From the NCBI RefSeq assembly GCF_039955095.1, contig NZ_CP154878.1:1054001-1118000 (forward strand): a stretch of DNA of 64,000 nucleotides. Reading direction: 5' to 3'. A program made the position numbers and the translations under genes. Below the pieces are notes generated by a model. It was not told the DNA's origin and searched no databases. It saw only the letters and a list, made by a program, of their open reading frames with translations. Origin of the DNA: Limosilactobacillus sp. WILCCON 0051 (GTDB taxonomy: Bacteria; Bacillota; Bacilli; Lactobacillales; Lactobacillaceae). Shown piece after piece: positions 1 through 64,000 of this stretch; the stretch's first letter is position 1, and each line of letters begins with the position of its first letter.

Positions 1-1353
1 CGTAGAGGTCACGAAGGAATTCATCCAAGAATTAAAAATTATTCAATTGAAGATCTTACGCTTCTATATGGCAGTAAGGGTAATTTCTTGAATAAAGTTG
101 TTCACGATGCTTTCTTAGGGAAAGCTAAAAGTACCGTAATTGATGATGTCGCTAAGCCTTACTTCAGAGTTACCAGGTTAGACAAACTATTGGATTTTAG
201 TGTTAAGGACAACACGTTTAAAATTTCGCTTAATAAAGCTCTTAAAGAAACTGTTTCAGATTATGGCGATGAAGGAACAATCTCACTAGAAAAAGTTGCG
301 GAACTTCTAAATGGTGATGCCATAAAAGCATCAGCGGTATCCCCGGGTGAGATACCGGTTATTGCAGGTGGCAGGGAACCTGCATATTATACGGCTGAGC
401 CAAATCGTCTAACTCCAACAATAACGGTTTCTAAAAGTGGAGAATATGCCGGCTACATTGCATACCATAGTGATCCAATATTTGCATCAGATTGTTTTAC
501 CATTACTGCAAAAGAAGATTCGGGATACACTACTTTGGATCTATACTATCTGTTAAAAAACAAACAGGATGATGTATATTCTTTTGCTACAGGTTCAGTA
601 CAGAAGCATGTTTATGTTAAAAACATGGAAAGATTCAAGATACCGAATGTCAAAATACAAAAAGATAAGGTTACAAACCTTATATCAAAGCTCAAAGCAA
701 CAGCAGACGAACAGAAAAACTTATCTATAAAATTGCAAAAATTACAAAGAGACCTGCTTGGTTCCATTGATGCAATCTACACCAAGAATTCTGATAAGTT
801 AATTACACTAGGGGAGTTGGAATCAGAAGGTATTATTAAAGTAAAAGGCGGTAAAAGGATTCCTAAAGAGTATGACTATGCTCCGTTTAAAACCAATCAT
901 TTTTATCCAGTAATTAGTGATTTTGAGAATAATAGTATTAACTTAGAAAATGCAAAGTATATTGATGATGAGACATTTGATCACATTAAAAATTATATAT
1001 TAAATGATTCTGATGTTTTCATTTCTGCTGCTGGAACTATTGGAAAAGTTGGTATGATTCCGCGTTTACAAGATAAAAACGTTACTATCTCTTTAACTGA
1101 AAATGCACATAAGATTGTCACAAAAAATCCCAACAAGATTAATAGTCGATACCTTATGTTTATACTGAACGCAACTCAAGTGCAAAAATCAATTCTTGAT
1201 TCGATAACAAAAACAGGTACACCAAAATTAGCCATTGATTCCTTGAGAAATATTAAAATTCCTTTTATATCGCAAGAAGAACAAACTAAGATAGCTGGCG
1301 AATTAAATGATATTAATGATCAAATTGCCTATGATCTTACCTTGTTAAAATAA
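1..1353 (+). CDS. Restriction-modification specificity/methyltransferase protein, C-terminal part (cut by window edge)
   Basis: The frame is open from the first base, so the N-terminus lies outside the window; a TTG at 88 is not needed as a start. The visible 450 residues hold two target-recognition-like regions (roughly residues 60-230 and 290-440) separated by a helical linker rich in K, L and Q, the layout of a type I HsdS or the specificity half of a methylase-specificity fusion. Motifs supporting this are SVQKHVYVKNMERFKIP in the first half and SAAGTIGKVGMIP in the second. It would choose the DNA sequence recognised by a restriction-modification complex. The first 40 residues could be the end of a methylase domain. 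No partner gene follows within the window. Confidence 0.75.
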   Translation, partial: RRGHEGIHPRIKNYSIEDLTLLYGSKGNFLNKVVHDAFLGKAKSTVIDDVAKPYFRVTRLDKLLDFSVKDNTFKISLNKALKETVSDYGDEGTISLEKVAELLNGDAIKASAVSPGEIPVIAGGREPAYYTAEPNRLTPTITVSKSGEYAGYIAYHSDPIFASDCFTITAKEDSGYTTLDLYYLLKNKQDDVYSFATGSVQKHVYVKNMERFKIPNVKIQKDKVTNLISKLKATADEQKNLSIKLQKLQRDLLGSIDAIYTKNSDKLITLGELESEGIIKVKGGKRIPKEYDYAPFKTNHFYPVISDFENNSINLENAKYIDDETFDHIKNYILNDSDVFISAAGTIGKVGMIPRLQDKNVTISLTENAHKIVTKNPNKINSRYLMFILNATQVQKSILDSITKTGTPKLAIDSLRNIKIPFISQEEQTKIAGELNDINDQIAYDLTLLK

Positions 1354-1394
1354 ATGTTATACTTTATGTAGGCAGTATTGCCTAGCGTATCAAA

Positions 1395-1426
1395 AACGCC
1401 TCACGGTCAATGATCGTGGGGCGCTT
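1395..1426. terminator. Hairpin terminator between convergent genes
   Basis: Arms AACGCCTCACG and CGTGGGGCGCTT enclose a 9-base loop. Read on the minus strand the stem is followed by TTTTTG, so it best serves the leftward gene ending at 1442; it may also stop the restriction gene ending at 1353. Confidence 0.6.
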
Positions 1427-1441
1427 CTTGTATTGATATAA

Positions 1442-1732
1442 TTAATTTTTGACGGTCTGCCGAATGCGGTGCCACTTGAGCGTGTCGCCCAGCAGGACGA
1501 TCAGGGAGATACCGCAGGCGGAGGCGTATTGACTCTTGAACAGCTGCCAGCCAACCAGGATCAGCAGCAGAATGTTCAAGCCGGTAAAGATGGCGTTGAG
1601 CTTGAGCCAGCTTTGATAACGCGGGCGGTTGAGCTGCTTAAGCTGATCTAAGAAGCGCTCGGTCTGGCTGGCAAGCGCATGATCCAGGGCCAGAATGGCC
1701 AAAAACAGAATGATTTCAATGATAATTGGCAT
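1442..1732 (-). CDS. Small membrane protein, unknown function
   Basis: Codes for 96 residues with a hydrophobic N-terminus (about 3-20) and a second hydrophobic block (about 48-82), separated by a basic, glutamine-rich loop. A good ribosome binding site (AAGGAGAA) sits just upstream of the ATG. I do not recognise a family. It stands alone on the minus strand between the restriction gene and the 36-bp repeat array. Between its start and the array (1733-1841) are two short hairpins (CCGCA...TGCGG and GGGCG...GCCC) that could belong to a small regulatory RNA; I cannot assign them. Confidence 0.55.
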   Translation of the reverse strand: MPIIIEIILFLAILALDHALASQTERFLDQLKQLNRPRYQSWLKLNAIFTGLNILLLILVGWQLFKSQYASACGISLIVLLGDTLKWHRIRQTVKN

Positions 1733-1841
1733 GATGTTCTCCTTGTTTTAGGGTAAAAGAAAAGGCCAGCACTAAGCTGACCCTGACCGCAAACCGAGTG
1801 CGGTACTACATATGAAAAGCTTGGGCGTTTGCCCTTGCGTG

Positions 1842-2613
1842 ATTTTTACTTGGGTATCACTTCAGCTATGCTCTACCTTGGTAGTTATAATAGCATGAAT
1901 TTTATCGAATATCAATATGATATTGATTAAAAAGCTAAAATATTATTTTAGCAATTAAATGAAGTGATACCGATCAAAAACAAAAGTACTGCCTTTCTTT
2001 GTGTTTAACGCGGTAGTAACATAGCTGAAATGACACCCGTCAAAAACAGAAGGAAGATTCTTTCTCTAAACTACGTTGGTAAAGATATAGCTGAAATGGT
2101 ACCCATCAAAAACTATTCGATCGCATTCCTGCTTAGCGTTCTAGGTAAAAACATAGCCGAAATGATACTCATCAAAAACAAAGGGACTGCTTCGCTCCCC
2201 TTGACCCCTGGTAAAGATATAGCTGAAATGACACCCGTCAAAAACTACCGATCTAATCGATCCACGCATTCCTCCGGTAGTAACATAGCTGAAATGATAC
2301 CGGTCAAAAACCCGTATTTGCATCGTCCGTGAAGCAGTTTTGGTAACGACATAGCTGAAATAACACTCATCAAAAACATTGATTGTTTTTTAGGGAAAGT
2401 TCCTTCCTTTAAATTTGTTTTATGGGAAGTTTTTTTCTCTTACTTGGTAGCGGCATAGCTGAAATAATACCGGTCAAAAACTGCAGAGTATTTCTTGCTC
2501 AAAGAATGCCAGGTAAAGATATAGCTGAAATGACACCCGTCAAAAACCAACATTGTTCTGGACGTTGAGCAGGTAAAGGTAAAGACATAGCTGAAATGGC
2601 ACCCATCAAAAAC
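1842..2613 (+). repeat. Array of 36-bp repeats separated by 30-bp unique spacers (centromere/iteron-like; CRISPR-like geometry)
   Basis: Nine 36-bp repeats start at 2012, 2078, 2144, 2210, 2276, 2342, 2446, 2512 and 2578. The spacing is exactly 66 bp except one interval of 104. A degenerate copy ends at 1981, again in 66-bp register, and an inverted copy lies at 1842-1877. The repeat begins GGTAAAGATATAGCTGAAAT and ends TCAAAAAC; the core ATAGCTGAAAT and the TCAAAAAC end are nearly invariant while positions 5-9 and 21-28 vary. The spacers show no similarity to each other. There is no cas gene nearby, and the gene just downstream is a ParR-like ribbon-helix-helix protein. I therefore favour a protein-bound centromere or iteron, with a CRISPR-like origin as the alternative. 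Confidence 0.85.
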
Positions 2614-2782
2614 CATTCAATGCTAATTAATATTTAATTTATAGCAATTATAAAGCGTAAATATTAATATTGCCAGCGTTTGTACTGATCTTTTTGATTA
2701 AAATTCTTTAATTGATATAATTCGGCCATAAATGCTATACTATTGGTAATATTTTATATTGATATTTAGGAAGGAGCAGAAA

Positions 2783-3004
2783 ATGGCAAAAGAAAAAACG
2801 GAAAGAACCGCCTATTCGTTCCGCTTCGTCAAGGACAGTCAGACGGTGGCCTGGCTGAACGCGCAGGAAAACCGGACCGTCTCGCTGGATCTGCTGATCA
2901 AGATGGCAGCCAACAAGTACGGCAACGTCGATCTACCAACGCTGCTGGCCAAGTGGGCGATGGAGCACGAAGGTTCCGATGCAGAATCCGAAAAAAAGAA
3001 GTAA
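2783..3004 (+). CDS. ParR-like ribbon-helix-helix protein
   Basis: Codes for 73 residues from the ATG at 2783, chosen because AGGAAGGAG sits at correct spacing; an earlier in-frame start at 2759 has no binding site. The segment YSFRFVKDSQTVAWLNAQEN followed by a predicted helix (SLDLLIKMAANKYG) resembles the short N-terminal ribbon-helix-helix of ParR centromere-binding proteins. The C-terminus is acidic then basic (EKKK). The gene lies directly downstream of the 36-bp repeat array, which would suit a centromere-binder reading its own site. No ParM-type or ParA-type ATPase gene is adjacent, so a partition role is inferred. It ends at a strong terminator. Confidence 0.6.
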   Translation: MAKEKTERTAYSFRFVKDSQTVAWLNAQENRTVSLDLLIKMAANKYGNVDLPTLLAKWAMEHEGSDAESEKKK

Positions 3005-3009
3005 AAGAA

Positions 3010-3046
3010 AATCAGTCAGTCTTCAAGCGAGGACTGGCTGATTTTT
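3010..3046 (+). terminator. Rho-independent terminator, left copy of a duplicated terminator
   Basis: Stem ATCAGTCAGTC / GACTGGCTGAT with a 10-base loop followed by TTTTT. An almost identical copy lies at 6530-6567 after the restriction genes, so the restriction island sits between duplicated terminator-plus-repeat segments. Confidence 0.85.
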
Positions 3047-3290
3047 GCTATATATAGATTGAATATGGATTGTACTGAATCATATATATGAAAGCAGCTA
3101 CTAGGTGAGGTCCATATATGTGTCATATATATGCTAAATATATATTGTACTGAATTGTATATATGGAAGTGACGACGAGGGCGGATCTATATATACGTCA
3201 TATATAGATTGTACAGAATCATATATACGAGGGCGGTATCAGGATGGGGTCATATATATACCATACAGAATTATATATACGTTGCTGCTA
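3047..3290. repeat. AT-rich palindromic repeat array (left copy)
   Basis: Four units, each with a TGTACTGAATCATATATATG-type block, a GC-rich variable core of about 22 bp and a second block of alternating AT (CATATATG). Anchors at 3071, 3146, 3210 and about 3262 give spacings of 75, 64 and 52, that is, steps of about one helical turn. A longer array of the same family follows the restriction genes at 6568-7112. No gene is present in it. Confidence 0.8.
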
Positions 3291-3312
3291 GAAAAAAATG
3301 ATAGTGTATAAT
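3282..3312 (+). promoter_or_regulatory. Probable promoter of the restriction-modification leader
   Basis: TATAAT at 3307-3312 with TTGCTG at 3282-3287, spacing 19. Transcription would start near 3319, giving a leader that holds the pentanucleotide tract and a hairpin terminator before the restriction gene. Confidence 0.45.
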
Positions 3313-3350
3313 CAATTACTGGATAAATACTTACATTCGAGGTTTGATTT

Positions 3351-3431
3351 ATGAATAATTCAACTCAACTCAACTCAACTCAACTCAACTCAACTCAACT
3401 CAACTCAACTCAACTCAACTCAACTCGCTGA
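3351..3431 (+). CDS. Short leader peptide made of pentanucleotide repeats
   Basis: ATG at 3351 follows CGAGG at 8 bases. With 13 copies of CAACT the peptide is M-N-N, four STQLN units, then S-T-R and a stop at 3429. One extra repeat would shift the reading into a frame that stays open to a TAA at 3550-3552, overlapping the proposed TTG start of the restriction gene. It is probably a regulatory leader and not a functional peptide; translation is inferred. Confidence 0.4.
   Translation: MNNSTQLNSTQLNSTQLNSTQLNSTR
3361..3425. repeat. Simple sequence repeat, (CAACT)13
   Basis: Thirteen perfect CAACT units. Pentanucleotide tracts change length by slipped-strand mispairing and are a known basis of phase variation in bacterial restriction-modification genes. 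Here the tract lies in the leader and not in the enzyme gene itself. Confidence 0.97.
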
Positions 3432-3470
3432 TTATGTAGCTCAGCGCTTTTTTGTCAAGCAATTTTTCAG

Positions 3471-3507
3471 GGATTCACTGACTTTTTCAGTTAGTGGATC
3501 CTTTTTT
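3471..3507 (+). terminator. Hairpin terminator or attenuator in the leader of the restriction gene
   Basis: Arms GGATTCACTGAC and GTTAGTGGATCC around a TTTTTCA loop are followed by TTTTTT. It stands between the leader peptide and the enzyme start. Just after it, GAGACGCCT pairs with AGGTGTCTC (3517-3542) and would hide the ribosome binding site. Confidence 0.65.
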
Positions 3508-3544
3508 GCTGCCAATGAGACGCCTTGGAAGGCAGGTGTCTCAT

Positions 3545-5482
3545 TTGGCTAAAAAAGAAGTAAGAACCGACTTGTGGGTAGCTTCCCAGCTTCAAGAAGC
3601 CGGAATTAATTTTGATGCGCAGGGATCCAACGTGAAGGAAATTAACGATGCCCTAAAGACTGCCTCAAAACGCGGGACGGGTCAGGCCGGCTACCCGGAG
3701 TACGTTGCCGTTATCAAAGACTACGTGCTCGTAGTTGAGGATAAGGCTACACTGGATAAGCAGAAGCAACTGGACGAAAACGGGATTCTTGCGATGGACG
3801 TCAAAGCCGTAACCGACTATGCCGTCAACGGTGCCTATTTCTATGCCAAACATATCGCGCAAAACAGCACCTTTAAGAAGGTCTTTGCCGTTGGCGTGTC
3901 AGGCAGCGAAAAGCATCATAAGATTACGCCGCTTTATGTTGATGATCGCGAAGGATATAAGGAACTGCCAGACCTTGAATCTTTCGTCTCATTCTCGCCG
4001 GCCAACATACGCGAATACTACACACGCTACGTGCTTGAGGAGCAGACGGACGTCGAGAAGACGACGGCGCAGATTTTAAAGGACGCGGCTGAGCTGCACG
4101 AGTATCTGCGTACGTACGGGACGCTGAAAGATCAAGACAAGCCGCTGGTCGTTGCAGGAATCTTGCTGGCGCTGGATGAGATTGAATACGGCGGCTTCAA
4201 TATTGATAGTCTGACGGGCGATCAGACGCCCGGCATGTACGACGGCGATAAGCTGATGAATGCCATTAAAGGACGCCTGACACGTTCAAACGTGGGTCCA
4301 GATGCCAAGAAAGACAAGCTACTGGCCGAGTTTTCAATTCTTCAGACCAGTTTCCGCTTAAATGAGGTCAACGAAACGCTAGGAAAAACGCCATTAAGAT
4401 ACTATACGGAATTTCTGTACGATCGCGTCTTTAAAAGCATCAAGTACCAAAAGACCAGCGAGGACTTCATCGGACGGTTCTATGGCGAGTTCATGAGCTA
4501 TTCCGGCGGCGACGGTCAGACGCTGGGCATAATTCTTACGCCGCATCATATTACGGATTTAATGTGTGAGCTGACGAACGTGCAGGCAGATGACGTCGTT
4601 TTGGACCCAACCTGCGGAACGGGCGGATTCCTGATTTCAGCCATGCACCGCATGCTGGCGCTGGCCGAGTCGGATCAGCAGCGGAAGAACATCAAGAAGA
4701 AACAGCTCCATGGTTTTGAGCTACAGAGCAATATGTTTGCCGTTGCCTGCACTAATATGATTCTGCGTCGCGACGGCAACAGCAATCTGGAGTGCTGCGA
4801 CTTTCTTGCCAAAAACCCGGCGCAAGTGCAGCTGAAGGGCGCAACCGTTGGCTTAATGAATCCGCCATACTCGCAAGGCACCAAAGCAGATCCGTCACAA
4901 TATGAGCTTTCCTTCATTGAGCACCTGCTGGATTCTTTAACGATTGGCGCCAGAGCCGCGGTGATCGTGCCACAATCCAGCATGACGGGAAAATCCAAGG
5001 CGGAAAAGGACTTTAAAGACTCAATCATGGAGAAGCATACGCTGGAAGGCGTGATAACCTGCAATCCAGATACCTTTTATGGCGTGGGAGTCAACCCAGT
5101 CATTGCCGTGTTCACGGCTGGGGAGCCACACCCGGCAGACAAAATCTGCAAATTTATCGATTTTCGCGATGATGGCTATGAGGTGCGGGCACACGTTGGG
5201 CTGGTCGAAGGCGATTCTGCCAAAGACAAGCGTCAGCATCTGCTGGACGTCTGGAACGGCCGTACCGAAGCACCATCAAAGTTCTGCGTTGAATCTACCG
5301 TCAAGCCTGATGACGAATGGTTGCACTCATTCTATTATTTCAATGACGAGATTCCGACTGATGCCGACTTTGAGAAGGCTATTGGCGACTACCTGACGTT
5401 TGAGTTCTCCATGATCATGCAGAACCGTGAGTATCTGTTTGAAGACAAAAAGGAGGGGAATTTTGATGAAGAAACTCGTTGA
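3545..5482 (+). CDS. BcgI-like restriction-modification protein: nuclease fused to N6-adenine methylase
   Basis: About 645 residues from a TTG at 3545, preferred because it follows GGCAGGTG and gives an M-A-K-K-E-V start; upstream in-frame GTG codons at 3494 and 3536 lie in hairpins. An N-terminal PD-(D/E)xK-type nuclease is suggested by E65-D66-K67 after a hydrophobic strand. The methylase has DPTCGTGGF (motif I, from residue 354) and NPPY (motif IV, residues 439-442). Length and layout match the A subunit of BcgI-like type IIB/IIG enzymes, where one chain cuts and methylates and a separate S subunit gives specificity. The next gene is that S subunit, overlapping by 17 bases. Expression may depend on the repeat tract and hairpins upstream. 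Confidence 0.85.
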   Translation: MAKKEVRTDLWVASQLQEAGINFDAQGSNVKEINDALKTASKRGTGQAGYPEYVAVIKDYVLVVEDKATLDKQKQLDENGILAMDVKAVTDYAVNGAYFYAKHIAQNSTFKKVFAVGVSGSEKHHKITPLYVDDREGYKELPDLESFVSFSPANIREYYTRYVLEEQTDVEKTTAQILKDAAELHEYLRTYGTLKDQDKPLVVAGILLALDEIEYGGFNIDSLTGDQTPGMYDGDKLMNAIKGRLTRSNVGPDAKKDKLLAEFSILQTSFRLNEVNETLGKTPLRYYTEFLYDRVFKSIKYQKTSEDFIGRFYGEFMSYSGGDGQTLGIILTPHHITDLMCELTNVQADDVVLDPTCGTGGFLISAMHRMLALAESDQQRKNIKKKQLHGFELQSNMFAVACTNMILRRDGNSNLECCDFLAKNPAQVQLKGATVGLMNPPYSQGTKADPSQYELSFIEHLLDSLTIGARAAVIVPQSSMTGKSKAEKDFKDSIMEKHTLEGVITCNPDTFYGVGVNPVIAVFTAGEPHPADKICKFIDFRDDGYEVRAHVGLVEGDSAKDKRQHLLDVWNGRTEAPSKFCVESTVKPDDEWLHSFYYFNDEIPTDADFEKAIGDYLTFEFSMIMQNREYLFEDKKEGNFDEETR

Positions 5483-6524
5483 AAAAGAGTGGAATAATTA
5501 TAATGTATCAGAAATTTTCTCTAAAATTCAGCGCGGCAAGCGATTGAAAAAAGCTGATCATGTTCCAGGTGCAGTACCATATGTATCTTCTACAGCAAAC
5601 AATAATGGTGTGGATAGTTTTATTGAAGCTGTTCATGGAACAAGGATCTTTAACGATTGCATAAGTCTTGCTAACAGTGGGAGTGTCGGAACCGCTTTTT
5701 ATGAACCATTTAAATTTGTGGCAAGTGACCATGTGACTAGTCTGAGGAGAGAAGATACTTCAAAAGAAAGTTACCTTTTCCTATCTGCAATGGTAGAGAA
5801 GCAAGGGGTAAACTTTAATTTTAATCGAGAAATTAATGACTCGCGCATCAAAAAAATGCAGCTTATGCTTCCTGTTGATGATTTGGGCAATCCTGACTAT
5901 GGTTACATGACGCAGTATGCCTCCGAAATAAGGAGGGGTATGCTCATGCGGTATAGGATCTATGTTGCTAGCCAGCTTGCTCAGTTGGAATACAAGCAAA
6001 TTGCTACTCTTGATAAAAAGGAATGGAAGGAGTTTCGGCTTGGTAAGCTATTCGAAATTAGTCGTCCAAAAGCCAGAAACAAGGACCACTATGAAATGGG
6101 CGATATACCGTTTGTTGCGTCGGGCGCTACAAACAATGGTGTGATGAAGTGCTGTAAACCCCATATGGATGAACAGCTTGATGCAGGTAACTGCATTACA
6201 GTCAGCCCCGTTGATGGGAGTTCTTTTTACCAACCAATAGATTTCCTCGGACGTGGTGGAGCCGGTTCCTCGATACTTATGTTGCGAAATAACAACTTGA
6301 ATTTATTTCGAGGTGAGTTTATGGCACGTATGGTTCAGCAGACGTGTTCTAAATACAGTTACGGTCACATGGGCAACAAAGACAGTATTAAGCATGAGCG
6401 GATCATGCTTCCCGTTAATGCTACTGGAGAACCAGACTACGAGTACATGGAACAGTATGCTAAGAACATGATGCTTAAAAAATATCGACAATACCTGGAA
6501 TATCTGAAAGGCAACATTAATTAA
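5466..6524 (+). CDS. Specificity subunit of the BcgI-like restriction-modification system
   Basis: About 352 residues from ATG 5466, with AAGGAGGGG upstream inside the end of the methylase gene, so the two are translationally coupled. The protein has two homologous halves. Each starts with a segment like EWNNYNVSEIFSKIQRGKRL or EWKEFRLGKLFEISRPKARN and ends in 'LPV...G.PDY.YM.QYA', the two-target-domain layout of a type I or BcgI B subunit. It should choose the bipartite DNA site for cutting and methylation. Codon use and base composition are like the partner gene. A terminator follows at 6530. Confidence 0.88.
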   Translation: MKKLVEKEWNNYNVSEIFSKIQRGKRLKKADHVPGAVPYVSSTANNNGVDSFIEAVHGTRIFNDCISLANSGSVGTAFYEPFKFVASDHVTSLRREDTSKESYLFLSAMVEKQGVNFNFNREINDSRIKKMQLMLPVDDLGNPDYGYMTQYASEIRRGMLMRYRIYVASQLAQLEYKQIATLDKKEWKEFRLGKLFEISRPKARNKDHYEMGDIPFVASGATNNGVMKCCKPHMDEQLDAGNCITVSPVDGSSFYQPIDFLGRGGAGSSILMLRNNNLNLFRGEFMARMVQQTCSKYSYGHMGNKDSIKHERIMLPVNATGEPDYEYMEQYAKNMMLKKYRQYLEYLKGNIN

Positions 6525-6529
6525 AAGAA

Positions 6530-6567
6530 AATGAGTCAGTCTTCAAGCGAGGACTGGCTGATTTTTG
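6530..6567 (+). terminator. Rho-independent terminator, right copy of the duplicated terminator
   Basis: Nearly identical to 3010-3046 (one visible change, ATGAGTCAG for ATCAGTCAG) and followed by the same class of AT-rich repeats, marking the right edge of the restriction island. Confidence 0.85.
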
Positions 6568-7112
6568 TCATATATGGACTGATATAGATTGTACAGAATC
6601 ATATATATGGCAACAGTGTCGAGGCGAGGCTCGTATATGCTCTATATATGTACTAAATATATATTGTATTGAATCACATATATGAAGATGGCGGTGAGGC
6701 GAAGACCATATATGCGTCATATATATACTGTACAGAATCATATATAGATTAAATATAGATTGTACTGAATCGTATATATGGAAACAGTGCCGAGGCGAGG
6801 CTCGTATATGCGCTATATATGTACTAAATATAGATTGTATTGAATTATATATATGAAGGCAGCTGCTAGGTGAGGTCCATATATGCGTCATATATAAACT
6901 AAATATATATCGTACTGAATCATATATATGGGGGCAGTGTCAGGACTGGGTTCATATATACGATATATATGTACTAAATATATATTGTATTGAATCGTAT
7001 ATATGAAGGTGGCAGCGAGACGAAGAATATATATGTGTCATATATATAATGTACTGAATCATATATACGAGGGCAGCGCCAGGACGGATCCATATATGCG
7101 TCATATATATCT
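6568..7112. repeat. AT-rich palindromic repeat array (right copy)
   Basis: Eight units with anchors at 6590, 6665, 6729, 6761, 6836, 6911, 6986 and 7050 (spacings 75, 64, 32, 75, 75, 75, 64). Each unit pairs a TGTAYTGAATC block and alternating-AT palindromes with a GC-rich core of 22-23 bp that differs between units, though some cores are related (CAGTGTCGAGGCGAGGC and CAGTGCCGAGGCGAGGC). No gene is present. The tail (7111-7195) carries three CCTGCAGAAA copies. Possible roles are a DNA-unwinding or partition region, or homology that lets the restriction island move. Confidence 0.85.
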
Positions 7113-7272
7113 GCAGAAAACCTGCAGAAAAATGTTAGTGCAAATGCCGATATATCAGGATTCCTTAAACTTTTAGCCTAAAAAACCTGCAGAAACCGTA
7201 CTGAATCGCATATGTAAACATATGTTCTGTTAGAGGCTAAAAAATAAACCACCGATCGTGGCAGGAAACATT

Positions 7273-7692
7273 TTATTTCAGCAGCTGTACTCGATGCCAG
7301 AAGGCCCATTCCGCGTCCACAATAAACGACTGCGGAATGCCAAAGGTCTGCATCAGTGCTTCAGGAGTCTGAAAATGCCAGCCGTGCGTTCGACTATATT
7401 GCAAAAGCAGGCAGATGGCCGTGCGATTGCCGGAACTTTCGTACTTCTCGCAGACGCTGACGTACTCGCAGGCATAGGCAGGCGGATCCTGATCAAGGAT
7501 ATGGCCGATCTCATGGGCCAGGGTAAAGGGACGCTCGTTGACCGGCTGCCAGTTTGGATTGTACAGCACGAGACGCTCCTTGGGATTCGCCTGCGAGGGC
7601 CAGTCATGAGGCCATTCGCAGCAGGTTACGACTGTAATGCCGTGGTGCCTGCAGTAGGCCAGCAGCCAGTCGATTACTTCGTCCATCGTCAT
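7273..7692 (-). CDS. ImmA/IrrE-family metallo-endopeptidase
   Basis: 139 residues from an ATG preceded by GGCGGGGAG. The zinc-binding motif AHEIGHILD lies near residue 60 and the N-terminal region is typical of ImmA/IrrE proteases. In ICEBs1 and many phages, ImmA cuts the partner repressor ImmR after DNA damage or a cell-density signal and switches the element on. Here it lies just downstream of a helix-turn-helix repressor on the same strand with an 18-base gap, exactly that arrangement. Known family role; action on the neighbour is inferred. Confidence 0.88.
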   Translation of the reverse strand: MTMDEVIDWLLAYCRHHGITVVTCCEWPHDWPSQANPKERLVLYNPNWQPVNERPFTLAHEIGHILDQDPPAYACEYVSVCEKYESSGNRTAICLLLQYSRTHGWHFQTPEALMQTFGIPQSFIVDAEWAFWHRVQLLK

Positions 7693-7710
7693 CACTCCCC
7701 GCCTCAGTGG

Positions 7711-8112
7711 TTATTGATCGTCATTCTCGTCGTTTTTGATCTGCGTGTCCAGGTAGGCTTTCAAAATGGCCTTCATCGACGCGCGCTGGGCATCAGAGAT
7801 CTTAATACCGCGGTAGCTGTGCATCTCATCAACCAGGTCGTCAACGCTTTTGGCTTCTTCGGGCTTGGCAGTGTTGGAAGCAGACTGCCGCGCATCAAAT
7901 CGTTCTTTTTTATCCGTAACGCCCATCAGCCAGCCTTCGTCAACATTTAATGCACGGGCCATGGCGCCGAGGTTGCGCTGCTTGGCTATATATTTTCCCC
8001 GAACATATCCAGAAATGACAGTCCTATCTATACCGGCTCGCCTTCCAAGCTCAGACTGCGATAGTCCGGATTCGGATAGGGCTTCTTTTAGCCTGCTTTG
8101 AAACTTATTCAT
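7711..8112 (-). CDS. ImmR-like helix-turn-helix repressor
   Basis: 133 residues from ATG 8112 (GGTGGGA upstream). Residues about 5-60 form a Cro/CI-type helix-turn-helix (SQSELGRRAGIDRTVISGYV). The C-terminal half is helical and charged, as in ImmR, with no LexA-type peptidase. Divergent from the gene at 8314 across about 200 bases holding promoters both ways. Likely represses rightward transcription of the regulator and replication genes until cut by the adjacent ImmA-like protease. Confidence 0.87.
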   Translation of the reverse strand: MNKFQSRLKEALSESGLSQSELGRRAGIDRTVISGYVRGKYIAKQRNLGAMARALNVDEGWLMGVTDKKERFDARQSASNTAKPEEAKSVDDLVDEMHSYRGIKISDAQRASMKAILKAYLDTQIKNDENDDQ

Positions 8113-8244
8113 TAATAATCCCACCGAATTTCATATACATATTGTTTATTTAATATACCGACCGTATATAGATGTTTTATATAACTGTATTTATTTTAGC
8201 ATACAAAGGTCAAAACAAATATGTTGAATAAAGACCTCTTTTTA

Positions 8245-8273
8245 TTGACAAAATCCGATAATGTCTTAATATA
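8245..8273 (+). promoter_or_regulatory. Promoter for the rightward regulator/replication genes
   Basis: TTGACA at 8245-8250, a 17-base spacer and AATATA at 8268-8273. It lies in the divergent region beside the repressor gene and should be the repressor's target. Confidence 0.65.
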
Positions 8274-8313
8274 TTTGTAGAGTTATCCCTACACAAAAGG
8301 AAGTGAAATTAAT

Positions 8314-8583
8314 ATGTCTGAAAAGCCAAAAGAAGAATTTGACTATTCTTTGTTGATGAAACGAATGGCTAAGTATCGCTTTAATATTAAGAGCTTAGCT
8401 GCTGAAATCGGCATGGATAGAGGATCCTTAGGCTCAAAGCTAAAAAATCAAACAAGGTTCAATCAAAGCCAGATTGCAAACATTGCTGGTGTTTTGGATT
8501 TAAAAACCAAAGAAATTCCAGCATATTTTTTTACGAAGAATGTTGAGAAAAATTCACAAATTGTAAGAATTAAAAAAGGGTGA
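8314..8583 (+). CDS. Small helix-turn-helix regulator (Cro-like position)
   Basis: 89 residues. A helix-turn-helix spans about residues 25-60 (NIKSLAAEIGMDRGSLGSKL), with the final third basic. AAGGAAGTG precedes the ATG. Its place, divergent from the ImmR-like repressor and first in the rightward unit, is where Cro-type or excision regulators sit in phages and integrative elements. Function inferred from position and fold only. Confidence 0.75.
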   Translation: MSEKPKEEFDYSLLMKRMAKYRFNIKSLAAEIGMDRGSLGSKLKNQTRFNQSQIANIAGVLDLKTKEIPAYFFTKNVEKNSQIVRIKKG

Positions 8584-8642
8584 TCACTATATGTATAGGG
8601 ACCAAATTGATTATTACATTTTGTAAAAACGAGGTGATTTTT

Positions 8643-8930
8643 ATGACCGATTCTAAAGGTTTCCTGATTCCTGCTAAGTACTGGAAAGATGCTGATCTTT
8701 CGCTTTCTGAAAAAGTGATGATAACTGAGATTGAAAGACTGGCTAGTGAAGATGGTTGCCTGGAAAGCAACAAGTACTTTGCGAAATTCATCGGGCTGTC
8801 CAGGAGTCGGGTGTCGGAAATTATTAACAAGCTAAGTCTAAAGGGATATTTAGAAACTCAATACTTTACTGATCAGGATGGCCAGAATCGTCGCCGGATC
8901 TATATAGTTTCCAAAAGGGAGCATCTATGA
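8643..8930 (+). CDS. Winged-helix DNA-binding protein
   Basis: 95 residues from ATG 8643, chosen for the GAGGTGATTTTT upstream. The segment LSLSEKVMITEIERLASEDG, then SNKYFAKFIGLSRSRVSEII and KLSLKGYLE, is the winged-helix pattern found at the N-terminus of plasmid and phage replication proteins (helix-turn-helix_36 type). Here the domain stands alone. It may regulate or help the replication protein encoded at 9518. The next small gene overlaps its stop. Confidence 0.72.
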   Translation: MTDSKGFLIPAKYWKDADLSLSEKVMITEIERLASEDGCLESNKYFAKFIGLSRSRVSEIINKLSLKGYLETQYFTDQDGQNRRRIYIVSKREHL

Positions 8931-9064
8931 TGTATCGCAAGCAAATAACGCTCCGCTTCCCAGAAGAGCTGTATCAACAGCTGCGGCAGGAAGCAGAGCG
9001 TATGGGGATAAGCGTCAATGCGCTGATATCGATTATTTTGAATGACTATCTGAGCCAAGATTGA
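8930..9064 (+). CDS. Arc-like ribbon-helix-helix mini-protein
   Basis: 44 residues (an extra in-frame ATG at 8927), with AAAAGGGAG upstream and start overlapping the previous stop. The sequence ITLRFPEELYQQLRQEAE followed by GISVNALISIILNDYL is a textbook Arc/MetJ fold: one strand and two helices that bind DNA as a dimer. Probably a local repressor or copy-number regulator. Its 3' end overlaps the oppositely oriented ribbon-helix-helix gene at 9033-9221 by 32 bases, so the transcripts are complementary. Confidence 0.8.
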   Translation: MYRKQITLRFPEELYQQLRQEAERMGISVNALISIILNDYLSQD

Positions 9065-9221
9065 TTTTGCCATGATTGTTTTCGAATTCGTCAACATGTC
9101 GAATAATCAATTGCTCGATTTCTTTGTTCATTGATCGGCCATTGTAGTCGGCAATGTATTTCAACTTTTCTCTCAATTCAGTTGGAATACGCAAGCCAAA
9201 CATTGGATATTTTGATGCCAT
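9033..9221 (-). CDS. Arc-like ribbon-helix-helix protein
   Basis: 62 residues; FGLRIPTELREKLKYIAD followed by SMNKEIEQLIIRHVDEFE is an Arc-type DNA-binding fold. It is convergent with the 44-residue protein and divergent from the 9343 gene, sharing a 121-base control region rich in TGATAAC and ATGATGATG repeats. Likely represses that region. Confidence 0.78.
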   Translation of the reverse strand: MASKYPMFGLRIPTELREKLKYIADYNGRSMNKEIEQLIIRHVDEFENNHGKINLGSDSHSK

Positions 9222-9288
9222 GATGAAGATCTCGCTTTCATTATCATTCTGTTAGCATTTTAGCATCAAAATGATGATGAAAAATGAT

Positions 9289-9317
9289 TTGACACCAAAG
9301 TGATAACAAAGTATTAT
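9289..9317 (+). promoter_or_regulatory. Strong promoter with TGATAAC operator repeats
   Basis: TTGACA at 9289-9294, a 17-base spacer and TATTAT at 9312-9317. TGATAACA-type elements occur inside the spacer, just before the start codon and in the first codons of the 9343 gene, as expected for autoregulation by one of the neighbouring ribbon-helix-helix proteins. Confidence 0.8.
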
Positions 9318-9342
9318 CATATTCATAAGGAGTGATAACACT

Positions 9343-9525
9343 ATGATAACAAATAAAAAGCAAACAGGAATTAGGATCACTCAATCTTTGTCAGATAAGT
9401 TGACCGAATTTTCAAACTCAAAAGGAATCAGCAAAAATGCTGTGATTATTATGGCAATCGATGAATTTTTGAAAAAGCACGAAGAGATTTCGAAACAAGA
9501 TGATCGAGGTGATCAGGATGAATGA
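9343..9525 (+). CDS. Ribbon-helix-helix regulator preceding the replication gene
   Basis: 60 residues; GIRITQSLSDKLTEFSN followed by GISKNAVIIMAIDEFLKKH is a CopG-like ribbon-helix-helix. Strong binding site (AAGGAG) and the TTGACA promoter lie upstream. Its end overlaps the start of the DnaD-type replication gene (9518), so it probably controls replication-protein supply, as CopG does in rolling-circle plasmids. CopG-like role is inferred. Confidence 0.78.
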   Translation: MITNKKQTGIRITQSLSDKLTEFSNSKGISKNAVIIMAIDEFLKKHEEISKQDDRGDQDE

Positions 9526-10960
9526 AGCGTATCAATACCAGTCATCGTTGCTAATCGATGAACCGCCAATGCTAATGTTGCCCAGCTTGGCCAAAGCTCT
9601 GAAAAGTGCTGATAAGGCAATCATGGTGCAACAGATACACTATTGGTTGCAGATCAAGCGCAAGGCTAATGACGCCAGAGCATTTCATGACGGACGCTGG
9701 TGGGTATTTAACTCAATCCAACAGTGGCACAATCAGTTCATCTGGATGTCAGAACGCACGATTCGCCGTAATTTAGATGAACTGGCCAAAATGGGAATCA
9801 TCATTGTGTCTCGCTTTAATAACAAAGCCTTTGATCGGACTAAATGGTACACGCTCAATTATGATCTGCTTGATCAATTGGCTCAAGGTTTCCAAAAACC
9901 TCAATCTGATGCATTTTCCGATTCTGGTCAATCGAACCGGCCAACTTGGCCTCAGCAACCGTCCAACATGGCCCCAACAAGCGTCCAGGTTGACCTCAAC
10001 AACCGGCCAGGGTGGACTCAACAACCGGCCAAGGTGACCAAACCTATACCAGAGACTACGTCAAAGACTACTTCAGAGACTACATCAAAGACTTCATCAT
10101 CATCATCTGCTTATTCAACTAACAGTGAATATATACATAGCGGCACAACTGCTTCTTCGAAATTGGCTGCTGATGATGCTGGACGGAGACAAACTGATCA
10201 ATCTTTGACTCAATCAACTGCTACTGCCTCGCCAGCTCAACCGCAACAGCCTGCTGTTCAGCCACAACGGCCACAACGGCAGTTTCAGCCAAGCGGTTGG
10301 ACGGAGCCGGCTGATCCAAGTGGTCCTGACTCTTTGGCTGACCCTAACGGCATGAACCAGATTTTCAAAATCTGGGCTGATCTTTGGGACTGGCCGAGTT
10401 CAACAACGATCGCTGACTTAACGGCATGGGTGAAGGATTTCGGGCCGGACGTGGTACTGTACGCGATCAAAAAGGCGGCCACGGCTGATGCCAGTCGGCC
10501 TCATGCCTATATGGCAGCGATCATTCGCGGCTATCGCAACGCTGGGCTAAAGACCCTGGATGCGGTGAAGGCCGCTGATCAAGCGCGCGAACAACGTAGC
10601 CAGCAGAAGCAGAGTTACGGCCGTTCGCAATATAACAACAACCGTGGTGGCCGGGCCAACATTCAAGAAAAGCTGCCAGATTGGGCAAAGCAGGACGATG
10701 AAGATGAGGCGCCGGAAGCGAAAACCATTGAACAGCTGAATTATGAGCGTTTAGAAAGAGATCTGCACCGTGCGGTCTTGCTACATCGCAAGCTGTATGA
10801 CGTTGATCTCGAGACGATTTGCCACAACCTAGATCAACCGGACGGCCATGGCTTTTTGTCACCCAACGCGCTTAAGCTTTTTGAGCAGTATTGTGCGCTG
10901 AACAATCTGGATGTTGCTACGGAGATAAAAAAAGCCCGCAAGACTGCGGACTTTGATTGA
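9518..10960 (+). CDS. DnaD-domain replication protein
   Basis: 480 residues from ATG 9518 (GAGGTGATCAGG upstream). The N-terminal 130 residues form a winged-helix region (ADKAIMVQQIHYWLQ; MSERTIRRNLDELAKMGII) as in phage replisome organizers. A long linker rich in Q, T, S and P with short NRPTWPQQ-like repeats follows (about 140-280). Residues 290-370 (FKIWADLWDWPSS; LYAIKKAATADASRPHAYM; IIRGYRNAGLKT) fit a DnaD/DnaB2 domain that helps load replicative helicase. It is the best candidate for the element's replication initiator. No DnaC-like loader gene follows. It heads the long rightward gene run. Confidence 0.8.
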   Translation: MNEAYQYQSSLLIDEPPMLMLPSLAKALKSADKAIMVQQIHYWLQIKRKANDARAFHDGRWWVFNSIQQWHNQFIWMSERTIRRNLDELAKMGIIIVSRFNNKAFDRTKWYTLNYDLLDQLAQGFQKPQSDAFSDSGQSNRPTWPQQPSNMAPTSVQVDLNNRPGWTQQPAKVTKPIPETTSKTTSETTSKTSSSSSAYSTNSEYIHSGTTASSKLAADDAGRRQTDQSLTQSTATASPAQPQQPAVQPQRPQRQFQPSGWTEPADPSGPDSLADPNGMNQIFKIWADLWDWPSSTTIADLTAWVKDFGPDVVLYAIKKAATADASRPHAYMAAIIRGYRNAGLKTLDAVKAADQAREQRSQQKQSYGRSQYNNNRGGRANIQEKLPDWAKQDDEDEAPEAKTIEQLNYERLERDLHRAVLLHRKLYDVDLETICHNLDQPDGHGFLSPNALKLFEQYCALNNLDVATEIKKARKTADFD

Positions 10961-11062
10961 TCAATATAAAAATATTCGAAGTTTGATTTATATATTCAGA
11001 ATAGCCGAAAAAGGCTGATAAATCAAGCTTCTAGCCATAAAAAGTGTTAGGAGATTTTAAAA

Positions 11063-11320
11063 ATGACGATGACCGTTAAGAATTTTAACCACACTGCCGA
11101 AGCCAAGGGCTTCACGACTTCCGTTGACGCAGCACTAGGCTTGATTCTACTCAAGCACCATGACACGACGGTTTGGGCGATCGCCATCCACAAGGTTGGC
11201 GTGGCCAGTCAGCTGGCTCCCCTGGAGCTAAACAAAGCTATTCAGGCACAAGATCTGGCGGAGGCTTTGGCTAACACCGATTTGGTTGACCGCTACGCTG
11301 ATATCTTTGAGCTTTTCTAG
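11063..11320 (+). CDS. Small protein of unknown function
   Basis: 85 residues, mostly helical with a hydrophobic stretch around ALGLILLKHHDTTVWAIAIHKVG. TTAGGAGAT precedes the ATG. First gene of a long run of tightly packed small genes; a gap of 15 bases separates it from the next. I recognise no family. Confidence 0.6.
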   Translation: MTMTVKNFNHTAEAKGFTTSVDAALGLILLKHHDTTVWAIAIHKVGVASQLAPLELNKAIQAQDLAEALANTDLVDRYADIFELF

Positions 11321-11335
11321 GGCGGGAGGTGTGTC

Positions 11336-12565
11336 ATGCAAGGACTTAAAAAGAGCGATGACGCGCGGCAAACCAAGCTTTATCAACGGTTTGGCAACCT
11401 TCCGGTGCCGGAAGACTTGGTTGACTTTTACCAGCACCTGGATCCCGCGGACCTGGTTGAGTTCGTTCAAGTCGAGAGCGAGTATGTGAACGTCATTCAG
11501 GGCACGCGGCTGCAGCTTGGCCGGGTCTATCGGGCGGCCAAAAAGCTGTTTGCACACGCCGGGAGCCGGTCGGATCTGCACGAGACGATGACTTTTGAAA
11601 AGTGGGTGCGCGCGCACGGTCAGTCGAAACAGACCGCACTGCGCCTGATTACACTAGCTGATCAGGTGGACCTTATCCAAGCGCAGGCTTTGGATACCCA
11701 TGACGATGGCCGGCTGATGGTCGAAAACTATTTGACACTCAGCCAGAGTGATCAAATGGCGATCGCAGACGGCAAGGTCGACGAAAAGGTCGTTGGCATG
11801 TTGCTGCATGCCACGCCGGATATGCGGCAATCGCCGATCTGGAAGGGTATGCTCAAGGAGCTGCACCAAAGTCGGCAGGCGATCGAGGCGCAGAAAAAAC
11901 AGCTGCAGAACCAGACTGATCAGATCCAGCAGCTAACCCAGCGTAACAGCGATCTGGAGCGCTCCAGATCCGATTTTACAGACCAATTGTCAGCCGAAAA
12001 AGAGGAGAAACGCCACTTACAGTTGCAGCTGGCCGAAGCGCAGGCACAAGAGCCGGAACCAGTCGAGGTCCCGCCGGCTGACTACGATGAACTGAAAGAG
12101 CGACGCGTAGAGCTTGAAGCTCAGCTTAAGGACACTGAGCAGACTCTTGAGGAGGTCAAAAAAGAGCTGCACGAAGCGCAGAACACGTCAACGGGGAGCT
12201 ACTCGCAAGAGGATATCGATGATCTGCAGGCGCAGCTGGCAGAGCTGACGCAGCAGAATCAAGCGCTGACCAAGCAGGTCAAAGCGCAGGCAGCACATGA
12301 AGATTCGCGACAGAAAGCCTTTCAGACGGTTTCGGCCCGCTCAACCGATATGCTGTCGGCGCTCCCGCGGACGCTGGACGTAATGGCCTTGGCCGGCGAT
12401 ATTGAGCAGCTGACGGATAAAGAGCTGCAGCAGACGGATCTGCCCGCTTTAGCCAACGCACTGGAAGACAAGGCCAACCAGCTGCGAAAGCTGATGCACG
12501 AGAGTCAGCGCGTGGTTGAGGGCGACTTCTCAGAGATTAAGGGGAAGGGAGATGATGGCGCATGA
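11336..12565 (+). CDS. Coiled-coil protein with DUF3102-like N-terminus
   Basis: 409 residues. Residues 40-170 (LVEFVQVESEYVNVIQGTRL; MTFEKWVRAHGQSKQTALRL) resemble DUF3102-type proteins found on conjugative plasmids and integrative elements of Firmicutes. Residues about 180-320 form a long coiled coil rich in Q, E and L. GGGAGGTGTG lies before the ATG. DUF3102 proteins have no settled role; a structural or DNA-organising role during transfer or replication is a guess. The next gene starts within its stop codon. Confidence 0.65.
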   Translation: MQGLKKSDDARQTKLYQRFGNLPVPEDLVDFYQHLDPADLVEFVQVESEYVNVIQGTRLQLGRVYRAAKKLFAHAGSRSDLHETMTFEKWVRAHGQSKQTALRLITLADQVDLIQAQALDTHDDGRLMVENYLTLSQSDQMAIADGKVDEKVVGMLLHATPDMRQSPIWKGMLKELHQSRQAIEAQKKQLQNQTDQIQQLTQRNSDLERSRSDFTDQLSAEKEEKRHLQLQLAEAQAQEPEPVEVPPADYDELKERRVELEAQLKDTEQTLEEVKKELHEAQNTSTGSYSQEDIDDLQAQLAELTQQNQALTKQVKAQAAHEDSRQKAFQTVSARSTDMLSALPRTLDVMALAGDIEQLTDKELQQTDLPALANALEDKANQLRKLMHESQRVVEGDFSEIKGKGDDGA

Positions 12566-12939
12566 TGTTTGCGAAAGGCAAGTACGTCAACATTGACGGC
12601 CTCTCCTCGCAGGCGTACTACCTGCGGGTCCCACCAGATAAGCTGCGCGAGTTTCAGGCGGCCGTTTTAAAGGCCAGTCATCATGACTATCTGGCGCTGG
12701 CTACCGATCAAGGCTGTCGGCTGCGCGCGGTCCTGCTTGAAGGACGCTTGATCCGCCAGCTGCCTAAAAACGCCCGTGCGGTCGGAGACTGCGTGGCCGT
12801 CCTGTATGGTGCCGATAACCGGCCTTTGATGACCATTGATTTGGTCCAAACGATTCCGCAGTCGGTCATGGAGCGCACGCTATCCAATCTGGCCGCTAAG
12901 ATTTACCTGCCGGAAGCACGGCATCAGCTGCCAAAGTGA
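12562..12939 (+). CDS. Protein of unknown function
   Basis: 125 residues overlapping the previous gene by four bases (ATGA). Mixed strand/helix sequence without membrane segments; it looks like a compact soluble domain. No family recognised. Part of the co-directional, probably co-transcribed run. Confidence 0.6.
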   Translation: MMFAKGKYVNIDGLSSQAYYLRVPPDKLREFQAAVLKASHHDYLALATDQGCRLRAVLLEGRLIRQLPKNARAVGDCVAVLYGADNRPLMTIDLVQTIPQSVMERTLSNLAAKIYLPEARHQLPK

Positions 12940-12946
12940 GGCGGTT

Positions 12947-13168
12947 ATGATCAGAAACGGGAAGGATCAGAGGCCGACACGGGCACAAGTACGTGAGCAG
13001 CAGCTGCATGATATGATCAAGGGCAGCTGGGAGACTGAAGAACAGACGGAAACGCGGTCAGAAGATCGGTATATGGTCAGCGACTTCATTATGTCGCTGG
13101 TCGTGATCCTGATTCTGCTGGCCGCCGGCTGGATAGCAGCCGTGTTTTTAAGGGGGCTGAGCTTATGA
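12947..13168 (+). CDS. Small single-pass membrane protein
   Basis: 73 residues from ATG 12947, selected because GTGAGGCGG lies upstream. A charged N-terminal 45 residues precedes one membrane helix (VSDFIMSLVVILILLAAGWI). Overlaps the next gene by four bases. Position among conjugation-type genes suggests an envelope-associated accessory role; no family identified. Confidence 0.6.
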   Translation: MIRNGKDQRPTRAQVREQQLHDMIKGSWETEEQTETRSEDRYMVSDFIMSLVVILILLAAGWIAAVFLRGLSL

Positions 13169-13428
13169 AATTCTGCTATGTCGTGTCGCGAAAAGAGGGC
13201 GATGATGTGGAGCCGATTGCGGTTTTCCGTCGCCTCAAGCCGGCACTGAAGTACGTTAAGCGCCATGGCATGGAGCCGGAAACCGCGAGGCAGGACAACG
13301 CCTATCAGGGTCTGCTTGAGCAAGGGTGGGTCGTTGACTTTGTACCGGTGACGATTCCTGACCAAGCTGCCAACACGGTAATGGTTAAGGCCAAGCTGAG
13401 CATTGGCAAGGCAATCTTTAAGGAGTGA
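13165..13428 (+). CDS. Small soluble protein of unknown function
   Basis: 87 residues. N-terminal CYVVSRKEGDD and a basic middle; no membrane segment. It overlaps the upstream membrane protein gene by four bases and is followed by an AAGGAG-led gene, so the three are translationally linked. Function unknown. Confidence 0.58.
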   Translation: MKFCYVVSRKEGDDVEPIAVFRRLKPALKYVKRHGMEPETARQDNAYQGLLEQGWVVDFVPVTIPDQAANTVMVKAKLSIGKAIFKE

Positions 13429-13433
13429 CGGTA

Positions 13434-13643
13434 ATGACTGAGAACAAATATACGATGCGCGACGTGTATCAGCGTGTCTACGCCGATATCGGCATCGTTC
13501 CAGTCCATGCCATGTGGCTGGACGGCAAAACGTTTACGGAGCACGAATTTGAAGAAAAAGTCCAGGAGCTTGAACAGGTTCTGCTCAAAATCTTTGAAGA
13601 CGTGGATAAGGAGATTGAACAAAAGGGAGATGAGGACGCATGA
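13434..13643 (+). CDS. Small acidic protein of unknown function
   Basis: 69 residues from ATG 13434 (AAGGAG 9 bases upstream). The C-terminal half is an acidic amphipathic helix (EHEFEEKVQELEQVLLKIFE). Its stop overlaps the next start. No recognised family. Confidence 0.55.
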   Translation: MTENKYTMRDVYQRVYADIGIVPVHAMWLDGKTFTEHEFEEKVQELEQVLLKIFEDVDKEIEQKGDEDA

Positions 13644-13870
13644 GCATTGCCAACGGCCGGTTTCAGATCTATGTTGGCCAGTCGATCTGGTGCAGCAAAC
13701 ATGGCCGGGAACGGCTGATCGTCGGGCAGATCGTTGAAACGGCCAATGATTATGACGTTGAGCTTTTCTACGGTCCGCGGCGTTTGATTTTCTTCCAGTC
13801 GCTTCGGCTGAAGAAGAGTGCCGGCTGGCACCGCATCAAGCGAGAAAGAAGGAATTATCAGTATGTATAG
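13640..13870 (+). CDS. Small basic protein of unknown function
   Basis: 76 residues, basic, with strand-rich pattern (RFQIYVGQSIW; LIVGQIVETANDYDVELFY). It overlaps both neighbours and its end contains the ribosome binding site of the thioredoxin-like gene. Function unknown. Confidence 0.55.
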   Translation: MSIANGRFQIYVGQSIWCSKHGRERLIVGQIVETANDYDVELFYGPRRLIFFQSLRLKKSAGWHRIKRERRNYQYV

Positions 13871-14390
13871 CGACAATCCAGTTAAAGAACAAAGACGGCG
13901 CCGGATCACGATTGGCATTATTGCCGTTCTCATTATCAGCGGTGCACTGTTCGGCTTTCACTTTTTTCATAGTTACCGCCGAACCGACACAACGGCTCAG
14001 GCAAAGCTGATGAGCAGCAGTACGCCTACCGTCGTGGTGTTCTACTCGAAAACCTGTTCAGACTGCAAACATGTTGCGGCAACGGTACATAAGGCTGACT
14101 ACGAAAGCCGCCTGGCCGACAACGTGATCGGCTTGGGCGATGCGTCAAGCAAACGACATCATGTTGCGTATGTTGAATGGCAGAACGGCCGCGATAAACG
14201 GCTGTTTGAACAGTACAACATCAAGTCGGTGCCGACTTTCATGGTCTTCCAAAACGGCCAGCCGCAGCCGTTGGAAACAGTCAATGGTCTGCCGGTCTAT
14301 CAGTACAGCGGTACCGATAAACAGAAGATCAAGCAGATCTTCCAACGGCTGACTTTGGAAGCGCAGGTGACGGAAAATCAAACCAACTAG
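13863..14390 (+). CDS. Membrane-anchored thioredoxin-fold protein
   Basis: 175 residues from ATG 13863 (AGAAAGAAGGAATT upstream). A basic N-terminus and one membrane helix (about residues 15-37) anchor an extracellular thioredoxin domain with the CxxC active site C65-S-D-C68 and the cis-proline loop SVPTF. The CxxC pair would reduce or form disulfides at the cell surface. Thioredoxin-like proteins are common in Gram-positive conjugation operons, where they may help pilus or channel proteins fold. This context fits that use; the substrate is not known. Confidence 0.85.
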   Translation: MYSDNPVKEQRRRRITIGIIAVLIISGALFGFHFFHSYRRTDTTAQAKLMSSSTPTVVVFYSKTCSDCKHVAATVHKADYESRLADNVIGLGDASSKRHHVAYVEWQNGRDKRLFEQYNIKSVPTFMVFQNGQPQPLETVNGLPVYQYSGTDKQKIKQIFQRLTLEAQVTENQTN

Positions 14391-14460
14391 ACAACTTGCC
14401 GCAGAACGGCGGAATCGTCGGCGGCGAGATTGGGAAAACAAGGTTTATTTCAGACGGCTG

Positions 14461-14724
14461 ATGGCGATTGGTAAGGCGCAGGAAAATCTTTCCGAAACCA
14501 TGACCGCAGAGCCGGCGATCGCCTTTTGGACTGACCTGATTGGCACGCCTAGCGAACATATCTGCGTTGAGCTGACCAGCCTATCCACGCGGTATGGTGC
14601 TGATGAGGTGATCGATTGGATCAAAATTGTTTACGCTAATGGGTTTTCAGATGCGGATAAGGCGATTGAACGGATCAGCAAAGCCCTGGAGCTTGACTAT
14701 AAATACAATCAATTCAATCTGTAA
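14461..14724 (+). CDS. Small protein of unknown function, start uncertain
   Basis: At least 87 residues from ATG 14461, which has no good binding site. The frame is open back to a stop at 14368-14370 and its upstream part codes for a basic, protein-like stretch (RQLAAERRNRRRRDWENK), but contains no ATG, GTG or TTG. Either a rare start (ATC 14377 or CTG 14458) is used, or the protein is reached by frameshifting from the thioredoxin gene. Function unknown. Confidence 0.5.
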   Translation: MAIGKAQENLSETMTAEPAIAFWTDLIGTPSEHICVELTSLSTRYGADEVIDWIKIVYANGFSDADKAIERISKALELDYKYNQFNL

Positions 14725-14785
14725 CAAGTGAAAATTAGCGCTTAAAAAGGATTTTAAAACGTTTTAAATCAAAAGGAGAGATTCA

Positions 14786-14974
14786 ATGCCAAAAACATAC
14801 GGTTTTCGCAAAGCCGCCAAGTATATCAATCAAGCTGGGGTCTTAGAACAGACCTACACGCCGAAGATGCTCAAACGCCTGCGCGATGACGTGCGGCTGG
14901 TGCCGAAAATTCGGCGGCGCCGCTATACGCAGGAACAGCTGGATACCTTTGTCAAAGAGGTCCGGCTACGCTAA
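14786..14974 (+). CDS. Excisionase/MerR-like small DNA-binding protein
   Basis: 62 residues, strongly basic. The pattern FRKAAKYINQAGVL, then KMLKRLRDDVRL and RRRRYTQEQLDTFV resembles a small winged-helix protein of excisionase or phage-regulator type. AAAGGAGAG lies before the ATG. It could regulate this gene run or assist recombination; assignment is tentative. Confidence 0.6.
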   Translation: MPKTYGFRKAAKYINQAGVLEQTYTPKMLKRLRDDVRLVPKIRRRRYTQEQLDTFVKEVRLR

Positions 14975-14990
14975 CAGGGAGGAACTATTT

Positions 14991-15323
14991 ATGAATGAAT
15001 GGATTTTAATTTGGGCGATTGTTACTGTTGTTATTTTTTTAATTGCTTTGTATGAGTTGTTCAAAGTTACCCGCCCAACAACGACGATTCAAGTCCGGTT
15101 TGCATTTAAGCTTGGCGGTGGTGCCGTGGTGCCGATTGTAGCAACGCAGAAAGTCAAGCGGTTAAAGACTGCACGATTTGACTTTGACTATTCAAATTTT
15201 GATGGTAATGCCGATCTTGAATCGGTTAAGGTTTGTGAAAATGGTGAAGACTGCACTGATTCATACACGATTATTATTGCTGATCAAAAAGTTGCGATCA
15301 CCCGGCGGAAAACTGTCAACTAA
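14991..15323 (+). CDS. Small membrane protein with extracytoplasmic domain
   Basis: 110 residues from ATG 14991 (GGGAGGAAC upstream). One membrane helix at residues 4-24 (IWAIVTVVIFLIALYEL) is followed by a strand-rich domain with two cysteines (VCENGEDC) that could form a disulfide, possibly a client of the nearby thioredoxin-like protein. No family recognised. Confidence 0.6.
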   Translation: MNEWILIWAIVTVVIFLIALYELFKVTRPTTTIQVRFAFKLGGGAVVPIVATQKVKRLKTARFDFDYSNFDGNADLESVKVCENGEDCTDSYTIIIADQKVAITRRKTVN

Positions 15324-15340
15324 TTTCAGGGGGATTTTAA

Positions 15341-15805
15341 ATGAACGAGGCAAAGAAAAGGGCAGCCCTGGAGCTGCAGCTGACAGATGAGATCAAAAAG
15401 GATCTCATGGACGATATCGACAAAGCGCAGACAATCAGTCACCACTGGGAAGGCCAGCTGGACGGGACCGATCTGTTACAGACGTATTATCCAGAAGCGG
15501 CTAAGGTCGGCACGACGCCGTTGATGGCCGACGTCTTGGCACTGCACTTAACCTACTGGCTCAATAACGCGGGCATCTGCTGTGCCAAGCCGCGCATGAT
15601 GAAGTACCGAACGCGGATCTCGATCAGCGGCTATCCGCTGAATGAAATGGACTCAGCCTGGCTGACAAACTGGTTTGCTCAGCGCAACCAATATATCCTG
15701 GACGATTTGAACACGGCCAAGGCCATTGCAGAGCAGATCTTAGAGAACGAAGCAAACAGCGAAGAAAGCGAGGAAACAGACGATGACGAAGGTAATGAAA
15801 ACTAA
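15341..15805 (+). CDS. Acidic-tailed protein of unknown function
   Basis: 154 residues, GGGGG-led ATG. N-terminal helical half, a central region with KPRMMKYRTRISISGYPL, and a very acidic C-terminus (EESEETDDDEGNE). No membrane segments. Overlaps the following gene by 23 bases. No family recognised. Confidence 0.6.
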   Translation: MNEAKKRAALELQLTDEIKKDLMDDIDKAQTISHHWEGQLDGTDLLQTYYPEAAKVGTTPLMADVLALHLTYWLNNAGICCAKPRMMKYRTRISISGYPLNEMDSAWLTNWFAQRNQYILDDLNTAKAIAEQILENEANSEESEETDDDEGNEN

Positions 15806-16082
15806 TGCCCGCGGGGAAAAGAAACAGTTTGACACTGTAGATGGCATGATGCCGTTTGCCATCAGCGTTAATACTGACGGCTATGAGGGCGATGATGCAC
15901 AAACGGATATCATCATCGAAAACGATGGCGCCGGCGTCCTGCATGACGTGGCCGTTGAAACTGACGGCGAGGTACAGTACTTCAGCAACGTGAAGCAGCT
16001 GAAATTCACGACAATGGGCAGTCTAGAGCGTGAGGACCTGGCCGAAATGCTGCGCTGGGTGGCTGATCAGCTTGATGTCTAG
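15783..16082 (+). CDS. Protein of unknown function
   Basis: 99 residues with alternating strand pattern (DIIIENDGAGVLHDVAVETD) and a C-terminal helix. It overlaps the preceding acidic-tailed protein, suggesting coupled translation and perhaps a complex. No family recognised. Confidence 0.55.
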   Translation: MTKVMKTNARGEKKQFDTVDGMMPFAISVNTDGYEGDDAQTDIIIENDGAGVLHDVAVETDGEVQYFSNVKQLKFTTMGSLEREDLAEMLRWVADQLDV

Positions 16083-16099
16083 GCCAGAAAGGAGCAGTC

Positions 16100-17083
16100 A
16101 TGCTGGATAAGCTTAAACGCCTCCGAGGGGCCTGGCAGAAGAAGCTGGCTAAGTTTTACGAATGGCACACCGAACATGCCATGCAGCGCAAACTGATCGT
16201 CTCCGGCACGCTGGTGGCCATCATGGCGGCCCTGCTGATCGGTACGAAAACGGCTCCCAAACAGTCGCGCTTTACCAATACGCCGTTGAATACGCAGGAA
16301 TCGTTTGGCCAAAACTCCAGCGCTACGATTGCCATGACGTCGCGGCAGTACAACGCTAAAAAGCATTTCATGGTGATCAAGTTTCAAGTGCAGGCCAGCA
16401 GCGGTCAGGTCATTAATCCGCGTAGCATCAAACTGAATGCCAGCACGCTTCAGCACCAGGACGCCAGCTATCAGGTCCTGCCCTTGGCCAACAACAGCTA
16501 TGTGATGGTCATCAGCAATCTGAAGCCCGGCTACCAGGCCCTGCAGATCGTGGCCACGAACAAGAATCCTGATTTGAGTCAGCTGACAACGGCTGATGAG
16601 GACTACGATGGGACCAGCTCATCATCTTCGTCAGCAACCAGCAATGCCAACAGCAATCAGGCCAAGAACAAGTACAAGTTCATCATCAATGAGAGCGACA
16701 AGTTCATCGACAATACGCTGGTCAAAAAATCGCAGAAACAGTACGCAGTCGAATCGCTCAACGACTCAATCAAGAACCTGAACAAGAGCATTGACAAACA
16801 GCAGGCTGCGATCAAGGACTATCAGGCTCAGATTACGGCTGACAAGGTGGGAATCGAACAGATTCAAAAGGATAGCCAGTACAAGGCTGACGACGATTCC
16901 GGCTCGGACACGATTCGCAGTGCGCAGTCTGATATCGCCAATCAGCAGGCCAATATTGATCAGGCCAACAAAAAAATCGCCAAGTACCAGGAACAGATCA
17001 AGCTTTATCGCAAGCAGATCCGCGATATTGAGAACGGCAGCTACCGTTTCATCGCAAGCAAGAGTACGGGCGAACTGAAATAA
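16100..17083 (+). CDS. Membrane-anchored coiled-coil protein
   Basis: 327 residues, AAAGGAGCAG-led ATG. A basic cytoplasmic N-terminus (about 30 residues) is followed by one membrane helix (LIVSGTLVAIMAALLIG), a strand-rich extracellular domain (residues 60-160), a serine/asparagine linker (about 172-190) and a coiled coil with repeated Q, K and D (about 205-310). The layout resembles accessory channel or surface proteins of conjugation systems, but no specific family is recognised. Followed by a terminator. Confidence 0.65.
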   Translation: MLDKLKRLRGAWQKKLAKFYEWHTEHAMQRKLIVSGTLVAIMAALLIGTKTAPKQSRFTNTPLNTQESFGQNSSATIAMTSRQYNAKKHFMVIKFQVQASSGQVINPRSIKLNASTLQHQDASYQVLPLANNSYVMVISNLKPGYQALQIVATNKNPDLSQLTTADEDYDGTSSSSSSATSNANSNQAKNKYKFIINESDKFIDNTLVKKSQKQYAVESLNDSIKNLNKSIDKQQAAIKDYQAQITADKVGIEQIQKDSQYKADDDSGSDTIRSAQSDIANQQANIDQANKKIAKYQEQIKLYRKQIRDIENGSYRFIASKSTGELK

Positions 17084-17110
17084 TTTATTTGAGATACGAA
17101 AGGGGGCTAG

Positions 17111-17144
17111 GCTCGGCAGATCATGGGTCTGTCGGGCTTTTTTT
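17111..17144 (+). terminator. Rho-independent terminator or attenuator inside the gene run
   Basis: Stem GCTCGGCAGA / TCTGTCGGGC with a TTTTTTT run ending at the next start codon. It would reduce transcription into the 17145 gene and downstream. Confidence 0.7.
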
Positions 17145-17564
17145 ATGAAAAAATACTTGATTTTGGCTTCAATCAGCGAACGTATGATGGTACCGCTTTG
17201 CTCGGATACGCTCAGTCCGGATATCCTGCTGGTTTTAATCGCCGGCATCTGCAAGACGTTTACGGAACTTTATGACGATAAAATGCCATTGCAGAACGCA
17301 ATTGTGACGATGGCTGAATTTTACAACGTCTGGGATCCTACCAGCAACGGCACTGTCACGATGGATTATCTGCTTAACCATGATGACGAGGTGCAATGGG
17401 CAAAGCTGGAGGAGGCCTACGAAGCAACTGAGGACGTTGGGCCGTACGATCTGCTCGGCTACCCGATTTATCTAAGCGTCCGCTCATATTTAAACGGCAA
17501 GAGATACGTTTCGGAGGAGGATATTGATGAGTACTTTAAAAACCACCCAGAGTCAGACGACTGA
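17145..17564 (+). CDS. Protein of unknown function, start uncertain
   Basis: 139 residues if translation starts at ATG 17145, which directly follows a terminator T-run and has no binding site. A later in-frame ATG near 17184 is possible but also weak. Hydrophobic N-terminal part then acidic C-terminal half. Overlaps the next gene. No family recognised. Confidence 0.5.
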   Translation: MKKYLILASISERMMVPLCSDTLSPDILLVLIAGICKTFTELYDDKMPLQNAIVTMAEFYNVWDPTSNGTVTMDYLLNHDDEVQWAKLEEAYEATEDVGPYDLLGYPIYLSVRSYLNGKRYVSEEDIDEYFKNHPESDD

Positions 17565-18060
17565 TCCGCGGTGCTGGTCATTTGCCAGACGGGCACTGGC
17601 AGAAAAATGCAGCGAAGCCAAGCGCAAGCCATTCTGGTTTTGGATTGAAGTTGAGCTGCCCAACCGGGAAAAACAATGGTATCAATTGCCGAAAGATCTG
17701 CAGTTTGCCATGCGGCAGTATCTGCATGAGCAGCCGAAAAACTGGCCTGCCGTTTTAAAAGGAGCGCTGGTCAACGTACCACGATCCGATTATGACGATC
17801 AGGGCTATGCCAGCCTCACGCTGGGTATGATTCGGCAGGTTAAGATACGGCATCGACACACAAGCATCAGCCGGCAGGTGGCGCGCAGTCAATTTATCAT
17901 GCCGGAGTGGACCTGGTACGGATTAGCCAACCGGACGCAGATCAAACGTTTCATGTTTCACGATCACGACACTAGCAACCGCAAGAACATTTTGGCTGCA
18001 CTACGGCACTGGGAAATGAGGTTCTTGCTGAAAAAATATTTTAAGATGGGAGATTTTTAG
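17527..18060 (+). CDS. Basic protein of unknown function
   Basis: 177 residues from ATG 17527, with GGAGGAGG upstream (a TTG three bases earlier is less likely). Rich in W, R and H; patterns such as EKCSEAKRKPFWFWIEVELP and a basic C-terminal half suggest nucleic-acid or membrane-surface contact. It overlaps the previous gene and is one base from the next. No family recognised. Confidence 0.58.
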   Translation: MSTLKTTQSQTTDPRCWSFARRALAEKCSEAKRKPFWFWIEVELPNREKQWYQLPKDLQFAMRQYLHEQPKNWPAVLKGALVNVPRSDYDDQGYASLTLGMIRQVKIRHRHTSISRQVARSQFIMPEWTWYGLANRTQIKRFMFHDHDTSNRKNILAALRHWEMRFLLKKYFKMGDF

Positions 18061-18061
18061 T

Positions 18062-18652
18062 ATGAAATTTGAAACGATACACGAGATTCGCAATCGGTTC
18101 TTTATCAAGCACGAAGCGCCAGAAGAAATTGCCAATACGATCGACTATTCGGAGCTGCTGGAGGAATTTAAGGAGCTGGGCATTGTCTTTGACGATCACG
18201 GCACGCTGAGATGGCACGGCCGCAAAATCGGCGGTATGAACAAGAGCTATGCCGTCAGCCTGCTGCGGAAAATGATGGTGCGAATCATCATCAGAGAGTT
18301 CATGATTGACGATCAGGTAAATCAATACGAGGCGCTCGAAAAGCAGCAGATTGCACTGACGGTTATGAAAATCTCGCCAGAAATTATGGCCATGGATATC
18401 GACTTTCACAATCTAATCAGCGTCCTGATTGACCAGGCATTTACTTTTGATGCAACAAGATCGAAATGGATTGAACTTGAATACGCCGGCCAAAAGCTGG
18501 GCGCGTTTGTCAATCCGTATTCCAGTCAAAGTACAATCGCCGATACAAACTATGAGGCCGTTGTGCAGATTCTAAAACTGCTGGTCACGCCATTTATGCT
18601 GAAGAACTATCAGCCGGTTGTAAAAGTCGTTTTGAATGAGGAGGACGAGTGA
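18062..18652 (+). CDS. Protein of unknown function
   Basis: 196 residues, soluble, mostly helical. It ends in EEDE, and its last codons carry the GAGGAGG that serves the next gene, so translation is coupled. No family recognised. Confidence 0.57.
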   Translation: MKFETIHEIRNRFFIKHEAPEEIANTIDYSELLEEFKELGIVFDDHGTLRWHGRKIGGMNKSYAVSLLRKMMVRIIIREFMIDDQVNQYEALEKQQIALTVMKISPEIMAMDIDFHNLISVLIDQAFTFDATRSKWIELEYAGQKLGAFVNPYSSQSTIADTNYEAVVQILKLLVTPFMLKNYQPVVKVVLNEEDE

Positions 18653-18653
18653 A

Positions 18654-18929
18654 ATGAGCAATGGAATATTGACCATGTTGACCATGGTTGCTACTAGCGG
18701 TTGTGTCGTAATTTTTGGAATCGAAACATTGCTTATGGCAATCCTAGGTGTCGATCCAGAAAAAGAGAAGGTAAAGAAAAATTTCTTTGATGAGGACTAC
18801 AGCCAAGGATATCAAGAAATTCAAAAATTATACCTGAAAGAACTGAAATCAAAGGCAGAGTTAGTTCAACTAAGGAAACAAGAAATGATTCAAAAGTCAA
18901 TTCATTCAATTTCTGAGGAGAAAAGTTAA
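18654..18929 (+). CDS. Small membrane protein with coiled-coil tail
   Basis: 91 residues from ATG 18654 (GAGGAGGACGAG upstream). One membrane helix near residues 4-28 then a charged helix ending with RKQEMIQKSIHSISEEK. A related protein is coded at 19423-19623 (tail RRELMIQKSLNAIRDQKK), with the same GAGGAGGACGAGTGA leader, so this is part of a duplicated gene pair. Confidence 0.6.
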   Translation: MSNGILTMLTMVATSGCVVIFGIETLLMAILGVDPEKEKVKKNFFDEDYSQGYQEIQKLYLKELKSKAELVQLRKQEMIQKSIHSISEEKS

Positions 18930-18970
18930 ACGAAACCCCTATAGCACAAAATAAAGGTGGTTCTCTTTCA

Positions 18971-19366
18971 ATGGATAAAACGATATTTTTAATAACTCTA
19001 GTGTTGGCAGTAATAATGGCTTTTGGATTGCTAGATATCCTTTTGAAGATTCGAAATAGTTTAGAAAGCCAGGCTGAAAAACTTGGTCGTGATCAAGCAA
19101 TCAAAGATTATTTCCTCGCCACTCCGAGAAAAAGTCAATCGCCATATAAATTAGGAACAGGAGGATTAACCATGTGGGAAGTCATTGAAGTCTATCTGAT
19201 GGAACAAAATATGAAGCCAATTGAGCTGGCTGAAAAAGCGGGCATCTCAACTGGAACGCTCAGTGATTTAAAGTCAGGCCGGTTGAAAAATCCATCGTTT
19301 AAGCTGCTGGAAAAAATCGCTGATGTGCTGAATATCGATATGAATGAGTTCCGCGGATTGAGTTAA
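18971..19366 (+). CDS. Membrane-tethered helix-turn-helix regulator, copy 1
   Basis: 131 residues: a membrane helix (residues about 3-25), a short linker, then an XRE-type helix-turn-helix (PIELAEKAGISTGTLSDLKS) in the C-terminal 65 residues. The C-terminal 88 residues are nearly identical to the protein at 20057-20437, while the membrane parts differ, so the DNA-binding halves were recently duplicated or converted. A membrane-bound repressor could link envelope events to transcription of the transfer genes. An internal start could also yield the soluble domain alone (ATG before W-E-V-I-E, preceded by AGGAGG). Confidence 0.75.
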   Translation: MDKTIFLITLVLAVIMAFGLLDILLKIRNSLESQAEKLGRDQAIKDYFLATPRKSQSPYKLGTGGLTMWEVIEVYLMEQNMKPIELAEKAGISTGTLSDLKSGRLKNPSFKLLEKIADVLNIDMNEFRGLS

Positions 19367-19422
19367 AAATTGGCAGGCCGGTCGGCAACGGCTGGTCACG
19401 CCATGAATGAGGAGGACGAGTG

Positions 19423-19623
19423 ATGTTAGGTTATGTAGGTGAAGTATTAACTGCTCTAATTTTTCCAATATTTATTTTTATGGTCAGTAAGACAGACAAC
19501 TATGGTCGGTTAGAGAAAAAATATTTGACTAAGATTGAATCCTATAAAGAAATTGTAGATTGTCGTCGAGAATTAATGATTCAAAAATCATTAAACGCTA
19601 TTCGTGATCAAAAAAAGATTTAG
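19423..19623 (+). CDS. Small membrane protein, paralogue of 18654-18929
   Basis: 66 residues from ATG 19423 (GAGGAGGACGAG upstream). One membrane helix (VLTALIFPIFIFMVS) and a charged tail with MIQKSLNAIRDQKK, matching the tail of the protein at 18654. Together with the two tethered regulators it shows that a membrane-protein/regulator gene pair was duplicated. Confidence 0.58.
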   Translation: MLGYVGEVLTALIFPIFIFMVSKTDNYGRLEKKYLTKIESYKEIVDCRRELMIQKSLNAIRDQKKI

Positions 19624-20041
19624 CCGAAACATAAACAATAACAAGGACAAAAAAGATAACTGAGGGTTTTGGTAAACCAGAACCAAAATTAAAAAAAGGA
19701 GACCATAAAAAGCAGAAAATCAAAGTGATCATCTGCAGATTTCCCCAAAGATTGGTCATTAAACTGCAAAGCTGTATTTTTCTATGAAAAATCATTGATG
19801 CCAAAAATAAAGTGACGATATATACAGTGAAGCAGTCATCAAACTTTGCCAAGGTTTCAATAGGAACAGGGAGCGTGTGCTGCGGATCAAGGTGCAAAAA
19901 TTTCAATAGCGCTTTGGTACCAGAACTATCAAAACGCCCATAAATTGCTACAAAAAAGCTAAGTACAAGCATTGGCTCAATAATCTTAGAAGCGATATTA
20001 GAAAACTGAAAAAATTTTTTTAAATTGTCAATTTGAATCAT
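19598..20041 (-). CDS. Membrane protein on the opposite strand, unknown function
   Basis: 147 residues with three or four hydrophobic segments (PMLVLSFFVAIYG; CFTVYIVTLFLASMIF; MITLIFCFLWSPF; IFFVLVIVYVSAKSFF). No clear binding site. It is oriented against the surrounding run and sits between the two duplicated regulator copies, overlapping the 19423 gene tail to tail. No plus-strand frame fills the same space, which supports it being a real inserted gene. Confidence 0.5.
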   Translation of the reverse strand: MIQIDNLKKFFQFSNIASKIIEPMLVLSFFVAIYGRFDSSGTKALLKFLHLDPQHTLPVPIETLAKFDDCFTVYIVTLFLASMIFHRKIQLCSLMTNLWGNLQMITLIFCFLWSPFFNFGSGLPKPSVIFFVLVIVYVSAKSFFDHE

Positions 20042-20056
20042 AAGAAGGCCTGTTAA

Positions 20057-20437
20057 ATGAACGTAACTAAAATTATAGAGATTGCCATAGCATTAGTTGC
20101 TTTGGTTCTCTATCTCTTGATGGTCTCTAAAGCAGCCAAGCTAGGAGCTGCTCTTGGAAAAGATCAAGCAATCAAAGATTATTTTCTCGATACCCCGAGA
20201 AAAAGTCAATCGCCATATAAGCTGGGAACAGGAGGATTAACCATGTGGGAAGTCATTGAAGTTTATCTGTTGGAACAGAATATGAAGCCGATTGAGTTGG
20301 CTGAAAAAGCAGGCATCTCAACCGGAACGCTCAGTGATTTAAAGTCAGGTCGGTTGAAAAATCCATCGTTCAAGCTGCTGGAAAAAATCGCTGACGTGCT
20401 GAATATCGATATGAATGAGTTCCGCGGATTGAGTTGA
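20057..20437 (+). CDS. Membrane-tethered helix-turn-helix regulator, copy 2
   Basis: 126 residues with AAGAAGG upstream. A membrane helix (residues about 5-24) and the same C-terminal helix-turn-helix as 18971-19366 (nearly identical from QAIKDYFL onwards, including the internal AGGAGG before a second ATG). Ends in a strong terminator. Role as for copy 1. Confidence 0.75.
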   Translation: MNVTKIIEIAIALVALVLYLLMVSKAAKLGAALGKDQAIKDYFLDTPRKSQSPYKLGTGGLTMWEVIEVYLLEQNMKPIELAEKAGISTGTLSDLKSGRLKNPSFKLLEKIADVLNIDMNEFRGLS

Positions 20438-20442
20438 AAATT

Positions 20443-20476
20443 GGCAGGCCGGTCGGTAACGGCTGGTCTGTTTTTT
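20443..20476 (+). terminator. Terminator after the duplicated regulator
   Basis: Imperfect stem CCGGTCGGT / ACGGCTGG followed by TCTGTTTTTT. A related stem without the T-run follows copy 1 (about 19376-19400), consistent with duplication of the whole unit. Confidence 0.6.
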
Positions 20477-20480
20477 AAAT

Positions 20481-20507
20481 AAAAAAGTCGGCAATTAAGC
20501 CGACTTA
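20481..20507. terminator. Bidirectional hairpin terminator
   Basis: Perfect stem AAGTCGGC / GCCGACTT with A-run on the left and a weaker T side; best as terminator for a leftward transcript covering 20511-20720. Confidence 0.55.
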
Positions 20508-20510
20508 GAA

Positions 20511-20720
20511 TCAATATTTAGTTTTGCTAAATTGTGATAATGCACATTTCATATCTTTCCCAATTTTATTCCAATCTGAAGATGGAAAATTATCAGGAGA
20601 TTTTGATTTATCACTTTTACCAACGATTAGGAATGTGAGTGAGATGCTAGTGACGATCTTGTTAATTAAATTGACGAATTTCAATTTTGATGCCCTCACG
20701 TTGTATTTTCTGTTAGGCAT
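20511..20720 (-). CDS. Possible small protein, low confidence
   Basis: 69 residues starting M-P-N-R-K-Y-N-V, basic with a hydrophobic middle (IVTSISLTFLIVGKS), ending just before a terminator suited to this strand. An 87-residue frame on the other strand covers the same DNA. No clear binding site and no family; either may be non-coding. Confidence 0.25.
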   Translation of the reverse strand: MPNRKYNVRASKLKFVNLINKIVTSISLTFLIVGKSDKSKSPDNFPSSDWNKIGKDMKCALSQFSKTKY

Positions 20721-20822
20721 TATCGTAAAGCTAAAGATACTAAATTGCAATTACAATCCGATGATTTTTTACGTGGCGAAACTTTGAAAAAATCAAAATC
20801 TATTTAGAATTTCAGTCATAAG

Positions 20823-20960
20823 CCATGTAATAAGTGCCATTACATGGTGTAACAAATAAGTAACTACAGCGTATCAATAGCCTATACAGGCGAGAAAATT
20901 GGCACTACTGCCCGGATCCCCGCCACTGGTGGGCCGCCGACTAGTCGGTGGTAGATCCCC
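20823..20960. other. Possible origin of transfer (oriT) region
   Basis: Intergenic region upstream of the ribbon-helix-helix and relaxase genes with strong dyads. CCATGTAA / TTACATGG (20823-20847) flank a 9-base loop reading TAAGTGCCA, which partly resembles the TAAGTGCGCCCT nick region of known Gram-positive transfer origins. CCGACTAGTCGG at 20937-20948 lies in a larger imperfect hairpin between GGATC and GATCC. Such an arrangement beside a relaxase gene is typical of oriT; the nick site is not proven. Confidence 0.4.
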
Positions 20961-20979
20961 CTTATGCTCTTTAAAATTT

Positions 20980-21014
20980 GTTTTTGATGGGTATATTTCA
21001 GCTATATCTTTACC
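20980..21014 (-). promoter_or_regulatory. Isolated copy of the 36-bp array repeat in front of the relaxase-associated operon
   Basis: Reverse complement reads GGTAAAGATATAGCTGAAAT then ATACCCATCAAAAAC, one base shorter than the array repeats at 1842-2613. It sits 23 bases upstream of the ribbon-helix-helix gene at 21038. A protein coded here or at 2783 probably binds both places. Confidence 0.75.
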
Positions 21015-21037
21015 AATGTAGGTAGAAGGAGTGAATC

Positions 21038-21364
21038 ATGACAACTTCAAAAATCGCGATAAAAATCGATGCAAAAATCTACGAAAAAATTTCGATCGAG
21101 GCCAAACAAAATCATCTTAATAAAACTGAGATGCTGGAATCTATTGTGGAGGATTATTTTCGCAATAAAGTAATTGAAGCGGGAAACTCGGAATTAAAAT
21201 CAATGATTCGAGAGTACAACGATAACCTCGCATCAATTTCAGAAAATCTGAAAAAGCTGGCTGGCGATTCGGAAACGACTAAGAATTACATACGTATGTT
21301 TTTTGAGGAGCTAACTGGCGTATATGATCCAGATGACCTTGATGGCAATGATTTCAAAAATTAA
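21038..21364 (+). CDS. Ribbon-helix-helix accessory protein of the relaxase operon
   Basis: 108 residues, GAAGGAG-led. The N-terminal IAIKIDAKIYEKISIEAKQN and NKTEMLESIVEDYFRNK form a ribbon-helix-helix; the C-terminal half is a helix-rich oligomerisation or partner-binding part. First gene of a four-gene unit ending in the relaxase. Accessory ribbon-helix-helix proteins bind oriT and recruit relaxase. The single array-type repeat in its promoter suggests it also binds the distant array at 1842-2613. Confidence 0.75.
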   Translation: MTTSKIAIKIDAKIYEKISIEAKQNHLNKTEMLESIVEDYFRNKVIEAGNSELKSMIREYNDNLASISENLKKLAGDSETTKNYIRMFFEELTGVYDPDDLDGNDFKN

Positions 21365-21377
21365 AGGAGTGAGATTG

Positions 21378-21875
21378 ATGGATCTTCAAAATCATTTTTC
21401 AATTCGGCTATATGACAAGACGGTAGCTAACCTTAATTATTTGTTGGCGCAATGGAATGCAAAACCATTTTTGATTAAACGAATGCCAGATAATCGTAGT
21501 GCCTTGATCAATATGCTACTGACTGACTACTCAAACTATTTAATAGAAGAACAACGGCAGGACAAAAAGAAAAGCTACGATCAAATTGCAGCTGAACTTA
21601 ATCACTCAAGATCAGAACGAGAGACAATTGAAAAATTGCATCGTGAAAACGAGAAGCTGCACAAGGATAATATGCAATTGCTCAATCGATTGAATGAACT
21701 TTATTATCTCGAAATGATTGCAACGAAAGTTTTAGTTGAAACTGGCGGCTTAAATGATCTTGAGTCGATGTTTGAGTTTGGCAGTACCGAGTACAAAACT
21801 CATCAGGCTTTGCAGCAGCTGGTTGATGAAGATAATAAGCGACTGTTTGCTAAAACTAAGAATCAAAAAGGGTGA
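21378..21875 (+). CDS. Coiled-coil relaxosome-type accessory protein
   Basis: 165 residues from ATG 21378 (AAAGGAGTGAG upstream). N-terminal strand-helix part (NHFSIRLYDKTVANLNYLLA; SALINMLLTDYSNYLI) looks like a second ribbon-helix-helix domain. A coiled coil (about residues 65-110) and an acidic tail follow. It overlaps the next gene slightly. Likely part of the DNA-processing complex; inferred from fold and position. Confidence 0.65.
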   Translation: MDLQNHFSIRLYDKTVANLNYLLAQWNAKPFLIKRMPDNRSALINMLLTDYSNYLIEEQRQDKKKSYDQIAAELNHSRSERETIEKLHRENEKLHKDNMQLLNRLNELYYLEMIATKVLVETGGLNDLESMFEFGSTEYKTHQALQQLVDEDNKRLFAKTKNQKG

Positions 21876-21880
21876 TCAGA

Positions 21881-22294
21881 ATGCGAGTAAAAAACAATCA
21901 GGATTTCTATCGGGCGCTGCATGCTTTGGAAGAAGATCCAAAGTGGTTTACGCATGTAGGACAAGAGAGCGGATTGGATCAGTACATTGACGATGGCGAT
22001 CCGCAAACGGACGTTAAAACAGTTTTAGAGGATCGAAAACGACTAAAAAAAGTCCGCAAGATGCTGCAGGTTAATCCGCAAGCATGGCGTACTGGCAGCA
22101 AGCGCGATACGGTCCGCTTGATCGTAACGTACTATGCTCGGTTCGGTTTGAGCTACAAAGATATGTCGGGGATTTTACATATTCCGGTCAGCACGCTTCG
22201 GCATGGTTATCCGCCATTTAAAAAAGACGAGGTGATCAATTCTGACTTGCGCGTTGAGCTAAAGGATAAGTTTGGCAAGCACGTTCGACTGTAA
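21881..22294 (+). CDS. Helix-turn-helix protein upstream of the relaxase
   Basis: 137 residues from ATG 21881 (a GTG at 21872 is possible). The C-terminal half carries a helix-turn-helix (LSYKDMSGILHIPVSTLRHG). Located directly before the relaxase gene in the same unit; could be a regulator or a DNA-bending partner in transfer. No named family recognised. Confidence 0.62.
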   Translation: MRVKNNQDFYRALHALEEDPKWFTHVGQESGLDQYIDDGDPQTDVKTVLEDRKRLKKVRKMLQVNPQAWRTGSKRDTVRLIVTYYARFGLSYKDMSGILHIPVSTLRHGYPPFKKDEVINSDLRVELKDKFGKHVRL

Positions 22295-22311
22295 AAAAAG
22301 AGGTGAACAGT

Positions 22312-24327
22312 TTGTATATGACCAAAGAAGGTGAGCAGTCGCCGGATATCATCTATACGCAGACGTTTCACGTGGCACAGGCAAAATATCTCGGCTATAC
22401 GGAACGGAAGGAAGCCATTAATCCGGAGAAAGATTTTGAGCTGGAAAACAATCCATATGCTGATCAGATTCAAAAGGATCCTGATGAAAAATTCGCCGGC
22501 TACATTGGGTATACGGATCGGCAGGCCGCTACCAAACTTGAGCGGGGCGTTGACAAGAATCGCTATCCGACTTTCACGAAAGATAGCCTCAACATTGACA
22601 ATCACCAGCACCAGGAACTGATCGATAATCTCAATCTGGCGCAGAAAAATAAGACTATGCTCTGGGCCGGCGTGATCTCGTTCAGTCCGGAATTTATTCG
22701 CGAGGCGGGGCTGTATGACGAGAAAACCAAAACGGTTGATCAGCGGGCAATCAAGCTGGCGGTTCAAAAAGCCATGCCTGGTTTTTTGGCGCAAGAAGAG
22801 CTGAACAATTCAGAAACTTTCTGGTGGGGCGACGTGCACTTAAATACGGATCACGTCCACGTACACCTGGCCATTAGTCAGCGACAGAATACGCGTGAGA
22901 TGAAAAATAGAGAGCCGGTTGGCATGTTCCATACCAAGTCGCTGCGCCGGCTTAAATCTGATGTTCACCATGAGCTGGCACGATCAATCAATCGTGAGCG
23001 CGACGTAGAATTGGACAAAGAGATTGATCATCTGCGGAAGGATCTGGTGGAGAACGTGCAGTGGCTGGTGCGGCACGATGCGGATCAGCAACAGCAGCTG
23101 CAGAATATCTATTGGTCGCTGCCTCAGTATCGCGACAAACGCAAATGGCGGGCTAGCAACCATAGCAAAGTCTTTCATGAGTCGCATGAGCTGACGGATA
23201 AATTGGTTGATAATTTTTTAAACGATCAGCTGCATGATTCCTATCAGCAATTTAAAGCAGCCGTACACGAAAAAGATACTCGCAGCCGAAAAAAATACGG
23301 TCAGCATATCAAAGATACAGAAAAAAAGCGCGATAAAGCTTTGCGAGAATTTCTGGCCAACCGGGTGTATGACTATCTGCGTGAAGTCGATGAGCAGCAA
23401 AACGGTCAGCAGACACTGGAAAAAATTGCCGCGCAAGGCGTTGATGAAAATCTTAAGCAGATTGAGTTGGAAAAGCAGCGACTCAGCATGCCGAAGCCAT
23501 CGTCAAATGAAGCTAAAGCCCTAAAGAAACGTCTAGGACTGCGTCGTCTCTATCTGCGTCAGGTTAATCTGGATGCACGGGCAAATGTCATTGACAATCA
23601 GATTGCCAAACTAAAAAAGCTGCACGACAAATCGCCAGCCAATGAGTATTTTTTAAACGTGTTGAAGGAGCAGCGGGAACTGGTTACGCTCAAAAAACTG
23701 CCAAAATTTGAGCGGGCTAAGCAGGGAATGACCAAGCGCTATCGAGAGCTTTCAAAACGCTATGTCAACGTGGTCAAACTGCCGATTCAGGCAGCCAGTC
23801 CGGAAGTTGTCAGTGAAAGAGTTGATCAGCTAGGCAAAGAGTTAGGCGTTATGCTCAAGTATCCAGATTCGCCGACTGTACAGATGATGCTGCCGAATCC
23901 TGGCAGTCCCTATGGCTTACAGAATGCGGTCTATTATTATCAGATGCAGCAGCAGGTATTGAAGCTGAAAGGGCAGATCTACGAGAACAACCGGCAGTAT
24001 AAAGACGATTTTGCCAAACGGAACGCAATGAATCGGCCGCTGTTCCAGCGATTAAAAAAGAGCTATGCGATGCTTGAGAATGGTGAACGACTAGATCAAA
24101 TGATTCAACATCGGCAGGAGTTTCTGGAGCGGACGCAAAAGCAGGCGCAAGAAAGATATCAGACACACCGCGGCAGTCTGCGACTATTGTCTAATCTGGA
24201 TCGCCTGATGAGCGGACTCCGACGTGACGGTAGAGCAGAGATGAATGCCATGCGCAAGCACTTGGACGATGATGATGAGATTGAGCGTGCTGATCGAGAA
24301 GAAGAACGTGAGACGCGTGAGATTTGA
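22312..24327 (+). CDS. mobL: MobL-type relaxase
   Basis: About 671 residues; TTG at 22312 preferred because AGAGGTGA lies 6 bases upstream (GTG 22303 and ATG 22318 are in frame). The catalytic metal-binding motif is HLNTDHVHVHLAIS near residues 175-190, preceded by a WWGDVH strand and LWAGVISFSPEFI, as in MobL relaxases of Listeria, Enterococcus and lactobacillus plasmids. It should nick oriT, stay bound to the 5' end and lead the strand into the recipient. The C-terminal 450 residues are helical and charged, ending in an E/R-rich tail (REEERETREI). This identifies the element as mobilizable; a T4SS is not seen here. Confidence 0.88.
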   Translation: MYMTKEGEQSPDIIYTQTFHVAQAKYLGYTERKEAINPEKDFELENNPYADQIQKDPDEKFAGYIGYTDRQAATKLERGVDKNRYPTFTKDSLNIDNHQHQELIDNLNLAQKNKTMLWAGVISFSPEFIREAGLYDEKTKTVDQRAIKLAVQKAMPGFLAQEELNNSETFWWGDVHLNTDHVHVHLAISQRQNTREMKNREPVGMFHTKSLRRLKSDVHHELARSINRERDVELDKEIDHLRKDLVENVQWLVRHDADQQQQLQNIYWSLPQYRDKRKWRASNHSKVFHESHELTDKLVDNFLNDQLHDSYQQFKAAVHEKDTRSRKKYGQHIKDTEKKRDKALREFLANRVYDYLREVDEQQNGQQTLEKIAAQGVDENLKQIELEKQRLSMPKPSSNEAKALKKRLGLRRLYLRQVNLDARANVIDNQIAKLKKLHDKSPANEYFLNVLKEQRELVTLKKLPKFERAKQGMTKRYRELSKRYVNVVKLPIQAASPEVVSERVDQLGKELGVMLKYPDSPTVQMMLPNPGSPYGLQNAVYYYQMQQQVLKLKGQIYENNRQYKDDFAKRNAMNRPLFQRLKKSYAMLENGERLDQMIQHRQEFLERTQKQAQERYQTHRGSLRLLSNLDRLMSGLRRDGRAEMNAMRKHLDDDDEIERADREEERETREI

Positions 24328-24342
24328 AAAAAGGAGTTTTAA

Positions 24343-24681
24343 ATGAAAAATCCAATTACTTTATCTGATTTTGTCAGTTCTCAAAACGACTTAGAAACGT
24401 TTGCTCAAATTGCAACGCGTTTCGTTGACCTGGACGGCAATGAGATCTATTTAACGTTTGAAGACGGCTGGTACAATGATTATGCAATTTGTTATAACGA
24501 CTTGCTTGATGCCGGACTTGAAGTAACGGTTTTGGCTGATTTTGCCGAACGCTATCAGACCCACGCGATGAGCGAAGATGGTGAGATCGTACTGAAAAGC
24601 AAGGATCCAGCAAAACTGCTGCAGACGATTATAGCCGTGTATTTTTGGATTGGTGAACAAGAATACCCAGTGCGGGGATAG
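24343..24681 (+). CDS. Acidic protein of unknown function
   Basis: 112 residues, AAAAGGAG-led, just after the relaxase gene. Strand-helix composition, strongly acidic, aromatic-rich (FEDGWYNDYAICYNDLLD). DNA-mimic or anti-restriction proteins are often this size and acidity, but I see no specific family signature. Confidence 0.55.
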   Translation: MKNPITLSDFVSSQNDLETFAQIATRFVDLDGNEIYLTFEDGWYNDYAICYNDLLDAGLEVTVLADFAERYQTHAMSEDGEIVLKSKDPAKLLQTIIAVYFWIGEQEYPVRG

Positions 24682-24711
24682 AGATGATTAGCAAAGCGTT
24701 TGGATGTACAA

Positions 24712-24764
24712 ACGCCCTACAGGCAGCTAGGCAATTAGCCTTTACTGTATGCAGGGTGTTTTTT
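24712..24764 (+). terminator. Terminator of the relaxase unit
   Basis: Outer stem ACGCCCTAC / GCAGGGTGT encloses a second small stem (GCTA / TAGC); TTTTTT follows. Confidence 0.75.
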
Positions 24765-24837
24765 ATTCTTGAATATGTGAGTATATACTAATGGCGTAGG
24801 TTATGTGAATTTTGCAATTATTCATGGAGGCATAGTT

Positions 24838-25014
24838 ATGAAACAAACACCTAAGCTAGAAAAATCGCTTGTAATAAAGCCTAAAAAAGAAAAAAGTCGT
24901 TTAAAACAGATGTTTAATGGGTATGATACTAATAAACCATATCCATTTGAAGTCGTCGATAAGGGTAATTCTGTGACTGAGAAGCATCTGTCATTTCCGT
25001 GCAGACAAAAGTAA
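24838..25014 (+). CDS. MazE/AbrB-like antitoxin C-terminal region, stand-alone
   Basis: 58 residues from ATG 24838 with GGAGGC upstream. The pattern SRLKQMFNGYD, then PFEVVDKGNSVTEKH resembles the toxin-binding tail of MazE-family antitoxins (...LFAxYD...DWGxPVGxE). The AbrB-type DNA-binding half is missing and no MazF-like toxin follows. It may be a remnant or a decoy antitoxin. Confidence 0.45.
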   Translation: MKQTPKLEKSLVIKPKKEKSRLKQMFNGYDTNKPYPFEVVDKGNSVTEKHLSFPCRQK

Positions 25015-25033
25015 GCCCTGCTATAATACTAAT

Positions 25034-25138
25034 AGAAAAAGCAAGGCCGCTTTAAAGACGGTAGCTTTAGGACCTCAAGCTGTTTAACGCCGTTCGTACC
25101 CTCTGCTAAAATTTACGAACGGCTTTTATTATTTTTTA
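25034..25138 (+). ncRNA. Candidate small RNA ending in a strong terminator
   Basis: TATAAT at 25022-25027 is followed by about 90 bases without an open frame and then the stem GCCGTTCGTA / TACGAACGGC with TTTTATTATTTTTT. It looks like an independently transcribed RNA, as in type I toxin-antitoxin loci, but no toxin gene of the Fst type is seen on either strand. The -35 region is weak. Confidence 0.4.
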
Positions 25139-25141
25139 ATC

Positions 25142-25245
25142 ATGAGTAAACAAGAAAAAAGTATCGAAAGAGTATTAAGATTGCATTGATTACAGGGGCA
25201 ATTGCTTGGGCAATTTATGGAGTGGTTCGTATATGGTTAGGATAA
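25142..25245 (+). pseudogene. Tiny membrane peptide gene interrupted in an A-run
   Basis: ATG 25142 opens M-S-K-Q-E-K and then runs out of frame. One extra A in the A6 run would give a 34-residue peptide with a basic start and one membrane helix (IALITGAIAWAIYGVVRIW). A terminator (GTCGTCGG / CCGACGGC, T-run) follows at 25249-25276. There is no clear ribosome binding site, so the gene may be unreal. Confidence 0.3.
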
Positions 25246-25352
25246 AGTCGGTCGTCGGATTTTCCGACGGCCGTTTTTGTTTGGCGAGACTTGCATAAAT
25301 CCTTATTCTGACGATGATTAAAATCAGACTTTAGATGGGGGCCTCTTTGCTT

Positions 25353-25532
25353 ATGGAAGAAAATTACGATCTGGGCCTGATTACCAGCCTGGAGCATGGC
25401 GTGGCCAAAGGGATCATATTAGGCACGCAGGAGCCGTTTGCGATAAAGATCAAGACCGATGCGGCGGATTCCCTGATGCAGTATATGGTAGTGGCCATTA
25501 ATCCAGACCATACTGATTTTATTTATCAATAA
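25353..25532 (+). CDS. Small protein of unknown function
   Basis: 59 residues from ATG 25353, GGGGGCC upstream. Strand-rich (VAKGIILGTQEPFAIKIKTD), soluble. Its promoter region carries GGCGAGACTTGCATAAATC, nearly the same box as that in front of the giant adhesin gene at 55464-55482. No family recognised. Confidence 0.52.
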   Translation: MEENYDLGLITSLEHGVAKGIILGTQEPFAIKIKTDAADSLMQYMVVAINPDHTDFIYQ

Positions 25533-25550
25533 TAAGGAGAGTGATAGATT

Positions 25551-25757
25551 ATGTCTGCAAATGTTAGACGACAACCGATCAGCCAGGAATACTTTGAAGA
25601 AAAAATGCTTGATTTTTACGAAAACTGTAACGTCAGCCGGCCATTGGCGATGAAGATTCTAGCTTTCTGCAAGGAGATGATTCCGCTGATGCTGATGGGA
25701 ACGCCAGAGACGGTTGCACGCGTCTGTTATCGAGAATATACTGGCGAAAAGCTGTAG
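25551..25757 (+). CDS. Small helical protein of unknown function
   Basis: 68 residues, AAGGAGAG-led. Helical with VSRPLAMKILAFCKEMIPLML, possibly a small DNA- or membrane-associated protein. It lies in a short unit with the genes on either side. Confidence 0.52.
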   Translation: MSANVRRQPISQEYFEEKMLDFYENCNVSRPLAMKILAFCKEMIPLMLMGTPETVARVCYREYTGEKL

Positions 25758-25769
25758 GGGGCGGTTAAG

Positions 25770-26771
25770 GTGCCCTATGTTTTGATGTATCAAGCGCGCA
25801 GCAAACAGCGCTGGTATTGGACGATTGATCAGAAATTTACTTCAAAAAAGAACCACGAGTTTGTGATCTGGGAGTCCTTGACCGGCCTGTATCATGACTT
25901 TGACAATCTGAAACAGGATTATCCAACGCGGTTTCGATTCAAACGGTCAGATAGCTTTTTTGCTTTTGACTTACAGGATCGGGAAACGTTGCCCTTGGCT
26001 ACGATTGCGGAAAAATATCCGGAGGTGCAGGAAAGTTCTGCCCGCTACGTGATTACGGTCATGCGAAATAGCGAAATGTATTATTTTCGCAAGTCCACCA
26101 AGAAATTTGAGCAGACCGACGCGAAAGCATCAGTTTGGCAGGAATTGGCCGCACCGGTTGAGTTGGCTCAGAAGATGGCTAAAAGCAAAACGATCTGGGC
26201 ACACAATAAAAAATGTGATCCAGAAACGCTGCGCATTTTTGATCTGGCCAGCGATGAGTTCGTCTGGGAGCCTTCCAAAGAAAATCTGGTGACAGAGCCA
26301 AGCTACGTACCATTGTTTCAGACAATTGAAAAGCGCATTGACGCTCATCTGCAGAATCGTTCGCGAATCAGTACCGATGCCGCAGTAAGGCACAATACGC
26401 CGACAATCGACTGTGATCTTTGCGAAATGCTGGCGGCAGTTGGTGTTCTGGTACAGGGACTGGCTAAGAAAACTGCGGTTGACCGATTGCTTAATGCCTA
26501 TGAGAAGAGCATTCTTCAAGACTTCCTGCACACGATTGAACTGACGGATCTTGACCAGCTTGATCAATCAGCGTTCTTGGCCGCTTTTCAAGCATCGCGC
26601 CTGGAGCGGCGAAAGGTCAAGGATCTTAGCATCTTTTTAACAGCGCTGGCAGAGTCGTTTGACGTGAAAAAGTTCCTGAATATTCTGCAGAGCAATCCAT
26701 CATACGGCAACAGCTATTCCTTCAAGGATAAGGAAACAGCTGACAAAATCAGCAGTTTAATTAGAAAGTAA
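25770..26771 (+). CDS. Protein of unknown function
   Basis: 333 residues from a GTG start preceded by GGGGGCGG. N-terminal part is basic and aromatic (RSKQRWYWTIDQKF); the rest is helical. Two CxxC-like cysteines near residue 215 (DCDLCEM) might bind metal. No membrane segment, no known family seen. Ends at a terminator. Confidence 0.58.
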   Translation: MPYVLMYQARSKQRWYWTIDQKFTSKKNHEFVIWESLTGLYHDFDNLKQDYPTRFRFKRSDSFFAFDLQDRETLPLATIAEKYPEVQESSARYVITVMRNSEMYYFRKSTKKFEQTDAKASVWQELAAPVELAQKMAKSKTIWAHNKKCDPETLRIFDLASDEFVWEPSKENLVTEPSYVPLFQTIEKRIDAHLQNRSRISTDAAVRHNTPTIDCDLCEMLAAVGVLVQGLAKKTAVDRLLNAYEKSILQDFLHTIELTDLDQLDQSAFLAAFQASRLERRKVKDLSIFLTALAESFDVKKFLNILQSNPSYGNSYSFKDKETADKISSLIRK

Positions 26772-26773
26772 TA

Positions 26774-26805
26774 ATTCTAGCTTGCTGGCTAGAATTTTTT
26801 TATTA
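26774..26805 (+). terminator. Rho-independent terminator
   Basis: Stem AATTCTAGC / GCTAGAATT with 6-base loop and TTTTTT. Confidence 0.88.
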
Positions 26806-26891
26806 AGAAAAAGTATCATAAATTATATTCATGGTATTGAAAATTATACTTCAAGTGTTATAATTAAAACATAAAAGATAGGAGGAAAGGC

Positions 26892-27350
26892 ATGGATGAT
26901 TACGAAAAAGCACGCGCGGTCGTGCTTGACAAGAATAATAGCTTTGCTGAGTTGAGCAAGTGGTCTGGAATGTCAATCCCACGACTTAAGCAGTTTCGGG
27001 CAGACCCCGAAAAATTAAAGACCGCAAAATGGATTGCGGTTCATAAATTGGCGGAAATGTATAAGGAGGAAAACAAAATGAACGCTACCATTAAAAACTT
27101 GGTCGAAGAAAAAATCGATCGTCATATCACTACCGTCTATGATGGTAATGTGGTGATTAAGAAAGATTCGGTCGATGTTAAGAATGGCCGAATCCGTTTC
27201 TGGGAGCTGGGCGATGTGACCAGCTGGATTGATCTGGCTGATATCAACTGCACCGAAGACGAGGCGCGCGAATTAGTTAAGAACGTCGTGATGAACGCGC
27301 TGTTTGCAATCAGTGACAAGCCAGTGACCACTGACTTTAATGTGAAATAG
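26892..27350 (+). CDS. Protein with N-terminal helix-turn-helix-like segment
   Basis: 152 residues, AGGAGGAAAGG-led. N-terminal 60 residues (NSFAELSKWSGMSIPRLKQF) look like a helix-turn-helix; the rest is a separate strand-helix domain. An AAGGAGG inside the gene followed by ATG (27078) may allow the second domain to be made alone. Function unknown. Confidence 0.58.
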   Translation: MDDYEKARAVVLDKNNSFAELSKWSGMSIPRLKQFRADPEKLKTAKWIAVHKLAEMYKEENKMNATIKNLVEEKIDRHITTVYDGNVVIKKDSVDVKNGRIRFWELGDVTSWIDLADINCTEDEARELVKNVVMNALFAISDKPVTTDFNVK

Positions 27351-27378
27351 GAGGCGATGATGATTAAAACCAGACTAT

Positions 27379-27408
27379 AGAAAAGCGGCTGTTCAACGGC
27401 CGCTTTTT
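27379..27408. terminator. Bidirectional terminator between convergent genes
   Basis: AAAAGCGGC and GCCGCTTTTT flank an 8-9 base loop; A-run and T-run on either side serve both the 26892 gene and the leftward HicB-like gene. Confidence 0.85.
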
Positions 27409-27410
27409 GC

Positions 27411-27689
27411 CTATTGATCATGCTGAGTTAGCCACTTGGTCATGTTGACCGTGACCCAGGTAACCAACTGATTATCTTTCAGTTTCCACAACTTAGGATC
27501 TTGTACCGCTGGATAATCGATACCATCTAGCATGGTTGCCATTGCGTCTTCCGCATGGGTAAGGGCTTCAGTAAGGTTTTTGCCGTCAGTAACCATACCC
27601 GGAATATTTGGCGAGGTTACGACGTAATAATGTCCATCATCGGTATATTCAGTCAATATTACTGGATAGTTCAAAATATCTTGTTTCAT
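27411..27689 (-). CDS. HicB-family antitoxin-like protein, solitary
   Basis: 92 residues from ATG 27689 (AAGGAGTGC upstream). YPVILTEYTDDGHYYVVTSP, then IPGMVTDGKNLTEALTHAED is the partial RNase H-like fold of HicB antitoxins. There is no HicA toxin gene on either side and no DNA-binding domain at the C-terminus. It may be an orphan antitoxin that neutralises a chromosomal HicA, or a remnant. Confidence 0.78.
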   Translation of the reverse strand: MKQDILNYPVILTEYTDDGHYYVVTSPNIPGMVTDGKNLTEALTHAEDAMATMLDGIDYPAVQDPKLWKLKDNQLVTWVTVNMTKWLTQHDQ

Positions 27690-27802
27690 AATGCACTCCT
27701 TTATCTTTCCGTGATTATATCTCGAATTTCTGTTAAAATAAAAATAACGCAACTGTGAAGTCGCGTTATCAGGTTTATTTATTTACAAGAGGCGATCGGC
27801 TA

Positions 27803-27973
27803 TTATTCAAAAAAGTAGTCGATTGCCTTTTTGTGTTCCTTGCGGCCTTTCCAGGCGTAGTACAGATAGGCAACCAAAGTGAAAATGAGTACAGCTGCCA
27901 GATCATACTTGTGATCGGCTAGTGTTACTCCTAGCAGAATTGACAAAAACGTAATGGTAAAATGGTCAGTCAT
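27803..27973 (-). CDS. Small two-helix membrane protein
   Basis: 56 residues; TAAGGGGAT lies upstream. Two hydrophobic segments (TITFLSILLGVTLA and LAAVLIFTLVAYLYYAW) followed by a basic tail (KGRKEHKK). It is divergent from the helix-turn-helix gene at 28146 across a palindromic operator, so it is probably under that regulator. Unknown function; a small toxin-like or immunity membrane protein is possible. Confidence 0.65.
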   Translation of the reverse strand: MTDHFTITFLSILLGVTLADHKYDLAAVLIFTLVAYLYYAWKGRKEHKKAIDYFFE

Positions 27974-28003
27974 AATTATATCCCCTTAGACGTTTATTTT
28001 ATA

Positions 28004-28035
28004 TAGAAAATGTTCACTACTATGAACGTTTTCTA
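28004..28035. promoter_or_regulatory. Palindromic operator between divergent genes
   Basis: Arms TAGAAAATGTTCA and TGAACGTTTTCTA around six bases. A matching half site GAAAAATGTTCA at 28091-28102 overlaps the -35 (TTGAAA 28089) of a promoter with TACAAT at 28111. Likely bound by the helix-turn-helix protein coded at 28146. Confidence 0.8.
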
Positions 28036-28145
28036 TATTTTTATTATACTATCATTAGTGCAAAAATCAATATATTTGAATAATATTATTGAAAAATGTT
28101 CACTATACTGTACAATAATAATAAAAAGTAAGAGGGGCATAGATC

Positions 28146-28604
28146 ATGATTTTTAATCGCTTGAAGATGCTGCTGAGCGAACGTGAGCTGAGCATTACAC
28201 AAGTAGCTAAAGATACCGGCTTATCACGGACAACCTTAACCTATATGATACAAAACAACTCTAAGGGCATTCAGCTGGCCACGCTAAACCAGCTGTGCCA
28301 GTACCTGCATGTGCAGCCAAAGGATTTGCTGGAATACTACCCGTTTGACTTGCACTGCGAATTTAACAGAGATCAAGACAAGGTTACTGTTGCCGCAGCG
28401 ATTCTGGAAAATGGCCAGGTTATTCAATCCGCACAAATTTCAGGAAAGATTACTAATATTACTTGTCGGATTGCTTATTCTGATCTGGAACTTCATTTTG
28501 CCAACTATTTTAGTCAATTATCTGTCTTCGCCAAGACGTTGATGAAAAATGATTTTGTGGCGTTAGCAGGTAAAGAGCTTGGCTGCTCTATTGAATTGAG
28601 GTGA
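28146..28604 (+). CDS. Cro/CI-type transcriptional regulator
   Basis: 152 residues. Helix-turn-helix in residues 5-65 (LSITQVAKDTGLSRTTLTYM; LATLNQLCQYLHVQPKDLLE), then a strand-rich C-terminal domain of unknown ligand. GAGGGG lies before the ATG. Overlap of its presumed operator with the promoter suggests autoregulation and control of the divergent small membrane protein. Followed after 4 bases by the 28609 gene and then by the PLD-ATPase gene. Confidence 0.8.
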   Translation: MIFNRLKMLLSERELSITQVAKDTGLSRTTLTYMIQNNSKGIQLATLNQLCQYLHVQPKDLLEYYPFDLHCEFNRDQDKVTVAAAILENGQVIQSAQISGKITNITCRIAYSDLELHFANYFSQLSVFAKTLMKNDFVALAGKELGCSIELR

Positions 28605-28608
28605 GCAA

Positions 28609-28956
28609 ATGTTAATCTTACGTGGCCACTTTACTGCAGCCGAACTAGCAAAAGCTTTTGATGTTTCTGAATCTGAAGTTAGAAAGGTTGCTGGTGATAA
28701 AATTCCATTTAAACTAATTGGCCAGACGCGCAAGGCAGTATTGGGAGAAGGAGTCTCTGAATATATCGGCAACAACTTCACGGTTCCTGAGTGCTGTCGG
28801 TTATTGGGCAGATCGCTATCTGATGATCCAAAGGGTGCCTTTTTAGGTATTACCATTTATGGTGATCCAAAAGGAGATCATGTAATTCCACTTGAAGATG
28901 TGATTCATGGCTACAATCTATATCTTAATGATATTGATGACGGATATTGGGACTGA
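28609..28956 (+). CDS. Protein of unknown function with helix-turn-helix-like N-terminus
   Basis: 115 residues, GAGGTGAGC-led. The start FTAAELAKAFDVSESEVRKV resembles a DNA-binding helix pair; the rest includes two short related segments. Lies between the regulator and the PLD-ATPase gene and may be a regulatory subunit. Confidence 0.55.
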   Translation: MLILRGHFTAAELAKAFDVSESEVRKVAGDKIPFKLIGQTRKAVLGEGVSEYIGNNFTVPECCRLLGRSLSDDPKGAFLGITIYGDPKGDHVIPLEDVIHGYNLYLNDIDDGYWD

Positions 28957-29009
28957 TCGTGATTAAACTTGTTTAATGGCTATAATTGTCAATTAAGGGG
29001 GTGACTATA

Positions 29010-31214
29010 ATGTTAAGCATATATGATTTAAATAATCAGGTGATGCTAAAGGATTCTGATTTTTTTAGCTTAACGAATGGCTTTGATACTTTTAGTGGCG
29101 TATCTTTCGTAAGCTCCTTCAAGATCCTGGAAAAAGAGCTGTTGCCACGATTTAAAAATATTAAGCTAATTTTAGGTATGGAAGATCAGAAGACCGGCCA
29201 AAGTCTAAACCAACTTTTTGATATTTCTCGTCGAGTTAAGGAAATTAAGAATGCCAGTGACGAATTCATGAAACGGATTTCTGATGGTACGCTTCAGCTT
29301 CATTTTACAAAAGATCACTTATTCCATAGTAAATACTTTATTTTAGAGAATGAAAATAAATTTGCTATTTTTAATGGGTCAATGAATCTAACCAATAAGG
29401 CGATACACGATAATTATGAAATGCTTTGGCTGTACCGGGGAGATAAGAATAATAGTGCTGACTTTTCGATTTATAAGGATCATAAAAACCTTTTTAAGCA
29501 CAATTTTACTTTTGATAGTACAGAGTACATAGATCGAAAGATTATTAAACAGTTAGGCAGTAAAACAACTTATGCTGAAATTACAGCAGTTGTTACAAAT
29601 GATGTAATTGATAAACTCGGCGATAAAACAGTTGTCGTTAGTCCCTCGGCAGTTAAGCAGCTGGTTAGCAGTAAAATTGATGGCGAAAGCAATCTCTTGA
29701 TGAAACGTGAAACCGTAGAGATATTGAAGAATACCTACACAAAAAACGGAAACCTAAAACGTAATTTAGACCAGGTAAAATCAAGCATTAAAAAAGTTAC
29801 CTACCAAACATTAAATAAAACAGTTACTAAAGAAATGAAGGCCAGTGACTTATATCCAAAACCGATGTGGGCATATGATCACGATCAGATTATGGTAAAA
29901 GATGATGGCGATGAATTATTTCACCCGCTAACAATTAATAGTGATCTAGTTACTAGAGATGACGTTGAAACCTTTATTGACATTATTAGAAGCTTTAAAT
30001 TAAACAAGGAACATGATGAAAGTCACCAAGCTTTGTCAGCTTTTCTTTATTTAATGACGGCGCCATTAATTTGGAAGATTCGCGAAGAAGTCTATCAAAA
30101 GTCTAACTTTGCCAAAAATCCTGATCAGGTTCCTATGTCAATGGTGTTGATTGGACGTGGATCAACTGGAAAGACACTACTATTATCTAAATACTTTAAG
30201 CCATTTGTTGGTGATTGCTCAAAAACTATTCAATATACCGAGATCAATGGCTCTAATGCGCGTCCAATTCCTGCTATAAATTTCCTAAGTAACTATTTAA
30301 AATCAAAGCGTTTCATATCACCAATGATTGTTGATGAGTTGAATGGTAATTTTCTAAGTTATAAAGATGCCATTCAAGCTATAAAAGATTGGTCCTCGCT
30401 TCGGATTGTGAATGGGGTTCATAATGTGAACATCTTTGCCATGAATCACAATAAGGGAGATAAACCTATTAACAACCTTGAGGAAATTACCAAACGAACA
30501 TACTATTTATCTTTTACTTCAGACTGGAAATTGGACAATCAGCAAGAAATTCCTTACAAGATTTTGATCAATAATGTAAATGATCATATCTACCGTTATG
30601 TAACGTGGCATTTGAATGAACGATTAAATCATCTGAACGGTAATGAAGAAAGTCATTTAATCGATGACTACCTGTATTTAACTAAAGATATCCTCTACAA
30701 TTTATTAGATAAGTTTGGTCAGGCTGAAAAGCTTCCAAGTCAAATTTGGGAAAATTACGACTATAAGAGAGATTGCAATAAGACTAACTGGCGAATGCTG
30801 ATTCAAAACGATAATTTTGAACATGTTTCATTCATTGAGGGTAAAGATAACGTCTTTAATGTCGCAAAATCTATTTTTAACAGTTTCAAAGGTACTTCTT
30901 ATGAAAATATCAATGAGAGTTTAGATAACTATTACAATATGTTTCCCAGAAAAGAAGGTATTGCTTTAGAGTTGTATGATAGCGGTATGCTACTAGATAT
31001 TGATCGATTCGATCAATTTATTGGAGAACCGTTAATTAGAAACTATTACAACAAAATTCATAGTAATGAACGTCAGCAGATACAGTTAGAAACTCTTCTT
31101 GAACAGCAAAATAAGCAAAATGAAATTTTAGTGCAAACTATGAGTAAATTGGCAAGCAGTCAGAATCAACCGGTTAAAAAGAAGGGCTTCTGGTCAAGGC
31201 TCTTTGATAAATAG
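29010..31214 (+). CDS. Phospholipase D-like nuclease fused to P-loop ATPase (candidate phage-defence protein)
   Basis: 734 residues from ATG 29010 (AAGGGGGTGA upstream). The N-terminus has a single PLD motif, H106-S-K108 with GSMN at 123-126 (the usual D is E113), typical of PLD-type nucleases. A middle linker is followed by an ATPase with Walker A GRGSTGKT (382-389) and a Walker B-like MIVDE near residue 440, then a helical C-terminus ending in a basic WSRLF patch. Large nuclease-ATPase fusions of this type are common in anti-phage islands. The gene is visibly AT-richer than its neighbours, suggesting separate acquisition. Membership of a named defence system is not established. Confidence 0.75.
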   Translation: MLSIYDLNNQVMLKDSDFFSLTNGFDTFSGVSFVSSFKILEKELLPRFKNIKLILGMEDQKTGQSLNQLFDISRRVKEIKNASDEFMKRISDGTLQLHFTKDHLFHSKYFILENENKFAIFNGSMNLTNKAIHDNYEMLWLYRGDKNNSADFSIYKDHKNLFKHNFTFDSTEYIDRKIIKQLGSKTTYAEITAVVTNDVIDKLGDKTVVVSPSAVKQLVSSKIDGESNLLMKRETVEILKNTYTKNGNLKRNLDQVKSSIKKVTYQTLNKTVTKEMKASDLYPKPMWAYDHDQIMVKDDGDELFHPLTINSDLVTRDDVETFIDIIRSFKLNKEHDESHQALSAFLYLMTAPLIWKIREEVYQKSNFAKNPDQVPMSMVLIGRGSTGKTLLLSKYFKPFVGDCSKTIQYTEINGSNARPIPAINFLSNYLKSKRFISPMIVDELNGNFLSYKDAIQAIKDWSSLRIVNGVHNVNIFAMNHNKGDKPINNLEEITKRTYYLSFTSDWKLDNQQEIPYKILINNVNDHIYRYVTWHLNERLNHLNGNEESHLIDDYLYLTKDILYNLLDKFGQAEKLPSQIWENYDYKRDCNKTNWRMLIQNDNFEHVSFIEGKDNVFNVAKSIFNSFKGTSYENINESLDNYYNMFPRKEGIALELYDSGMLLDIDRFDQFIGEPLIRNYYNKIHSNERQQIQLETLLEQQNKQNEILVQTMSKLASSQNQPVKKKGFWSRLFDK

Positions 31215-31235
31215 AGTTCATATTTTCTAATCAGT

Positions 31236-31262
31236 CATTAGTCAATCTAGTGGCTGTTTTTT
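31236..31262 (+). terminator. Terminator after the PLD-ATPase gene
   Basis: Imperfect stem AGTCATTAG / CTAGTGGCT followed by GTTTTTT. Confidence 0.6.
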
Positions 31263-31274
31263 GTTGGTCAAAGA

Positions 31275-31280
31275 TTGAAT
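31275..31280 (+). promoter_or_regulatory. Shared promoter box in front of the polyvalent gene cluster
   Basis: TTGAAT inside GGTCAAAGATTGAAT. The same box, GGCCAAAGATTGAATTT or a close variant, precedes the genes at 34828 (TTGAAT 34768), 36724 (TTGATT 36665), 38069 (TTGAAT 38013) and 41485 (TTGAAT 41424). A conserved sequence upstream of the -35 suggests joint control of these units. Confidence 0.6.
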
Positions 31281-31332
31281 CCTGAAAATTCCCGTTATCC
31301 TAGAGCTAAGAATCAAGGAAAGCGGTGAGAAG

Positions 31333-32331
31333 ATGCTGAATCCAATTGGCTTGTCAATGCACGAACTCGGGCGGATTATGACCAGCCCGCCAGCAGCGGC
31401 GAACCAGGGTATCTACCTGGCTCATGATCTAAACAGCAACCACTATTTTGTTTTGGACCGCTTAAACAATAGTGATCTGAGTCAGCAGCCATTTGAGTTT
31501 GAAACGTTTGATGACGCTTATGCCTTCTCGAAACTAAGGGAGCGTGGAAACATGGATAAGGAAAAGAAACAGGAAAAAAAGGTCTCGCCAACAGAAATTG
31601 AACGGTTTGCCGTCAGTCGCAAGGCGCAGCAGCTGCTGAAAGACGGAACGCAGACCATTGATGCAATGGAAAAGCTGGTTGATCGGGTCAGTCCAGTAGT
31701 GGACTATGGTCGGGTCAACAGTTTGCTGCTGACGCAGGCCAGTCCGGAACAGGGCTTTATGACGAAGCAGGCCTGGATCCGTCATGATAAGAACGAGGAT
31801 TTAAAAGGCGTTGATTTTGATCAGCTCGAAGGCGTCAAGGTATTCGTACCAAACGCTAAACAGCCTGGTCAACCCGTTACGTTTGACGTTGGTAAGATGT
31901 ATTCTGCCGATGAGATTGCTGCCAAGTATCCTAACGTCAAAATGCCGGCACAAGCACTGGTCAGCCAGCGCAATCTCATGCACCAGTCATCAGAACCAGA
32001 ACGACTGGGAGCAGTGGTTGATGCCCTGCGAGAACTGAGAGTGCCGAAGCCTGACTGGGTATGGGGACGCAATCAGATTCATGCCGTGCAGACGCATATG
32101 GCACGCCATATGGCTTTTGCCAGCACTGGACTGACGAATCAGTCTTTCCATTTCAGTGCTAGTGAGCGCAAGGCTATGGCCAACCTGCAGCCTGATGAGC
32201 TACAGACGATGTTTGTCAAGTCGGTTAGCCTGGCCAGTAAGATCAATCGGACGGCCAGCCGCAAACTGTATCAAATGAAGACGCAGCAGAAAATGCAGCA
32301 GCCAGTTAAGACTAAAGCAAAGGAGCGCTGA
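31333..32331 (+). CDS. ArdC-like polyvalent protein with basic KER tail
   Basis: 332 residues. Residues about 70-210 (DYGRVNSLLLTQASPEQGFM; KVFVPNAKQPGQ) match the ArdC N-terminal, single-strand-DNA-binding domain found in anti-restriction and polyvalent proteins sent into recipients. The C-terminal 60 residues (FSASERKAMANLQPDELQTM) are similar to the end of the metallopeptidase at 41485. The last residues are KTKAKER. The next gene starts two bases after the stop and uses AAGGAG within the tail codons as binding site. Likely protects the entering DNA strand; delivery is inferred. Confidence 0.72.
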   Translation: MLNPIGLSMHELGRIMTSPPAAANQGIYLAHDLNSNHYFVLDRLNNSDLSQQPFEFETFDDAYAFSKLRERGNMDKEKKQEKKVSPTEIERFAVSRKAQQLLKDGTQTIDAMEKLVDRVSPVVDYGRVNSLLLTQASPEQGFMTKQAWIRHDKNEDLKGVDFDQLEGVKVFVPNAKQPGQPVTFDVGKMYSADEIAAKYPNVKMPAQALVSQRNLMHQSSEPERLGAVVDALRELRVPKPDWVWGRNQIHAVQTHMARHMAFASTGLTNQSFHFSASERKAMANLQPDELQTMFVKSVSLASKINRTASRKLYQMKTQQKMQQPVKTKAKER

Positions 32332-32333
32332 TT

Positions 32334-34679
32334 ATGGCAGAATACGGAGAATTAAAGAATCTGCAGGCATTTTTAAATTATTGGAATTTCACGGCCGACA
32401 AGTTTGAACAGCAGAACGATATTTACGGCCGGCTGACAGGAGCAATTATCCGCGACTGGGTATACGACTACACTAGGGAAGGCGACTTTTTGGTTGAAAA
32501 TGGCGATCTGGATTGGTTAGTCAAAGGATCGGCGTCAGATGATCAGAAATTAGCGGCATTTGATCAGTGGCTTGGCCATAACACGGCAAACCCAGCAATT
32601 GTGCCGGCAATTCACGACTATCTGGCTGAACACCGCCAGGAGATTGATCAGGAGGTCAAGGATCACCAGCTGACCCTGGACAACGTAACTGATGATTCAG
32701 CGGAACGCTACATGGAAGTCTTGGAAAAGATCAATGATCAAAAAGCGCCAAGTCCGGAGCTGATGCTGGGCTGGGCTGGCAGCTATGCGATCAAGCAGGA
32801 CAGCGAATGGCAAATCCATGGTACTCATGCGGCCTTGGAAGAACTTGAGGCTGATCAGGTCGGCTATAAGTTTGCCGGCGATTTAAGAGATGCGCCGGAT
32901 GATGCGCCCGTACATGCGACGCCTGATATCCTCCTGGCGCCGGAAGAAATGTCAGTTACCACCAAGCAAGAGCTGATGGAATCGGCGCAAGAGGTTTTAC
33001 GGAACAATGATCTGCCTGATACCGAGTACAACTGCTACTCAATGGCAGAGACCATCTTAGAAGCAACCGAATGGACGCACACTGGGATTTCAGCAGAAGA
33101 GGTCAGCATCGATCTGCGTGAAAATCCGAAAAATTATAATCTGGACGGTATGGCAGAACGCGATGCGGTCGATAAATACAATGAACGCTTTGCAAAGCTT
33201 GCAAGTCACTATGGCCTTTTAGCGGCACCTTATGATGAGAAGACCAATTATTATACTAGAGAAGTTAAGACCTACTTATGGCTGAAGGATAAGTCATTGC
33301 GGGAAACTGATGATCGAATCATTGTTGCCGATTTTGACGAGATTATGGACGCTAATGCCAACGATACACTCGATCGGCTGGCAATGAAAAAAATGGCTGA
33401 ATCTGCCAGAGCCATTGAATCATCGGCTGAATACGATCTGGATAAGGATAAGATCGATGAGCGCTATCAAGAAATTGCCAAAAAAATTGAACACGATCTG
33501 AAGACAAGCCCCAAAGTCATCAGCTATGATATGGAGACGACTGGCTTTGATCCGCAGAACGATGATATTCTGCAGCTGTCAATCGTTGATGGCGATGGCA
33601 ATGAACTGTTTAACAAGCTGTTCAAGCCAACGAAAAAGAACGAGTGGCCAGAGGCGGCCGCCGTCAATGGAATCACTCCGGAGCGCGTGCAGGACTGCCC
33701 AGCATTTCAAGCTTGGACTGGTCAAGTGCAGGAGATTTTTGACCAGGCCGATGTGGTAGTCGGGTACAATCAACGCAATTTTGATGATCGTTTTTTGAAA
33801 GCAAATGGCATCAAGATTGATCCCGCTAAAGAAAATCATGACCTGATGCTGGAATTTGCCGAGGCCGTTGGCGAACCGAATCCTTATCCAAAAGGCTTCA
33901 ACAAGACGCCTTACAAGTGGCAAAAGCTGGGGCAGGCTGCCGATTTCTATGATTACGACTGGGGCAATGAACATGCTCATGATAGTCTGGCGGACGCGCG
34001 GGCGACTGCCTACGTCTATCGGCAGATGAATCCAGAACGGCCGGTGCAGCCAAAAGAAATGGCCAAACAGTACCTTAACTATCTGCATCATGCCTATCCA
34101 AGCTATGAGAACGCACCAGCTGGAATCAGCAACAGTCTGAGCATGCTGCGCGATATGTCTGACTATCTGTACTATGAACAGCGGACGCCACGGTATACGC
34201 CACGCCAGCTGCAGTCGATGGTGCGTCAGGGCTTAGAAGAGCTAAAGAAGCAGCAGGAACGGACGCAGGAAGTTATCTATCATGATGAGCGGGTTGAAGC
34301 TGTAAAAAAACTGACACTCACTGATGATGCCAGTGATCGGGGCGGCAAGGCCTATGCAGATGAAACAGCCGGCGACTTCATGCAGACGGCATTTGGCAAC
34401 CGGTCCGACGTCGATTTTAAAGAACTGAATCAAGTCTTAAAAGAGAGTGGAATTAAGCCGCTTGCTGAACCGCTGGCCCAGCAAAAGATTGAACGGGCAG
34501 CCAAGGTCTTGGCAAAAAACTATGCTCAGGATCAAACCAGCATGGCAGTAGCCGAGTATCTTCAGAACACTAAACGGCCAATTGCTCAACGTTTGAAGGT
34601 TGCGAACAATATCATTGCTGCTCGCCGGCCACATGCCAAGCCAATTTCCAATTCCAAAAAGCAAACCAAGGAACGTTAA
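32334..34679 (+). CDS. DEDDh exonuclease polyvalent protein with basic KER tail
   Basis: 781 residues. Order: helical N-terminus; a module shared with neighbours (about 150-250, SYAIKQDSEWQIHG ... PDDAPVH); a linker; a DnaQ-like 3'-5' exonuclease (about 395-570) with SYDMETTGFD, VVGYNQRNFDD and HDSLADARATAY giving the DEDDh residues; then a C-terminal module (VLAKNYAQDQT; RLKVANNII) also seen in neighbours; tail KKQTKER. It could trim or proofread transferred DNA or attack host DNA. Coupled to the ArdC-like gene. Ends at a terminator and a 28-bp site. Confidence 0.78.
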   Translation: MAEYGELKNLQAFLNYWNFTADKFEQQNDIYGRLTGAIIRDWVYDYTREGDFLVENGDLDWLVKGSASDDQKLAAFDQWLGHNTANPAIVPAIHDYLAEHRQEIDQEVKDHQLTLDNVTDDSAERYMEVLEKINDQKAPSPELMLGWAGSYAIKQDSEWQIHGTHAALEELEADQVGYKFAGDLRDAPDDAPVHATPDILLAPEEMSVTTKQELMESAQEVLRNNDLPDTEYNCYSMAETILEATEWTHTGISAEEVSIDLRENPKNYNLDGMAERDAVDKYNERFAKLASHYGLLAAPYDEKTNYYTREVKTYLWLKDKSLRETDDRIIVADFDEIMDANANDTLDRLAMKKMAESARAIESSAEYDLDKDKIDERYQEIAKKIEHDLKTSPKVISYDMETTGFDPQNDDILQLSIVDGDGNELFNKLFKPTKKNEWPEAAAVNGITPERVQDCPAFQAWTGQVQEIFDQADVVVGYNQRNFDDRFLKANGIKIDPAKENHDLMLEFAEAVGEPNPYPKGFNKTPYKWQKLGQAADFYDYDWGNEHAHDSLADARATAYVYRQMNPERPVQPKEMAKQYLNYLHHAYPSYENAPAGISNSLSMLRDMSDYLYYEQRTPRYTPRQLQSMVRQGLEELKKQQERTQEVIYHDERVEAVKKLTLTDDASDRGGKAYADETAGDFMQTAFGNRSDVDFKELNQVLKESGIKPLAEPLAQQKIERAAKVLAKNYAQDQTSMAVAEYLQNTKRPIAQRLKVANNIIAARRPHAKPISNSKKQTKER

Positions 34680-34683
34680 TCGA

Positions 34684-34719
34684 GGAACCATTACTCAATT
34701 GAGTGATGGTTCTTTTTTT
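34684..34719 (+). terminator. Terminator directly before a 28-bp palindromic site
   Basis: Stem GAACCATTACTCA / TGAGTGATGGTTC with TTTTTTT. A near copy lies at 36593-36627 and a decayed one around 37930-37961, each followed by the same 28-bp palindrome. Confidence 0.9.
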
Positions 34720-34747
34720 AACCTCGTTCCAAGGTTGGAACGAGGTT
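34720..34747 (+). repeat. 28-bp palindromic site, copy 1 (orientation AAGGTT)
   Basis: Arms AACCTCGTTCC and GGAACGAGGTT around the six bases AAGGTT. Five copies occur in the window. The 11-6-11 layout is that of Xer/dif-type sites, and the centre gives each copy a direction. It could instead be an operator or a hairpin in RNA. Confidence 0.85.
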
Positions 34748-34827
34748 GGCCAGAGGTTGGCCAAAGATTGAATTTTCTTCAATGTAGATAAGCTCGATGT
34801 AGTTAAATTTTTAAAGGAGTGATGGCA

Positions 34828-35820
34828 ATGGTAGAGGGGCCTGAAGTCAGCTATTTGGCAGGGGTTGATAACAGTTATGCTGAAAAGGTTGGTAACAGCT
34901 GGACTATCCATGGTGCCAAAGCAGTTGATCGGCAAGGAAAAAGTTGCCGCTTCTATAAGCTGCAGAATGTCGATGATCTAGGCAGCTTGCCTGATGATGT
35001 CCCAATTTTTGCAAGCTGGAATGATAATACAGCGATTATTCCAGCTTCGGTCAAGCCAACCACTAAACATGATTTGGATAAGATGGCCACTGATGCCTTG
35101 ACAATATATGCGTATGGATTATATCCAATCAGCCAGCACAATACAGAAATTGTCGCGCAGAGTATTCTTGAACAAAGCGATATCAAGAATTACCGGACTC
35201 TCGACGTTGCCGATGGTTCCTGCTTGTATGACACTTATTGGAACGTCATCGATGATTTAAGAAAGGGCCAGAATGGCAGATTTCAAACGCTGGATGGCTG
35301 GTTTCTTGATCCAAGAATCAACCAGGTAAAGTCCAAACCACTGGTTCGTGATGAGTCGATTGAAACCAAAACCAAAGAATTTAAAACGGTGGCCGACTAT
35401 CTAAAGGACTACGAGTTCTATGCTGACCGACAACTGAATCCTGAGTTTCTAAATTGGAACTTAGAGTTGAATGGCTTTCAGCGATTAGATAGCAAACGTA
35501 CCGTCCCAAAATATACTTACACCACGCCTGATGGAACATTGCAGACGATATCGGAACATAAGCTGCTGCAAAGGGCAATCGAACTGGTGGAAAATCACTA
35601 TGCTGATGACGATGTAAAGACCTCTGCTTTAAAAGTATTAAAGCAGAAACCTTATAGCGAGGATTACCAAGCTCAGCGATTAAAACTAGCCACGCAGATC
35701 GTCGAAAAGAATGATCGAATCAAACTGGTGCCAATCGAAAAAGGATTAGCAGATCAGGTAGAGCATTTGATACGAAAACCTATGGCAAAACAGATTCAGC
35801 CAAAAGCAAAAGAACGCTAG
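34828..35820 (+). CDS. Polyvalent-cluster protein with duplicated modules and KER tail
   Basis: 330 residues from ATG 34828 (AAGGAG 8 bases upstream; GTG 34819 also in frame). N-terminal module (about 10-115) with SWTIHGA ... LPDDVPIF is shared with the proteins at 32334 and 38069. The C-terminal module (LDGWFLDPRI; SEHKLLQRAIELVENHYADD) is shared with 35848 and 38069. Tail QPKAKER. No catalytic motif is visible. Probably a structural or binding protein that travels with the transferred DNA; inferred only. Confidence 0.65.
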   Translation: MVEGPEVSYLAGVDNSYAEKVGNSWTIHGAKAVDRQGKSCRFYKLQNVDDLGSLPDDVPIFASWNDNTAIIPASVKPTTKHDLDKMATDALTIYAYGLYPISQHNTEIVAQSILEQSDIKNYRTLDVADGSCLYDTYWNVIDDLRKGQNGRFQTLDGWFLDPRINQVKSKPLVRDESIETKTKEFKTVADYLKDYEFYADRQLNPEFLNWNLELNGFQRLDSKRTVPKYTYTTPDGTLQTISEHKLLQRAIELVENHYADDDVKTSALKVLKQKPYSEDYQAQRLKLATQIVEKNDRIKLVPIEKGLADQVEHLIRKPMAKQIQPKAKER

Positions 35821-35847
35821 TTAGTTGTGAGAAAGGAGCATTAAATC

Positions 35848-36588
35848 ATGCAGAAAGAAAGCCAGGATTTCGTAACCGAAAAGATGCTGACTGAATATGC
35901 CGATGATGTTTTACGGCTTGCTGATTTACCCAGAACCGATCGCAATATAAGTCTAATCACAAAAGAACTATTAGATGATGCCAGTTCCAGCAATATTCAG
36001 GCCGCCCATGACAACCTAATTAAAAATATGTACAAGGATCGGACTAGGCAAAAACAAAATTCGCAGCTGGATGGCTTTTACAAGGATCCCAGAATTGATA
36101 AGCGCAAGAATAAGGTGCTTGAGGCAGATAGCACGGCTGCGGCGACGCTCCCTAAAGGTGCCGGGCAGACCCTAAATGATTTTCTTTTGAATGCCTATAC
36201 GCTTGAAGATGGTGATCTGAACCGTGGAATTCGGCAGCTGGACTACAAGAAACTGAATCAGAGCCTGGAAAAAATGGGCTTTGAGTGTTTGGTTAAAAAA
36301 CACCGCAGGCCCAAGTTTGGCACTATTATCAATGGTCAAAAGCATATGCTATCCGAACATGACGTTCTCAGCTGGGCGCTGGACGCAGTTGAAAACTATT
36401 ACGTACAGGATCGGACGGCGGTTTTCATCAGTAATTATCTACGCGATTCGGCCAACAATTCAATTGACAAACGCTTGAAACTGGCAATCAAAGTAGTTGA
36501 AAATACTCAAAACGTTAGATTGGTGAAGTTGAATCGAAGTCAACGCCTATCAAAGAGTATGGCCCAAGCAAAAGCCAAGGAACATTAA
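35848..36588 (+). CDS. Polyvalent-cluster protein, shortened paralogue, tail KAKEH
   Basis: 246 residues, AAAGGAGC-led. Begins in the middle of the N-terminal module (DFVTEKMLTEYADDVLRLAD aligns with DFVTKKLLMDKSKELLTKLD of the 38069 protein), so it looks like a 5'-shortened duplicate. The C-terminal module is complete (SQLDGFYKDPRI; LNDFLLNAY; LDYKKLNQSLE; SEHDVLSWALDAVE). It ends AQAKAKEH, where H replaces the usual final R. Function unknown. Confidence 0.65.
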   Translation: MQKESQDFVTEKMLTEYADDVLRLADLPRTDRNISLITKELLDDASSSNIQAAHDNLIKNMYKDRTRQKQNSQLDGFYKDPRIDKRKNKVLEADSTAAATLPKGAGQTLNDFLLNAYTLEDGDLNRGIRQLDYKKLNQSLEKMGFECLVKKHRRPKFGTIINGQKHMLSEHDVLSWALDAVENYYVQDRTAVFISNYLRDSANNSIDKRLKLAIKVVENTQNVRLVKLNRSQRLSKSMAQAKAKEH

Positions 36589-36592
36589 CTAA

Positions 36593-36627
36593 GGAACCAT
36601 TGCTCAATTGAGTAATGGCTCTTTTTT
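36593..36627 (+). terminator. Terminator before 28-bp site copy 2
   Basis: Stem GAACCATTGCTCA / TGAGTAATGGCTC plus TTTTTT, paralogous to 34684-34719. Confidence 0.88.
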
Positions 36628-36655
36628 AACCTCGTTCCAAGGTTGGACCGAGGTT
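36628..36655 (+). repeat. 28-bp palindromic site, copy 2 (orientation AAGGTT)
   Basis: Same as copy 1 except one base in the right arm (GGACCGAGGTT). Precedes the promoter box of the 36724 gene. Confidence 0.85.
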
Positions 36656-36723
36656 GGCTAAAGATTGATTTTCTGAGCCGCCGTTTAGACTCAAAGGCAA
36701 AATCAATAAAGCGAGGGACAATT

Positions 36724-37497
36724 ATGAAACAGCAGGATCAAGTCAAATATGTCTTTAATGATGGGATTGAGCCGATTGCATTTACAAAGGATCAGCTGAT
36801 CAAACAGGCTAACGCGGACGGCTATGAAACCAGCAGACACCCCGATTCAATGGCGGCATCTATTGAGGCAGCCGAGGATCTTTATGACACCAAGTTTAAG
36901 TTTATGGTTAAGCCGTTAGTCCGCTTGGAAAGAATTCATGAAGATGATGCTGTACTGATGAACGTGGTTGATCTGCACGATCAGCAGCTGCCCGGCTTTG
37001 AAAATCAGGACAAGGCCATTGAAATTATTGGCGATTACGGCATGCCAGGAGATACGCATTTGCTGATGCCTTATGATCAGAAAACGCTGAGCATGCTCAA
37101 GAGTTTTGACGACTATCAGGAGCCGGAATGGCAGCAGGCTTTTGACCGGCAGCTGGCAAAAGCACCGGAACATGCCGGCAGTCAAGACTTGGAATTGCCG
37201 AAAGTTACGGCTGATGAAGTCAGCAAGATCGTCTACGAGAAAGAACAGCCTGAAGATCTTGAAACGCAAAAGAAAATTGATTATGCCAAGCAGATTCTGC
37301 AAAAAGACTATGTACAAGATCAGACTAACCAACAGGTAACGAAATTTTTGGATAGCAGCAAGGTTCCGCTAGACAAACGGGCAGAACTGGCGAGTCGAAT
37401 TATTAAGGGCCGGCAAAACAGGCAGAAACAGACTAAGAATCAGATTGCCTATCAAATATCAAAGGTCAAGCCGCTAAAGAAGGAGCGGGAACGATAA
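36724..37497 (+). CDS. Polyvalent-cluster protein with KER-type tail
   Basis: 257 residues from ATG 36724, GCGAGGGA upstream. N-terminal 130 residues contain FVVKPLVRLERIHEDD-like strands and DKAIEIIGDYGMPGDTHLLM, resembling small domains of polyvalent proteins. The C-terminal module (AKQILQKDYVQDQT; KRAELASRIIKG) is related to the ends of 32334 and 38069, followed by a basic tail LKKERER. No catalytic residues recognised. Confidence 0.65.
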   Translation: MKQQDQVKYVFNDGIEPIAFTKDQLIKQANADGYETSRHPDSMAASIEAAEDLYDTKFKFMVKPLVRLERIHEDDAVLMNVVDLHDQQLPGFENQDKAIEIIGDYGMPGDTHLLMPYDQKTLSMLKSFDDYQEPEWQQAFDRQLAKAPEHAGSQDLELPKVTADEVSKIVYEKEQPEDLETQKKIDYAKQILQKDYVQDQTNQQVTKFLDSSKVPLDKRAELASRIIKGRQNRQKQTKNQIAYQISKVKPLKKERER

Positions 37498-37608
37498 CAA
37501 AAAAAGCGCCCGTGATGGACGCTTGGAAGCTCTTTACAGGTTTTAATTTAACGCGTGACGTACAGCATGCTGATTACCAGTAACACGCAACGGGCAAACC
37601 TTTTTTTG

Positions 37609-37860
37609 AGTCAACCACCATCGACTAAAGACGATGGCTTGTGGGCAAACACCCCAGTATTGAGTATCCGAACCACAATTTGCATAGATACGGACGATTT
37701 ACTCAAACAGCCGCAGTTGCTTAAGCAGTGATCATCTAATTACCAATGCCTTTTACGTCCCCAGGTTGCCATAGGGACGATATATCAATAGTTGTTAGAT
37801 AGTTAGCCTTATAATGCTGTAATTACTCACTTTGGTTCTTAGTGATGCAGTTACTAATTA
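37609..37860 (-). mobile_element. IS200/IS605-type end without transposase, omega-RNA-like (copy A)
   Basis: 252 bp about 95% identical to 54203-54456 in inverted orientation. On the minus strand it ends with a hairpin (CCATCG, loop around TCTTTAG, CGATGG) and TGGTTGAC, the usual right end of TnpB-bearing IS605-family elements, where the end is also the 3' part of the guide RNA. No tnpA or tnpB frame is present. It occupies most of the gap 37498-38068; the rest holds a leftward hairpin (37500-37523), a decayed terminator and 28-bp site copy 3. Confidence 0.6.
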
Positions 37861-37964
37861 AAAACGTGGGTACACTATTGCCATATCAAGCCCCAACTCT
37901 TTCCCGTTAAGTATAGCATATTGTAGTGTTAGAGTCATTGCTTGAATTGAGTAGTGGATCTTTC

Positions 37965-37992
37965 AACCTCGTTCCAACCTTGGAACGAGGTT
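37965..37992 (-). repeat. 28-bp palindromic site, copy 3 (orientation AACCTT)
   Basis: Arms identical to copy 1; the centre is reversed (AACCTT), so it is inverted relative to copies 1, 2 and 4. Followed by GGCCAGAGGTTGGCCAAAG, the same downstream sequence as copy 1. Confidence 0.85.
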
Positions 37993-38068
37993 GGCCAGAG
38001 GTTGGCCAAAGATTGAATTTTCTTCAGCGCAGATAAACTAAAGATAAACTTTTAAAGGAGTGATGGCA

Positions 38069-39865
38069 ATGGCAGAGGAGCCTGAAGTCAAGGTCGTAGA
38101 TTTCGATGATGCTGCACTTTTTGATATCAACGGTCTGCGTTACGAACTATCATTGGAAAACAGTCATCTGATTCAGAAGGTTGATGAGCGACTGGCGAAG
38201 ATTCCAGCAAAAAAATACGATATGAAAGTATTTACGATTACCGTGCCATATCTGTTTGAGGTGCCGGGGTTAGACAAATACCTTGATGTTAATCTTTCAA
38301 TCGACTGCCAGCCCTGGGACTATAAGCCTGATAGCTACTATGTAAGCACCAACTTAGGAATCGAATCAGCCAGACTGCGCGATAAGCGAGAGGATGAACG
38401 CGTGGAGGCTGAAAAAGTAGTCGTTTCGGGCGATTATGAAAAGCGTGAGGGACTGGGCGATAGCTATGCAATCAAGCAGAATGGCAACTGGGTAGTGTAT
38501 GGCGCGTATGACGTGGGTGACAATGATTATTTTGCACCCTATCATAATAGCGTTACTTACAAAATTAAAGATCTGGATGACTTTAACAAGCTGCCAGATG
38601 ACGTCCCGGTATACGTTTCAAGCTTTACTCAAAACAATATCGCTTTAGCAAGAGAAATGGATGAATGGGACCTGGAGCATGTCTTTATTACCAAAAAGCA
38701 GGTCTTAAAAGACGCAGCAGCTCTCTTGAAAAAACATAATCTACCAGCTACGCCGCACAATCAAGCATCGATTGCCAAGGAAATGATCAAAAAAGCCGGG
38801 ACGAGTGACTATCATCAAGATCCGGCAATCGAATACACGAATCGCGAAATTGATAAGTGGGACTACCAACGATTGAACAGAACACTGAAGTATGAGGGAC
38901 TGGACCTTATTGAGAAACGGCTTCAAGGCGAAGGCGAAAGCTATGCTGAAGCGTTAACCGATGGCCGATGGGCAGTGTTTGGCACGGCGGCAGCCGATGA
39001 TAGTCTGCCATCTGACAAAAAGACTTATAGACTAAAGAATATGACAGATCAGTTAGATAATCTGCCGGCTGATGCGCCACTGTTTGTCCATCCAGCGGTC
39101 TTTGAATACCGAGATATTGTTATCACGAAACCTGATAATGCTGATTTCGTCACCAAGAAGCTGCTGATGGATAAATCCAAAGAGTTGCTGACGAAACTGG
39201 ACTATCCGGAAACCAAGAAAAATCTTGATATGATGGTCAAAGAACTGCTTTCCCAGGCTGATTATGGGCGATACGATGCCGGCAGCTACGATATCCAAGT
39301 CTGGAGTTCTGGAATTGACGAACGAGTCCACAAGGGTAACGAGAACGAAAAGTACTCGCAGCTGGATGGCTTTTACAAGGATCTGAGAATCGAAAAAGCC
39401 AAGAATCAAGAATTGACTGAGGATAGCAATGCCAACAACGGTCTGAGGTTTGAGGGTGAAACACTGAACGATTTCATTCTTACCGCATATGGCAAGAATC
39501 CTGCAAAGCTGCGGAATCTGGACTATAAACAGTTGAACAAGAGCCTGGAACGGGCGGGACTGGTCCGACTGGATAGGAAACGCTTTACACCAAAATTCGA
39601 AGGTATCATCAACGGTCAGCGACAATTGCTTTCGGAACATGATGTGATCAGTCAGGCTCTGAAGACCGTTGAACGGAACTATGAGGCAGATCAAACCAAA
39701 GAACGAGTTATGGACTATCTGCGCAATGCCTATGGCAACCCACCAAAGAAGCGACTGAAATTGGCAATGAAGATCTTGAAGAATACAGGAAATGTTCAAT
39801 TGCTGCGCAAGCTGAATGTGCAGAGTCAGCCAATGATTTATCCTAAGAAGGCAAAAGAACGCTAA
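38069..39865 (+). CDS. Large modular polyvalent-cluster protein with KER tail
   Basis: 598 residues from ATG 38069 (AAGGAG 8 bases upstream). Order: unique N-terminus (about 1-125); N-terminal-type module twice (SYAIKQNGNWVVYGA ... LPDDVPVYV, and SYAEALTDGRWAVFG ... LPADAPLFV); then the C-terminal module (SQLDGFYKDLRI; LDYKQLNKSLE; SEHDVISQALKTVE; KRLKLAMKIL) and tail YPKKAKER. It is the fullest member of the duplicated family with 34828 and 35848. No enzymatic motif. Repeats suggest binding to several partners or DNA sites. Confidence 0.68.
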   Translation: MAEEPEVKVVDFDDAALFDINGLRYELSLENSHLIQKVDERLAKIPAKKYDMKVFTITVPYLFEVPGLDKYLDVNLSIDCQPWDYKPDSYYVSTNLGIESARLRDKREDERVEAEKVVVSGDYEKREGLGDSYAIKQNGNWVVYGAYDVGDNDYFAPYHNSVTYKIKDLDDFNKLPDDVPVYVSSFTQNNIALAREMDEWDLEHVFITKKQVLKDAAALLKKHNLPATPHNQASIAKEMIKKAGTSDYHQDPAIEYTNREIDKWDYQRLNRTLKYEGLDLIEKRLQGEGESYAEALTDGRWAVFGTAAADDSLPSDKKTYRLKNMTDQLDNLPADAPLFVHPAVFEYRDIVITKPDNADFVTKKLLMDKSKELLTKLDYPETKKNLDMMVKELLSQADYGRYDAGSYDIQVWSSGIDERVHKGNENEKYSQLDGFYKDLRIEKAKNQELTEDSNANNGLRFEGETLNDFILTAYGKNPAKLRNLDYKQLNKSLERAGLVRLDRKRFTPKFEGIINGQRQLLSEHDVISQALKTVERNYEADQTKERVMDYLRNAYGNPPKKRLKLAMKILKNTGNVQLLRKLNVQSQPMIYPKKAKER

Positions 39866-39977
39866 AATAATATTTTAGCTGTATTCTATACATCAAAATG
39901 ATGGCGGATGTGTTAGTATATGTTTAGACCTTTTGCAGGTCAAAATATATTCCCTAATATAGAAACGTTTTTTTCCA

Positions 39978-40016
39978 ATCAGGCGTTGGCTGGCTTGTCC
40001 GGCTGACGCTTTTTAA
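39978..40016 (+). terminator. Terminator between the polyvalent protein and the AbiEi-like pair
   Basis: Stem AGGCGTTGGCTGG / CCGGCTGACGCT with TTTTT. Confidence 0.8.
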
Positions 40017-40083
40017 TAGCCCTAACGTTATTTTTGGTATTATAACAATACGGAAAATAACATTTGAAGAAAGGTACGGAAGC

Positions 40084-40752
40084 ATGTTAAAAACGATCAG
40101 CAAGATGCAAATGGTTGAGGAACGCTTGCGGCAAGCGTATGGAGATGGCTTGTTTCAACGCAAGGATATTAACGCAGTTGAGTATGGCACTACCGATGCT
40201 GAGATGACTACAATCTTAAACCGGCTGCGACAACAAAATAAGTTGGCCGACTTTGGCGTTTCAGGCTTGTATCAATTCGTTAAATGGAACAACGATTTAG
40301 GCTTACCAATTGAAGATACTGCAGGACTGAATGAGATTATTGACTATCTGTATTTAAGTAATAATAGTGGTTATATCTATGGTGCGGATCTGCTTGAATG
40401 GTTGGGATTGAGCAATCAGATTGCCAGAGTCATTACACTGACAACAAATAACGTTAAACGAAAAGTCACGAAGCGGATATGCAACGTTGGTGTCGAAATT
40501 AAGCCAGGACTTACTAAGATAACGAAGGAAAATCAAAAATTTCTGTCAGCATTAGATACCGTCTTAACTCCGGGCATGCTGGCAACTGACAACTTTTCTT
40601 CTTCAGAAATAATAGATAAATTAGCTGCTTATGCTTTAAGCGATGGCATATCTTTGAATGAGATAAGGGAACTGATAGTAAAATTACCCAGTTCTAAGAT
40701 AAAAAAGGTTATTAAAGAAGGCTTTTATGATGTGCTGGTTAGATCCTATTAA
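40084..40752 (+). CDS. AbiEi/DUF6088-like antitoxin-type protein, copy 1
   Basis: 222 residues, GAAAGGT-led. An N-terminal winged-helix segment (FQRKDINAVEYGTTDAEMTT) is followed by SGYIYGADLLEWLGLSNQIA and ITLTTNNVKRKVTKRIC, a pattern of AbiEi-like antitoxins and DUF6088 proteins, which normally repress and neutralise an AbiEii nucleotidyltransferase. No AbiEii gene follows; instead a second copy overlaps. Its role may be regulation or protection against a toxin coded elsewhere. Confidence 0.65.
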   Translation: MLKTISKMQMVEERLRQAYGDGLFQRKDINAVEYGTTDAEMTTILNRLRQQNKLADFGVSGLYQFVKWNNDLGLPIEDTAGLNEIIDYLYLSNNSGYIYGADLLEWLGLSNQIARVITLTTNNVKRKVTKRICNVGVEIKPGLTKITKENQKFLSALDTVLTPGMLATDNFSSSEIIDKLAAYALSDGISLNEIRELIVKLPSSKIKKVIKEGFYDVLVRSY

Positions 40753-41410
40753 AATTCGAATGGTTGAAGAGAATCTATTTAAAAAATTTGGATATGGTCT
40801 GTTTCAGCGTAAAGATATCAACGCAACTAAGTATGGCATTACCAATGCTGAGATGACCACGATCTTGAATGAGCTGCAGCTCCAGGATAAACTGGCCAAC
40901 TTTGGCGTTTCGGACTTGTACCAATTCGTTAGCTGGAACAATGATTTAGGGTTTCCAATTGAAGATACTGCGGGGCCTGAAGAGGTAGCGGATTTCCTAT
41001 ATCTGAGAGACGACGGTGGGTATTATTATGGGAATGATCTTCTACTGTTTCTTGGTCTAAGTGATCAAGTATCACGTATGAAAACAATTGCGTCGAATAA
41101 CGTCAGTAAAAAACAATTTATCCAGATCTGTAATGCGGATCTAATGGTTAAGCCGGCTTTAGCAAAAGTAACGGCAGAAAACAAAAGGTTTCTACAAGCT
41201 GTTGATACGCTTCTGACTCCAGGCATGCTGTCTGTTGACGAGTTTACAGCCAAAGAAGTAGTTGGCCGACTTGCTGATTATGCAAGTGAAGATAGCATTT
41301 CAATCAAGAAAATAGAATCAATCGTCTTCTCTTTGGATGAAAAAAGCAAAAAGAAGATTCTGACAACCGGTTTTTATGATGCTCTGGTAGATAAAAAGCG
41401 ATTTAGCTAG
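40727..41410 (+). CDS. AbiEi/DUF6088-like antitoxin-type protein, copy 2
   Basis: 227 residues; ATG 40727 or 40730, with AAGAAGG upstream inside copy 1, so translation is coupled. Clearly homologous to copy 1 throughout (FQRKDINATKYGITNAEMTT; LGFPIEDTAG; TPGMLSVDEFT), a tandem duplication. Both copies keep complete frames, implying they work together or as a heterodimer. No toxin partner visible. Confidence 0.65.
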   Translation: MMCWLDPIKIRMVEENLFKKFGYGLFQRKDINATKYGITNAEMTTILNELQLQDKLANFGVSDLYQFVSWNNDLGFPIEDTAGPEEVADFLYLRDDGGYYYGNDLLLFLGLSDQVSRMKTIASNNVSKKQFIQICNADLMVKPALAKVTAENKRFLQAVDTLLTPGMLSVDEFTAKEVVGRLADYASEDSISIKKIESIVFSLDEKSKKKILTTGFYDALVDKKRFS

Positions 41411-41484
41411 GCCTGGCCAAAGATTGAATTTAGCCGACTCATCTTATCGTAGATATAAATAAAACTATGATGAGGTGACTAAAA

Positions 41485-44013
41485 ATGGCTGAAGAATTGA
41501 CCAATCCATTGACCAGTCTGCTGAAGAAAAAATATGGTATTGCTGCACCAAGCAATGTGCTGCGCTTTACCGAGAAAGACACGCTTTTTACGGCTTGGCG
41601 CAAGACGGCGCAGTTTATTTACAAGAACGGGGAGTGGTCAGATCAGGACTACCTAGACGCAATCATGTCTACCTACGAACCAGGTACTTATAAGAAAGCC
41701 TATGCAGTTGGCAAGGAAGGCGATAAAGACTTTTTTGGGGTTGGTGAGAGTGAGAACATAGAACGAATTAAAAAGGTTGTAGCGCATGATACTAAAGACA
41801 AGGCCACGCCAGCGGATCTGAAACTGTATAAGGTTAAGTTTGAGAATTCTCGTGATCAATACTTCGTGATTGATCCAACAAACCATCTGACTTCTAAGCA
41901 TAATGCAAGCTACCATTTCACTAATGACCCAGGACTTGGCAGCTGGAAGCTGGGTAATGCCAACTTAACAATCGGCTATGCCAAGCTCAAGGCAGACGTT
42001 TTAGCTGAGTTTGACAAGAACAAGGACTATTCGCCTGAAGAAAAAGCCAAAATCCGGCCAGTGATTGAAAAGAAGCTGCAACTTTTGGAGAATCCGGAAT
42101 TTAGAAAATACAATCGCTTTTACTTTGAAATGGAAGAATACGGCAACTGGACGCACGATGAATTCATTGCCAAAACGCAGCCAGATCCGCACCATGCCAG
42201 TGATAAAGATAGCGACAAATACCGCATTTACGTGCAGAACACCAAACTAGGGACCGTTACACACACGATCAGAGAGGCCGACTATCAGGAAGCTCGAAAA
42301 TCAAACCTGGCTTTGAAGTTTCTGCACGACTACTTGGCAGATACGTATAACCTGGTCATCGAACAGCACTTTGAGCGCGATCTTGACAAACAGACGCACG
42401 CTCGCGCCTGGGAGCAGAAAAAACAGATCAACAAAGAAACCCGGGCGATGATGGATAAAACGCAGCTGAAGCAGTATTTTAAGGCCGTTGAGCTGGATAA
42501 CGACGTAGACCTGGATCTGTATAAGCAGCTTTCACCAGAAATGATGCGCCTGCTGAAAATTATGCCGGCTGGGGATCAAAAGCCGATTCTGCGTCTCCGT
42601 AAACTGGGCAACTACAAGGCAAAAGGTATGTACGTACCCAGCAAAAATACGCTCGTTGTTGATTTTCGGCGGCCTGGCGAGATCTATCAGAATATGGCTG
42701 ATGGAACGGGAACGGCCGGCTATACCTCGTTTGTCCATGAGTATGGCCACTACCTGGATCGGCATTTGACGGCGGATGATAAGCCATTGTCAATTCAGCC
42801 GGAGTTTCGCAAGATTCTGCAGGCCTATCAGAGAAATTTCGATGCCAAGACCAAGGGAACACCACTGGAAAAGCATGCCGGCTACTTTAAAACGCCGACT
42901 GAGGTTTTCGCTCGGGCTTTTGAGGTTTACACCAAGCAAGCAGGCCTGAAGTCCAACCTAATTGCCGATTCATATCATAGTCTGGAGTATCGGTGCATTG
43001 ACCTGCCAATCTATCAAGACTTGAAAGCCTATTTTGACAAGCTGCCTGGCTTTGAGAACCTGGCTAAGAATCTGAATCAGGATCTGTCAGTGGTCAAAGA
43101 ACAGACGCAGCCAAAAGAACCGACAAAAACGAGTGAACGTCAATCAGAGTCTGACACGGCTGAATCAAAAGCCGACACGCAGGAGAAACCAGCTGAAAAG
43201 CCGGCTGCACAACGGGAATCAGGTCAAGGCAAGGCAGAGGAAACGATTAAGCCTCAAGAGAAGTTCCTGCCCAGCGATGCGCGGCAGAATTCAGCGGAAT
43301 TGGCGGACTATCAAGAGCTGAAGAAGTTTGCGGTTGATATCCTTGATAAATGGACGCAAACGCCAGAACGGCTGGAGAAGCTCATTGACGCCACGGGATC
43401 ACGGCTGCTGGAAAACAATCCGAACCGTGTGATCGAATTTGACCAGTGGCAGACTAAACGCCTGCCACGCTTGGTGTCAGAACAGAATCTGCAGATGATG
43501 GAAGTCGATCCAGCTAAATATAAGGCTGCGTCAATTCGCGGATTTGAGGCACTGCCGCTGCATAAATGGCAATCAAGCGAACTCTATGATTTGGACGCGC
43601 TGCTCAATCAGGCTGATCATAGTGGACCTGACTACAAGCAGCTGCAGAAGCTTGAAAAAATGGCCAGCGAAAAGGAATATAACCGAATGGCAGCCAATGT
43701 ACTGAGTCAAAAGCTGGAGCAGAGCGGGATTCCGGATCCTGATGATCAGACGCTGAAACCCGTTGTACGCATGGTTGCACATATCACGCGCCATGAGCTG
43801 AACGATGCGCTAACGGAAGGCAAACAGGAGCCGTTTAAGTTTACGCCGGCCGAACGTGAGCTGCTGAAAAAGACGCCGGCAGAAAAATTAAAGGGACTGT
43901 ATTTATCCTCGACAAAATCCACGCAGACGTTTTACAATCAGATTGCTAAACCGAAACAGCAAGAACTCGCGCCAACGCGATCTTTTGCAAAGCCAAAGCG
44001 AAAAGAGAGGTAA
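41485..44013 (+). CDS. Polyvalent zinc metallopeptidase with basic KER tail
   Basis: 842 residues, GAGGTGAC-led. Residues about 340-520 hold a zincin domain: GMYVPSKNTLVVDFRRPGE, then the metal site H418-E-Y-G-H422, and TPTEVFARAFEVY giving a third ligand, as in MPTase-PolyVal domains paired with ArdC in mobile elements. An N-terminal region of unknown fold precedes it. A Q/E/K/P-rich linker (about 545-600) leads to a helical C-terminal part similar to that of the ArdC-like protein at 31333, ending PKRKER. It could cut a host protein such as a restriction enzyme after delivery; target unknown. Confidence 0.75.
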   Translation: MAEELTNPLTSLLKKKYGIAAPSNVLRFTEKDTLFTAWRKTAQFIYKNGEWSDQDYLDAIMSTYEPGTYKKAYAVGKEGDKDFFGVGESENIERIKKVVAHDTKDKATPADLKLYKVKFENSRDQYFVIDPTNHLTSKHNASYHFTNDPGLGSWKLGNANLTIGYAKLKADVLAEFDKNKDYSPEEKAKIRPVIEKKLQLLENPEFRKYNRFYFEMEEYGNWTHDEFIAKTQPDPHHASDKDSDKYRIYVQNTKLGTVTHTIREADYQEARKSNLALKFLHDYLADTYNLVIEQHFERDLDKQTHARAWEQKKQINKETRAMMDKTQLKQYFKAVELDNDVDLDLYKQLSPEMMRLLKIMPAGDQKPILRLRKLGNYKAKGMYVPSKNTLVVDFRRPGEIYQNMADGTGTAGYTSFVHEYGHYLDRHLTADDKPLSIQPEFRKILQAYQRNFDAKTKGTPLEKHAGYFKTPTEVFARAFEVYTKQAGLKSNLIADSYHSLEYRCIDLPIYQDLKAYFDKLPGFENLAKNLNQDLSVVKEQTQPKEPTKTSERQSESDTAESKADTQEKPAEKPAAQRESGQGKAEETIKPQEKFLPSDARQNSAELADYQELKKFAVDILDKWTQTPERLEKLIDATGSRLLENNPNRVIEFDQWQTKRLPRLVSEQNLQMMEVDPAKYKAASIRGFEALPLHKWQSSELYDLDALLNQADHSGPDYKQLQKLEKMASEKEYNRMAANVLSQKLEQSGIPDPDDQTLKPVVRMVAHITRHELNDALTEGKQEPFKFTPAERELLKKTPAEKLKGLYLSSTKSTQTFYNQIAKPKQQELAPTRSFAKPKRKER

Positions 44014-44018
44014 GTTAA

Positions 44019-44285
44019 ATGAATACGCCTGTAAACACGCCTTCATTGGATCTGGTATCAATCGAAGCCATCAACGGCAGCATTGCAACGGTCCAGATCA
44101 TTGGACTGGACAACAAGTTTGAAGCCATCATTCCCGATGGTGCTGACGTTAAGGTCGGCGAGATCTACAGCATTGCCATGGACTACAAGCATCTGATTGC
44201 TGGCGACAACATTCCGGACGAGGATGTTGACAAGTTTGAACGTCTGCAGAAAATGGCGGAGGAAGCCAAACGTAACAAAGATTAA
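44019..44285 (+). CDS. Small acidic protein between metallopeptidase and Fic genes
   Basis: 88 residues, AGAGGTAAG-led, five bases after the metallopeptidase. Strand-rich (ATVQIIGLDNKFEAIIPDG; VGEIYSIAMDYKHLIAGD), acidic, lacks the KER tail (ends RNKD). Its size and position suggest a chaperone, inhibitor or immunity protein for a neighbour; speculative. Confidence 0.55.
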   Translation: MNTPVNTPSLDLVSIEAINGSIATVQIIGLDNKFEAIIPDGADVKVGEIYSIAMDYKHLIAGDNIPDEDVDKFERLQKMAEEAKRNKD

Positions 44286-44312
44286 AAATTTTTATGGAAG
44301 GGAATGGTATGT

Positions 44313-45068
44313 ATGGACAATACAGCATTGGCCAGATTTATCACGTCTTTCGGGAGTTTGAACGGCTATGGCAGCTCCGTAGCGCAGACGAAAAAAGCGC
44401 TTGATGATAGAAACACCAAACCCTTGGAACAGTCGGAAAAAGATATCGGTATTTTTAAAGACGCATTGGCAGGAATTGCCGCAATCAAGAAAAACGGTTT
44501 TTCTATTGATGACATTATCGCGATTAATAAGGCGTTTGTGTTTGCTGAGGACGAAGATCCGGAAATTCCAGGGCACTTGCGTAACTCGCTGTACAATACC
44601 GATGATAATATTTCAATCATTGTTGATAAATCATCGTCATTTGCCTATTTTCCTCCTGAAGTGGTAACAAGACGGGATTTAGAAATGATAGTCAATGGCT
44701 TCAATGGCTCCAAAAGAACCGAACGTGATGCCTGGCAGGTCTTTGCGAGACTGTCAAAACTGCAGCCATTTCAGGACGGCAATAAGCGGACGGCACTGAT
44801 TGCGGCTAACGGGGCAATGAACGTCTGGAATAGCGAAAATTACCTGGTTCTGCCGTTTAATGATCTTGATCGAGTAGAGTATATGGTCAACTTGATGCGT
44901 TACTATCAAGCCGAAACGCCTGAGGAAGAAGACAAATTCTTTAGCCGAATGATGCGTCTGCTGCCATCAAGCAAAGAAAGAGCCATCCAACTGCACAATC
45001 CAGTCATTGATCCGTTGGCAAAGACTCACAAGGTTAAGACTACGTTCAAAACAGGTCGTGAAAGATAG
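44313..45068 (+). CDS. Fic-domain protein with altered active site and basic tail
   Basis: 251 residues from ATG 44313 (GGAAGGGA 9 bases upstream; ATG 44304 lacks spacing). The Fic core reads LQPFQDGNKRTALIAAN, with Q151 in place of the catalytic histidine of HPFxxGN(G/K)R, while F, D, G, N, K and R remain. Classic AMPylation is therefore doubtful; it may be inactive, use another chemistry or act by binding. The tail TTFKTGRER fits the cluster's basic end. A second Fic gene starts at 63686. Ends at a terminator. Confidence 0.75.
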   Translation: MDNTALARFITSFGSLNGYGSSVAQTKKALDDRNTKPLEQSEKDIGIFKDALAGIAAIKKNGFSIDDIIAINKAFVFAEDEDPEIPGHLRNSLYNTDDNISIIVDKSSSFAYFPPEVVTRRDLEMIVNGFNGSKRTERDAWQVFARLSKLQPFQDGNKRTALIAANGAMNVWNSENYLVLPFNDLDRVEYMVNLMRYYQAETPEEEDKFFSRMMRLLPSSKERAIQLHNPVIDPLAKTHKVKTTFKTGRER

Positions 45069-45069
45069 A

Positions 45070-45102
45070 AAAGCACTTTCCATGATTTTGGAAAGTGTTT
45101 TT
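45070..45102 (+). terminator. Terminator at the end of the polyvalent cluster
   Basis: Stem AAGCACTTTCC / GGAAAGTGTTTTTT. A second hairpin, AATTGCTACT / AGTAGCAATT plus T-run, lies at 45126-45152 and may be operator or insulator of the following toxin-antitoxin pair. Confidence 0.88.
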
Positions 45103-45203
45103 TGATTTGTCATTATATTTAATAACAATTGCTACTAATTAGTAGCAATTTTTTGTAAAAATATGATAAAATTAGAAAAACTAATGGCATAGGAGAAGCT
45201 TGC

Positions 45204-45494
45204 ATGGATATTTCAGAAGCATTGGCGCGGTTAAAGTTTTTAGTGAGCCAAGGACAATTCCAAATAGTACGGCGCCGTAAAAGAATGGCAATGCCAGTAC
45301 CTGTTAGCTTAGCTAAGGAGTTGGTAAGGCAATTAACCATTAAAGATTTTGTGAAGCGTGAACGCAACAGAAATAATCCATTACAATTTGTCTGGATTTT
45401 TAAGACTACTGATGGTCAGACTTATTATATCAAGTTTCTTTTTACCGATGATTGTAAAAAGGTTATATTCATTAGTTTTCATGTTGATTATTGA
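45204..45494 (+). CDS. MqsR-family toxin
   Basis: 96 residues, AGGAGAAG-led. LARLKFLVSQGQFQIVRRRK, then LTIKDFVKR and WIFKTTDGQTYYIKFLF ending IFISFH matches the MqsR/GCU-specific mRNA interferase family (RelE fold). It would cut mRNA when free. The antitoxin gene starts after 14 bases. Gene order toxin-antitoxin is as in mqsRA. Confidence 0.72.
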   Translation: MDISEALARLKFLVSQGQFQIVRRRKRMAMPVPVSLAKELVRQLTIKDFVKRERNRNNPLQFVWIFKTTDGQTYYIKFLFTDDCKKVIFISFHVDY

Positions 45495-45508
45495 AAGGAG
45501 CTGTTAGC

Positions 45509-46432
45509 ATGGTTTACCAAAAAGATTACACTACTATTTACAAAATTAATGGCCGTGAATACGAAGTTACCGCTCCAGCACTTTTTGATAGTGAAACTGG
45601 TGAAATGATTCCCAATCTAGAATTAGATGATCAAGCGGCGGAGATTGCTCGTGCACAATATCGTAAGGATATGGGACTGATATCGCCCACTGATTTGAAA
45701 ATGTATCGGGCAAAGGTTGGACTTTCTCAACGAAATTTAGCGGAGTTGACCGGCTTAAGTCCTAACACAATTGCTTTATACGAAGCTGGAGCTTTTCCTA
45801 CCAAGGCAAATAACCATCTTTTGAAAACATTAATTAATAATGATGGCGTTTTGAGAGATTATATGTGTGATTGTTCAAATAAGTATTCTGACGAACTTAT
45901 TTCAAAGGTTAACGCTTATCTTAAACAGGAAGATTATTTAGTGTCAGACTCATCAATTACTCCCAAATATACTGCGGTTCAATTGACTAATTGGCTACGT
46001 GTTGAAAACTATTTTGAACGTGATTTTGACATAAACGTTGATCCTTTGACACAAATGAAGGCGATAAAGTTACTTTATTTCGCATATGGAAGATTTTTGG
46101 TATCTACACGTAGCAAACTGTTTTCTTCTCCAATCATTCATTTTCAGTATGGTCCTCTTATTACGGAGGTTCACGAAGAATTCAAAGGCCAAAGAGTTTT
46201 AGACATTGATAAGCCGGATGAGGGAGCATTTGAAGACTATAATTTAGTCGCACAAGATAAAGAAATTACTGAGCTTCTGACTAGAGTTAATAATGATTAT
46301 CTTAATTACAGTGCTTATTGGTTAAGTCGGCAGACCCATCAACCAGGTTCTCCTTGGAGTATGACTCCAGAACATAAAGTCATTAAAGACCAATTAATTT
46401 TTGATGCCTTTAAAAATGGTGATGATTGTTAA
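45509..46432 (+). CDS. Antitoxin with MqsA-like helix-turn-helix and Panacea (SocA/DUF4065-like) domain
   Basis: 307 residues from ATG 45509 (AAAGGAGC upstream). N-terminal 50 residues are strand-rich; a helix-turn-helix covers about 70-125 (LSQRNLAELTGLSPNTIALY). From about 155 to the end is a Panacea domain (KAIKLLYFAYGRFLVSTRSK; IIHFQYGPLITEVHEEFKGQ), a versatile toxin-neutralising fold. With the MqsR-like toxin it forms a two-gene module that should repress its own promoter. Such pairs stabilise plasmids or abort phage growth. Confidence 0.8.
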   Translation: MVYQKDYTTIYKINGREYEVTAPALFDSETGEMIPNLELDDQAAEIARAQYRKDMGLISPTDLKMYRAKVGLSQRNLAELTGLSPNTIALYEAGAFPTKANNHLLKTLINNDGVLRDYMCDCSNKYSDELISKVNAYLKQEDYLVSDSSITPKYTAVQLTNWLRVENYFERDFDINVDPLTQMKAIKLLYFAYGRFLVSTRSKLFSSPIIHFQYGPLITEVHEEFKGQRVLDIDKPDEGAFEDYNLVAQDKEITELLTRVNNDYLNYSAYWLSRQTHQPGSPWSMTPEHKVIKDQLIFDAFKNGDDC

Positions 46433-46448
46433 AATAATAGTATTTTAA

Positions 46449-46473
46449 GGATCAGCTAAGTGGCTGATCTTTT
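46449..46473 (+). terminator. Terminator of the toxin-antitoxin pair
   Basis: Stem GGATCAGC / GCTGATC followed by TTTTTTA. Confidence 0.88.
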
Positions 46474-46547
46474 TTACTTTTGTAAAATAGTTTATACTAT
46501 AAACGTAAAGTGTAAAAAATGTTACAAATACGAAAGAGGGGGTACCC

Positions 46548-46964
46548 ATGAGTAGTTTGACAATGACGCAGAAAGCCGAGTGGGTTTTGGATAAGGCCCG
46601 CAAAAAGTCAGGAGCGGCATTCCAAATATCCAAGATATCAAAAATGACGGGAATCTCACGGCCGATGATCTATAAGTATATGGCCGATCCATTACTGTTG
46701 ACGGAACGATCAGCAGAACAGCTGTCATATTATTACGATGAACTGCATAAGTCGATTGCCGGGCAGATGCTGCAGGTACAGATTGCTCGGCAGCGGTTTA
46801 AGGATACGCAGGCTCGGATGGTTAACATGATCAAAGAGGCTAAAGAAGAGACGCAGCTGGATTCCTACACGGAACAGGTTACGGACGTGTTGATCATGCT
46901 GCTGCAGAAAAAAGATTCTGAACTCCTACACGTCTTGATGGAATATCTGGGCGACGACGAATAA
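46548..46964 (+). CDS. Helix-turn-helix protein with coiled-coil tail
   Basis: 138 residues, GAGGGGG-led. A helix-turn-helix lies in residues 20-60 (FQISKISKMTGISRPMIYKY), followed by a long helix (about 60-115). It resembles small TetR-less regulators found next to surface-protein genes. Directly upstream of the surface-exclusion gene, which has its own promoter; may regulate it. Confidence 0.65.
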   Translation: MSSLTMTQKAEWVLDKARKKSGAAFQISKISKMTGISRPMIYKYMADPLLLTERSAEQLSYYYDELHKSIAGQMLQVQIARQRFKDTQARMVNMIKEAKEETQLDSYTEQVTDVLIMLLQKKDSELLHVLMEYLGDDE

Positions 46965-46992
46965 ATCATCATAAAAAAATTGTGTTAAATTG

Positions 46993-47020
46993 TTTACATT
47001 TATCGTTTTAGATGTATAAT
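46993..47020 (+). promoter_or_regulatory. Promoter of the surface-exclusion protein gene
   Basis: TTTACA at 46993-46998, 16-base spacer, TATAAT at 47015-47020, 65 bases before the start codon. Confidence 0.65.
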
Positions 47021-47084
47021 GTGATTGTCGAATAGAAATATTGCATATCGCTTTAGTCAAGGAACAAGAATCGAGGAGTTACAT

Positions 47085-50000
47085 ATGGGGAATAAAAAAA
47101 TCGTTTTGACCGCTGGGGCCGGGTTGGCTGCCCTTGCTGCAGGGACTGTTACTACCACGCAAACCGTCAGTGCTGATACCGTTGCCAGCGCTGCTGAACA
47201 AAATGCTGCCGTAGCTACGGTTGCTACGCCAGATCAAAAGGCGCAGGCGGCCGTTGATCAAGCCCAAAGCAAGGTTGATGCTGCCAGTCAAGCAGCCAGT
47301 GACGCCAACAAGGTACTGACTGATGCGCAAAATGCCAACAGTCAAGCACAATCTGCCGTTAACGATCAACAACAGATCGTCAACCAAGATCAGCAAAACG
47401 TCAATAACGCGCAATCAGCGACTGACCAAGCTCAAAATGCTGTCAGCGATGCGCAGAAGTTGGCTGATGAGGCCACACCGGCCAATATTGAAAAAGCGCA
47501 ATCTGCTGTTAGCGATCAACAACAAACGCTGACTGATGATCAGCAGAAGGTTGCTGACGCTCAGAATGACCAAAGTCAAGCACAAGCTAACGTAGATTCC
47601 GCACAAAAGAGCGTTCACGATGCGCAGGCGCAGACTGACGCTCAGCAAAAGGTAACGGATTCCGCGGCTGACAATCTGAAGAACGCGCAAGATATCTTAA
47701 ACAACAGCGACTCGGGCAAAGCTCAGAAGGCCGTTGACGATGCCAACGCAAAAGTTGCTCAGGATCAAGCCAACATTACAAAGCAAAACGGCACGATTGC
47801 CAATGATCAGGCTAAGATCAGCAATGCAACCCAGGCCGTATCTGATGCACAAAACGCGAAGACGACGGCTGACAACAAACTGACTGATGCGCAAAATGCA
47901 CAAGCTTCAGCTCAAACCAAGGCAGATGCTCAGCAAAAGAGTGTGGATGATGCTCAAGCCAAGGCAGATGCTCAGCAAAAGGCAACTGATTCCGCGGCTG
48001 ACAACCTGAAGAACGCGCAAGATATCTTAAACAACTCGGCAACGGCGAAGGCTAACGCTGATCAAGCTCTGGCTGATGCCAAGAAGAAGACCGATGAAGC
48101 CCAGGCCAACGCTAACGGCAAGTCCGTTGCGGAAGCTAATGCGGCCACGGCTAAAGCTAATGCTGATGGCGCTCTGAGTGACGCGCAAAACGCGAAGGCA
48201 ACGGCTGACAATAAACTGACTGATGCTCAGAATGACCAAGCTTCAGCCCAAGCCAAGGCAGATGCAGCCAGCCAAACGCAAAAGACGGCGCAAAATGCCT
48301 ATGACGCTACCAACAGCAAGTTGAGCGACGTCCAAGACAAGCTGGACAATCTGAATACTATTACGCTTTCCGATGAGTATATTCAGGCACTGAAGGCTTT
48401 CTTTAATAATCAAAATGCTACAACGAGTCAAGCTGTAAAAGATGCTGCGCAAAGACTTGTTTCTGAGAATCAGTACAAGTCTAACAAGGCCGATCAGCAG
48501 ACTGAGGTCACTTTTGGACCAGATCAGCCACTGTCAGCTGACGTAGAACTTGAGTTGACTCAATTTGTTGCAGAATTGTTGAATCCAATTCGTGCTAAGC
48601 TTGGAATGATTCCGCTAACAATTAACCAAGGCAGCTTAGATTTTACTAAAGCTATTTCCCAAGGGTATGATTCTACAGGATGGCATATTGCTACAAAAGG
48701 ATGGCATGACACAAAAACGATTAATGAAGCAGCCGCAGATTTTGGCCTTGCCCACGGACCATTTAAGGACTATCTTCCACAAATGTATGAAGATGCTCAA
48801 AGCGGCTACTGGATTAACGGTAATCCTGCTTCACCAATGACTTTTACGAAAACCTTGGATGAACTGAAGAGCCAACTTTATGGGGCAGTTACAGATATGC
48901 TGTTCCAAGATGCTTCACAAACGATAACTGATGAATCAGCCAAAGATGACTGGGGTCATGCTAAAGGCGTAACTGGTTTAACTAATTCAGTTGGTAATCC
49001 AACAACCGAATCATTAGGCGTTATGATTGATTCAATGGGTAACGTTCATATCATTTCGGTTACAAATAATCACGTTGTTGATAATACAGGTAAGTATGCT
49101 CAAGAAATGAACAATAAGTATGCCGTTCCAGATCAGCTGACCGAACTGACCTCACAAAAACAAGCATTGACAACTCAACTGGCTACGCAAAAAGCAACGC
49201 TGGATCAGGCTAATGCTGACTTGTCCAGTGCCAATGTCTCGCTTGCAGCTGCCAAGAACGCAGTGGCTAGTGCGCAAGCCGTTGCGGATGCTGCTCAGAA
49301 GAACGTTGCCAACAAACAGGCGGGCGCTGACATGGCAGCTAAGAATCTGACGACGGTACAAGCAGCTTTGACTCAAGCCCAAAACGATCTGACCAAGGCA
49401 AAGCAGGTTCAGGCAGATGCTCAGGCGAACGTTGACGCTTACTCTGCAGACGTTTCAACGAAGCAGGCCAATGTCGCCAAGGCACAAGCTCAGTACGACA
49501 CCGAAAAGGCCGCGCTGGACCAGGCTCAAGGCGAATTGGCCGACGCTAAACAAGCACTGGCCAACGCACAAGCTGATTTGAGTGCCAAGAAGCAGGCCGT
49601 AGCTAATGCTCAAGCCAATGTGGCCAACGCACAAAAGACGGTTGAACAAAAGCAGAATGAACTTCAAGATGCCAATAATGTTTTGAAGACGGATCAGAAT
49701 CAATTGACACAATTGCAGGCAACGCTCCAGGCGGACAACGATACGCTGGCCCAAGCTAAACAGAATCTGGCGCTCTACCAGGCTGATCTGGCAACCAAAC
49801 AGGCTAACGTGGCTAAAGCACAAGCTCAGTATAATACTGAAAAGGCCGCATTGAGCCAGGCTCAAAGCGAATTAGAAGCTAAGAAGCAAGTATTAGCCGA
49901 TGCGCAAGCTGATTTGCGGGCTAAGAAGCAAGCAGTCGCTGACGCACAAGCCCAAGTTGCAGCTGATCAAGCTCAACTGAAGGCCTTACAGCAAAAAGTT

Positions 50001-50603
50001 GCTGATCTGCAGAATGCGCCAACGACTTTGGCCAAGGCACAAACGACTTTGGCTGACGCTAAGCAGGCGCTTGCTGATGCTGAACAGACGCTGGCCGATG
50101 ATCAGGTAAAGCTGGCTGAATTAAGCGCTCAGGCCAACGCTACGCAAGCTCAGGTTGATGCCGCTCAAAAAGCTGTTGATGATGCACAAGATACTTTGAC
50201 GCAGGCCCAAAATGATCTGACCAACGCCAAGCAGGCGCAAGCGGCTCAGCTTGAACAAGAAGCCGCAATCAAGCGCGCGGAAGCGCAAGCTAAAGCTCAG
50301 GCACAAGCCAAGGCCAATGGCTATCGGATCATCAATGGTCAAGTCGTCGACGCCAATGGCAACGCGGTAGCCGGCTGGACGATTAAAGACGGTCAGGCCT
50401 TTGATCCTGAGGGCAATGCCATCTATCTGCCAACTACGCAATTGACGCGTGAGGCTTACAAGGTACAACAAAAGAAGCGTGAGATCGCAGCTAAGACCTT
50501 GCCGCAAACTGGTGACAACACGCGTGAAGCAGTTGCGCTGGCTGGCATGGGATTGATTGCCGCTGTTGCTGGTGCTCTTGGTCTGCGGAAACGCGAAGAC
50601 TAA
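47085..50603 (+). CDS. LPXTG surface protein with SEC10/PgrA surface-exclusion domain
   Basis: 1172 residues from ATG 47085 (CGAGGAG upstream). A signal peptide ends near S-A-D-T (residue 26-28). Two long alanine/glutamine/aspartate coiled-coil regions (about 45-420 and 690-1080) flank a globular domain (about 440-680, PIRAKLGMIPLTINQGSLDF; DDWGHAKGVTGLTNSVGNPT) typical of SEC10/PgrA surface-exclusion proteins. The sorting signal is L1139-P-Q-T-G, followed by a hydrophobic helix and RKRED. Such proteins reduce uptake of a like plasmid by the carrier cell. This is good evidence that the element is, or derives from, a conjugative one. Internal near-repeats make recombination likely. Confidence 0.85.
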   Translation: MGNKKIVLTAGAGLAALAAGTVTTTQTVSADTVASAAEQNAAVATVATPDQKAQAAVDQAQSKVDAASQAASDANKVLTDAQNANSQAQSAVNDQQQIVNQDQQNVNNAQSATDQAQNAVSDAQKLADEATPANIEKAQSAVSDQQQTLTDDQQKVADAQNDQSQAQANVDSAQKSVHDAQAQTDAQQKVTDSAADNLKNAQDILNNSDSGKAQKAVDDANAKVAQDQANITKQNGTIANDQAKISNATQAVSDAQNAKTTADNKLTDAQNAQASAQTKADAQQKSVDDAQAKADAQQKATDSAADNLKNAQDILNNSATAKANADQALADAKKKTDEAQANANGKSVAEANAATAKANADGALSDAQNAKATADNKLTDAQNDQASAQAKADAASQTQKTAQNAYDATNSKLSDVQDKLDNLNTITLSDEYIQALKAFFNNQNATTSQAVKDAAQRLVSENQYKSNKADQQTEVTFGPDQPLSADVELELTQFVAELLNPIRAKLGMIPLTINQGSLDFTKAISQGYDSTGWHIATKGWHDTKTINEAAADFGLAHGPFKDYLPQMYEDAQSGYWINGNPASPMTFTKTLDELKSQLYGAVTDMLFQDASQTITDESAKDDWGHAKGVTGLTNSVGNPTTESLGVMIDSMGNVHIISVTNNHVVDNTGKYAQEMNNKYAVPDQLTELTSQKQALTTQLATQKATLDQANADLSSANVSLAAAKNAVASAQAVADAAQKNVANKQAGADMAAKNLTTVQAALTQAQNDLTKAKQVQADAQANVDAYSADVSTKQANVAKAQAQYDTEKAALDQAQGELADAKQALANAQADLSAKKQAVANAQANVANAQKTVEQKQNELQDANNVLKTDQNQLTQLQATLQADNDTLAQAKQNLALYQADLATKQANVAKAQAQYNTEKAALSQAQSELEAKKQVLADAQADLRAKKQAVADAQAQVAADQAQLKALQQKVADLQNAPTTLAKAQTTLADAKQALADAEQTLADDQVKLAELSAQANATQAQVDAAQKAVDDAQDTLTQAQNDLTNAKQAQAAQLEQEAAIKRAEAQAKAQAQAKANGYRIINGQVVDANGNAVAGWTIKDGQAFDPEGNAIYLPTTQLTREAYKVQQKKREIAAKTLPQTGDNTREAVALAGMGLIAAVAGALGLRKRED

Positions 50604-50619
50604 TTGAGACAATATCGAA

Positions 50620-50648
50620 AAGCTCTACAGACGTAGGGCTTTTTTGTG
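50620..50648 (+). terminator. Terminator after the surface-exclusion gene
   Basis: Stem AAGCTCTAC / GTAGGGCTTTTTT. Confidence 0.85.
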
Positions 50649-50715
50649 TTGCTCAAAAACTGGAATTTTTGACTACTAGCGGTTAAAATCGAGAGACGAA
50701 ACTTATAATAGATCC

Positions 50716-51717
50716 TTAGGTGATCAAGGAGTTTAGGCGGTTGGCTAACGATACGTTGTAGTGATAGTCAACTGAAGTGGTTTTACGCGTTGGTGGCGTT
50801 GGAACTGGCGCTTTACCAACCGTTGTTCCTAACACGCCCAGATACCAATTGTAGAAGCGACTGTTAACCATACTGTTTCCGGAAGTATCAGTTGCATGCT
50901 GCCAATCCAGCCCAGGTAAACTCCAACGCAGCTTTACCCCGTTTTGAATATTAGCGAAAACCGTTCCACCATCTGTTAATAAATGATTGTACGTTAAATC
51001 AGTATTGTCTTCATAGGCCGTACCATCATCATGAATTGTAGAATCGGGATTGGTTGTTTGCTGATACAATTTACCATTACTAAGCACTTTTACTGCTTCT
51101 GTATGAGATGGTGCCCAGTCAAAATGGTTCATGGAGCTAAGGATCAGCCAGGCACTATTTTCGGGAAAGTTGATTAACTGGCCGTTTTCATCGTAAAAAA
51201 ATACCTGCTCATCAACCCCGCTTGCCCATAAAAGATTCATGTTATTGAAAGGATCGTTTGTGAATTCTAGAATAGGCTGATTATTATTATTACCATTAGC
51301 AATTAGATTGCTGAAAACATGAACCATTTTAGCAATGCTGTGTTTCTCGCCGTTTAAATCAACATAGTATGAATTTTTTAAATTCGTATATGTTACCGTT
51401 GCAAATGTTCCGTCCTGATTGCCATTGAACATGGCACCATAAACATTGTTTTTCCCAGATTTATATTGTTCATCAATGTAGCCTGGAAAATCATTAACGC
51501 CAATATCCTTATTAGCCCATGCCTCCACCGGCTGTTTATCCCATACAATATTAACCGTAGCTTGAGGTTCGTTAGAAAGATATAGATTTTGAAAAATCTG
51601 ATCCATATCTATACTGGTGCCTTGCAATTTGCTTTTTTCATCGGCAAGCTTTGAGTTGTAGTCTGCCAATTCTTGAGCATATTTTTGATTCTCTTGATTC
51701 TGAGCAGAGTGAGTATT
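50716..51717 (-). pseudogene. Silent adhesin-domain cassette A (GbpC/Spa-like variable domain)
   Basis: Open for 334 codons from just after a TAA at 51718-51720, without ribosome binding site, signal peptide or promoter. It is homologous to residues about 255-575 of the giant adhesin at 55535 (TYTNLKNSYYVDLNGEKHSI against TYTNLKNSYYVDKNGQKHLI; end TRKTTSVDYHYNV shared). The match starts at TGCTCAGAA (51698-51706, minus strand) and ends at the 17-bp ACTATCACTACAACGTA (50752-50768). Eleven unrelated residues and a stop follow. It looks like a stored, unexpressed cassette. Confidence 0.7.
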
Positions 51718-51879
51718 TTAGATTCCGATCTTGCTTTTATCCTAATGCCATTATCGCCTGATCAAGCGTGATCTCTAGTGTCAAAATTTAGCTGTTATTA
51801 ACTGACTATCGTCATTTTTATATTGATAAAGCACCTGATTGTTGGCTCTGTAGCAACCTTTTCATTGCTACTACTCTTG

Positions 51880-52805
51880 TTGCTCAGAAGCAAAACAATG
51901 CTCAAAATGCAAATGTCATTGATTCATCAAGCGTGATTCAGAAACTTTCCATTGATCATGACAGTGGCAGTACCGTATCAGTAACTAATGTTGTTAATGG
52001 TACCGTTAGCGATATGAAAGACGTTATGTTTAACGGTGCTGATCATATGGGAGATGGCTATCGGATCGTTTCTGTTGATGATACAAAGCCAGCCACTTTT
52101 ACGGTTACTTACAACAATCTTTCAAAGATCACCTATAATGACCGTAAAATTACTAAGGTCGTATATGAAGTTACCTTAACGCCTAACAATAATCAAAATT
52201 ATGACTTTATGGTACTGAATGATTTTGCTTATGGTCTGGCATTAAACAATGACGTTGCCAACTTAAAGATGCGAATGTACTACGATAACGGCGAATTGGT
52301 TGATTTCTCAGATGGCAATGCCTACCTGTCAGTTAATTCGCTGAACAACTACACAAACAACCTTAAAGAATACTCGATTGAAACGACGCGTGTTAATAGT
52401 GGTGGCAAGGCACTAGCTTTACGTGGCTCAAGCGTTACAGTTCATGATGGCACTACGCTGTATTCCGATAAGGCCAACTCATACACAACAGATGGTCACT
52501 ATGCAGCAACGTCTGATACAGCAAACAAGGAGTCCTTTGAATTAAATCCTAATTCTGTAACTGACACCAACATTCCGGTTGGCTGGGATACGACAAATAG
52601 CCCATATCGCTACTATGGTGCGGGTTTGGTTAAGTTGACCGGTTCAGTATTAGATATTGATATTTATGCTGCCAATACCGGCATTCCAGCAGGAACTGCT
52701 TGGCGAAATGGCCTATGGTATAACACCTCAACCATCATTCCAGTTACGCCGACGACGCAAATTAACTATCACTACAACGTAGCTTTCTTGATTGCCTTAA
52801 ATTAG
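51880..52805 (+). pseudogene. Silent adhesin-domain cassette B (GbpC/Spa-like variable domain)
   Basis: Open frame of about 300 codons with no plausible start (a GTG at 51933 lacks a binding site). It codes for another version of the same domain, more distant (VTYNNLSKITYNDRKITKVV; RYYGAGLVKLTGSVLDIDIY), ending INYHYNV with the same 17-bp edge (52765-52781), then seven residues and a stop. The left edge TGCTCAGAA lies at 51891-51899. Divergently arranged with cassette A. About 190 bases between the two cassettes hold no gene. Confidence 0.7.
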
Positions 52806-52838
52806 TTGTCTCTCAAGGGATAATGGACGATTGCCAAC

Positions 52839-52876
52839 CACAAAAAAAGACCTAATACATTACTGTACTAAGTCTT
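52839..52876 (-). terminator. Terminator of the small leftward gene
   Basis: AAGACCTAATAC pairs imperfectly with GTACTAAGTCTT; on the minus strand a T-run follows. Confidence 0.55.
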
Positions 52877-52878
52877 CC

Positions 52879-53019
52879 TTACTTTCGTTCTTTCAAAAGA
52901 TCGTGTTGTTCAATGCCTTTGTGTTGCTTGTATTCAGTATATCGTTTTTCAAGTTCTTTTATATTAGCGTTGTTATAAAAAGGATTGTCTTTTGATTTTG
53001 TCGATTTAGCATTTCTCAT
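52879..53019 (-). CDS. Very small basic protein
   Basis: 46 residues from ATG 53019 (AGAGGTGAT upstream), ending DLLKERK. Highly charged and helical. Divergent from the 37-residue gene at 53113. The KERK ending recalls the polyvalent tails but is probably chance. Function unknown. Confidence 0.5.
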   Translation of the reverse strand: MRNAKSTKSKDNPFYNNANIKELEKRYTEYKQHKGIEQHDLLKERK

Positions 53020-53112
53020 GACTATCACCTCTTGAATTCGTATTATAATTACGTTGTACATATAATCTAATACAATCAAAAGCTTGAAACAATTGAGAAA
53101 GGAGAAACAACA

Positions 53113-53226
53113 ATGGATTTTTTGGATTCGCCAGAAGCATTGCAGGCCAAAGCTGAAGTTGAAAATGGCGAAGTAGGAGTAATTGGCACGGTTAACGATT
53201 TAGACGAATGGATAAAGAATCTATAA
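53113..53226 (+). CDS. Very small acidic protein
   Basis: 37 residues, GAAAGGAGAAAC-led: a strong binding site for so small a frame. Acidic, ends LDEWIKNL. Divergent from a basic 46-residue protein, so the two could be a small interacting pair; no family known. Confidence 0.45.
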   Translation: MDFLDSPEALQAKAEVENGEVGVIGTVNDLDEWIKNL

Positions 53227-53339
53227 GCAACAGAAAAAGCCGCCGGTAAAAACCGAACGGCTTATCACAAGCATCAATCCATGTTATAATAACCTTGTAT
53301 CAAAGTTATATTATTGATAGCTGAGGCTGGAAGATTGAT

Positions 53340-53470
53340 AAAACGCTTGCTATCCTGGTGTAGTTGCAGCTACACCACCAGCCAAGCGGCAACCAAAAAG
53401 GTTTGCAAAATAAATCACTTCCTTCATGGTTAGAGTGGTGTATTGTTGCAGCAATACACGATTGATATTA
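53340..53470. ncRNA. Twin hairpins with TTGCAG loops, structured RNA or site
   Basis: GGTGTAG-TTGCAG-CTACACC (53359-53378), extended by CTGG/CCAG and CGCTTG/CAAGCG, and GTGTATTG-TTGCAG-CAATACAC (53439-53460) share loop and stem style. A TATAAT-like box lies near 53285. The 290-base gap between 53226 and 53518 holds these and a terminator-type stem at 53240-53265. Could be a small RNA, an attenuator or a protein-binding pair. Confidence 0.4.
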
Positions 53471-53481
53471 TATCATAGAAA

Positions 53482-53514
53482 AGTCGGGTTCCAAATGGTG
53501 TCCGGCTTTTTCTA
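53482..53514 (-). terminator. Terminator for the leftward helix-turn-helix gene
   Basis: AAAAGTCGG pairs with CCGGCTTTTT around a short loop, directly after the stop at 53518. A-run and T-run allow both directions. Confidence 0.65.
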
Positions 53515-53517
53515 TTT

Positions 53518-53757
53518 TCAATTGAGCAGCAGTCTCAGACCTTGTTCGTACCAGGCTAACGATTCTGGTATAGGAGTCTCATCGAGGTTTTCCCAGCTGT
53601 TCAAAACGGCTTGGCTAACACCGATTTGTCTTGCTAATACCGTTTGCGAAATGTTGTTGCTGATTCTAAGTGCAGATAGTTCAGCCAGCTTTTCAATGTT
53701 GGCTTGTTCTGCTGGGTCAAGCTTAAGCGTTGGCTTAATATCCTGCCAAGTGGTCAT
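53518..53757 (-). CDS. HigA/XRE-like helix-turn-helix protein
   Basis: 79 residues, GAAAGGACTG-led. Helix-turn-helix at residues 30-60 (ISQTVLARQIGVSQAVLNSW) with an N-terminal part like HigA-type antitoxins. No HigB toxin is adjacent. Divergent from the 53792 gene. Likely a small repressor. Confidence 0.68.
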   Translation of the reverse strand: MTTWQDIKPTLKLDPAEQANIEKLAELSALRISNNISQTVLARQIGVSQAVLNSWENLDETPIPESLAWYEQGLRLLLN

Positions 53758-53791
53758 AATTGTTCAGTCCTTTCTAGTGAGGTGATTCAAA

Positions 53792-53995
53792 ATGGTAAAC
53801 GATAATTTTTTCGATTTTTCTAAAGATATTTTAAGTGATCTAGCCAAGGAAAACTATTCCGGCGACAAGCTTCAAGAAGTCAAACACCGACAAGATCACT
53901 TAAATAAAGCGATGGATCAGCTGATTAAAGACGCAGAGCAAACCGCTGTACCAATGACTAAGACGGAGTTAGAGAAGGCAATTGGATTAAGATAG
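53792..53995 (+). CDS. Small helical protein of unknown function
   Basis: 67 residues, GTGAGGTG-led. Helical and charged, rich in K, D and Q. Divergent from the HigA-like regulator with only 34 bases between starts, so probably regulated by it. The following 207 bases (53996-54202) hold only a terminator-like stem near 54163-54198. Confidence 0.55.
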   Translation: MVNDNFFDFSKDILSDLAKENYSGDKLQEVKHRQDHLNKAMDQLIKDAEQTAVPMTKTELEKAIGLR

Positions 53996-54202
53996 ATATT
54001 GTATGCAGTCTTGTATGGTACTTTTTATTGTCTTTAAATTGATATTACAGAGACTGTCGAGTCTAATAATTTCAGACCAACAAAAATATTTAATTGAGAA
54101 AAAACAGAGTGCCTGATATCATTGAGTTTATAAAGAAAATATTTCAATTAAGAAAAAGAAAAAGTCGGATTCCAAAATAATTTGGTTTCCGATTTTAAAT
54201 TT

Positions 54203-54456
54203 TAATTAGTAACTGTATCACTAAGAACCAAAGTGAGCGATTGCAGTATTATAAGGCTAACTATCTAACAACTATTGAGATATATTGTCCCTATGGCAAC
54301 CTGGGGACGTAAAAGGCATTGATAATTAGATGATCACTGCTCAAGCAACTACGGCTGTTTGAGTAAATCGTCCGTATCTATGCAAATTGTGGTTCAGACA
54401 CTCAATACTGGGGTGTTTGCCCACAAGCCATCGACTTCAGCCGATGGTGGTTGACT
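54203..54456 (+). mobile_element. IS200/IS605-type end without transposase, omega-RNA-like (copy B)
   Basis: 254 bp matching copy A (37609-37860) at about 95% in opposite orientation. Ends with the hairpin CCATCGACTTCAGCCGATGG and TGGTTGAC, the right-end signature of TnpB-carrying elements. No transposase frame. The bases right after the end, where a TnpB guide RNA would carry its guide, overlap the 3' end of the tyrosine recombinase gene. Confidence 0.6.
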
Positions 54457-54467
54457 AGTTAACTAAT

Positions 54468-55400
54468 TCAGATCAGTTTTGAGAGGTGCTGGAGCACCTT
54501 GTCAGTGTCTTTATTCTCCAGCTCCTGAATAATATGAATGTAGGTCTGCTGCGTTGTCGTTGTGTTGGCGTGGCCCAGCCATTTAGCAACGCTGGCGATC
54601 GACACGCCTTCATAAAGTAACAGCGAAGCATGCGTATGCCGCAAGCCGTGAATCGAGATAACTGGAATCTGACAAGCATGGCAGTAGCGCGTCAGGATAT
54701 TGTTGATTGTCGAATTGTAGACGCGCCTGCCTTTGGGTACAAAAATTGGTTGATCATCCGGCAGACCGTCAATTAGCATCTTAAACTGATTCATGGTTTT
54801 CCAGTCCAGCATAACGGTGCGGTTGGAGGATTTGTTTTTGGTCGGTTGAAATTTGCCTTTTTTACTTTTGTAGTCCCAGGATTTATTGATGATTAGCTCC
54901 TGCGTCTCAAAATTAAAATCTGCTGGAGTCAAGCCAAGAGCTTCAGCATAGCGCAGACCAGTCTTGGCCACCAAGAGAATAAACCAGTCCCAGTTTAGCT
55001 CGGGTCCTAAATTTAGGTGCTTTAATAGTGTCTGCAGCTCATACATGCTCAAATATTTGGTTTTCTTGTGCTGCTTTTTGGCCGAACCTTTGATAATGAT
55101 TCGGCGAGTCGGATCTTTTTCCAACAGACCATCATCAACCGCGTCAACCAGACTGGCCCGCAGATGGTGATGAAAGTCCAGGACCGTCTTGCGCTCATGA
55201 GTCTCAGCGTAGCGATTGATCAGGTTCTGATAAGTACGCCGGTTCAACTCGTTTAGATGCAGAGTAGGGGCCAGCTCTTTAAGCTTGCGCTGGGCTAAGT
55301 AGTACTTCTGAAGCGTGACCGGCCGAATTGCATTTTCTTTGTACAAGGCAATCCATTGCTTATAGTACTTATAAAATAATTTTGTGCTGTAACGTGGCAT
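54468..55400 (-). CDS. Tyrosine recombinase (phage-integrase family)
   Basis: 310 residues. N-terminal SAM-like DNA-binding half (about 1-105) and a catalytic half with R150 (TGLRYAEAL), H251-x-x-R254 (HGLRHTHAS), H277 (WLGHAN) and Y287 (QQTYIHI): all needed residues are present. A 28-bp dif-like site (copy 4) lies 20 bases upstream of its start, and the giant adhesin gene is divergent beyond it. It could integrate the element, resolve multimers or rearrange cassettes at the 28-bp sites. Confidence 0.88.
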   Translation of the reverse strand: MPRYSTKLFYKYYKQWIALYKENAIRPVTLQKYYLAQRKLKELAPTLHLNELNRRTYQNLINRYAETHERKTVLDFHHHLRASLVDAVDDGLLEKDPTRRIIIKGSAKKQHKKTKYLSMYELQTLLKHLNLGPELNWDWFILLVAKTGLRYAEALGLTPADFNFETQELIINKSWDYKSKKGKFQPTKNKSSNRTVMLDWKTMNQFKMLIDGLPDDQPIFVPKGRRVYNSTINNILTRYCHACQIPVISIHGLRHTHASLLLYEGVSIASVAKWLGHANTTTTQQTYIHIIQELENKDTDKVLQHLSKLI

Positions 55401-55420
55401 AGTATTTTCCTTTCCTTTTT

Positions 55421-55448
55421 AACCTCGTTCCAAGGTTGGAACGAGGTT
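55421..55448 (+). repeat. 28-bp palindromic site, copy 4 (orientation AAGGTT)
   Basis: Identical to copy 1. Lies between the divergent recombinase and adhesin genes, the usual place for a recombinase's own site. Confidence 0.88.
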
Positions 55449-55471
55449 AGATTTTTTCTAGGTGGCGAAAC

Positions 55472-55499
55472 TTGCATAGATCGCTTTGATGATCATACT
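55472..55499 (+). promoter_or_regulatory. Probable promoter of the giant adhesin gene
   Basis: TTGCAT (55472-55477), 16-base spacer, CATACT (55494-55499), preceded by GGTGGCGAAAC. The box GGCGAAACTTGCATAGATC recurs as GGCGAGACTTGCATAAATC at 25282-25300. Confidence 0.5.
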
Positions 55500-55534
55500 T
55501 CTCTTTGTAATTCAATAAAAAGGAGAATAAACAT

Positions 55535-58500
55535 ATGATTGTTAAAGACAAAGAAAAAACGTCGCAGCCAATCGACACGTCCTTACACTACAAGATGTAC
55601 AAGGATGGCAAGCATTGGGTGACGGCCGGGATCACGACGCTGATGTTCAGTGGGTTGATTTTGGGGACGCAGACAACCGCTCATGCGGATACCGCTGCTG
55701 CTTCAACCTCTGGTGATGGTCAGGCACAAGCAACTACGGGAGGCAATGCGGTAACGCAGACAACTGCATCAACTGCATCTGCTTCAAGTACAAATACTGA
55801 TGTAGCTAGTCAGCCGGCAGCCAATACGGTTTCCGCAACGGCTGCTGCAGCTTCAACTGCTACGCAAAGCCAAAGTGCTGGTACGATTACGCAACCAGTA
55901 GCGGTTAATCATTCACAATTGGATCAAGCCGTTGCGGCTGCTAAGCAGGCTGGCTTAAACCCACAACAGCAGCCAACAACGTCATCAACCGTGGCACCAA
56001 GCGAAGTCGATTCTGCTAAGGCTAATATCGAGAGCGACTATGCCAGTCAAGCAGCTAAGCTGCAAGAAGCTACGGATCAGCAGCAAACGATTAATAAGTA
56101 CAACGGTTCAAAGGGGGACTCTTCCGCCCTGGATGCTGCCGTTAAAGAAGCGCAGAATACGCCTGGACTGACTGTCAAGCAGGATCAAACTAAGACAACT
56201 TCGCTTAAAGCAAACGATAAGTCAGGCATTGCTAATTGGGAATCCAATACGGCTGCTGACTACTCATCTCAAGTCGATGCGATCAATAAAGCTATCGATG
56301 CTCAGAAACAAAACAATACTGAGTATGATCAAGCAATGGCAAAGTGGAAAGAGGCTAACTTAAATAACAATCCGAATGGTCTAACTACTGCTGATGTTCA
56401 ACAGCAACTTACCCTAGCAGCAGAACCCGATGCAAAAGTAGATATTAAAATCCTGGATAGCCGGGCTTCGTTGACAACCTCAGATCGAGTATTTGGAGGC
56501 ACCACTTGGACTCGGGTTAATCTAAGTACCTCTATCCCAGGTAATATCGCTCAAGCAACCTATACTAATCTGAAGAATTCTTACTATGTTGACAAGAATG
56601 GTCAAAAGCATTTAATCGCTAAAATCGTTAAAACATTTAGCAATACCGACTATGTAGCAAGTAAAAGCGATGTCAATATCCCATTATTAGATATTGCTAC
56701 TAATCCCAGCATGGGCGTCTGGTATGACGGTACTTCGGGAGTCACTGAAACCGATACCTTCTACGATGCGAACGGTAATATTATTAACCTAAGTGATAAT
56801 ACCGCCTATATTGCAGTAACATCGTTGAATTCAATCTATGAGAGCGCTAAGAATGGGTATACCAACGGCCAATTTGCCATTTCTGGACTGCCGCTGCACA
56901 TTGAAAGTGCAACGCCTGTATCTAATGGTAAAGCTTATACACTGGCAGGCTCTAGTGTAACCGTGCATTCTAATGGTGCCTTATATGCGGACAAAACCAA
57001 TAATGTAACCTATCAGGGTGGTCCAAATACAGACCAAACGACGTGGAAATCTAGTACAGAAGATTGGGAAAGTTCTGCTCAATACTTTGGTTCTGGAATC
57101 ATTGCAGTTCATGGTGATAGTTTCAGTATTCGATTTGAAACCAACTTTGGTGATAATGATGTGAACTATAATTCCGGGATTTGGTATACATTAGATACCA
57201 TCATTCCACAAACACCAACACCCACTCGTAAAACTACTTCAGTTGACTATCACTACAACGTAGTAAATATTACTCCAGGTGTGCCAGATAAAGATAACGT
57301 TTCATACCAATACCACGATCTGAACGTGGCCACGACGCCAGAGAAGAACTGGACGCAAGGCAGTCAGGTTGTCAACGGCAAGACTGAGATCAACGATGAC
57401 GTGGTTTCTGCCACGGTCAAGATGACTACGCCGGCAGCCTCGCAGGTTGAGGGCGGCATGAAGACGCTGGCAGTTACGGACAACTACTCCAAGTTTGCGA
57501 ACAACGTAACCTACCAGGGAGCGCAGGTCTATGAAAATGATCAGCTGGCCACCTCGCTGTACAACGTTACCAACAACGCAGCTGACGCTACCGTTACGGC
57601 GACGCGCAAGGACGCTTCCACGACGCCGGCCGGGACGGTTTCGCTGGTCGTTGACTTTAAGATCAACAGCGACGTTCCAAGCGGCACGAAATTTGAAAAC
57701 TCCGGTTCTGGAACAATCAACAACAGTACCGTGCCAACTAACGATGCTGAAATCGTCACATACGAACAGTCGGCCGAAAAGCACTGGATCGAAGGAACGC
57801 AGACGGTTGATGGCAAGACGTATATCAATGATGACGTCGTAACCACCAAGGTTGATATGAGTCTGCCGGATCCATCGACTTTGGCTCACTCATTGACCAA
57901 CGTAACGGTTGATGATGACTACTCCGACTTCCAAGACAAGGTAACGCCGCAATCCTACCGTGTTGAAGAAAACGGTAAGGACGTAACCAGCGAGTACAAC
58001 GTTACCTACAGCAATGGCCACCTGACGGCCGTTCGCAAGACGCCAAGCACGGCACCGGCCGGCAAGGTTTCTTTGATTGCTACCTGGCTGATCAATGCCA
58101 ACGTGGCCTCGGGTACCAAGCTTACCAACCGCGGTTCCGGTCGAATCAACAACCATACTGTGCCAACCAATACGCCTGATATCAAGACCTACACCCAGAC
58201 GGCTGACAAGCACTGGGTCGAAGGCAGCCAAACGGTTGACGACAAGACCTATGTTGATGGCGATGAGGTGCATGCTCGTGTTGAAATGAGCTTGCCAGAT
58301 CCGGCCACGCTTGCTAAGCCATTGACTGACGTTACGCTGGTTGACAACTACAGCGACTATGCCGACAAGGTTGACTACAAGAGCGCCCAAGTGCTGGAGA
58401 ACGGCAAAGACGTAACCAGCCAGTACACGATCACCAACGTGGGCGGCAAGATCACGGCCATGCGGAAGGCGCCAGGCACGGCGCCAGCCGGCACGGTCCA

Positions 58501-61500
58501 GCTGCTGGTCAACTTTAAGGTTAAGACGGGCGTTGCTTCTGGCACGGAGCTGAACAACTACGGCTCTGGCCGAATCAACAACAATACGGTTGCTACCAAC
58601 AATGCTAAGGTCGTTACCTACCAGCAGACGACTGACAAGCATTGGGTCGATGGGACGCAGATTGTTGATGGTAAGACTTACGTTGACGGTGATACGATCA
58701 ATGGTCAGGTATCAATGAGTCTGCCAGATCCCGCTACGCTAGCCAAGAAGCTGACTAAAGTAGCAGTTACGGACGACTACTCCAACTTTAAGGACAAGGT
58801 TGACTATCAAGAAGCCCACGTATATGAAAACGGGGTTGACGTCACCAGCCAATACAACATCGTTAACAACGCCGGTACTGGCACCGTTACGGCCACGCGC
58901 AAGGACGCTGCTTCAGCTCCTAAAGGCACGGTTGTACTGACGGCTACCTGGAAGGTTCATGACGACGTTGCTTCCGGTACTAAGCTGATCAACGGCGGTT
59001 CTGGGACGATCAACGAATCCACTGTCAAGACGCCGGATCGGACGATTGAGACCTGGAAGCAGAATAAGCCAGTCAAGCACTGGGTTGAAGGAAGTCAAGA
59101 AGTTGACGGCAAGGTGGCACTGGATAACGACGTCATTTCTGCTCAGGTAACTTCTGACTTGCCAAATCCTTCTGATCTGGCCCACAAGCTGTCAAACGTT
59201 CAAGTCATCGATGACTACAGCCAGTTCAAGGATCACGTTAAGACCAGCTCGATCCGCGTCTTGGAAAACGGGGTTGACGTAACCAGTCAATACACGATCG
59301 AAGACAACGCCGGGACTGGGATTATCACGGCCTCGCGCAAGGATCCAAGCACCACGCCAGCCGGCAAGGTCCAGATGAACGTATCATTCCAGATCAATGC
59401 CGATACGCCAAGCGGTACGACGTTCAAGAACACGCCGGTCAGCGTCATCAACAAGAGCCGCGTAACCGGTCAGGAAGTAACGCTGACCACGTACAAACAA
59501 ACGACGGACAAGCACTGGACCGAAGGCAGCCAAGTCGTTGACGACAAGACGTATATTGCCAGTGACACCATTAATGCCCGCATCGAAATGAGTCTGCCGG
59601 ATCCTTCAACGTTGACTAAGAAGCTGACCAAGGTACAGCTGGTCGATGACTACACGCAGCTGGCTAAGTATGTTTCGGCTCCAAGTGATATCCGCGTTGA
59701 GGAAAACGGCAAGGACGTAACCAGCGAGTACTCGATTGCTACGGCTAATGGCCATATCACGGCCACGCGTAAGGATCCAAGCACCACGCCAGCCGGCACG
59801 GTAGCTCTGATTGCCCACTTTAAGGTCAATGCCGACACACCAAGCGGTACCAAGCTGGTTAACGCTGGTTCTGGGACGCTGAACAACGAGACGGTCCCAA
59901 CCAATAATCCAACCGTCAAGACGTATACGCAAACGACGGACAAGCATTGGACTGAAGGAAGTCAAGTTGTTGATGGCAAGGTCTACATTGACGCATCAGA
60001 AACGCACACTGACGTTACGATGAGTTTGCCGGATCCGGCTACGCTGGCTAAGAAGCTGACCAAGGTAGCAATTACGGACGACTACTCCAAGTTTGCCCAA
60101 TACGTTGACTACGAAAGTGCTCAAGTGCTGGAAAACGGCAAGGACGTTTCCAGCGAGTACACGATCTCGGTTGCCGATGGCAAGGTTACGGCAACGCGGA
60201 AGGACGCTTCCACGACGCCAGCCGGCACGGTTGACCTGCATGTCAACTTCAAGCTCCACTCTGACGTTGCTTCTGGTACCAGCCTGGTCAACAGCGGTTC
60301 CGGAACGATCAACGACGAGACAATCGCCACGCCAGACCGGACGGTTAAGACGTACAAGCAGGACACCAATAAGACTTGGAACGTCGGTGATCAAACGGTC
60401 AACGACAAGCTGGTCATCAACAACGATCAGGTTCAGTCCACGATCTCAATGACACTGCCAGACCAGAACACGCTGGCCAAGAAGCTGACCAAGGTACAGC
60501 TGGTTGATGACTACTCAGGCTTGAGCAAGTACGCTGACGTCAAGACGGTTGAGATTCGTGAAAACGGCAAGGACGTTTCCAGCGAGTACGATGTGCAAAA
60601 CGATGGCAGTCATATCACTGCTACCCGTAAGAATGCCGCTGGCGCGCCAGCCGGCAACGTTCAGATGCTTGTTACCTGGCAGGTACGCGCTGATGTTCCA
60701 TCAGGGACGCAGCTGGAGAACAAGGGTACTGGTACCTTGGATGACGAATCTGTACCAACGCCATCGCCTAAGGTGGTTACTTACACGCCAGAGACCGACA
60801 AGCATTGGGTCAACGGCAGTCAAGTCGTTGACGGCAAGACGTTCATTGACGGCGATCAGGTATCTGGTAAGGTAACGATGAGTCTGCCAGATCCAGCTCA
60901 GCTGGCTCAGCCATTGAGCAAGGTGGCCATCACGGACGACTTCTCCAACTTTGCCGACAAGGTTGACTACAAGAGCGCCAAGGTACTGGAGAACGGCAAA
61001 GACGTAACTAGCGAGTACACGATCTCGGTTGCCAATGGCAAGGTTGTGGCCACGCGCAAGAATGCGGCTGCTGCTCCTAAGGGTACGCTGGAATTGGACG
61101 TTGATTGGACGGTTCATACTGATGTGCCAAGCAATACCGAATTGGTCAACACTGGTTCGGGAACGATCGACAACGACACGGTACCAACCCCAAAGCGCAC
61201 GATCGTTACGTACAAGCAGGACACGGACAAGCACTGGGTCAGCGGCGGTCAGAACGTTGACGGCAAGGTCGCTATCAATGACGATAACGTAACCGCGCAG
61301 GTCAACATGACGCTGCCAGACAAGTCCAAGCTGGGCGGGTCCATCAACAAGGTGCAGCTGACTGATGACTTCTCCAAGTTTGCCAAGGACGTTACGGTTC
61401 AAGCCGTGCACGTCTACGAAAACGGAATTGACGTTACCAGCGAGTACGACATTTCTATTGATCCAAACGGGAAGGTCGTGGCCACGCGTAAGGATCCATC

Positions 61501-63229
61501 CAAGGTCAACACGGCCGGCAATGGCTCCAGCACAACGGTTACGATGAAGGCCAACATGAAGGCTGCCGACTCGCTTGATGCTTCCTCGCTGGTTGCTAAG
61601 GCCTCAGGCAACGTCAACGGCCAGACGTCAACAACGAAGACCAGCATGCTGCTGCTCGCACCAACAACGGATATTGCCGTTGAAAACGGTCAGGTTAAGT
61701 CGCAGGTCAACATGTCTCTGCCAAGCGACACCAGCGAGGTTAAGAACTTTGCTATCACCGATGACTACTCCGACTTCTCCAAGTACGCTGATGCCAGTGA
61801 AGTACACGTCTACGAAAACGGGACGGACGCAACCAGCAAGTACGCTGTTACCGACAATGACGGTAAGGTTACGGCAACGCGGAAGGATATGTCTGATGCC
61901 GAGGGCGGCAACGTTACGATGACGGTTGACTACAAGCTCAACCATGATATTCCTAACGGTACGGTCCTGGAAAACCACGGTTCCGGTACGCTGAATGATG
62001 AGACGGTGCCAACCAACACGCCAAGCATTACCACGTACACCCAGACGGCTGACAAGCACTGGGTCGAAGGAACGCAGACGGTTGACGGCAAGGTCTACAT
62101 TGACGGTACGCTGGCTCATGCGCAGGTAACAACCAGCCTGCCGGATCCGGCCACTTTGACCGATAAGCTGACTGATGTCTCAATCACGGACGACTACTCA
62201 GCATTCGCTGACAAGGTTGACTTCCAGTCTGCTCAAGTACTGGAGAACGGCAAAGACGTAACCAGTGAGTACACGATCACCAAGCAGGGCGACAAGATCA
62301 CGGCTACCCGTAAGGATCCTGGTTCGGCGCCAGCTGGGAATGCTCAGTTGCTGCTGACGTTTAAGATTCATTCTGATGTTCCGTCAGGCACGCAGCTGGA
62401 AAACGTCGGCTCGTCAACGATCAACAACCACACGGTATCCACCAACAAGGCTACGATCACGACGTTTAAGCCGGATCCAAAGAAGGACGTCGTGGTCTCC
62501 GTTGACGACAACAAGAGCCTCAATGGTGCCAACATTGACCTGAACAGTTCGTTTGACTACAAGCTGGAAGGTTCAACGGTGCCAAAGAACAGTACTGGCA
62601 TCACTGAATACGGCTTCCACGACGACTACGATCAAGAACATGATCAGTACAACGGCGGCTACACGGTATTGTTGAACAGCGATGTGACGTTGACTGATGG
62701 TACGGTGCTTAAGAAGGGTACTGACGTTACCAAGTACACGACGCAGACGATTGATCAAGACAACGGTATTGTCGATATCGAGTTCGATCAAGACTTCCTG
62801 ACCAAGGTTGACTACGCCAAGTCTGAGTTTGGGGCTACGGCCTACCTCAAGATGAAGCGGGTCAAGGCTGGCGATGTTGAAAACAAGTACGTCAACAGCA
62901 TCAACAACCAAGCCTTTAACTCAAACACGGTCAAGACGCATACCGACGAACCAAAGCCGGCAACGCCTAAGAATGAGACGCCAGTTACGCCTCAAGCTAC
63001 GACGCCAGAAACGCCGCTATCGCCAAAGACCAGTCAACAACCAGTATTTGCGGCCGTACAGCCAGCAGCCTTGCAAACGGCTAGTCAATCGCAGACACCA
63101 TCTCAAGGTCAGCAACAGCTGCCTCAGACAGGCAACGATAGAGACGAAGCGCTTGCCTTAACTGGCCTGGCCAGCCTGTTGTTTGGTCTGGGTACGTTGG
63201 GCATGAAGAAGCGTCGTCGTCATGCTTAA
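55535..63229 (+). CDS. Giant LPXTG adhesin with variable GbpC-like domain and about twelve repeats
   Basis: 2564 residues, AAAGGAG-led. N-terminus YKMYKDGKHWVTAGIT is a KxYKxGKxW signal peptide (cleavage near A-H-A-D). A serine/threonine/alanine stretch and helical stalk (to about 250) lead to a GbpC/Spa-like variable domain (about 260-575, ending VDYHYNV). About twelve repeats of roughly 140 residues follow (DKHWVEGSQTVDGKTY ... LENGKDVTSEYTI ... ATRKD ... SGTINN). A final domain (KDVVVSVDDNKSLNGANIDL) is like the antigen I/II C-terminal isopeptide adhesin domain, then a proline-rich wall region and L2529-P-Q-T-G. It should bind host glycans or proteins. Two silent copies of the variable domain lie at 50716-52805. 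Confidence 0.88.
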   Translation: MIVKDKEKTSQPIDTSLHYKMYKDGKHWVTAGITTLMFSGLILGTQTTAHADTAAASTSGDGQAQATTGGNAVTQTTASTASASSTNTDVASQPAANTVSATAAAASTATQSQSAGTITQPVAVNHSQLDQAVAAAKQAGLNPQQQPTTSSTVAPSEVDSAKANIESDYASQAAKLQEATDQQQTINKYNGSKGDSSALDAAVKEAQNTPGLTVKQDQTKTTSLKANDKSGIANWESNTAADYSSQVDAINKAIDAQKQNNTEYDQAMAKWKEANLNNNPNGLTTADVQQQLTLAAEPDAKVDIKILDSRASLTTSDRVFGGTTWTRVNLSTSIPGNIAQATYTNLKNSYYVDKNGQKHLIAKIVKTFSNTDYVASKSDVNIPLLDIATNPSMGVWYDGTSGVTETDTFYDANGNIINLSDNTAYIAVTSLNSIYESAKNGYTNGQFAISGLPLHIESATPVSNGKAYTLAGSSVTVHSNGALYADKTNNVTYQGGPNTDQTTWKSSTEDWESSAQYFGSGIIAVHGDSFSIRFETNFGDNDVNYNSGIWYTLDTIIPQTPTPTRKTTSVDYHYNVVNITPGVPDKDNVSYQYHDLNVATTPEKNWTQGSQVVNGKTEINDDVVSATVKMTTPAASQVEGGMKTLAVTDNYSKFANNVTYQGAQVYENDQLATSLYNVTNNAADATVTATRKDASTTPAGTVSLVVDFKINSDVPSGTKFENSGSGTINNSTVPTNDAEIVTYEQSAEKHWIEGTQTVDGKTYINDDVVTTKVDMSLPDPSTLAHSLTNVTVDDDYSDFQDKVTPQSYRVEENGKDVTSEYNVTYSNGHLTAVRKTPSTAPAGKVSLIATWLINANVASGTKLTNRGSGRINNHTVPTNTPDIKTYTQTADKHWVEGSQTVDDKTYVDGDEVHARVEMSLPDPATLAKPLTDVTLVDNYSDYADKVDYKSAQVLENGKDVTSQYTITNVGGKITAMRKAPGTAPAGTVQLLVNFKVKTGVASGTELNNYGSGRINNNTVATNNAKVVTYQQTTDKHWVDGTQIVDGKTYVDGDTINGQVSMSLPDPATLAKKLTKVAVTDDYSNFKDKVDYQEAHVYENGVDVTSQYNIVNNAGTGTVTATRKDAASAPKGTVVLTATWKVHDDVASGTKLINGGSGTINESTVKTPDRTIETWKQNKPVKHWVEGSQEVDGKVALDNDVISAQVTSDLPNPSDLAHKLSNVQVIDDYSQFKDHVKTSSIRVLENGVDVTSQYTIEDNAGTGIITASRKDPSTTPAGKVQMNVSFQINADTPSGTTFKNTPVSVINKSRVTGQEVTLTTYKQTTDKHWTEGSQVVDDKTYIASDTINARIEMSLPDPSTLTKKLTKVQLVDDYTQLAKYVSAPSDIRVEENGKDVTSEYSIATANGHITATRKDPSTTPAGTVALIAHFKVNADTPSGTKLVNAGSGTLNNETVPTNNPTVKTYTQTTDKHWTEGSQVVDGKVYIDASETHTDVTMSLPDPATLAKKLTKVAITDDYSKFAQYVDYESAQVLENGKDVSSEYTISVADGKVTATRKDASTTPAGTVDLHVNFKLHSDVASGTSLVNSGSGTINDETIATPDRTVKTYKQDTNKTWNVGDQTVNDKLVINNDQVQSTISMTLPDQNTLAKKLTKVQLVDDYSGLSKYADVKTVEIRENGKDVSSEYDVQNDGSHITATRKNAAGAPAGNVQMLVTWQVRADVPSGTQLENKGTGTLDDESVPTPSPKVVTYTPETDKHWVNGSQVVDGKTFIDGDQVSGKVTMSLPDPAQLAQPLSKVAITDDFSNFADKVDYKSAKVLENGKDVTSEYTISVANGKVVATRKNAAAAPKGTLELDVDWTVHTDVPSNTELVNTGSGTIDNDTVPTPKRTIVTYKQDTDKHWVSGGQNVDGKVAINDDNVTAQVNMTLPDKSKLGGSINKVQLTDDFSKFAKDVTVQAVHVYENGIDVTSEYDISIDPNGKVVATRKDPSKVNTAGNGSSTTVTMKANMKAADSLDASSLVAKASGNVNGQTSTTKTSMLLLAPTTDIAVENGQVKSQVNMSLPSDTSEVKNFAITDDYSDFSKYADASEVHVYENGTDATSKYAVTDNDGKVTATRKDMSDAEGGNVTMTVDYKLNHDIPNGTVLENHGSGTLNDETVPTNTPSITTYTQTADKHWVEGTQTVDGKVYIDGTLAHAQVTTSLPDPATLTDKLTDVSITDDYSAFADKVDFQSAQVLENGKDVTSEYTITKQGDKITATRKDPGSAPAGNAQLLLTFKIHSDVPSGTQLENVGSSTINNHTVSTNKATITTFKPDPKKDVVVSVDDNKSLNGANIDLNSSFDYKLEGSTVPKNSTGITEYGFHDDYDQEHDQYNGGYTVLLNSDVTLTDGTVLKKGTDVTKYTTQTIDQDNGIVDIEFDQDFLTKVDYAKSEFGATAYLKMKRVKAGDVENKYVNSINNQAFNSNTVKTHTDEPKPATPKNETPVTPQATTPETPLSPKTSQQPVFAAVQPAALQTASQSQTPSQGQQQLPQTGNDRDEALALTGLASLLFGLGTLGMKKRRRHA

Positions 63230-63267
63230 TCACTGCTGATATTTCTCCTAATTCTTTGTCCTTTAGC

Positions 63268-63296
63268 AAGAAGGCAGGCTGCGGCCTGCCTTTTTT
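63268..63296 (+). terminator. Terminator of the adhesin gene
   Basis: Stem AAGGCAGG / CCTGCCTTTTTT with loop CTGCGG. Confidence 0.9.
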
Positions 63297-63316
63297 ATAG
63301 AAAGGGTGGCGATCAT

Positions 63317-63535
63317 TTGCACTTGCGGAATCTAAGCCTTTTGCAGCTTGAGTTTGCTCAGGCGGGCATGAATGCCGACGCTAACGCCTGGCGACAAGCA
63401 GAGCAGCAATTGTCATTGCAGGATCAGATTAACTGCGTACTGGTTCTGGCTCACGAACCGGAGCCGAAGCCGGTAATTCAGCGGCTGATTGTAGCTAAAC
63501 GGCTGTCGAATCGGCATAAACTGGCACGTCAATAA
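63317..63535 (+). CDS. Small helical protein of unknown function
   Basis: 72 residues from TTG 63317, AAAGGGTGG upstream. Helical, glutamine- and leucine-rich with a basic C-terminus (LIVAKRLSNRHKLAR). Follows the adhesin terminator and ends at its own terminator (63543-63572). Confidence 0.5.
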   Translation: MHLRNLSLLQLEFAQAGMNADANAWRQAEQQLSLQDQINCVLVLAHEPEPKPVIQRLIVAKRLSNRHKLARQ

Positions 63536-63542
63536 GATCAAA

Positions 63543-63572
63543 AAAGGTCAGTCAAAGATGGCTGGCCTTTTT
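63543..63572 (+). terminator. Terminator before 28-bp site copy 5
   Basis: Stem AAAAGGTCAGTC / GGCTGGCCTTTTT with short loop; keeps the terminator-then-site order of copies 1 and 2. Confidence 0.75.
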
Positions 63573-63603
63573 CTTTCCATGTTATTTAGAATCATTATGA
63601 GTT

Positions 63604-63631
63604 AACCTCGTTCCAACCTTGGAACGAGGTT
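63604..63631 (-). repeat. 28-bp palindromic site, copy 5 (orientation AACCTT)
   Basis: Identical to copy 3 and inverted relative to copy 4; copies 4 and 5 bracket the whole adhesin gene (55449-63603). Confidence 0.88.
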
Positions 63632-63685
63632 GCAGCAAACTCAGAAACTGTTAAGCTAAAAATATCAGGAAGGTGATCGAAATTT

Positions 63686-64000
63686 ATGGCCAAAGTCGAT
63701 ACCGTCAAAATACTAAAGCAAGAAAGAAGTCAGCATTTTTCGCAAGGACTGTATGAATGGTCGCAGGTTGCTTTTGCTTACAACAACAATCATATGGAAG
63801 GGTCAGCGTTAAGCGAGGCCCAAGTTCGGCAACTGTATGACACTGGGACGGTTTTTGCTGAAAGTGGGGATCCAATCAAAGCCAACGATATCATTGAAAC
63901 GCAGAACCATTTTCGCTTGTTCGATTTTATGTTGGATACGATTGACCAGCCGTTGACTTTGGACTATATAAAAGAACTGCAAGGTATTCTAAAACAAGGA
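63686..64000 (+). CDS. Fic-family protein, N-terminal part (cut by window edge)
   Basis: 105 residues visible from ATG 63686 (AGGAAGGTGATC upstream), open to the window end. WSQVAFAYNNNHMEGSALSE followed by QVRQLYDTGTVFAE is the N-terminal helix region of Fic proteins, in which the (S/T)xxxE(G/N)-like element can restrain the enzyme. The active site lies beyond the window. It follows 28-bp site copy 5, so it is another gene in the same genomic pattern as the polyvalent cluster. Confidence 0.8.
   Translation, partial: MAKVDTVKILKQERSQHFSQGLYEWSQVAFAYNNNHMEGSALSEAQVRQLYDTGTVFAESGDPIKANDIIETQNHFRLFDFMLDTIDQPLTLDYIKELQGILKQG

Follow-up and report, generated by a model that had tools for sequence, protein, structure and literature searches.

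A basic C-terminal tail on cargo proteins of a Limosilactobacillus conjugative element: a candidate address label for protein delivery

The window, that is the whole stretch of 64,000 nucleotides that was analysed, contains between positions 31333 and 45068 eight open reading frames, A to H, whose products end in a short basic tail. All eight tails described in the earlier note were confirmed (Table 1), as was the variation in the codons used, the five exact Lys-Glu-Arg (KER) ends having four codings: AAGGAGCGC, AAGGAACGT, AAAGAACGC (twice) and AAAGAGAGG. The final codon is CAT in D and CGT or CGC in B, C and F. The true start of E is probably the ATG at 36724, the database copy P0002 being 257 aa in length. 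The neighbouring genes reported to lack the tail do so, namely the AbiEi-family pair (Table 1), the 44019 protein and the MqsR/MqsA-like pair at 45204 and 45491.

Table 1. Features of the locus, in window coordinates.
Feature	Position	Strand	C-terminal end	Match or remark
MobL/MobP2-type relaxase	22303..24327	+	ETREI (untagged)	profile matches
A, 332-aa protein	31333..32331	+	KTKAKER	no Pfam family at E 0.1
B, 781-aa modular protein with exonuclease domain (RNase_T)	32334..34679	+	KKQTKER	PF00929, 2.4e-16
24-bp palindrome	34722..34745			5' of C
C, 333-aa modular protein	34819..35820	+	QPKAKER	modules common to B-F
D, 246-aa modular protein	35848..36588	+	QAKAKEH	modules common to B-F
24-bp palindrome (one change)	36630..36653			5' of likely E start
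E, modular protein	36643..37497	+	LKKERER	modules common to B-F
24-bp palindrome	37967..37990			5' of F
F, 601-aa modular protein	38060..39865	+	PKKAKER	modules common to B-F
Two paralogous AbiEi-family proteins	40084-40752 and 40727-41410	+	untailed	AbiEi, 1.4e-19 and 8.4e-18; 56% identical
G, 842-aa LPD1 protein	41485..44013	+	KPKRKER	PF18796, 3.8e-06; 27.3 vs cut-off 27 bits
H, Fic protein	44304..45068	+	FKTGRER	PF02661, 7.1e-07
24-bp palindrome	55423..55446			5' of large surface protein 55535-63229
24-bp palindrome	63606..63629			5' of Fic gene at 63686
Start of further Fic gene	63686..64000, on to 64480 beyond the window	+	PQKSPRH	

The Pfam scan assigned no family at E 0.1 to C, D or E and gave one sub-threshold match for F. 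The same result for A leaves its earlier description as ArdC-like without Pfam support; all five homologues of A in the database end in KER. With regard to polyvalent organisation, LPD1 is accompanied in G by the zincin-like motif HEYGH, read from the sequence, B carries the exonuclease among unassigned modules and H has a single Fic domain. The predicted structures of A and F (mean pLDDT 53.5 and 48.6) were too poor for fold searches. The eight proteins had been called unrelated, which is an overstatement since B, C, D, E and F have modules and a C-terminal region in common, and a comparison of profiles linked A and G only weakly, at the C-terminus (hhalign E 0.003, probability 10%). The shared modules, and the possibility that A and G are distant C-terminal relatives, would fit tails that are a by-product of ancestry, spread by duplication or exchange of C-terminal modules and functionless in themselves. 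The relative of E named P0001 speaks against this, as a further domain precedes its tail and it still has a basic -ER end (KKKGQER).

The frequency of the tail was examined in the whole 2.36 Mb genome. The pattern AAR-GAR-MGN-TRR gave 41 matches, 39 of which were inspected, while the remaining two end in TGG, which is not a stop. Five of the 41 are in-frame ends of ORFs of at least 60 aa, the only ORFs of this length ending in Lys-Glu-Arg, and all five lie within the 13-kb cluster. With an assumed total of 1,800-2,200 genes, the hypergeometric probability of finding 5/5 KER ends in eight genes is 1e-13 to 4e-13. A tail equally common on unrelated chromosomal proteins had been named as grounds for refutation; in this genome it is restricted to the cargo. 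One 477-aa protein of L. salivarius DSM 20555 that looks chromosomal has a KER end.

The cluster apparently sits in an integrated conjugative element; the genes for its type IV secretion system (T4SS) lie upstream of the window. Genes for an integrase, relaxase, VirD4, VirB4 and p028 were found on one stretch, as in pLS20-type T4SS elements. The relaxase scored 140.7 bits against a cut-off of 28.5 for MobL and 192.8 against 200 for MobP2, just short of it. VirD4 CD1115 (326.6 vs 250) and p028 (198.6 vs 150) were above their cut-offs, VirB4 (222.5 vs 590) was below, and the tyrosine-recombinase-like ORF at 1018668-1019807 reached at best 72.2 bits, below the cut-offs. The T4SS cluster encodes the only VirD4-type coupling protein of the genome and a ClpA/B-like ATPase. 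The longest repeats common to both end regions of the element were copies of the internal palindrome, and no att pair was identified.

Copies of this palindrome precede cargo genes as well as the T4SS operon and the integrase gene. It could be an operator released on entry, the genes then working only through expression in the recipient (establishment or zygotic induction) and the tail serving stability or localisation there; excerpts of PMC8708921 describe transient expression of the p576 ardC after transfer and presume the same for pLS20. Such an explanation is highly unlikely, as the integrase gene and T4SS operon that share the palindrome are both needed by donors, and tails that follow the element would be left unexplained. 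Furthermore, the ArdcN-MPTase protein of pLS20, taken to be the ArdC presumed in that paper to be expressed after entry, is untailed (DQISTAS).

Related elements were compared. Plasmid pMP118 of L. salivarius has a similar gene order and a VirD4 that is 49.6% identical. Four of its 191 ORFs of at least 100 aa end in KER, comprising two Fic proteins, an LPD1/ArdC protein and a toprim protein, and a third Fic ends in RKHKDR. The C-terminal regions of the KER proteins gave no BLASTP match to one another at E 1, Fic against Fic excepted. In L. mucosae DSM 13345 (G215), with a VirD4 82% identical, the orthologues keep a basic tail and its letters drift, for example from KKQTKER to KSTRSR. The pattern used to count KER ends in G215 and G022 did not cover TAG stops; the KER ends that G022 has on LPD1 and toprim proteins are followed by TAG and are therefore missing from the counts. 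The cargo families of related elements include an ADP-ribosyltransferase and AbiEii. On two elements AbiEii has a basic Arg tail (SKKKGRER, LNQSKRR), the adjacent AbiEi proteins ending in DEIFK and ALYGE; none of three AbiEii proteins located off elements ends in Arg (FEKNK, in two identical copies, and KIDVS). The MazF-like protein of pLS20 ends in RRNSRER and its toprim protein in SKKNMLVRG. Hydrophobic-acidic ends such as DLDM/TLNM occur in the L. johnsonii cargo, and four of its six proteins have a C-terminal stretch of about 70-100 residues in common, a further point for descent from a common module.

The association of tails with elements or enzyme families was measured on 69 cargo proteins, which had been assigned from sequences trimmed of their tails. 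The list held 83 rows, from which 14 were dropped: ten from near-duplicate or partial contigs (G142C12, G022C4, G022C17, G022C17b, G252C1b, G137C9, G026C23), two duplicate E. mundtii genes, one 133-aa pMP118 fragment and one short Doc protein. Two of 47 Fic matches (internal stops) and two of 44 Toprim_2 matches (G165:C119 and one lacking a stop in its stretch) were left out. Proximity to VirD4 was defined by a 95-kb limit, chosen to take in the own Fic at 88.6 kb. Among the seeds were A to H, which their tails had brought to notice, and two proteins of L. johnsonii picked after their tails were seen; dropping the own element, G215 and pMP118 removes the first bias and dropping L. johnsonii the second.

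The BLOSUM62 score of the last six residues was 6.77 for the same element and different families (120 pairs) compared to 0.31 for the same family and different elements (495 pairs), a difference reached by 0/2000 within-family shuffles. The effect was gone six residues from the end, and 981 non-cargo ORFs showed none (-4.81 vs -4.71). With C-terminally related families merged, one shuffle in 5000 reached the effect. This persistence, together with the absence of mutual C-terminal matches at E 1 among the KER-ended Fic, toprim and LPD1 proteins of pMP118, makes a functionless relic of shared ancestry most improbable. Shuffles reached the effect in 94/5000 cases for Fic against toprim only, in 286/5000 without the own element, G215 and pMP118, and in 1320/5000 when L. 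johnsonii was also removed. Within the KER group the tails are linked to the element rather than to the enzyme family, for which these sequence comparisons argue strongly; in the distant elements alone the association was not significant.

Terminal Arg and charge were counted on 63 of the 69 rows, six rows of four further small contigs being left out. Arg is the last residue of 37/63 cargo proteins compared to 58/970 other ORFs of the same elements, and of 18/40 compared to 44/730 without the three KER elements. A net-positive extreme C-terminus is found on different proteins of one system in the KER group. Charge alone was rejected as a discriminator, being weak outside this group (basic last eight residues in 15/40 vs 184/730, p 0.095). 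Arg-ended cargo amounts to 1/6 in L. johnsonii and 1/3 in E. mundtii and was not found in the VirD4-relative elements G374 (0/3), G126 (0/2), G173, G140, G269, G022C5 and G317 (0/1 each). Untailed cargo also occurs inside R-tail elements: the own Fic at 1050696-1051358 (EVHI), one F. rossiae Fic (EPIRA) and the G350 Fic (MDLE).

The relaxase and VirD4 were considered as source and receptor of the tag. The relaxases of pMP118, F. rossiae, G246, G140 and G269 end in -ER. The own relaxase and that of G215 (ESRGI) do not, and for this reason no claim is made that the tag copies a relaxase signal. In R-tail elements the C-terminal 120 residues of VirD4 show a tendency towards acidic charge (Mann-Whitney p 0.014, 12 vs 7), in an exploratory comparison of non-independent elements from which two unlabelled rows were left out; an acidic C-terminus as the receptor is contradicted by pMP118 (+3). 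On the VirD4 tree the tail type changes three times, with 0/200 shuffles as low, the labels having been assigned after the tails were seen and elements inheriting VirD4 and tails together.

Basic peptides bind DNA, and several of the cargo families handle nucleic acids. These properties, and the ClpA/B-like ATPase gene in the T4SS cluster, would suit a peptide docking to a partner inside the donor (the relaxosome, the ClpB/ClpA-like ATPase or ssDNA) for assembly or unfolding rather than export. This role is unlikely, given that tags occur on Fic, AbiEii and ADP-ribosyltransferase proteins, which resemble toxins rather than DNA-processing enzymes, the signal is restricted to the final residues and the own relaxase is without the tag.

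The tail probably serves as a short translocation signal at the C-terminus that the coupling machinery of the element reads. The proposal of the earlier note, secretion through the coupling protein, appears partly supported because the MobL relaxase and the T4SS cluster with its single VirD4-type protein share one stretch, the tail is also carried by different enzymes on a second element, whose T4SS is related, it tracks the element and not the enzyme, it is absent from the rest of the own genome, and AbiEii toxins are marked where AbiEi antitoxins are not. The common basic ending here and in close relatives suggests an address label for delivery of proteins into the recipient during mating. 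Such a signal would be about 5 to 8 residues long, basic and usually Arg-ended (KER in this group), and would mark toxin-like, anti-defence or DNA-handling cargo (LPD1/ArdC, toprim/DUF3991, Fic, exonuclease). VirD4 (CD1115 family) or a partner of it would recognise the tail, and the coupling machinery of the accompanying pLS20-type T4SS would load the cargo, which would enter the recipient with the DNA or ahead of it and act there. The palindrome that cargo genes share with the T4SS operon and the integrase gene also favours this reading, as does F-type conjugation, where Cre transfer was generally supported by cloned C-termini of positive charge (excerpts of PMC11288057).

A wider reading is offered tentatively and is somewhat doubtful. 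Conjugative elements of lactobacilli and relatives may use element-specific C-terminal zip codes a few residues long (KER, other basic -R, DLDM/TLNM), transferable to any toxin or anti-defence enzyme; with the toxin tagged and the antitoxin not, mating would inject an unguarded toxin together with DNA able to supply the antidote.

Signals of the Agrobacterium VirF type have the consensus R-x7-R-x-R-x-R, a spacing that, by eye, is absent from the eight tails. The Agrobacterium VirB/VirD4 effectors VirF, VirE2 and VirE3 similarly carry a short basic extreme C-terminus on different proteins (excerpts of PMC10025392). Their signals contain Arg. The putative tag described here is shorter, ends in KER or a variable -R and belongs to a Gram-positive conjugative T4SS. 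Bartonella VbhT and the Beps also resemble the present case, with a conjugative-element Fic toxin bearing a C-terminal address; there Fic is joined to a BID domain and the Beps tail is positively charged (parts of PMC5675462 and PMC10025392). However, the tag here consists of a few residues on several enzyme classes, and no BID-type family appeared among the Pfam matches of A to H at E 0.1. The XVIPCD of Xanthomonadaceae is likewise a C-terminal region common to antibacterial effectors and binds VirD4, but is about 120 residues long (sections of PMC10025392). Polyvalent proteins (Iyer et al. 2017) contain LPD1, ArdC, toprim and ADP-ribosyltransferase domains as does the cargo, whereas of the proteins here several have a single known domain or lack any. 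Protein transfer alongside DNA is discussed in that paper, in the examined part of which no common address tail is described (PMC5512222). Most T4SS signals are described as short, positively charged and difficult to predict (part of PMC5675462). Plasmid pLS20 of Bacillus subtilis shares VirD4 CD1115, p028 and MobL and has basic tails on its toprim and MazF-like proteins that differ from KER (LVRG, SRER); among the titles listed for pLS20 with MazF, none concerned transfer of these two proteins. To our knowledge, the proteins that accompany the DNA during conjugation of Gram-positive bacteria are largely still to be established. A terminal tag readable from sequence would yield a list of substrates for each element, and would open the idea of polyvalent-protein delivery to direct tests, among others in pLS20, the model plasmid of B. 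subtilis.

The C-terminal ends of the eight tail-bearing proteins of the window (A to H, listed in the table) were re-read in the sequence and agree with those of the earlier note. Its description of the eight as all unrelated was not borne out, as B, C, D, E and F have modules in common, and A and G are weakly alike at the C-terminus (hhalign E 0.003, probability 10%). H was identified as a Fic protein using Pfam, and the named close database copies came from Limosilactobacillus mucosae. The own genome is a single contig of 2,356,337 bases, with the window at 1054001-1118000, and a scan of both strands for Lys-Glu-Arg-stop (KER) gave 41 raw matches, of which 39 were inspected, the remaining 2 finishing in TGG. 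Five were in-frame ends of ORFs of at least 60 amino acids, namely A, B, C, F and G. In its TAA/TGA form the pattern matched 17 sites in L. mucosae DSM 13345 (G215), and 2 of them were ORF ends of that kind, both of element cargo (toxin-like, anti-defence or DNA-handling proteins). The same form gave 55 matches in L. salivarius DSM 20555 (G022), where 42 were inspected, 13 were put aside (listed codon Ser) and 2 were ends of ORFs of at least 60 amino acids, one a Fic protein and the other a 477-aa protein that we take to resemble GatB. From these counts KER ends are rare and concentrated on cargo, though imperfectly. The background frequency of terminal Arg was 7 in 142 ORFs of at least 150 amino acids, sampled from the own genome in ten stretches of 20 kb.

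The sole VirD4-type match in the own genome was one ORF about 22 kb ahead of the window. Its neighbours encode a type IA-like topoisomerase, a ClpA/B-like ATPase, a p028-family membrane protein and a VirB4-like ATPase, in a T4SS gene order resembling that of pMP118, a plasmid of L. salivarius UCC118. The ClpA/B-like AAA+ ATPase inside this cluster has annotated counterparts in pMP118 and Furfurilactobacillus rossiae and is a candidate substrate unfoldase. Because a Fic and a toprim gene come after the surface-protein genes, the right end of the element probably lies at 1120745 or beyond. The window also contains restriction-modification genes, an N6-methylase and two Methylase_S (specificity) ORFs; the first is the final part of a 1,244-aa ORF that begins ahead of the window. 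Two very large ORFs, one ending in an LPQTG-type anchor, are probably surface proteins within the element.

Coordinates of the features of the element (w, window; g, genome)
Feature	Coordinates	C-terminal end or remark
Tyrosine-recombinase-like gene	g 1018668-1019807	
VirD4-type ORF	g 1029304-1032318	
ClpA/B-like ATPase	L040:4040-5890	inside T4SS cluster
Fic	g 1041749-1042372	KKKQSHKR
Fic	g 1050696-1051358	without tail
Restriction-modification ORF	w 88-1353	first of three
Restriction-modification ORF	w 3494-5482	
Restriction-modification ORF	w 5427-6524	
Relaxase (MobL)	w 22303-24327	
A	w 31333-32331	
B	w 32334-34679	
C	w 34819-35820	
D	w 35848-36588	
E	w 36643-37497	
F	w 38060-39865	
AbiEi-family pair	w 40084-41410	
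G	w 41485-44013	
H	w 44304-45068	
Very large ORF	w 47025-50603	LPQTG-type anchor
Very large ORF	w 55535-63229	
Fic	g starts 1117686	PQKSPRH; beyond surface-protein genes
Toprim	g 1118904-1120745	NVKAREK; beyond surface-protein genes
Palindrome copies	w 34722, 36630, 37967, 55423, 63606	
Palindrome copies	g 1019913, 1020404, 1035066, 1043318, 1118556	

A 24-bp palindrome was found in 10 copies (0-1 changes) between 980001 and 1150000 of the genome, and in none of ten 20-kb background stretches with up to 5 changes allowed. The integrase-like gene, the T4SS operon and one gene inside the T4SS cluster each have a copy upstream. So do C, E and F, the gene of a surface protein, a Fic gene and two small ORFs, of which one precedes the toprim gene. 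A diverged form (4-5 changes) stands ahead of several matching genes in G215. As copies are placed upstream of both, common control of cargo and T4SS machine is suggested, and the palindrome is likely to be the operator of an element-wide regulator.

Basic tails were also found in related elements. Seven proteins of G215 end in KSTRSR, KKKDRSR, KRQAR, KPKER, KGKER, KSKER and KGRER, some of them drifted. In the 238,000 of 242,436 bases of pMP118 that were read, KER ended 4 of 191 ORFs of at least 100 amino acids, annotated as Fic, Fic, ArdC-like and toprim; with the last 10 residues removed, their C-terminal regions gave matches among the Fic proteins only. The F. rossiae ends were SKSRAR (toprim), TQPKR (A-like protein), HERGR (one Fic) and EPIRA (another Fic). 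Plasmid 2 of L. johnsonii G2A carries its own VirD4 and p028 genes, and its cargo (Fic, PBECR4, LPD1/DarA_C, NADAR-toprim and two more proteins) has the ends DLER, DLDM, TLNM, ALSM, ELDL and GLDL, with a common C-terminal stretch in four of the six (E 1e-10 or better). In this plasmid (L005/L157) PBECR4, LPD1, Fic and another protein thus have in common a C-terminal stretch and tail that differ from those of the own element. Hydrophobic ends were noted by eye in two further genomes of the family, G374 (KELNI, DKSI, EIGL) and G126 (NNINL, EIKI).

Whether the tail follows the element or the enzyme was examined with 69 cargo proteins, assigned to families by homology after the last 20 residues had been removed. 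The last six residues were alike across families within one element (mean BLOSUM62 6.77, 120 pairs) and not when members of a single family were compared across elements (0.31, 495 pairs), a difference equalled by 0 of 2000 shuffles. Position by position, counted from the end, this difference was 6.36 at offset 0, 1.43 at offset 3, -0.83 at offset 6 and about 1.5 at offsets 12-15, and otherwise at most 1.0 from zero out to offset 39; the last residues of 981 other ORFs gave no element-over-family effect. Merging families with common C-terminal stretches gave 1 in 5000 shuffles, rising to 2 without the own element and G215, 286 without pMP118 as well, and 1320 when L. johnsonii was also left out. 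On these results the effect is firm in the group formed by the own element, G215 and pMP118 and suggestive with L. johnsonii included, and the BLOSUM62 measure does not establish it in the remaining elements. Fic compared with toprim only gave 94 in 5000. Outside the group of three, terminal Arg was still in excess on the whole, in 18/40 cargo proteins compared to 44/730 other ORFs, with zero in several elements. The tag seems to be set by the element rather than by the enzyme.

Of 396 genomes of the family, 20 have VirD4 relatives (E 1e-60), and Pfam families were located in these 20 with tails ignored. Terminal Arg was found in 10 of 12 ArdcN proteins, two of these ten having a net charge of -1 over the last ten residues. 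For Toprim_2 it was found in 11/22 non-DnaG proteins compared to 1/20 DnaG-like copies, a label given for their length and their occurrence once per genome (2 of 44 matches were unusable). Fic proteins had it in 7/14 cases where a VirD4 gene lay at most 95 kb away in that contig and in 5/31 elsewhere, three of these five (G215:C89, two on G022:C17) matching own-element or pMP118 Fic genes. Relatives of H in the protein database have diverse ends, with Arg in 33 of 120 (from 168 relatives).

The tagged 358-aa protein of G215 is AbiEii (PF08843 1.2e-24; PADLOC 5.2e-49), and the gene ahead of it encodes an untagged AbiEi with 69% identity to the window 40727 protein. In the family genome G246 an AbiEii 20 kb from VirD4 ends in LNQSKRR and the neighbouring AbiEi (7e-43) in ALYGE; an ADP-ribosyltransferase-like protein of G246 ends in LKTNLTR. 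Off-element AbiEii ends were FEKNK (two identical copies) and KIDVS, and one copy in the genome G350 has an internal stop. This pattern, in small numbers, runs in the direction that would be expected if toxins, not antitoxins, were delivered. The window contains a tandem AbiEi-family paralogue pair, 56% identical, though a search of the own genome for AbiEii gave zero matches; the pair are possibly orphan antitoxins retained as immunity. In the 50,000 of 65,774 bases read of the laboratory plasmid pLS20, the toprim and MazF-like genes come after the relaxase gene, one small ORF preceding each, and the ends are LVRG (toprim), SRER (MazF-like) and STAS (ArdcN-MPTase protein). The 170-aa MazF-like protein (L255:32208-32720) has a marginal Pfam match (23.0, cut-off 23.1) to residue 120, followed by a C-terminal extension ending RRNSRER. 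The ArdcN-MPTase gene is inferred to be the ardC of PMC8708921, the available text of which describes expression of p576 ArdC after transfer and presumes likewise for pLS20.

The titles and abstract openings of the open-licence literature gave no report that polyvalent or toxin proteins from conjugative elements of Gram-positive bacteria have a C-terminal tag in common, which is no proof of absence; papers around the topic, as far as their accessible text goes, are PMC5512222, PMC5675462, PMC8708921, PMC5313138, PMC11288057, PMC10025392 and PMC12857230. T4SS signals include positively charged and hydrophobic kinds, among others, in the accessible part of PMC10025392, and these fit both tail types found here. 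The terminal tag is real; it sits beside T4SS genes, on effector-type proteins of the own element and of the closer relatives of that element, and its function is most likely that of a candidate translocation signal.
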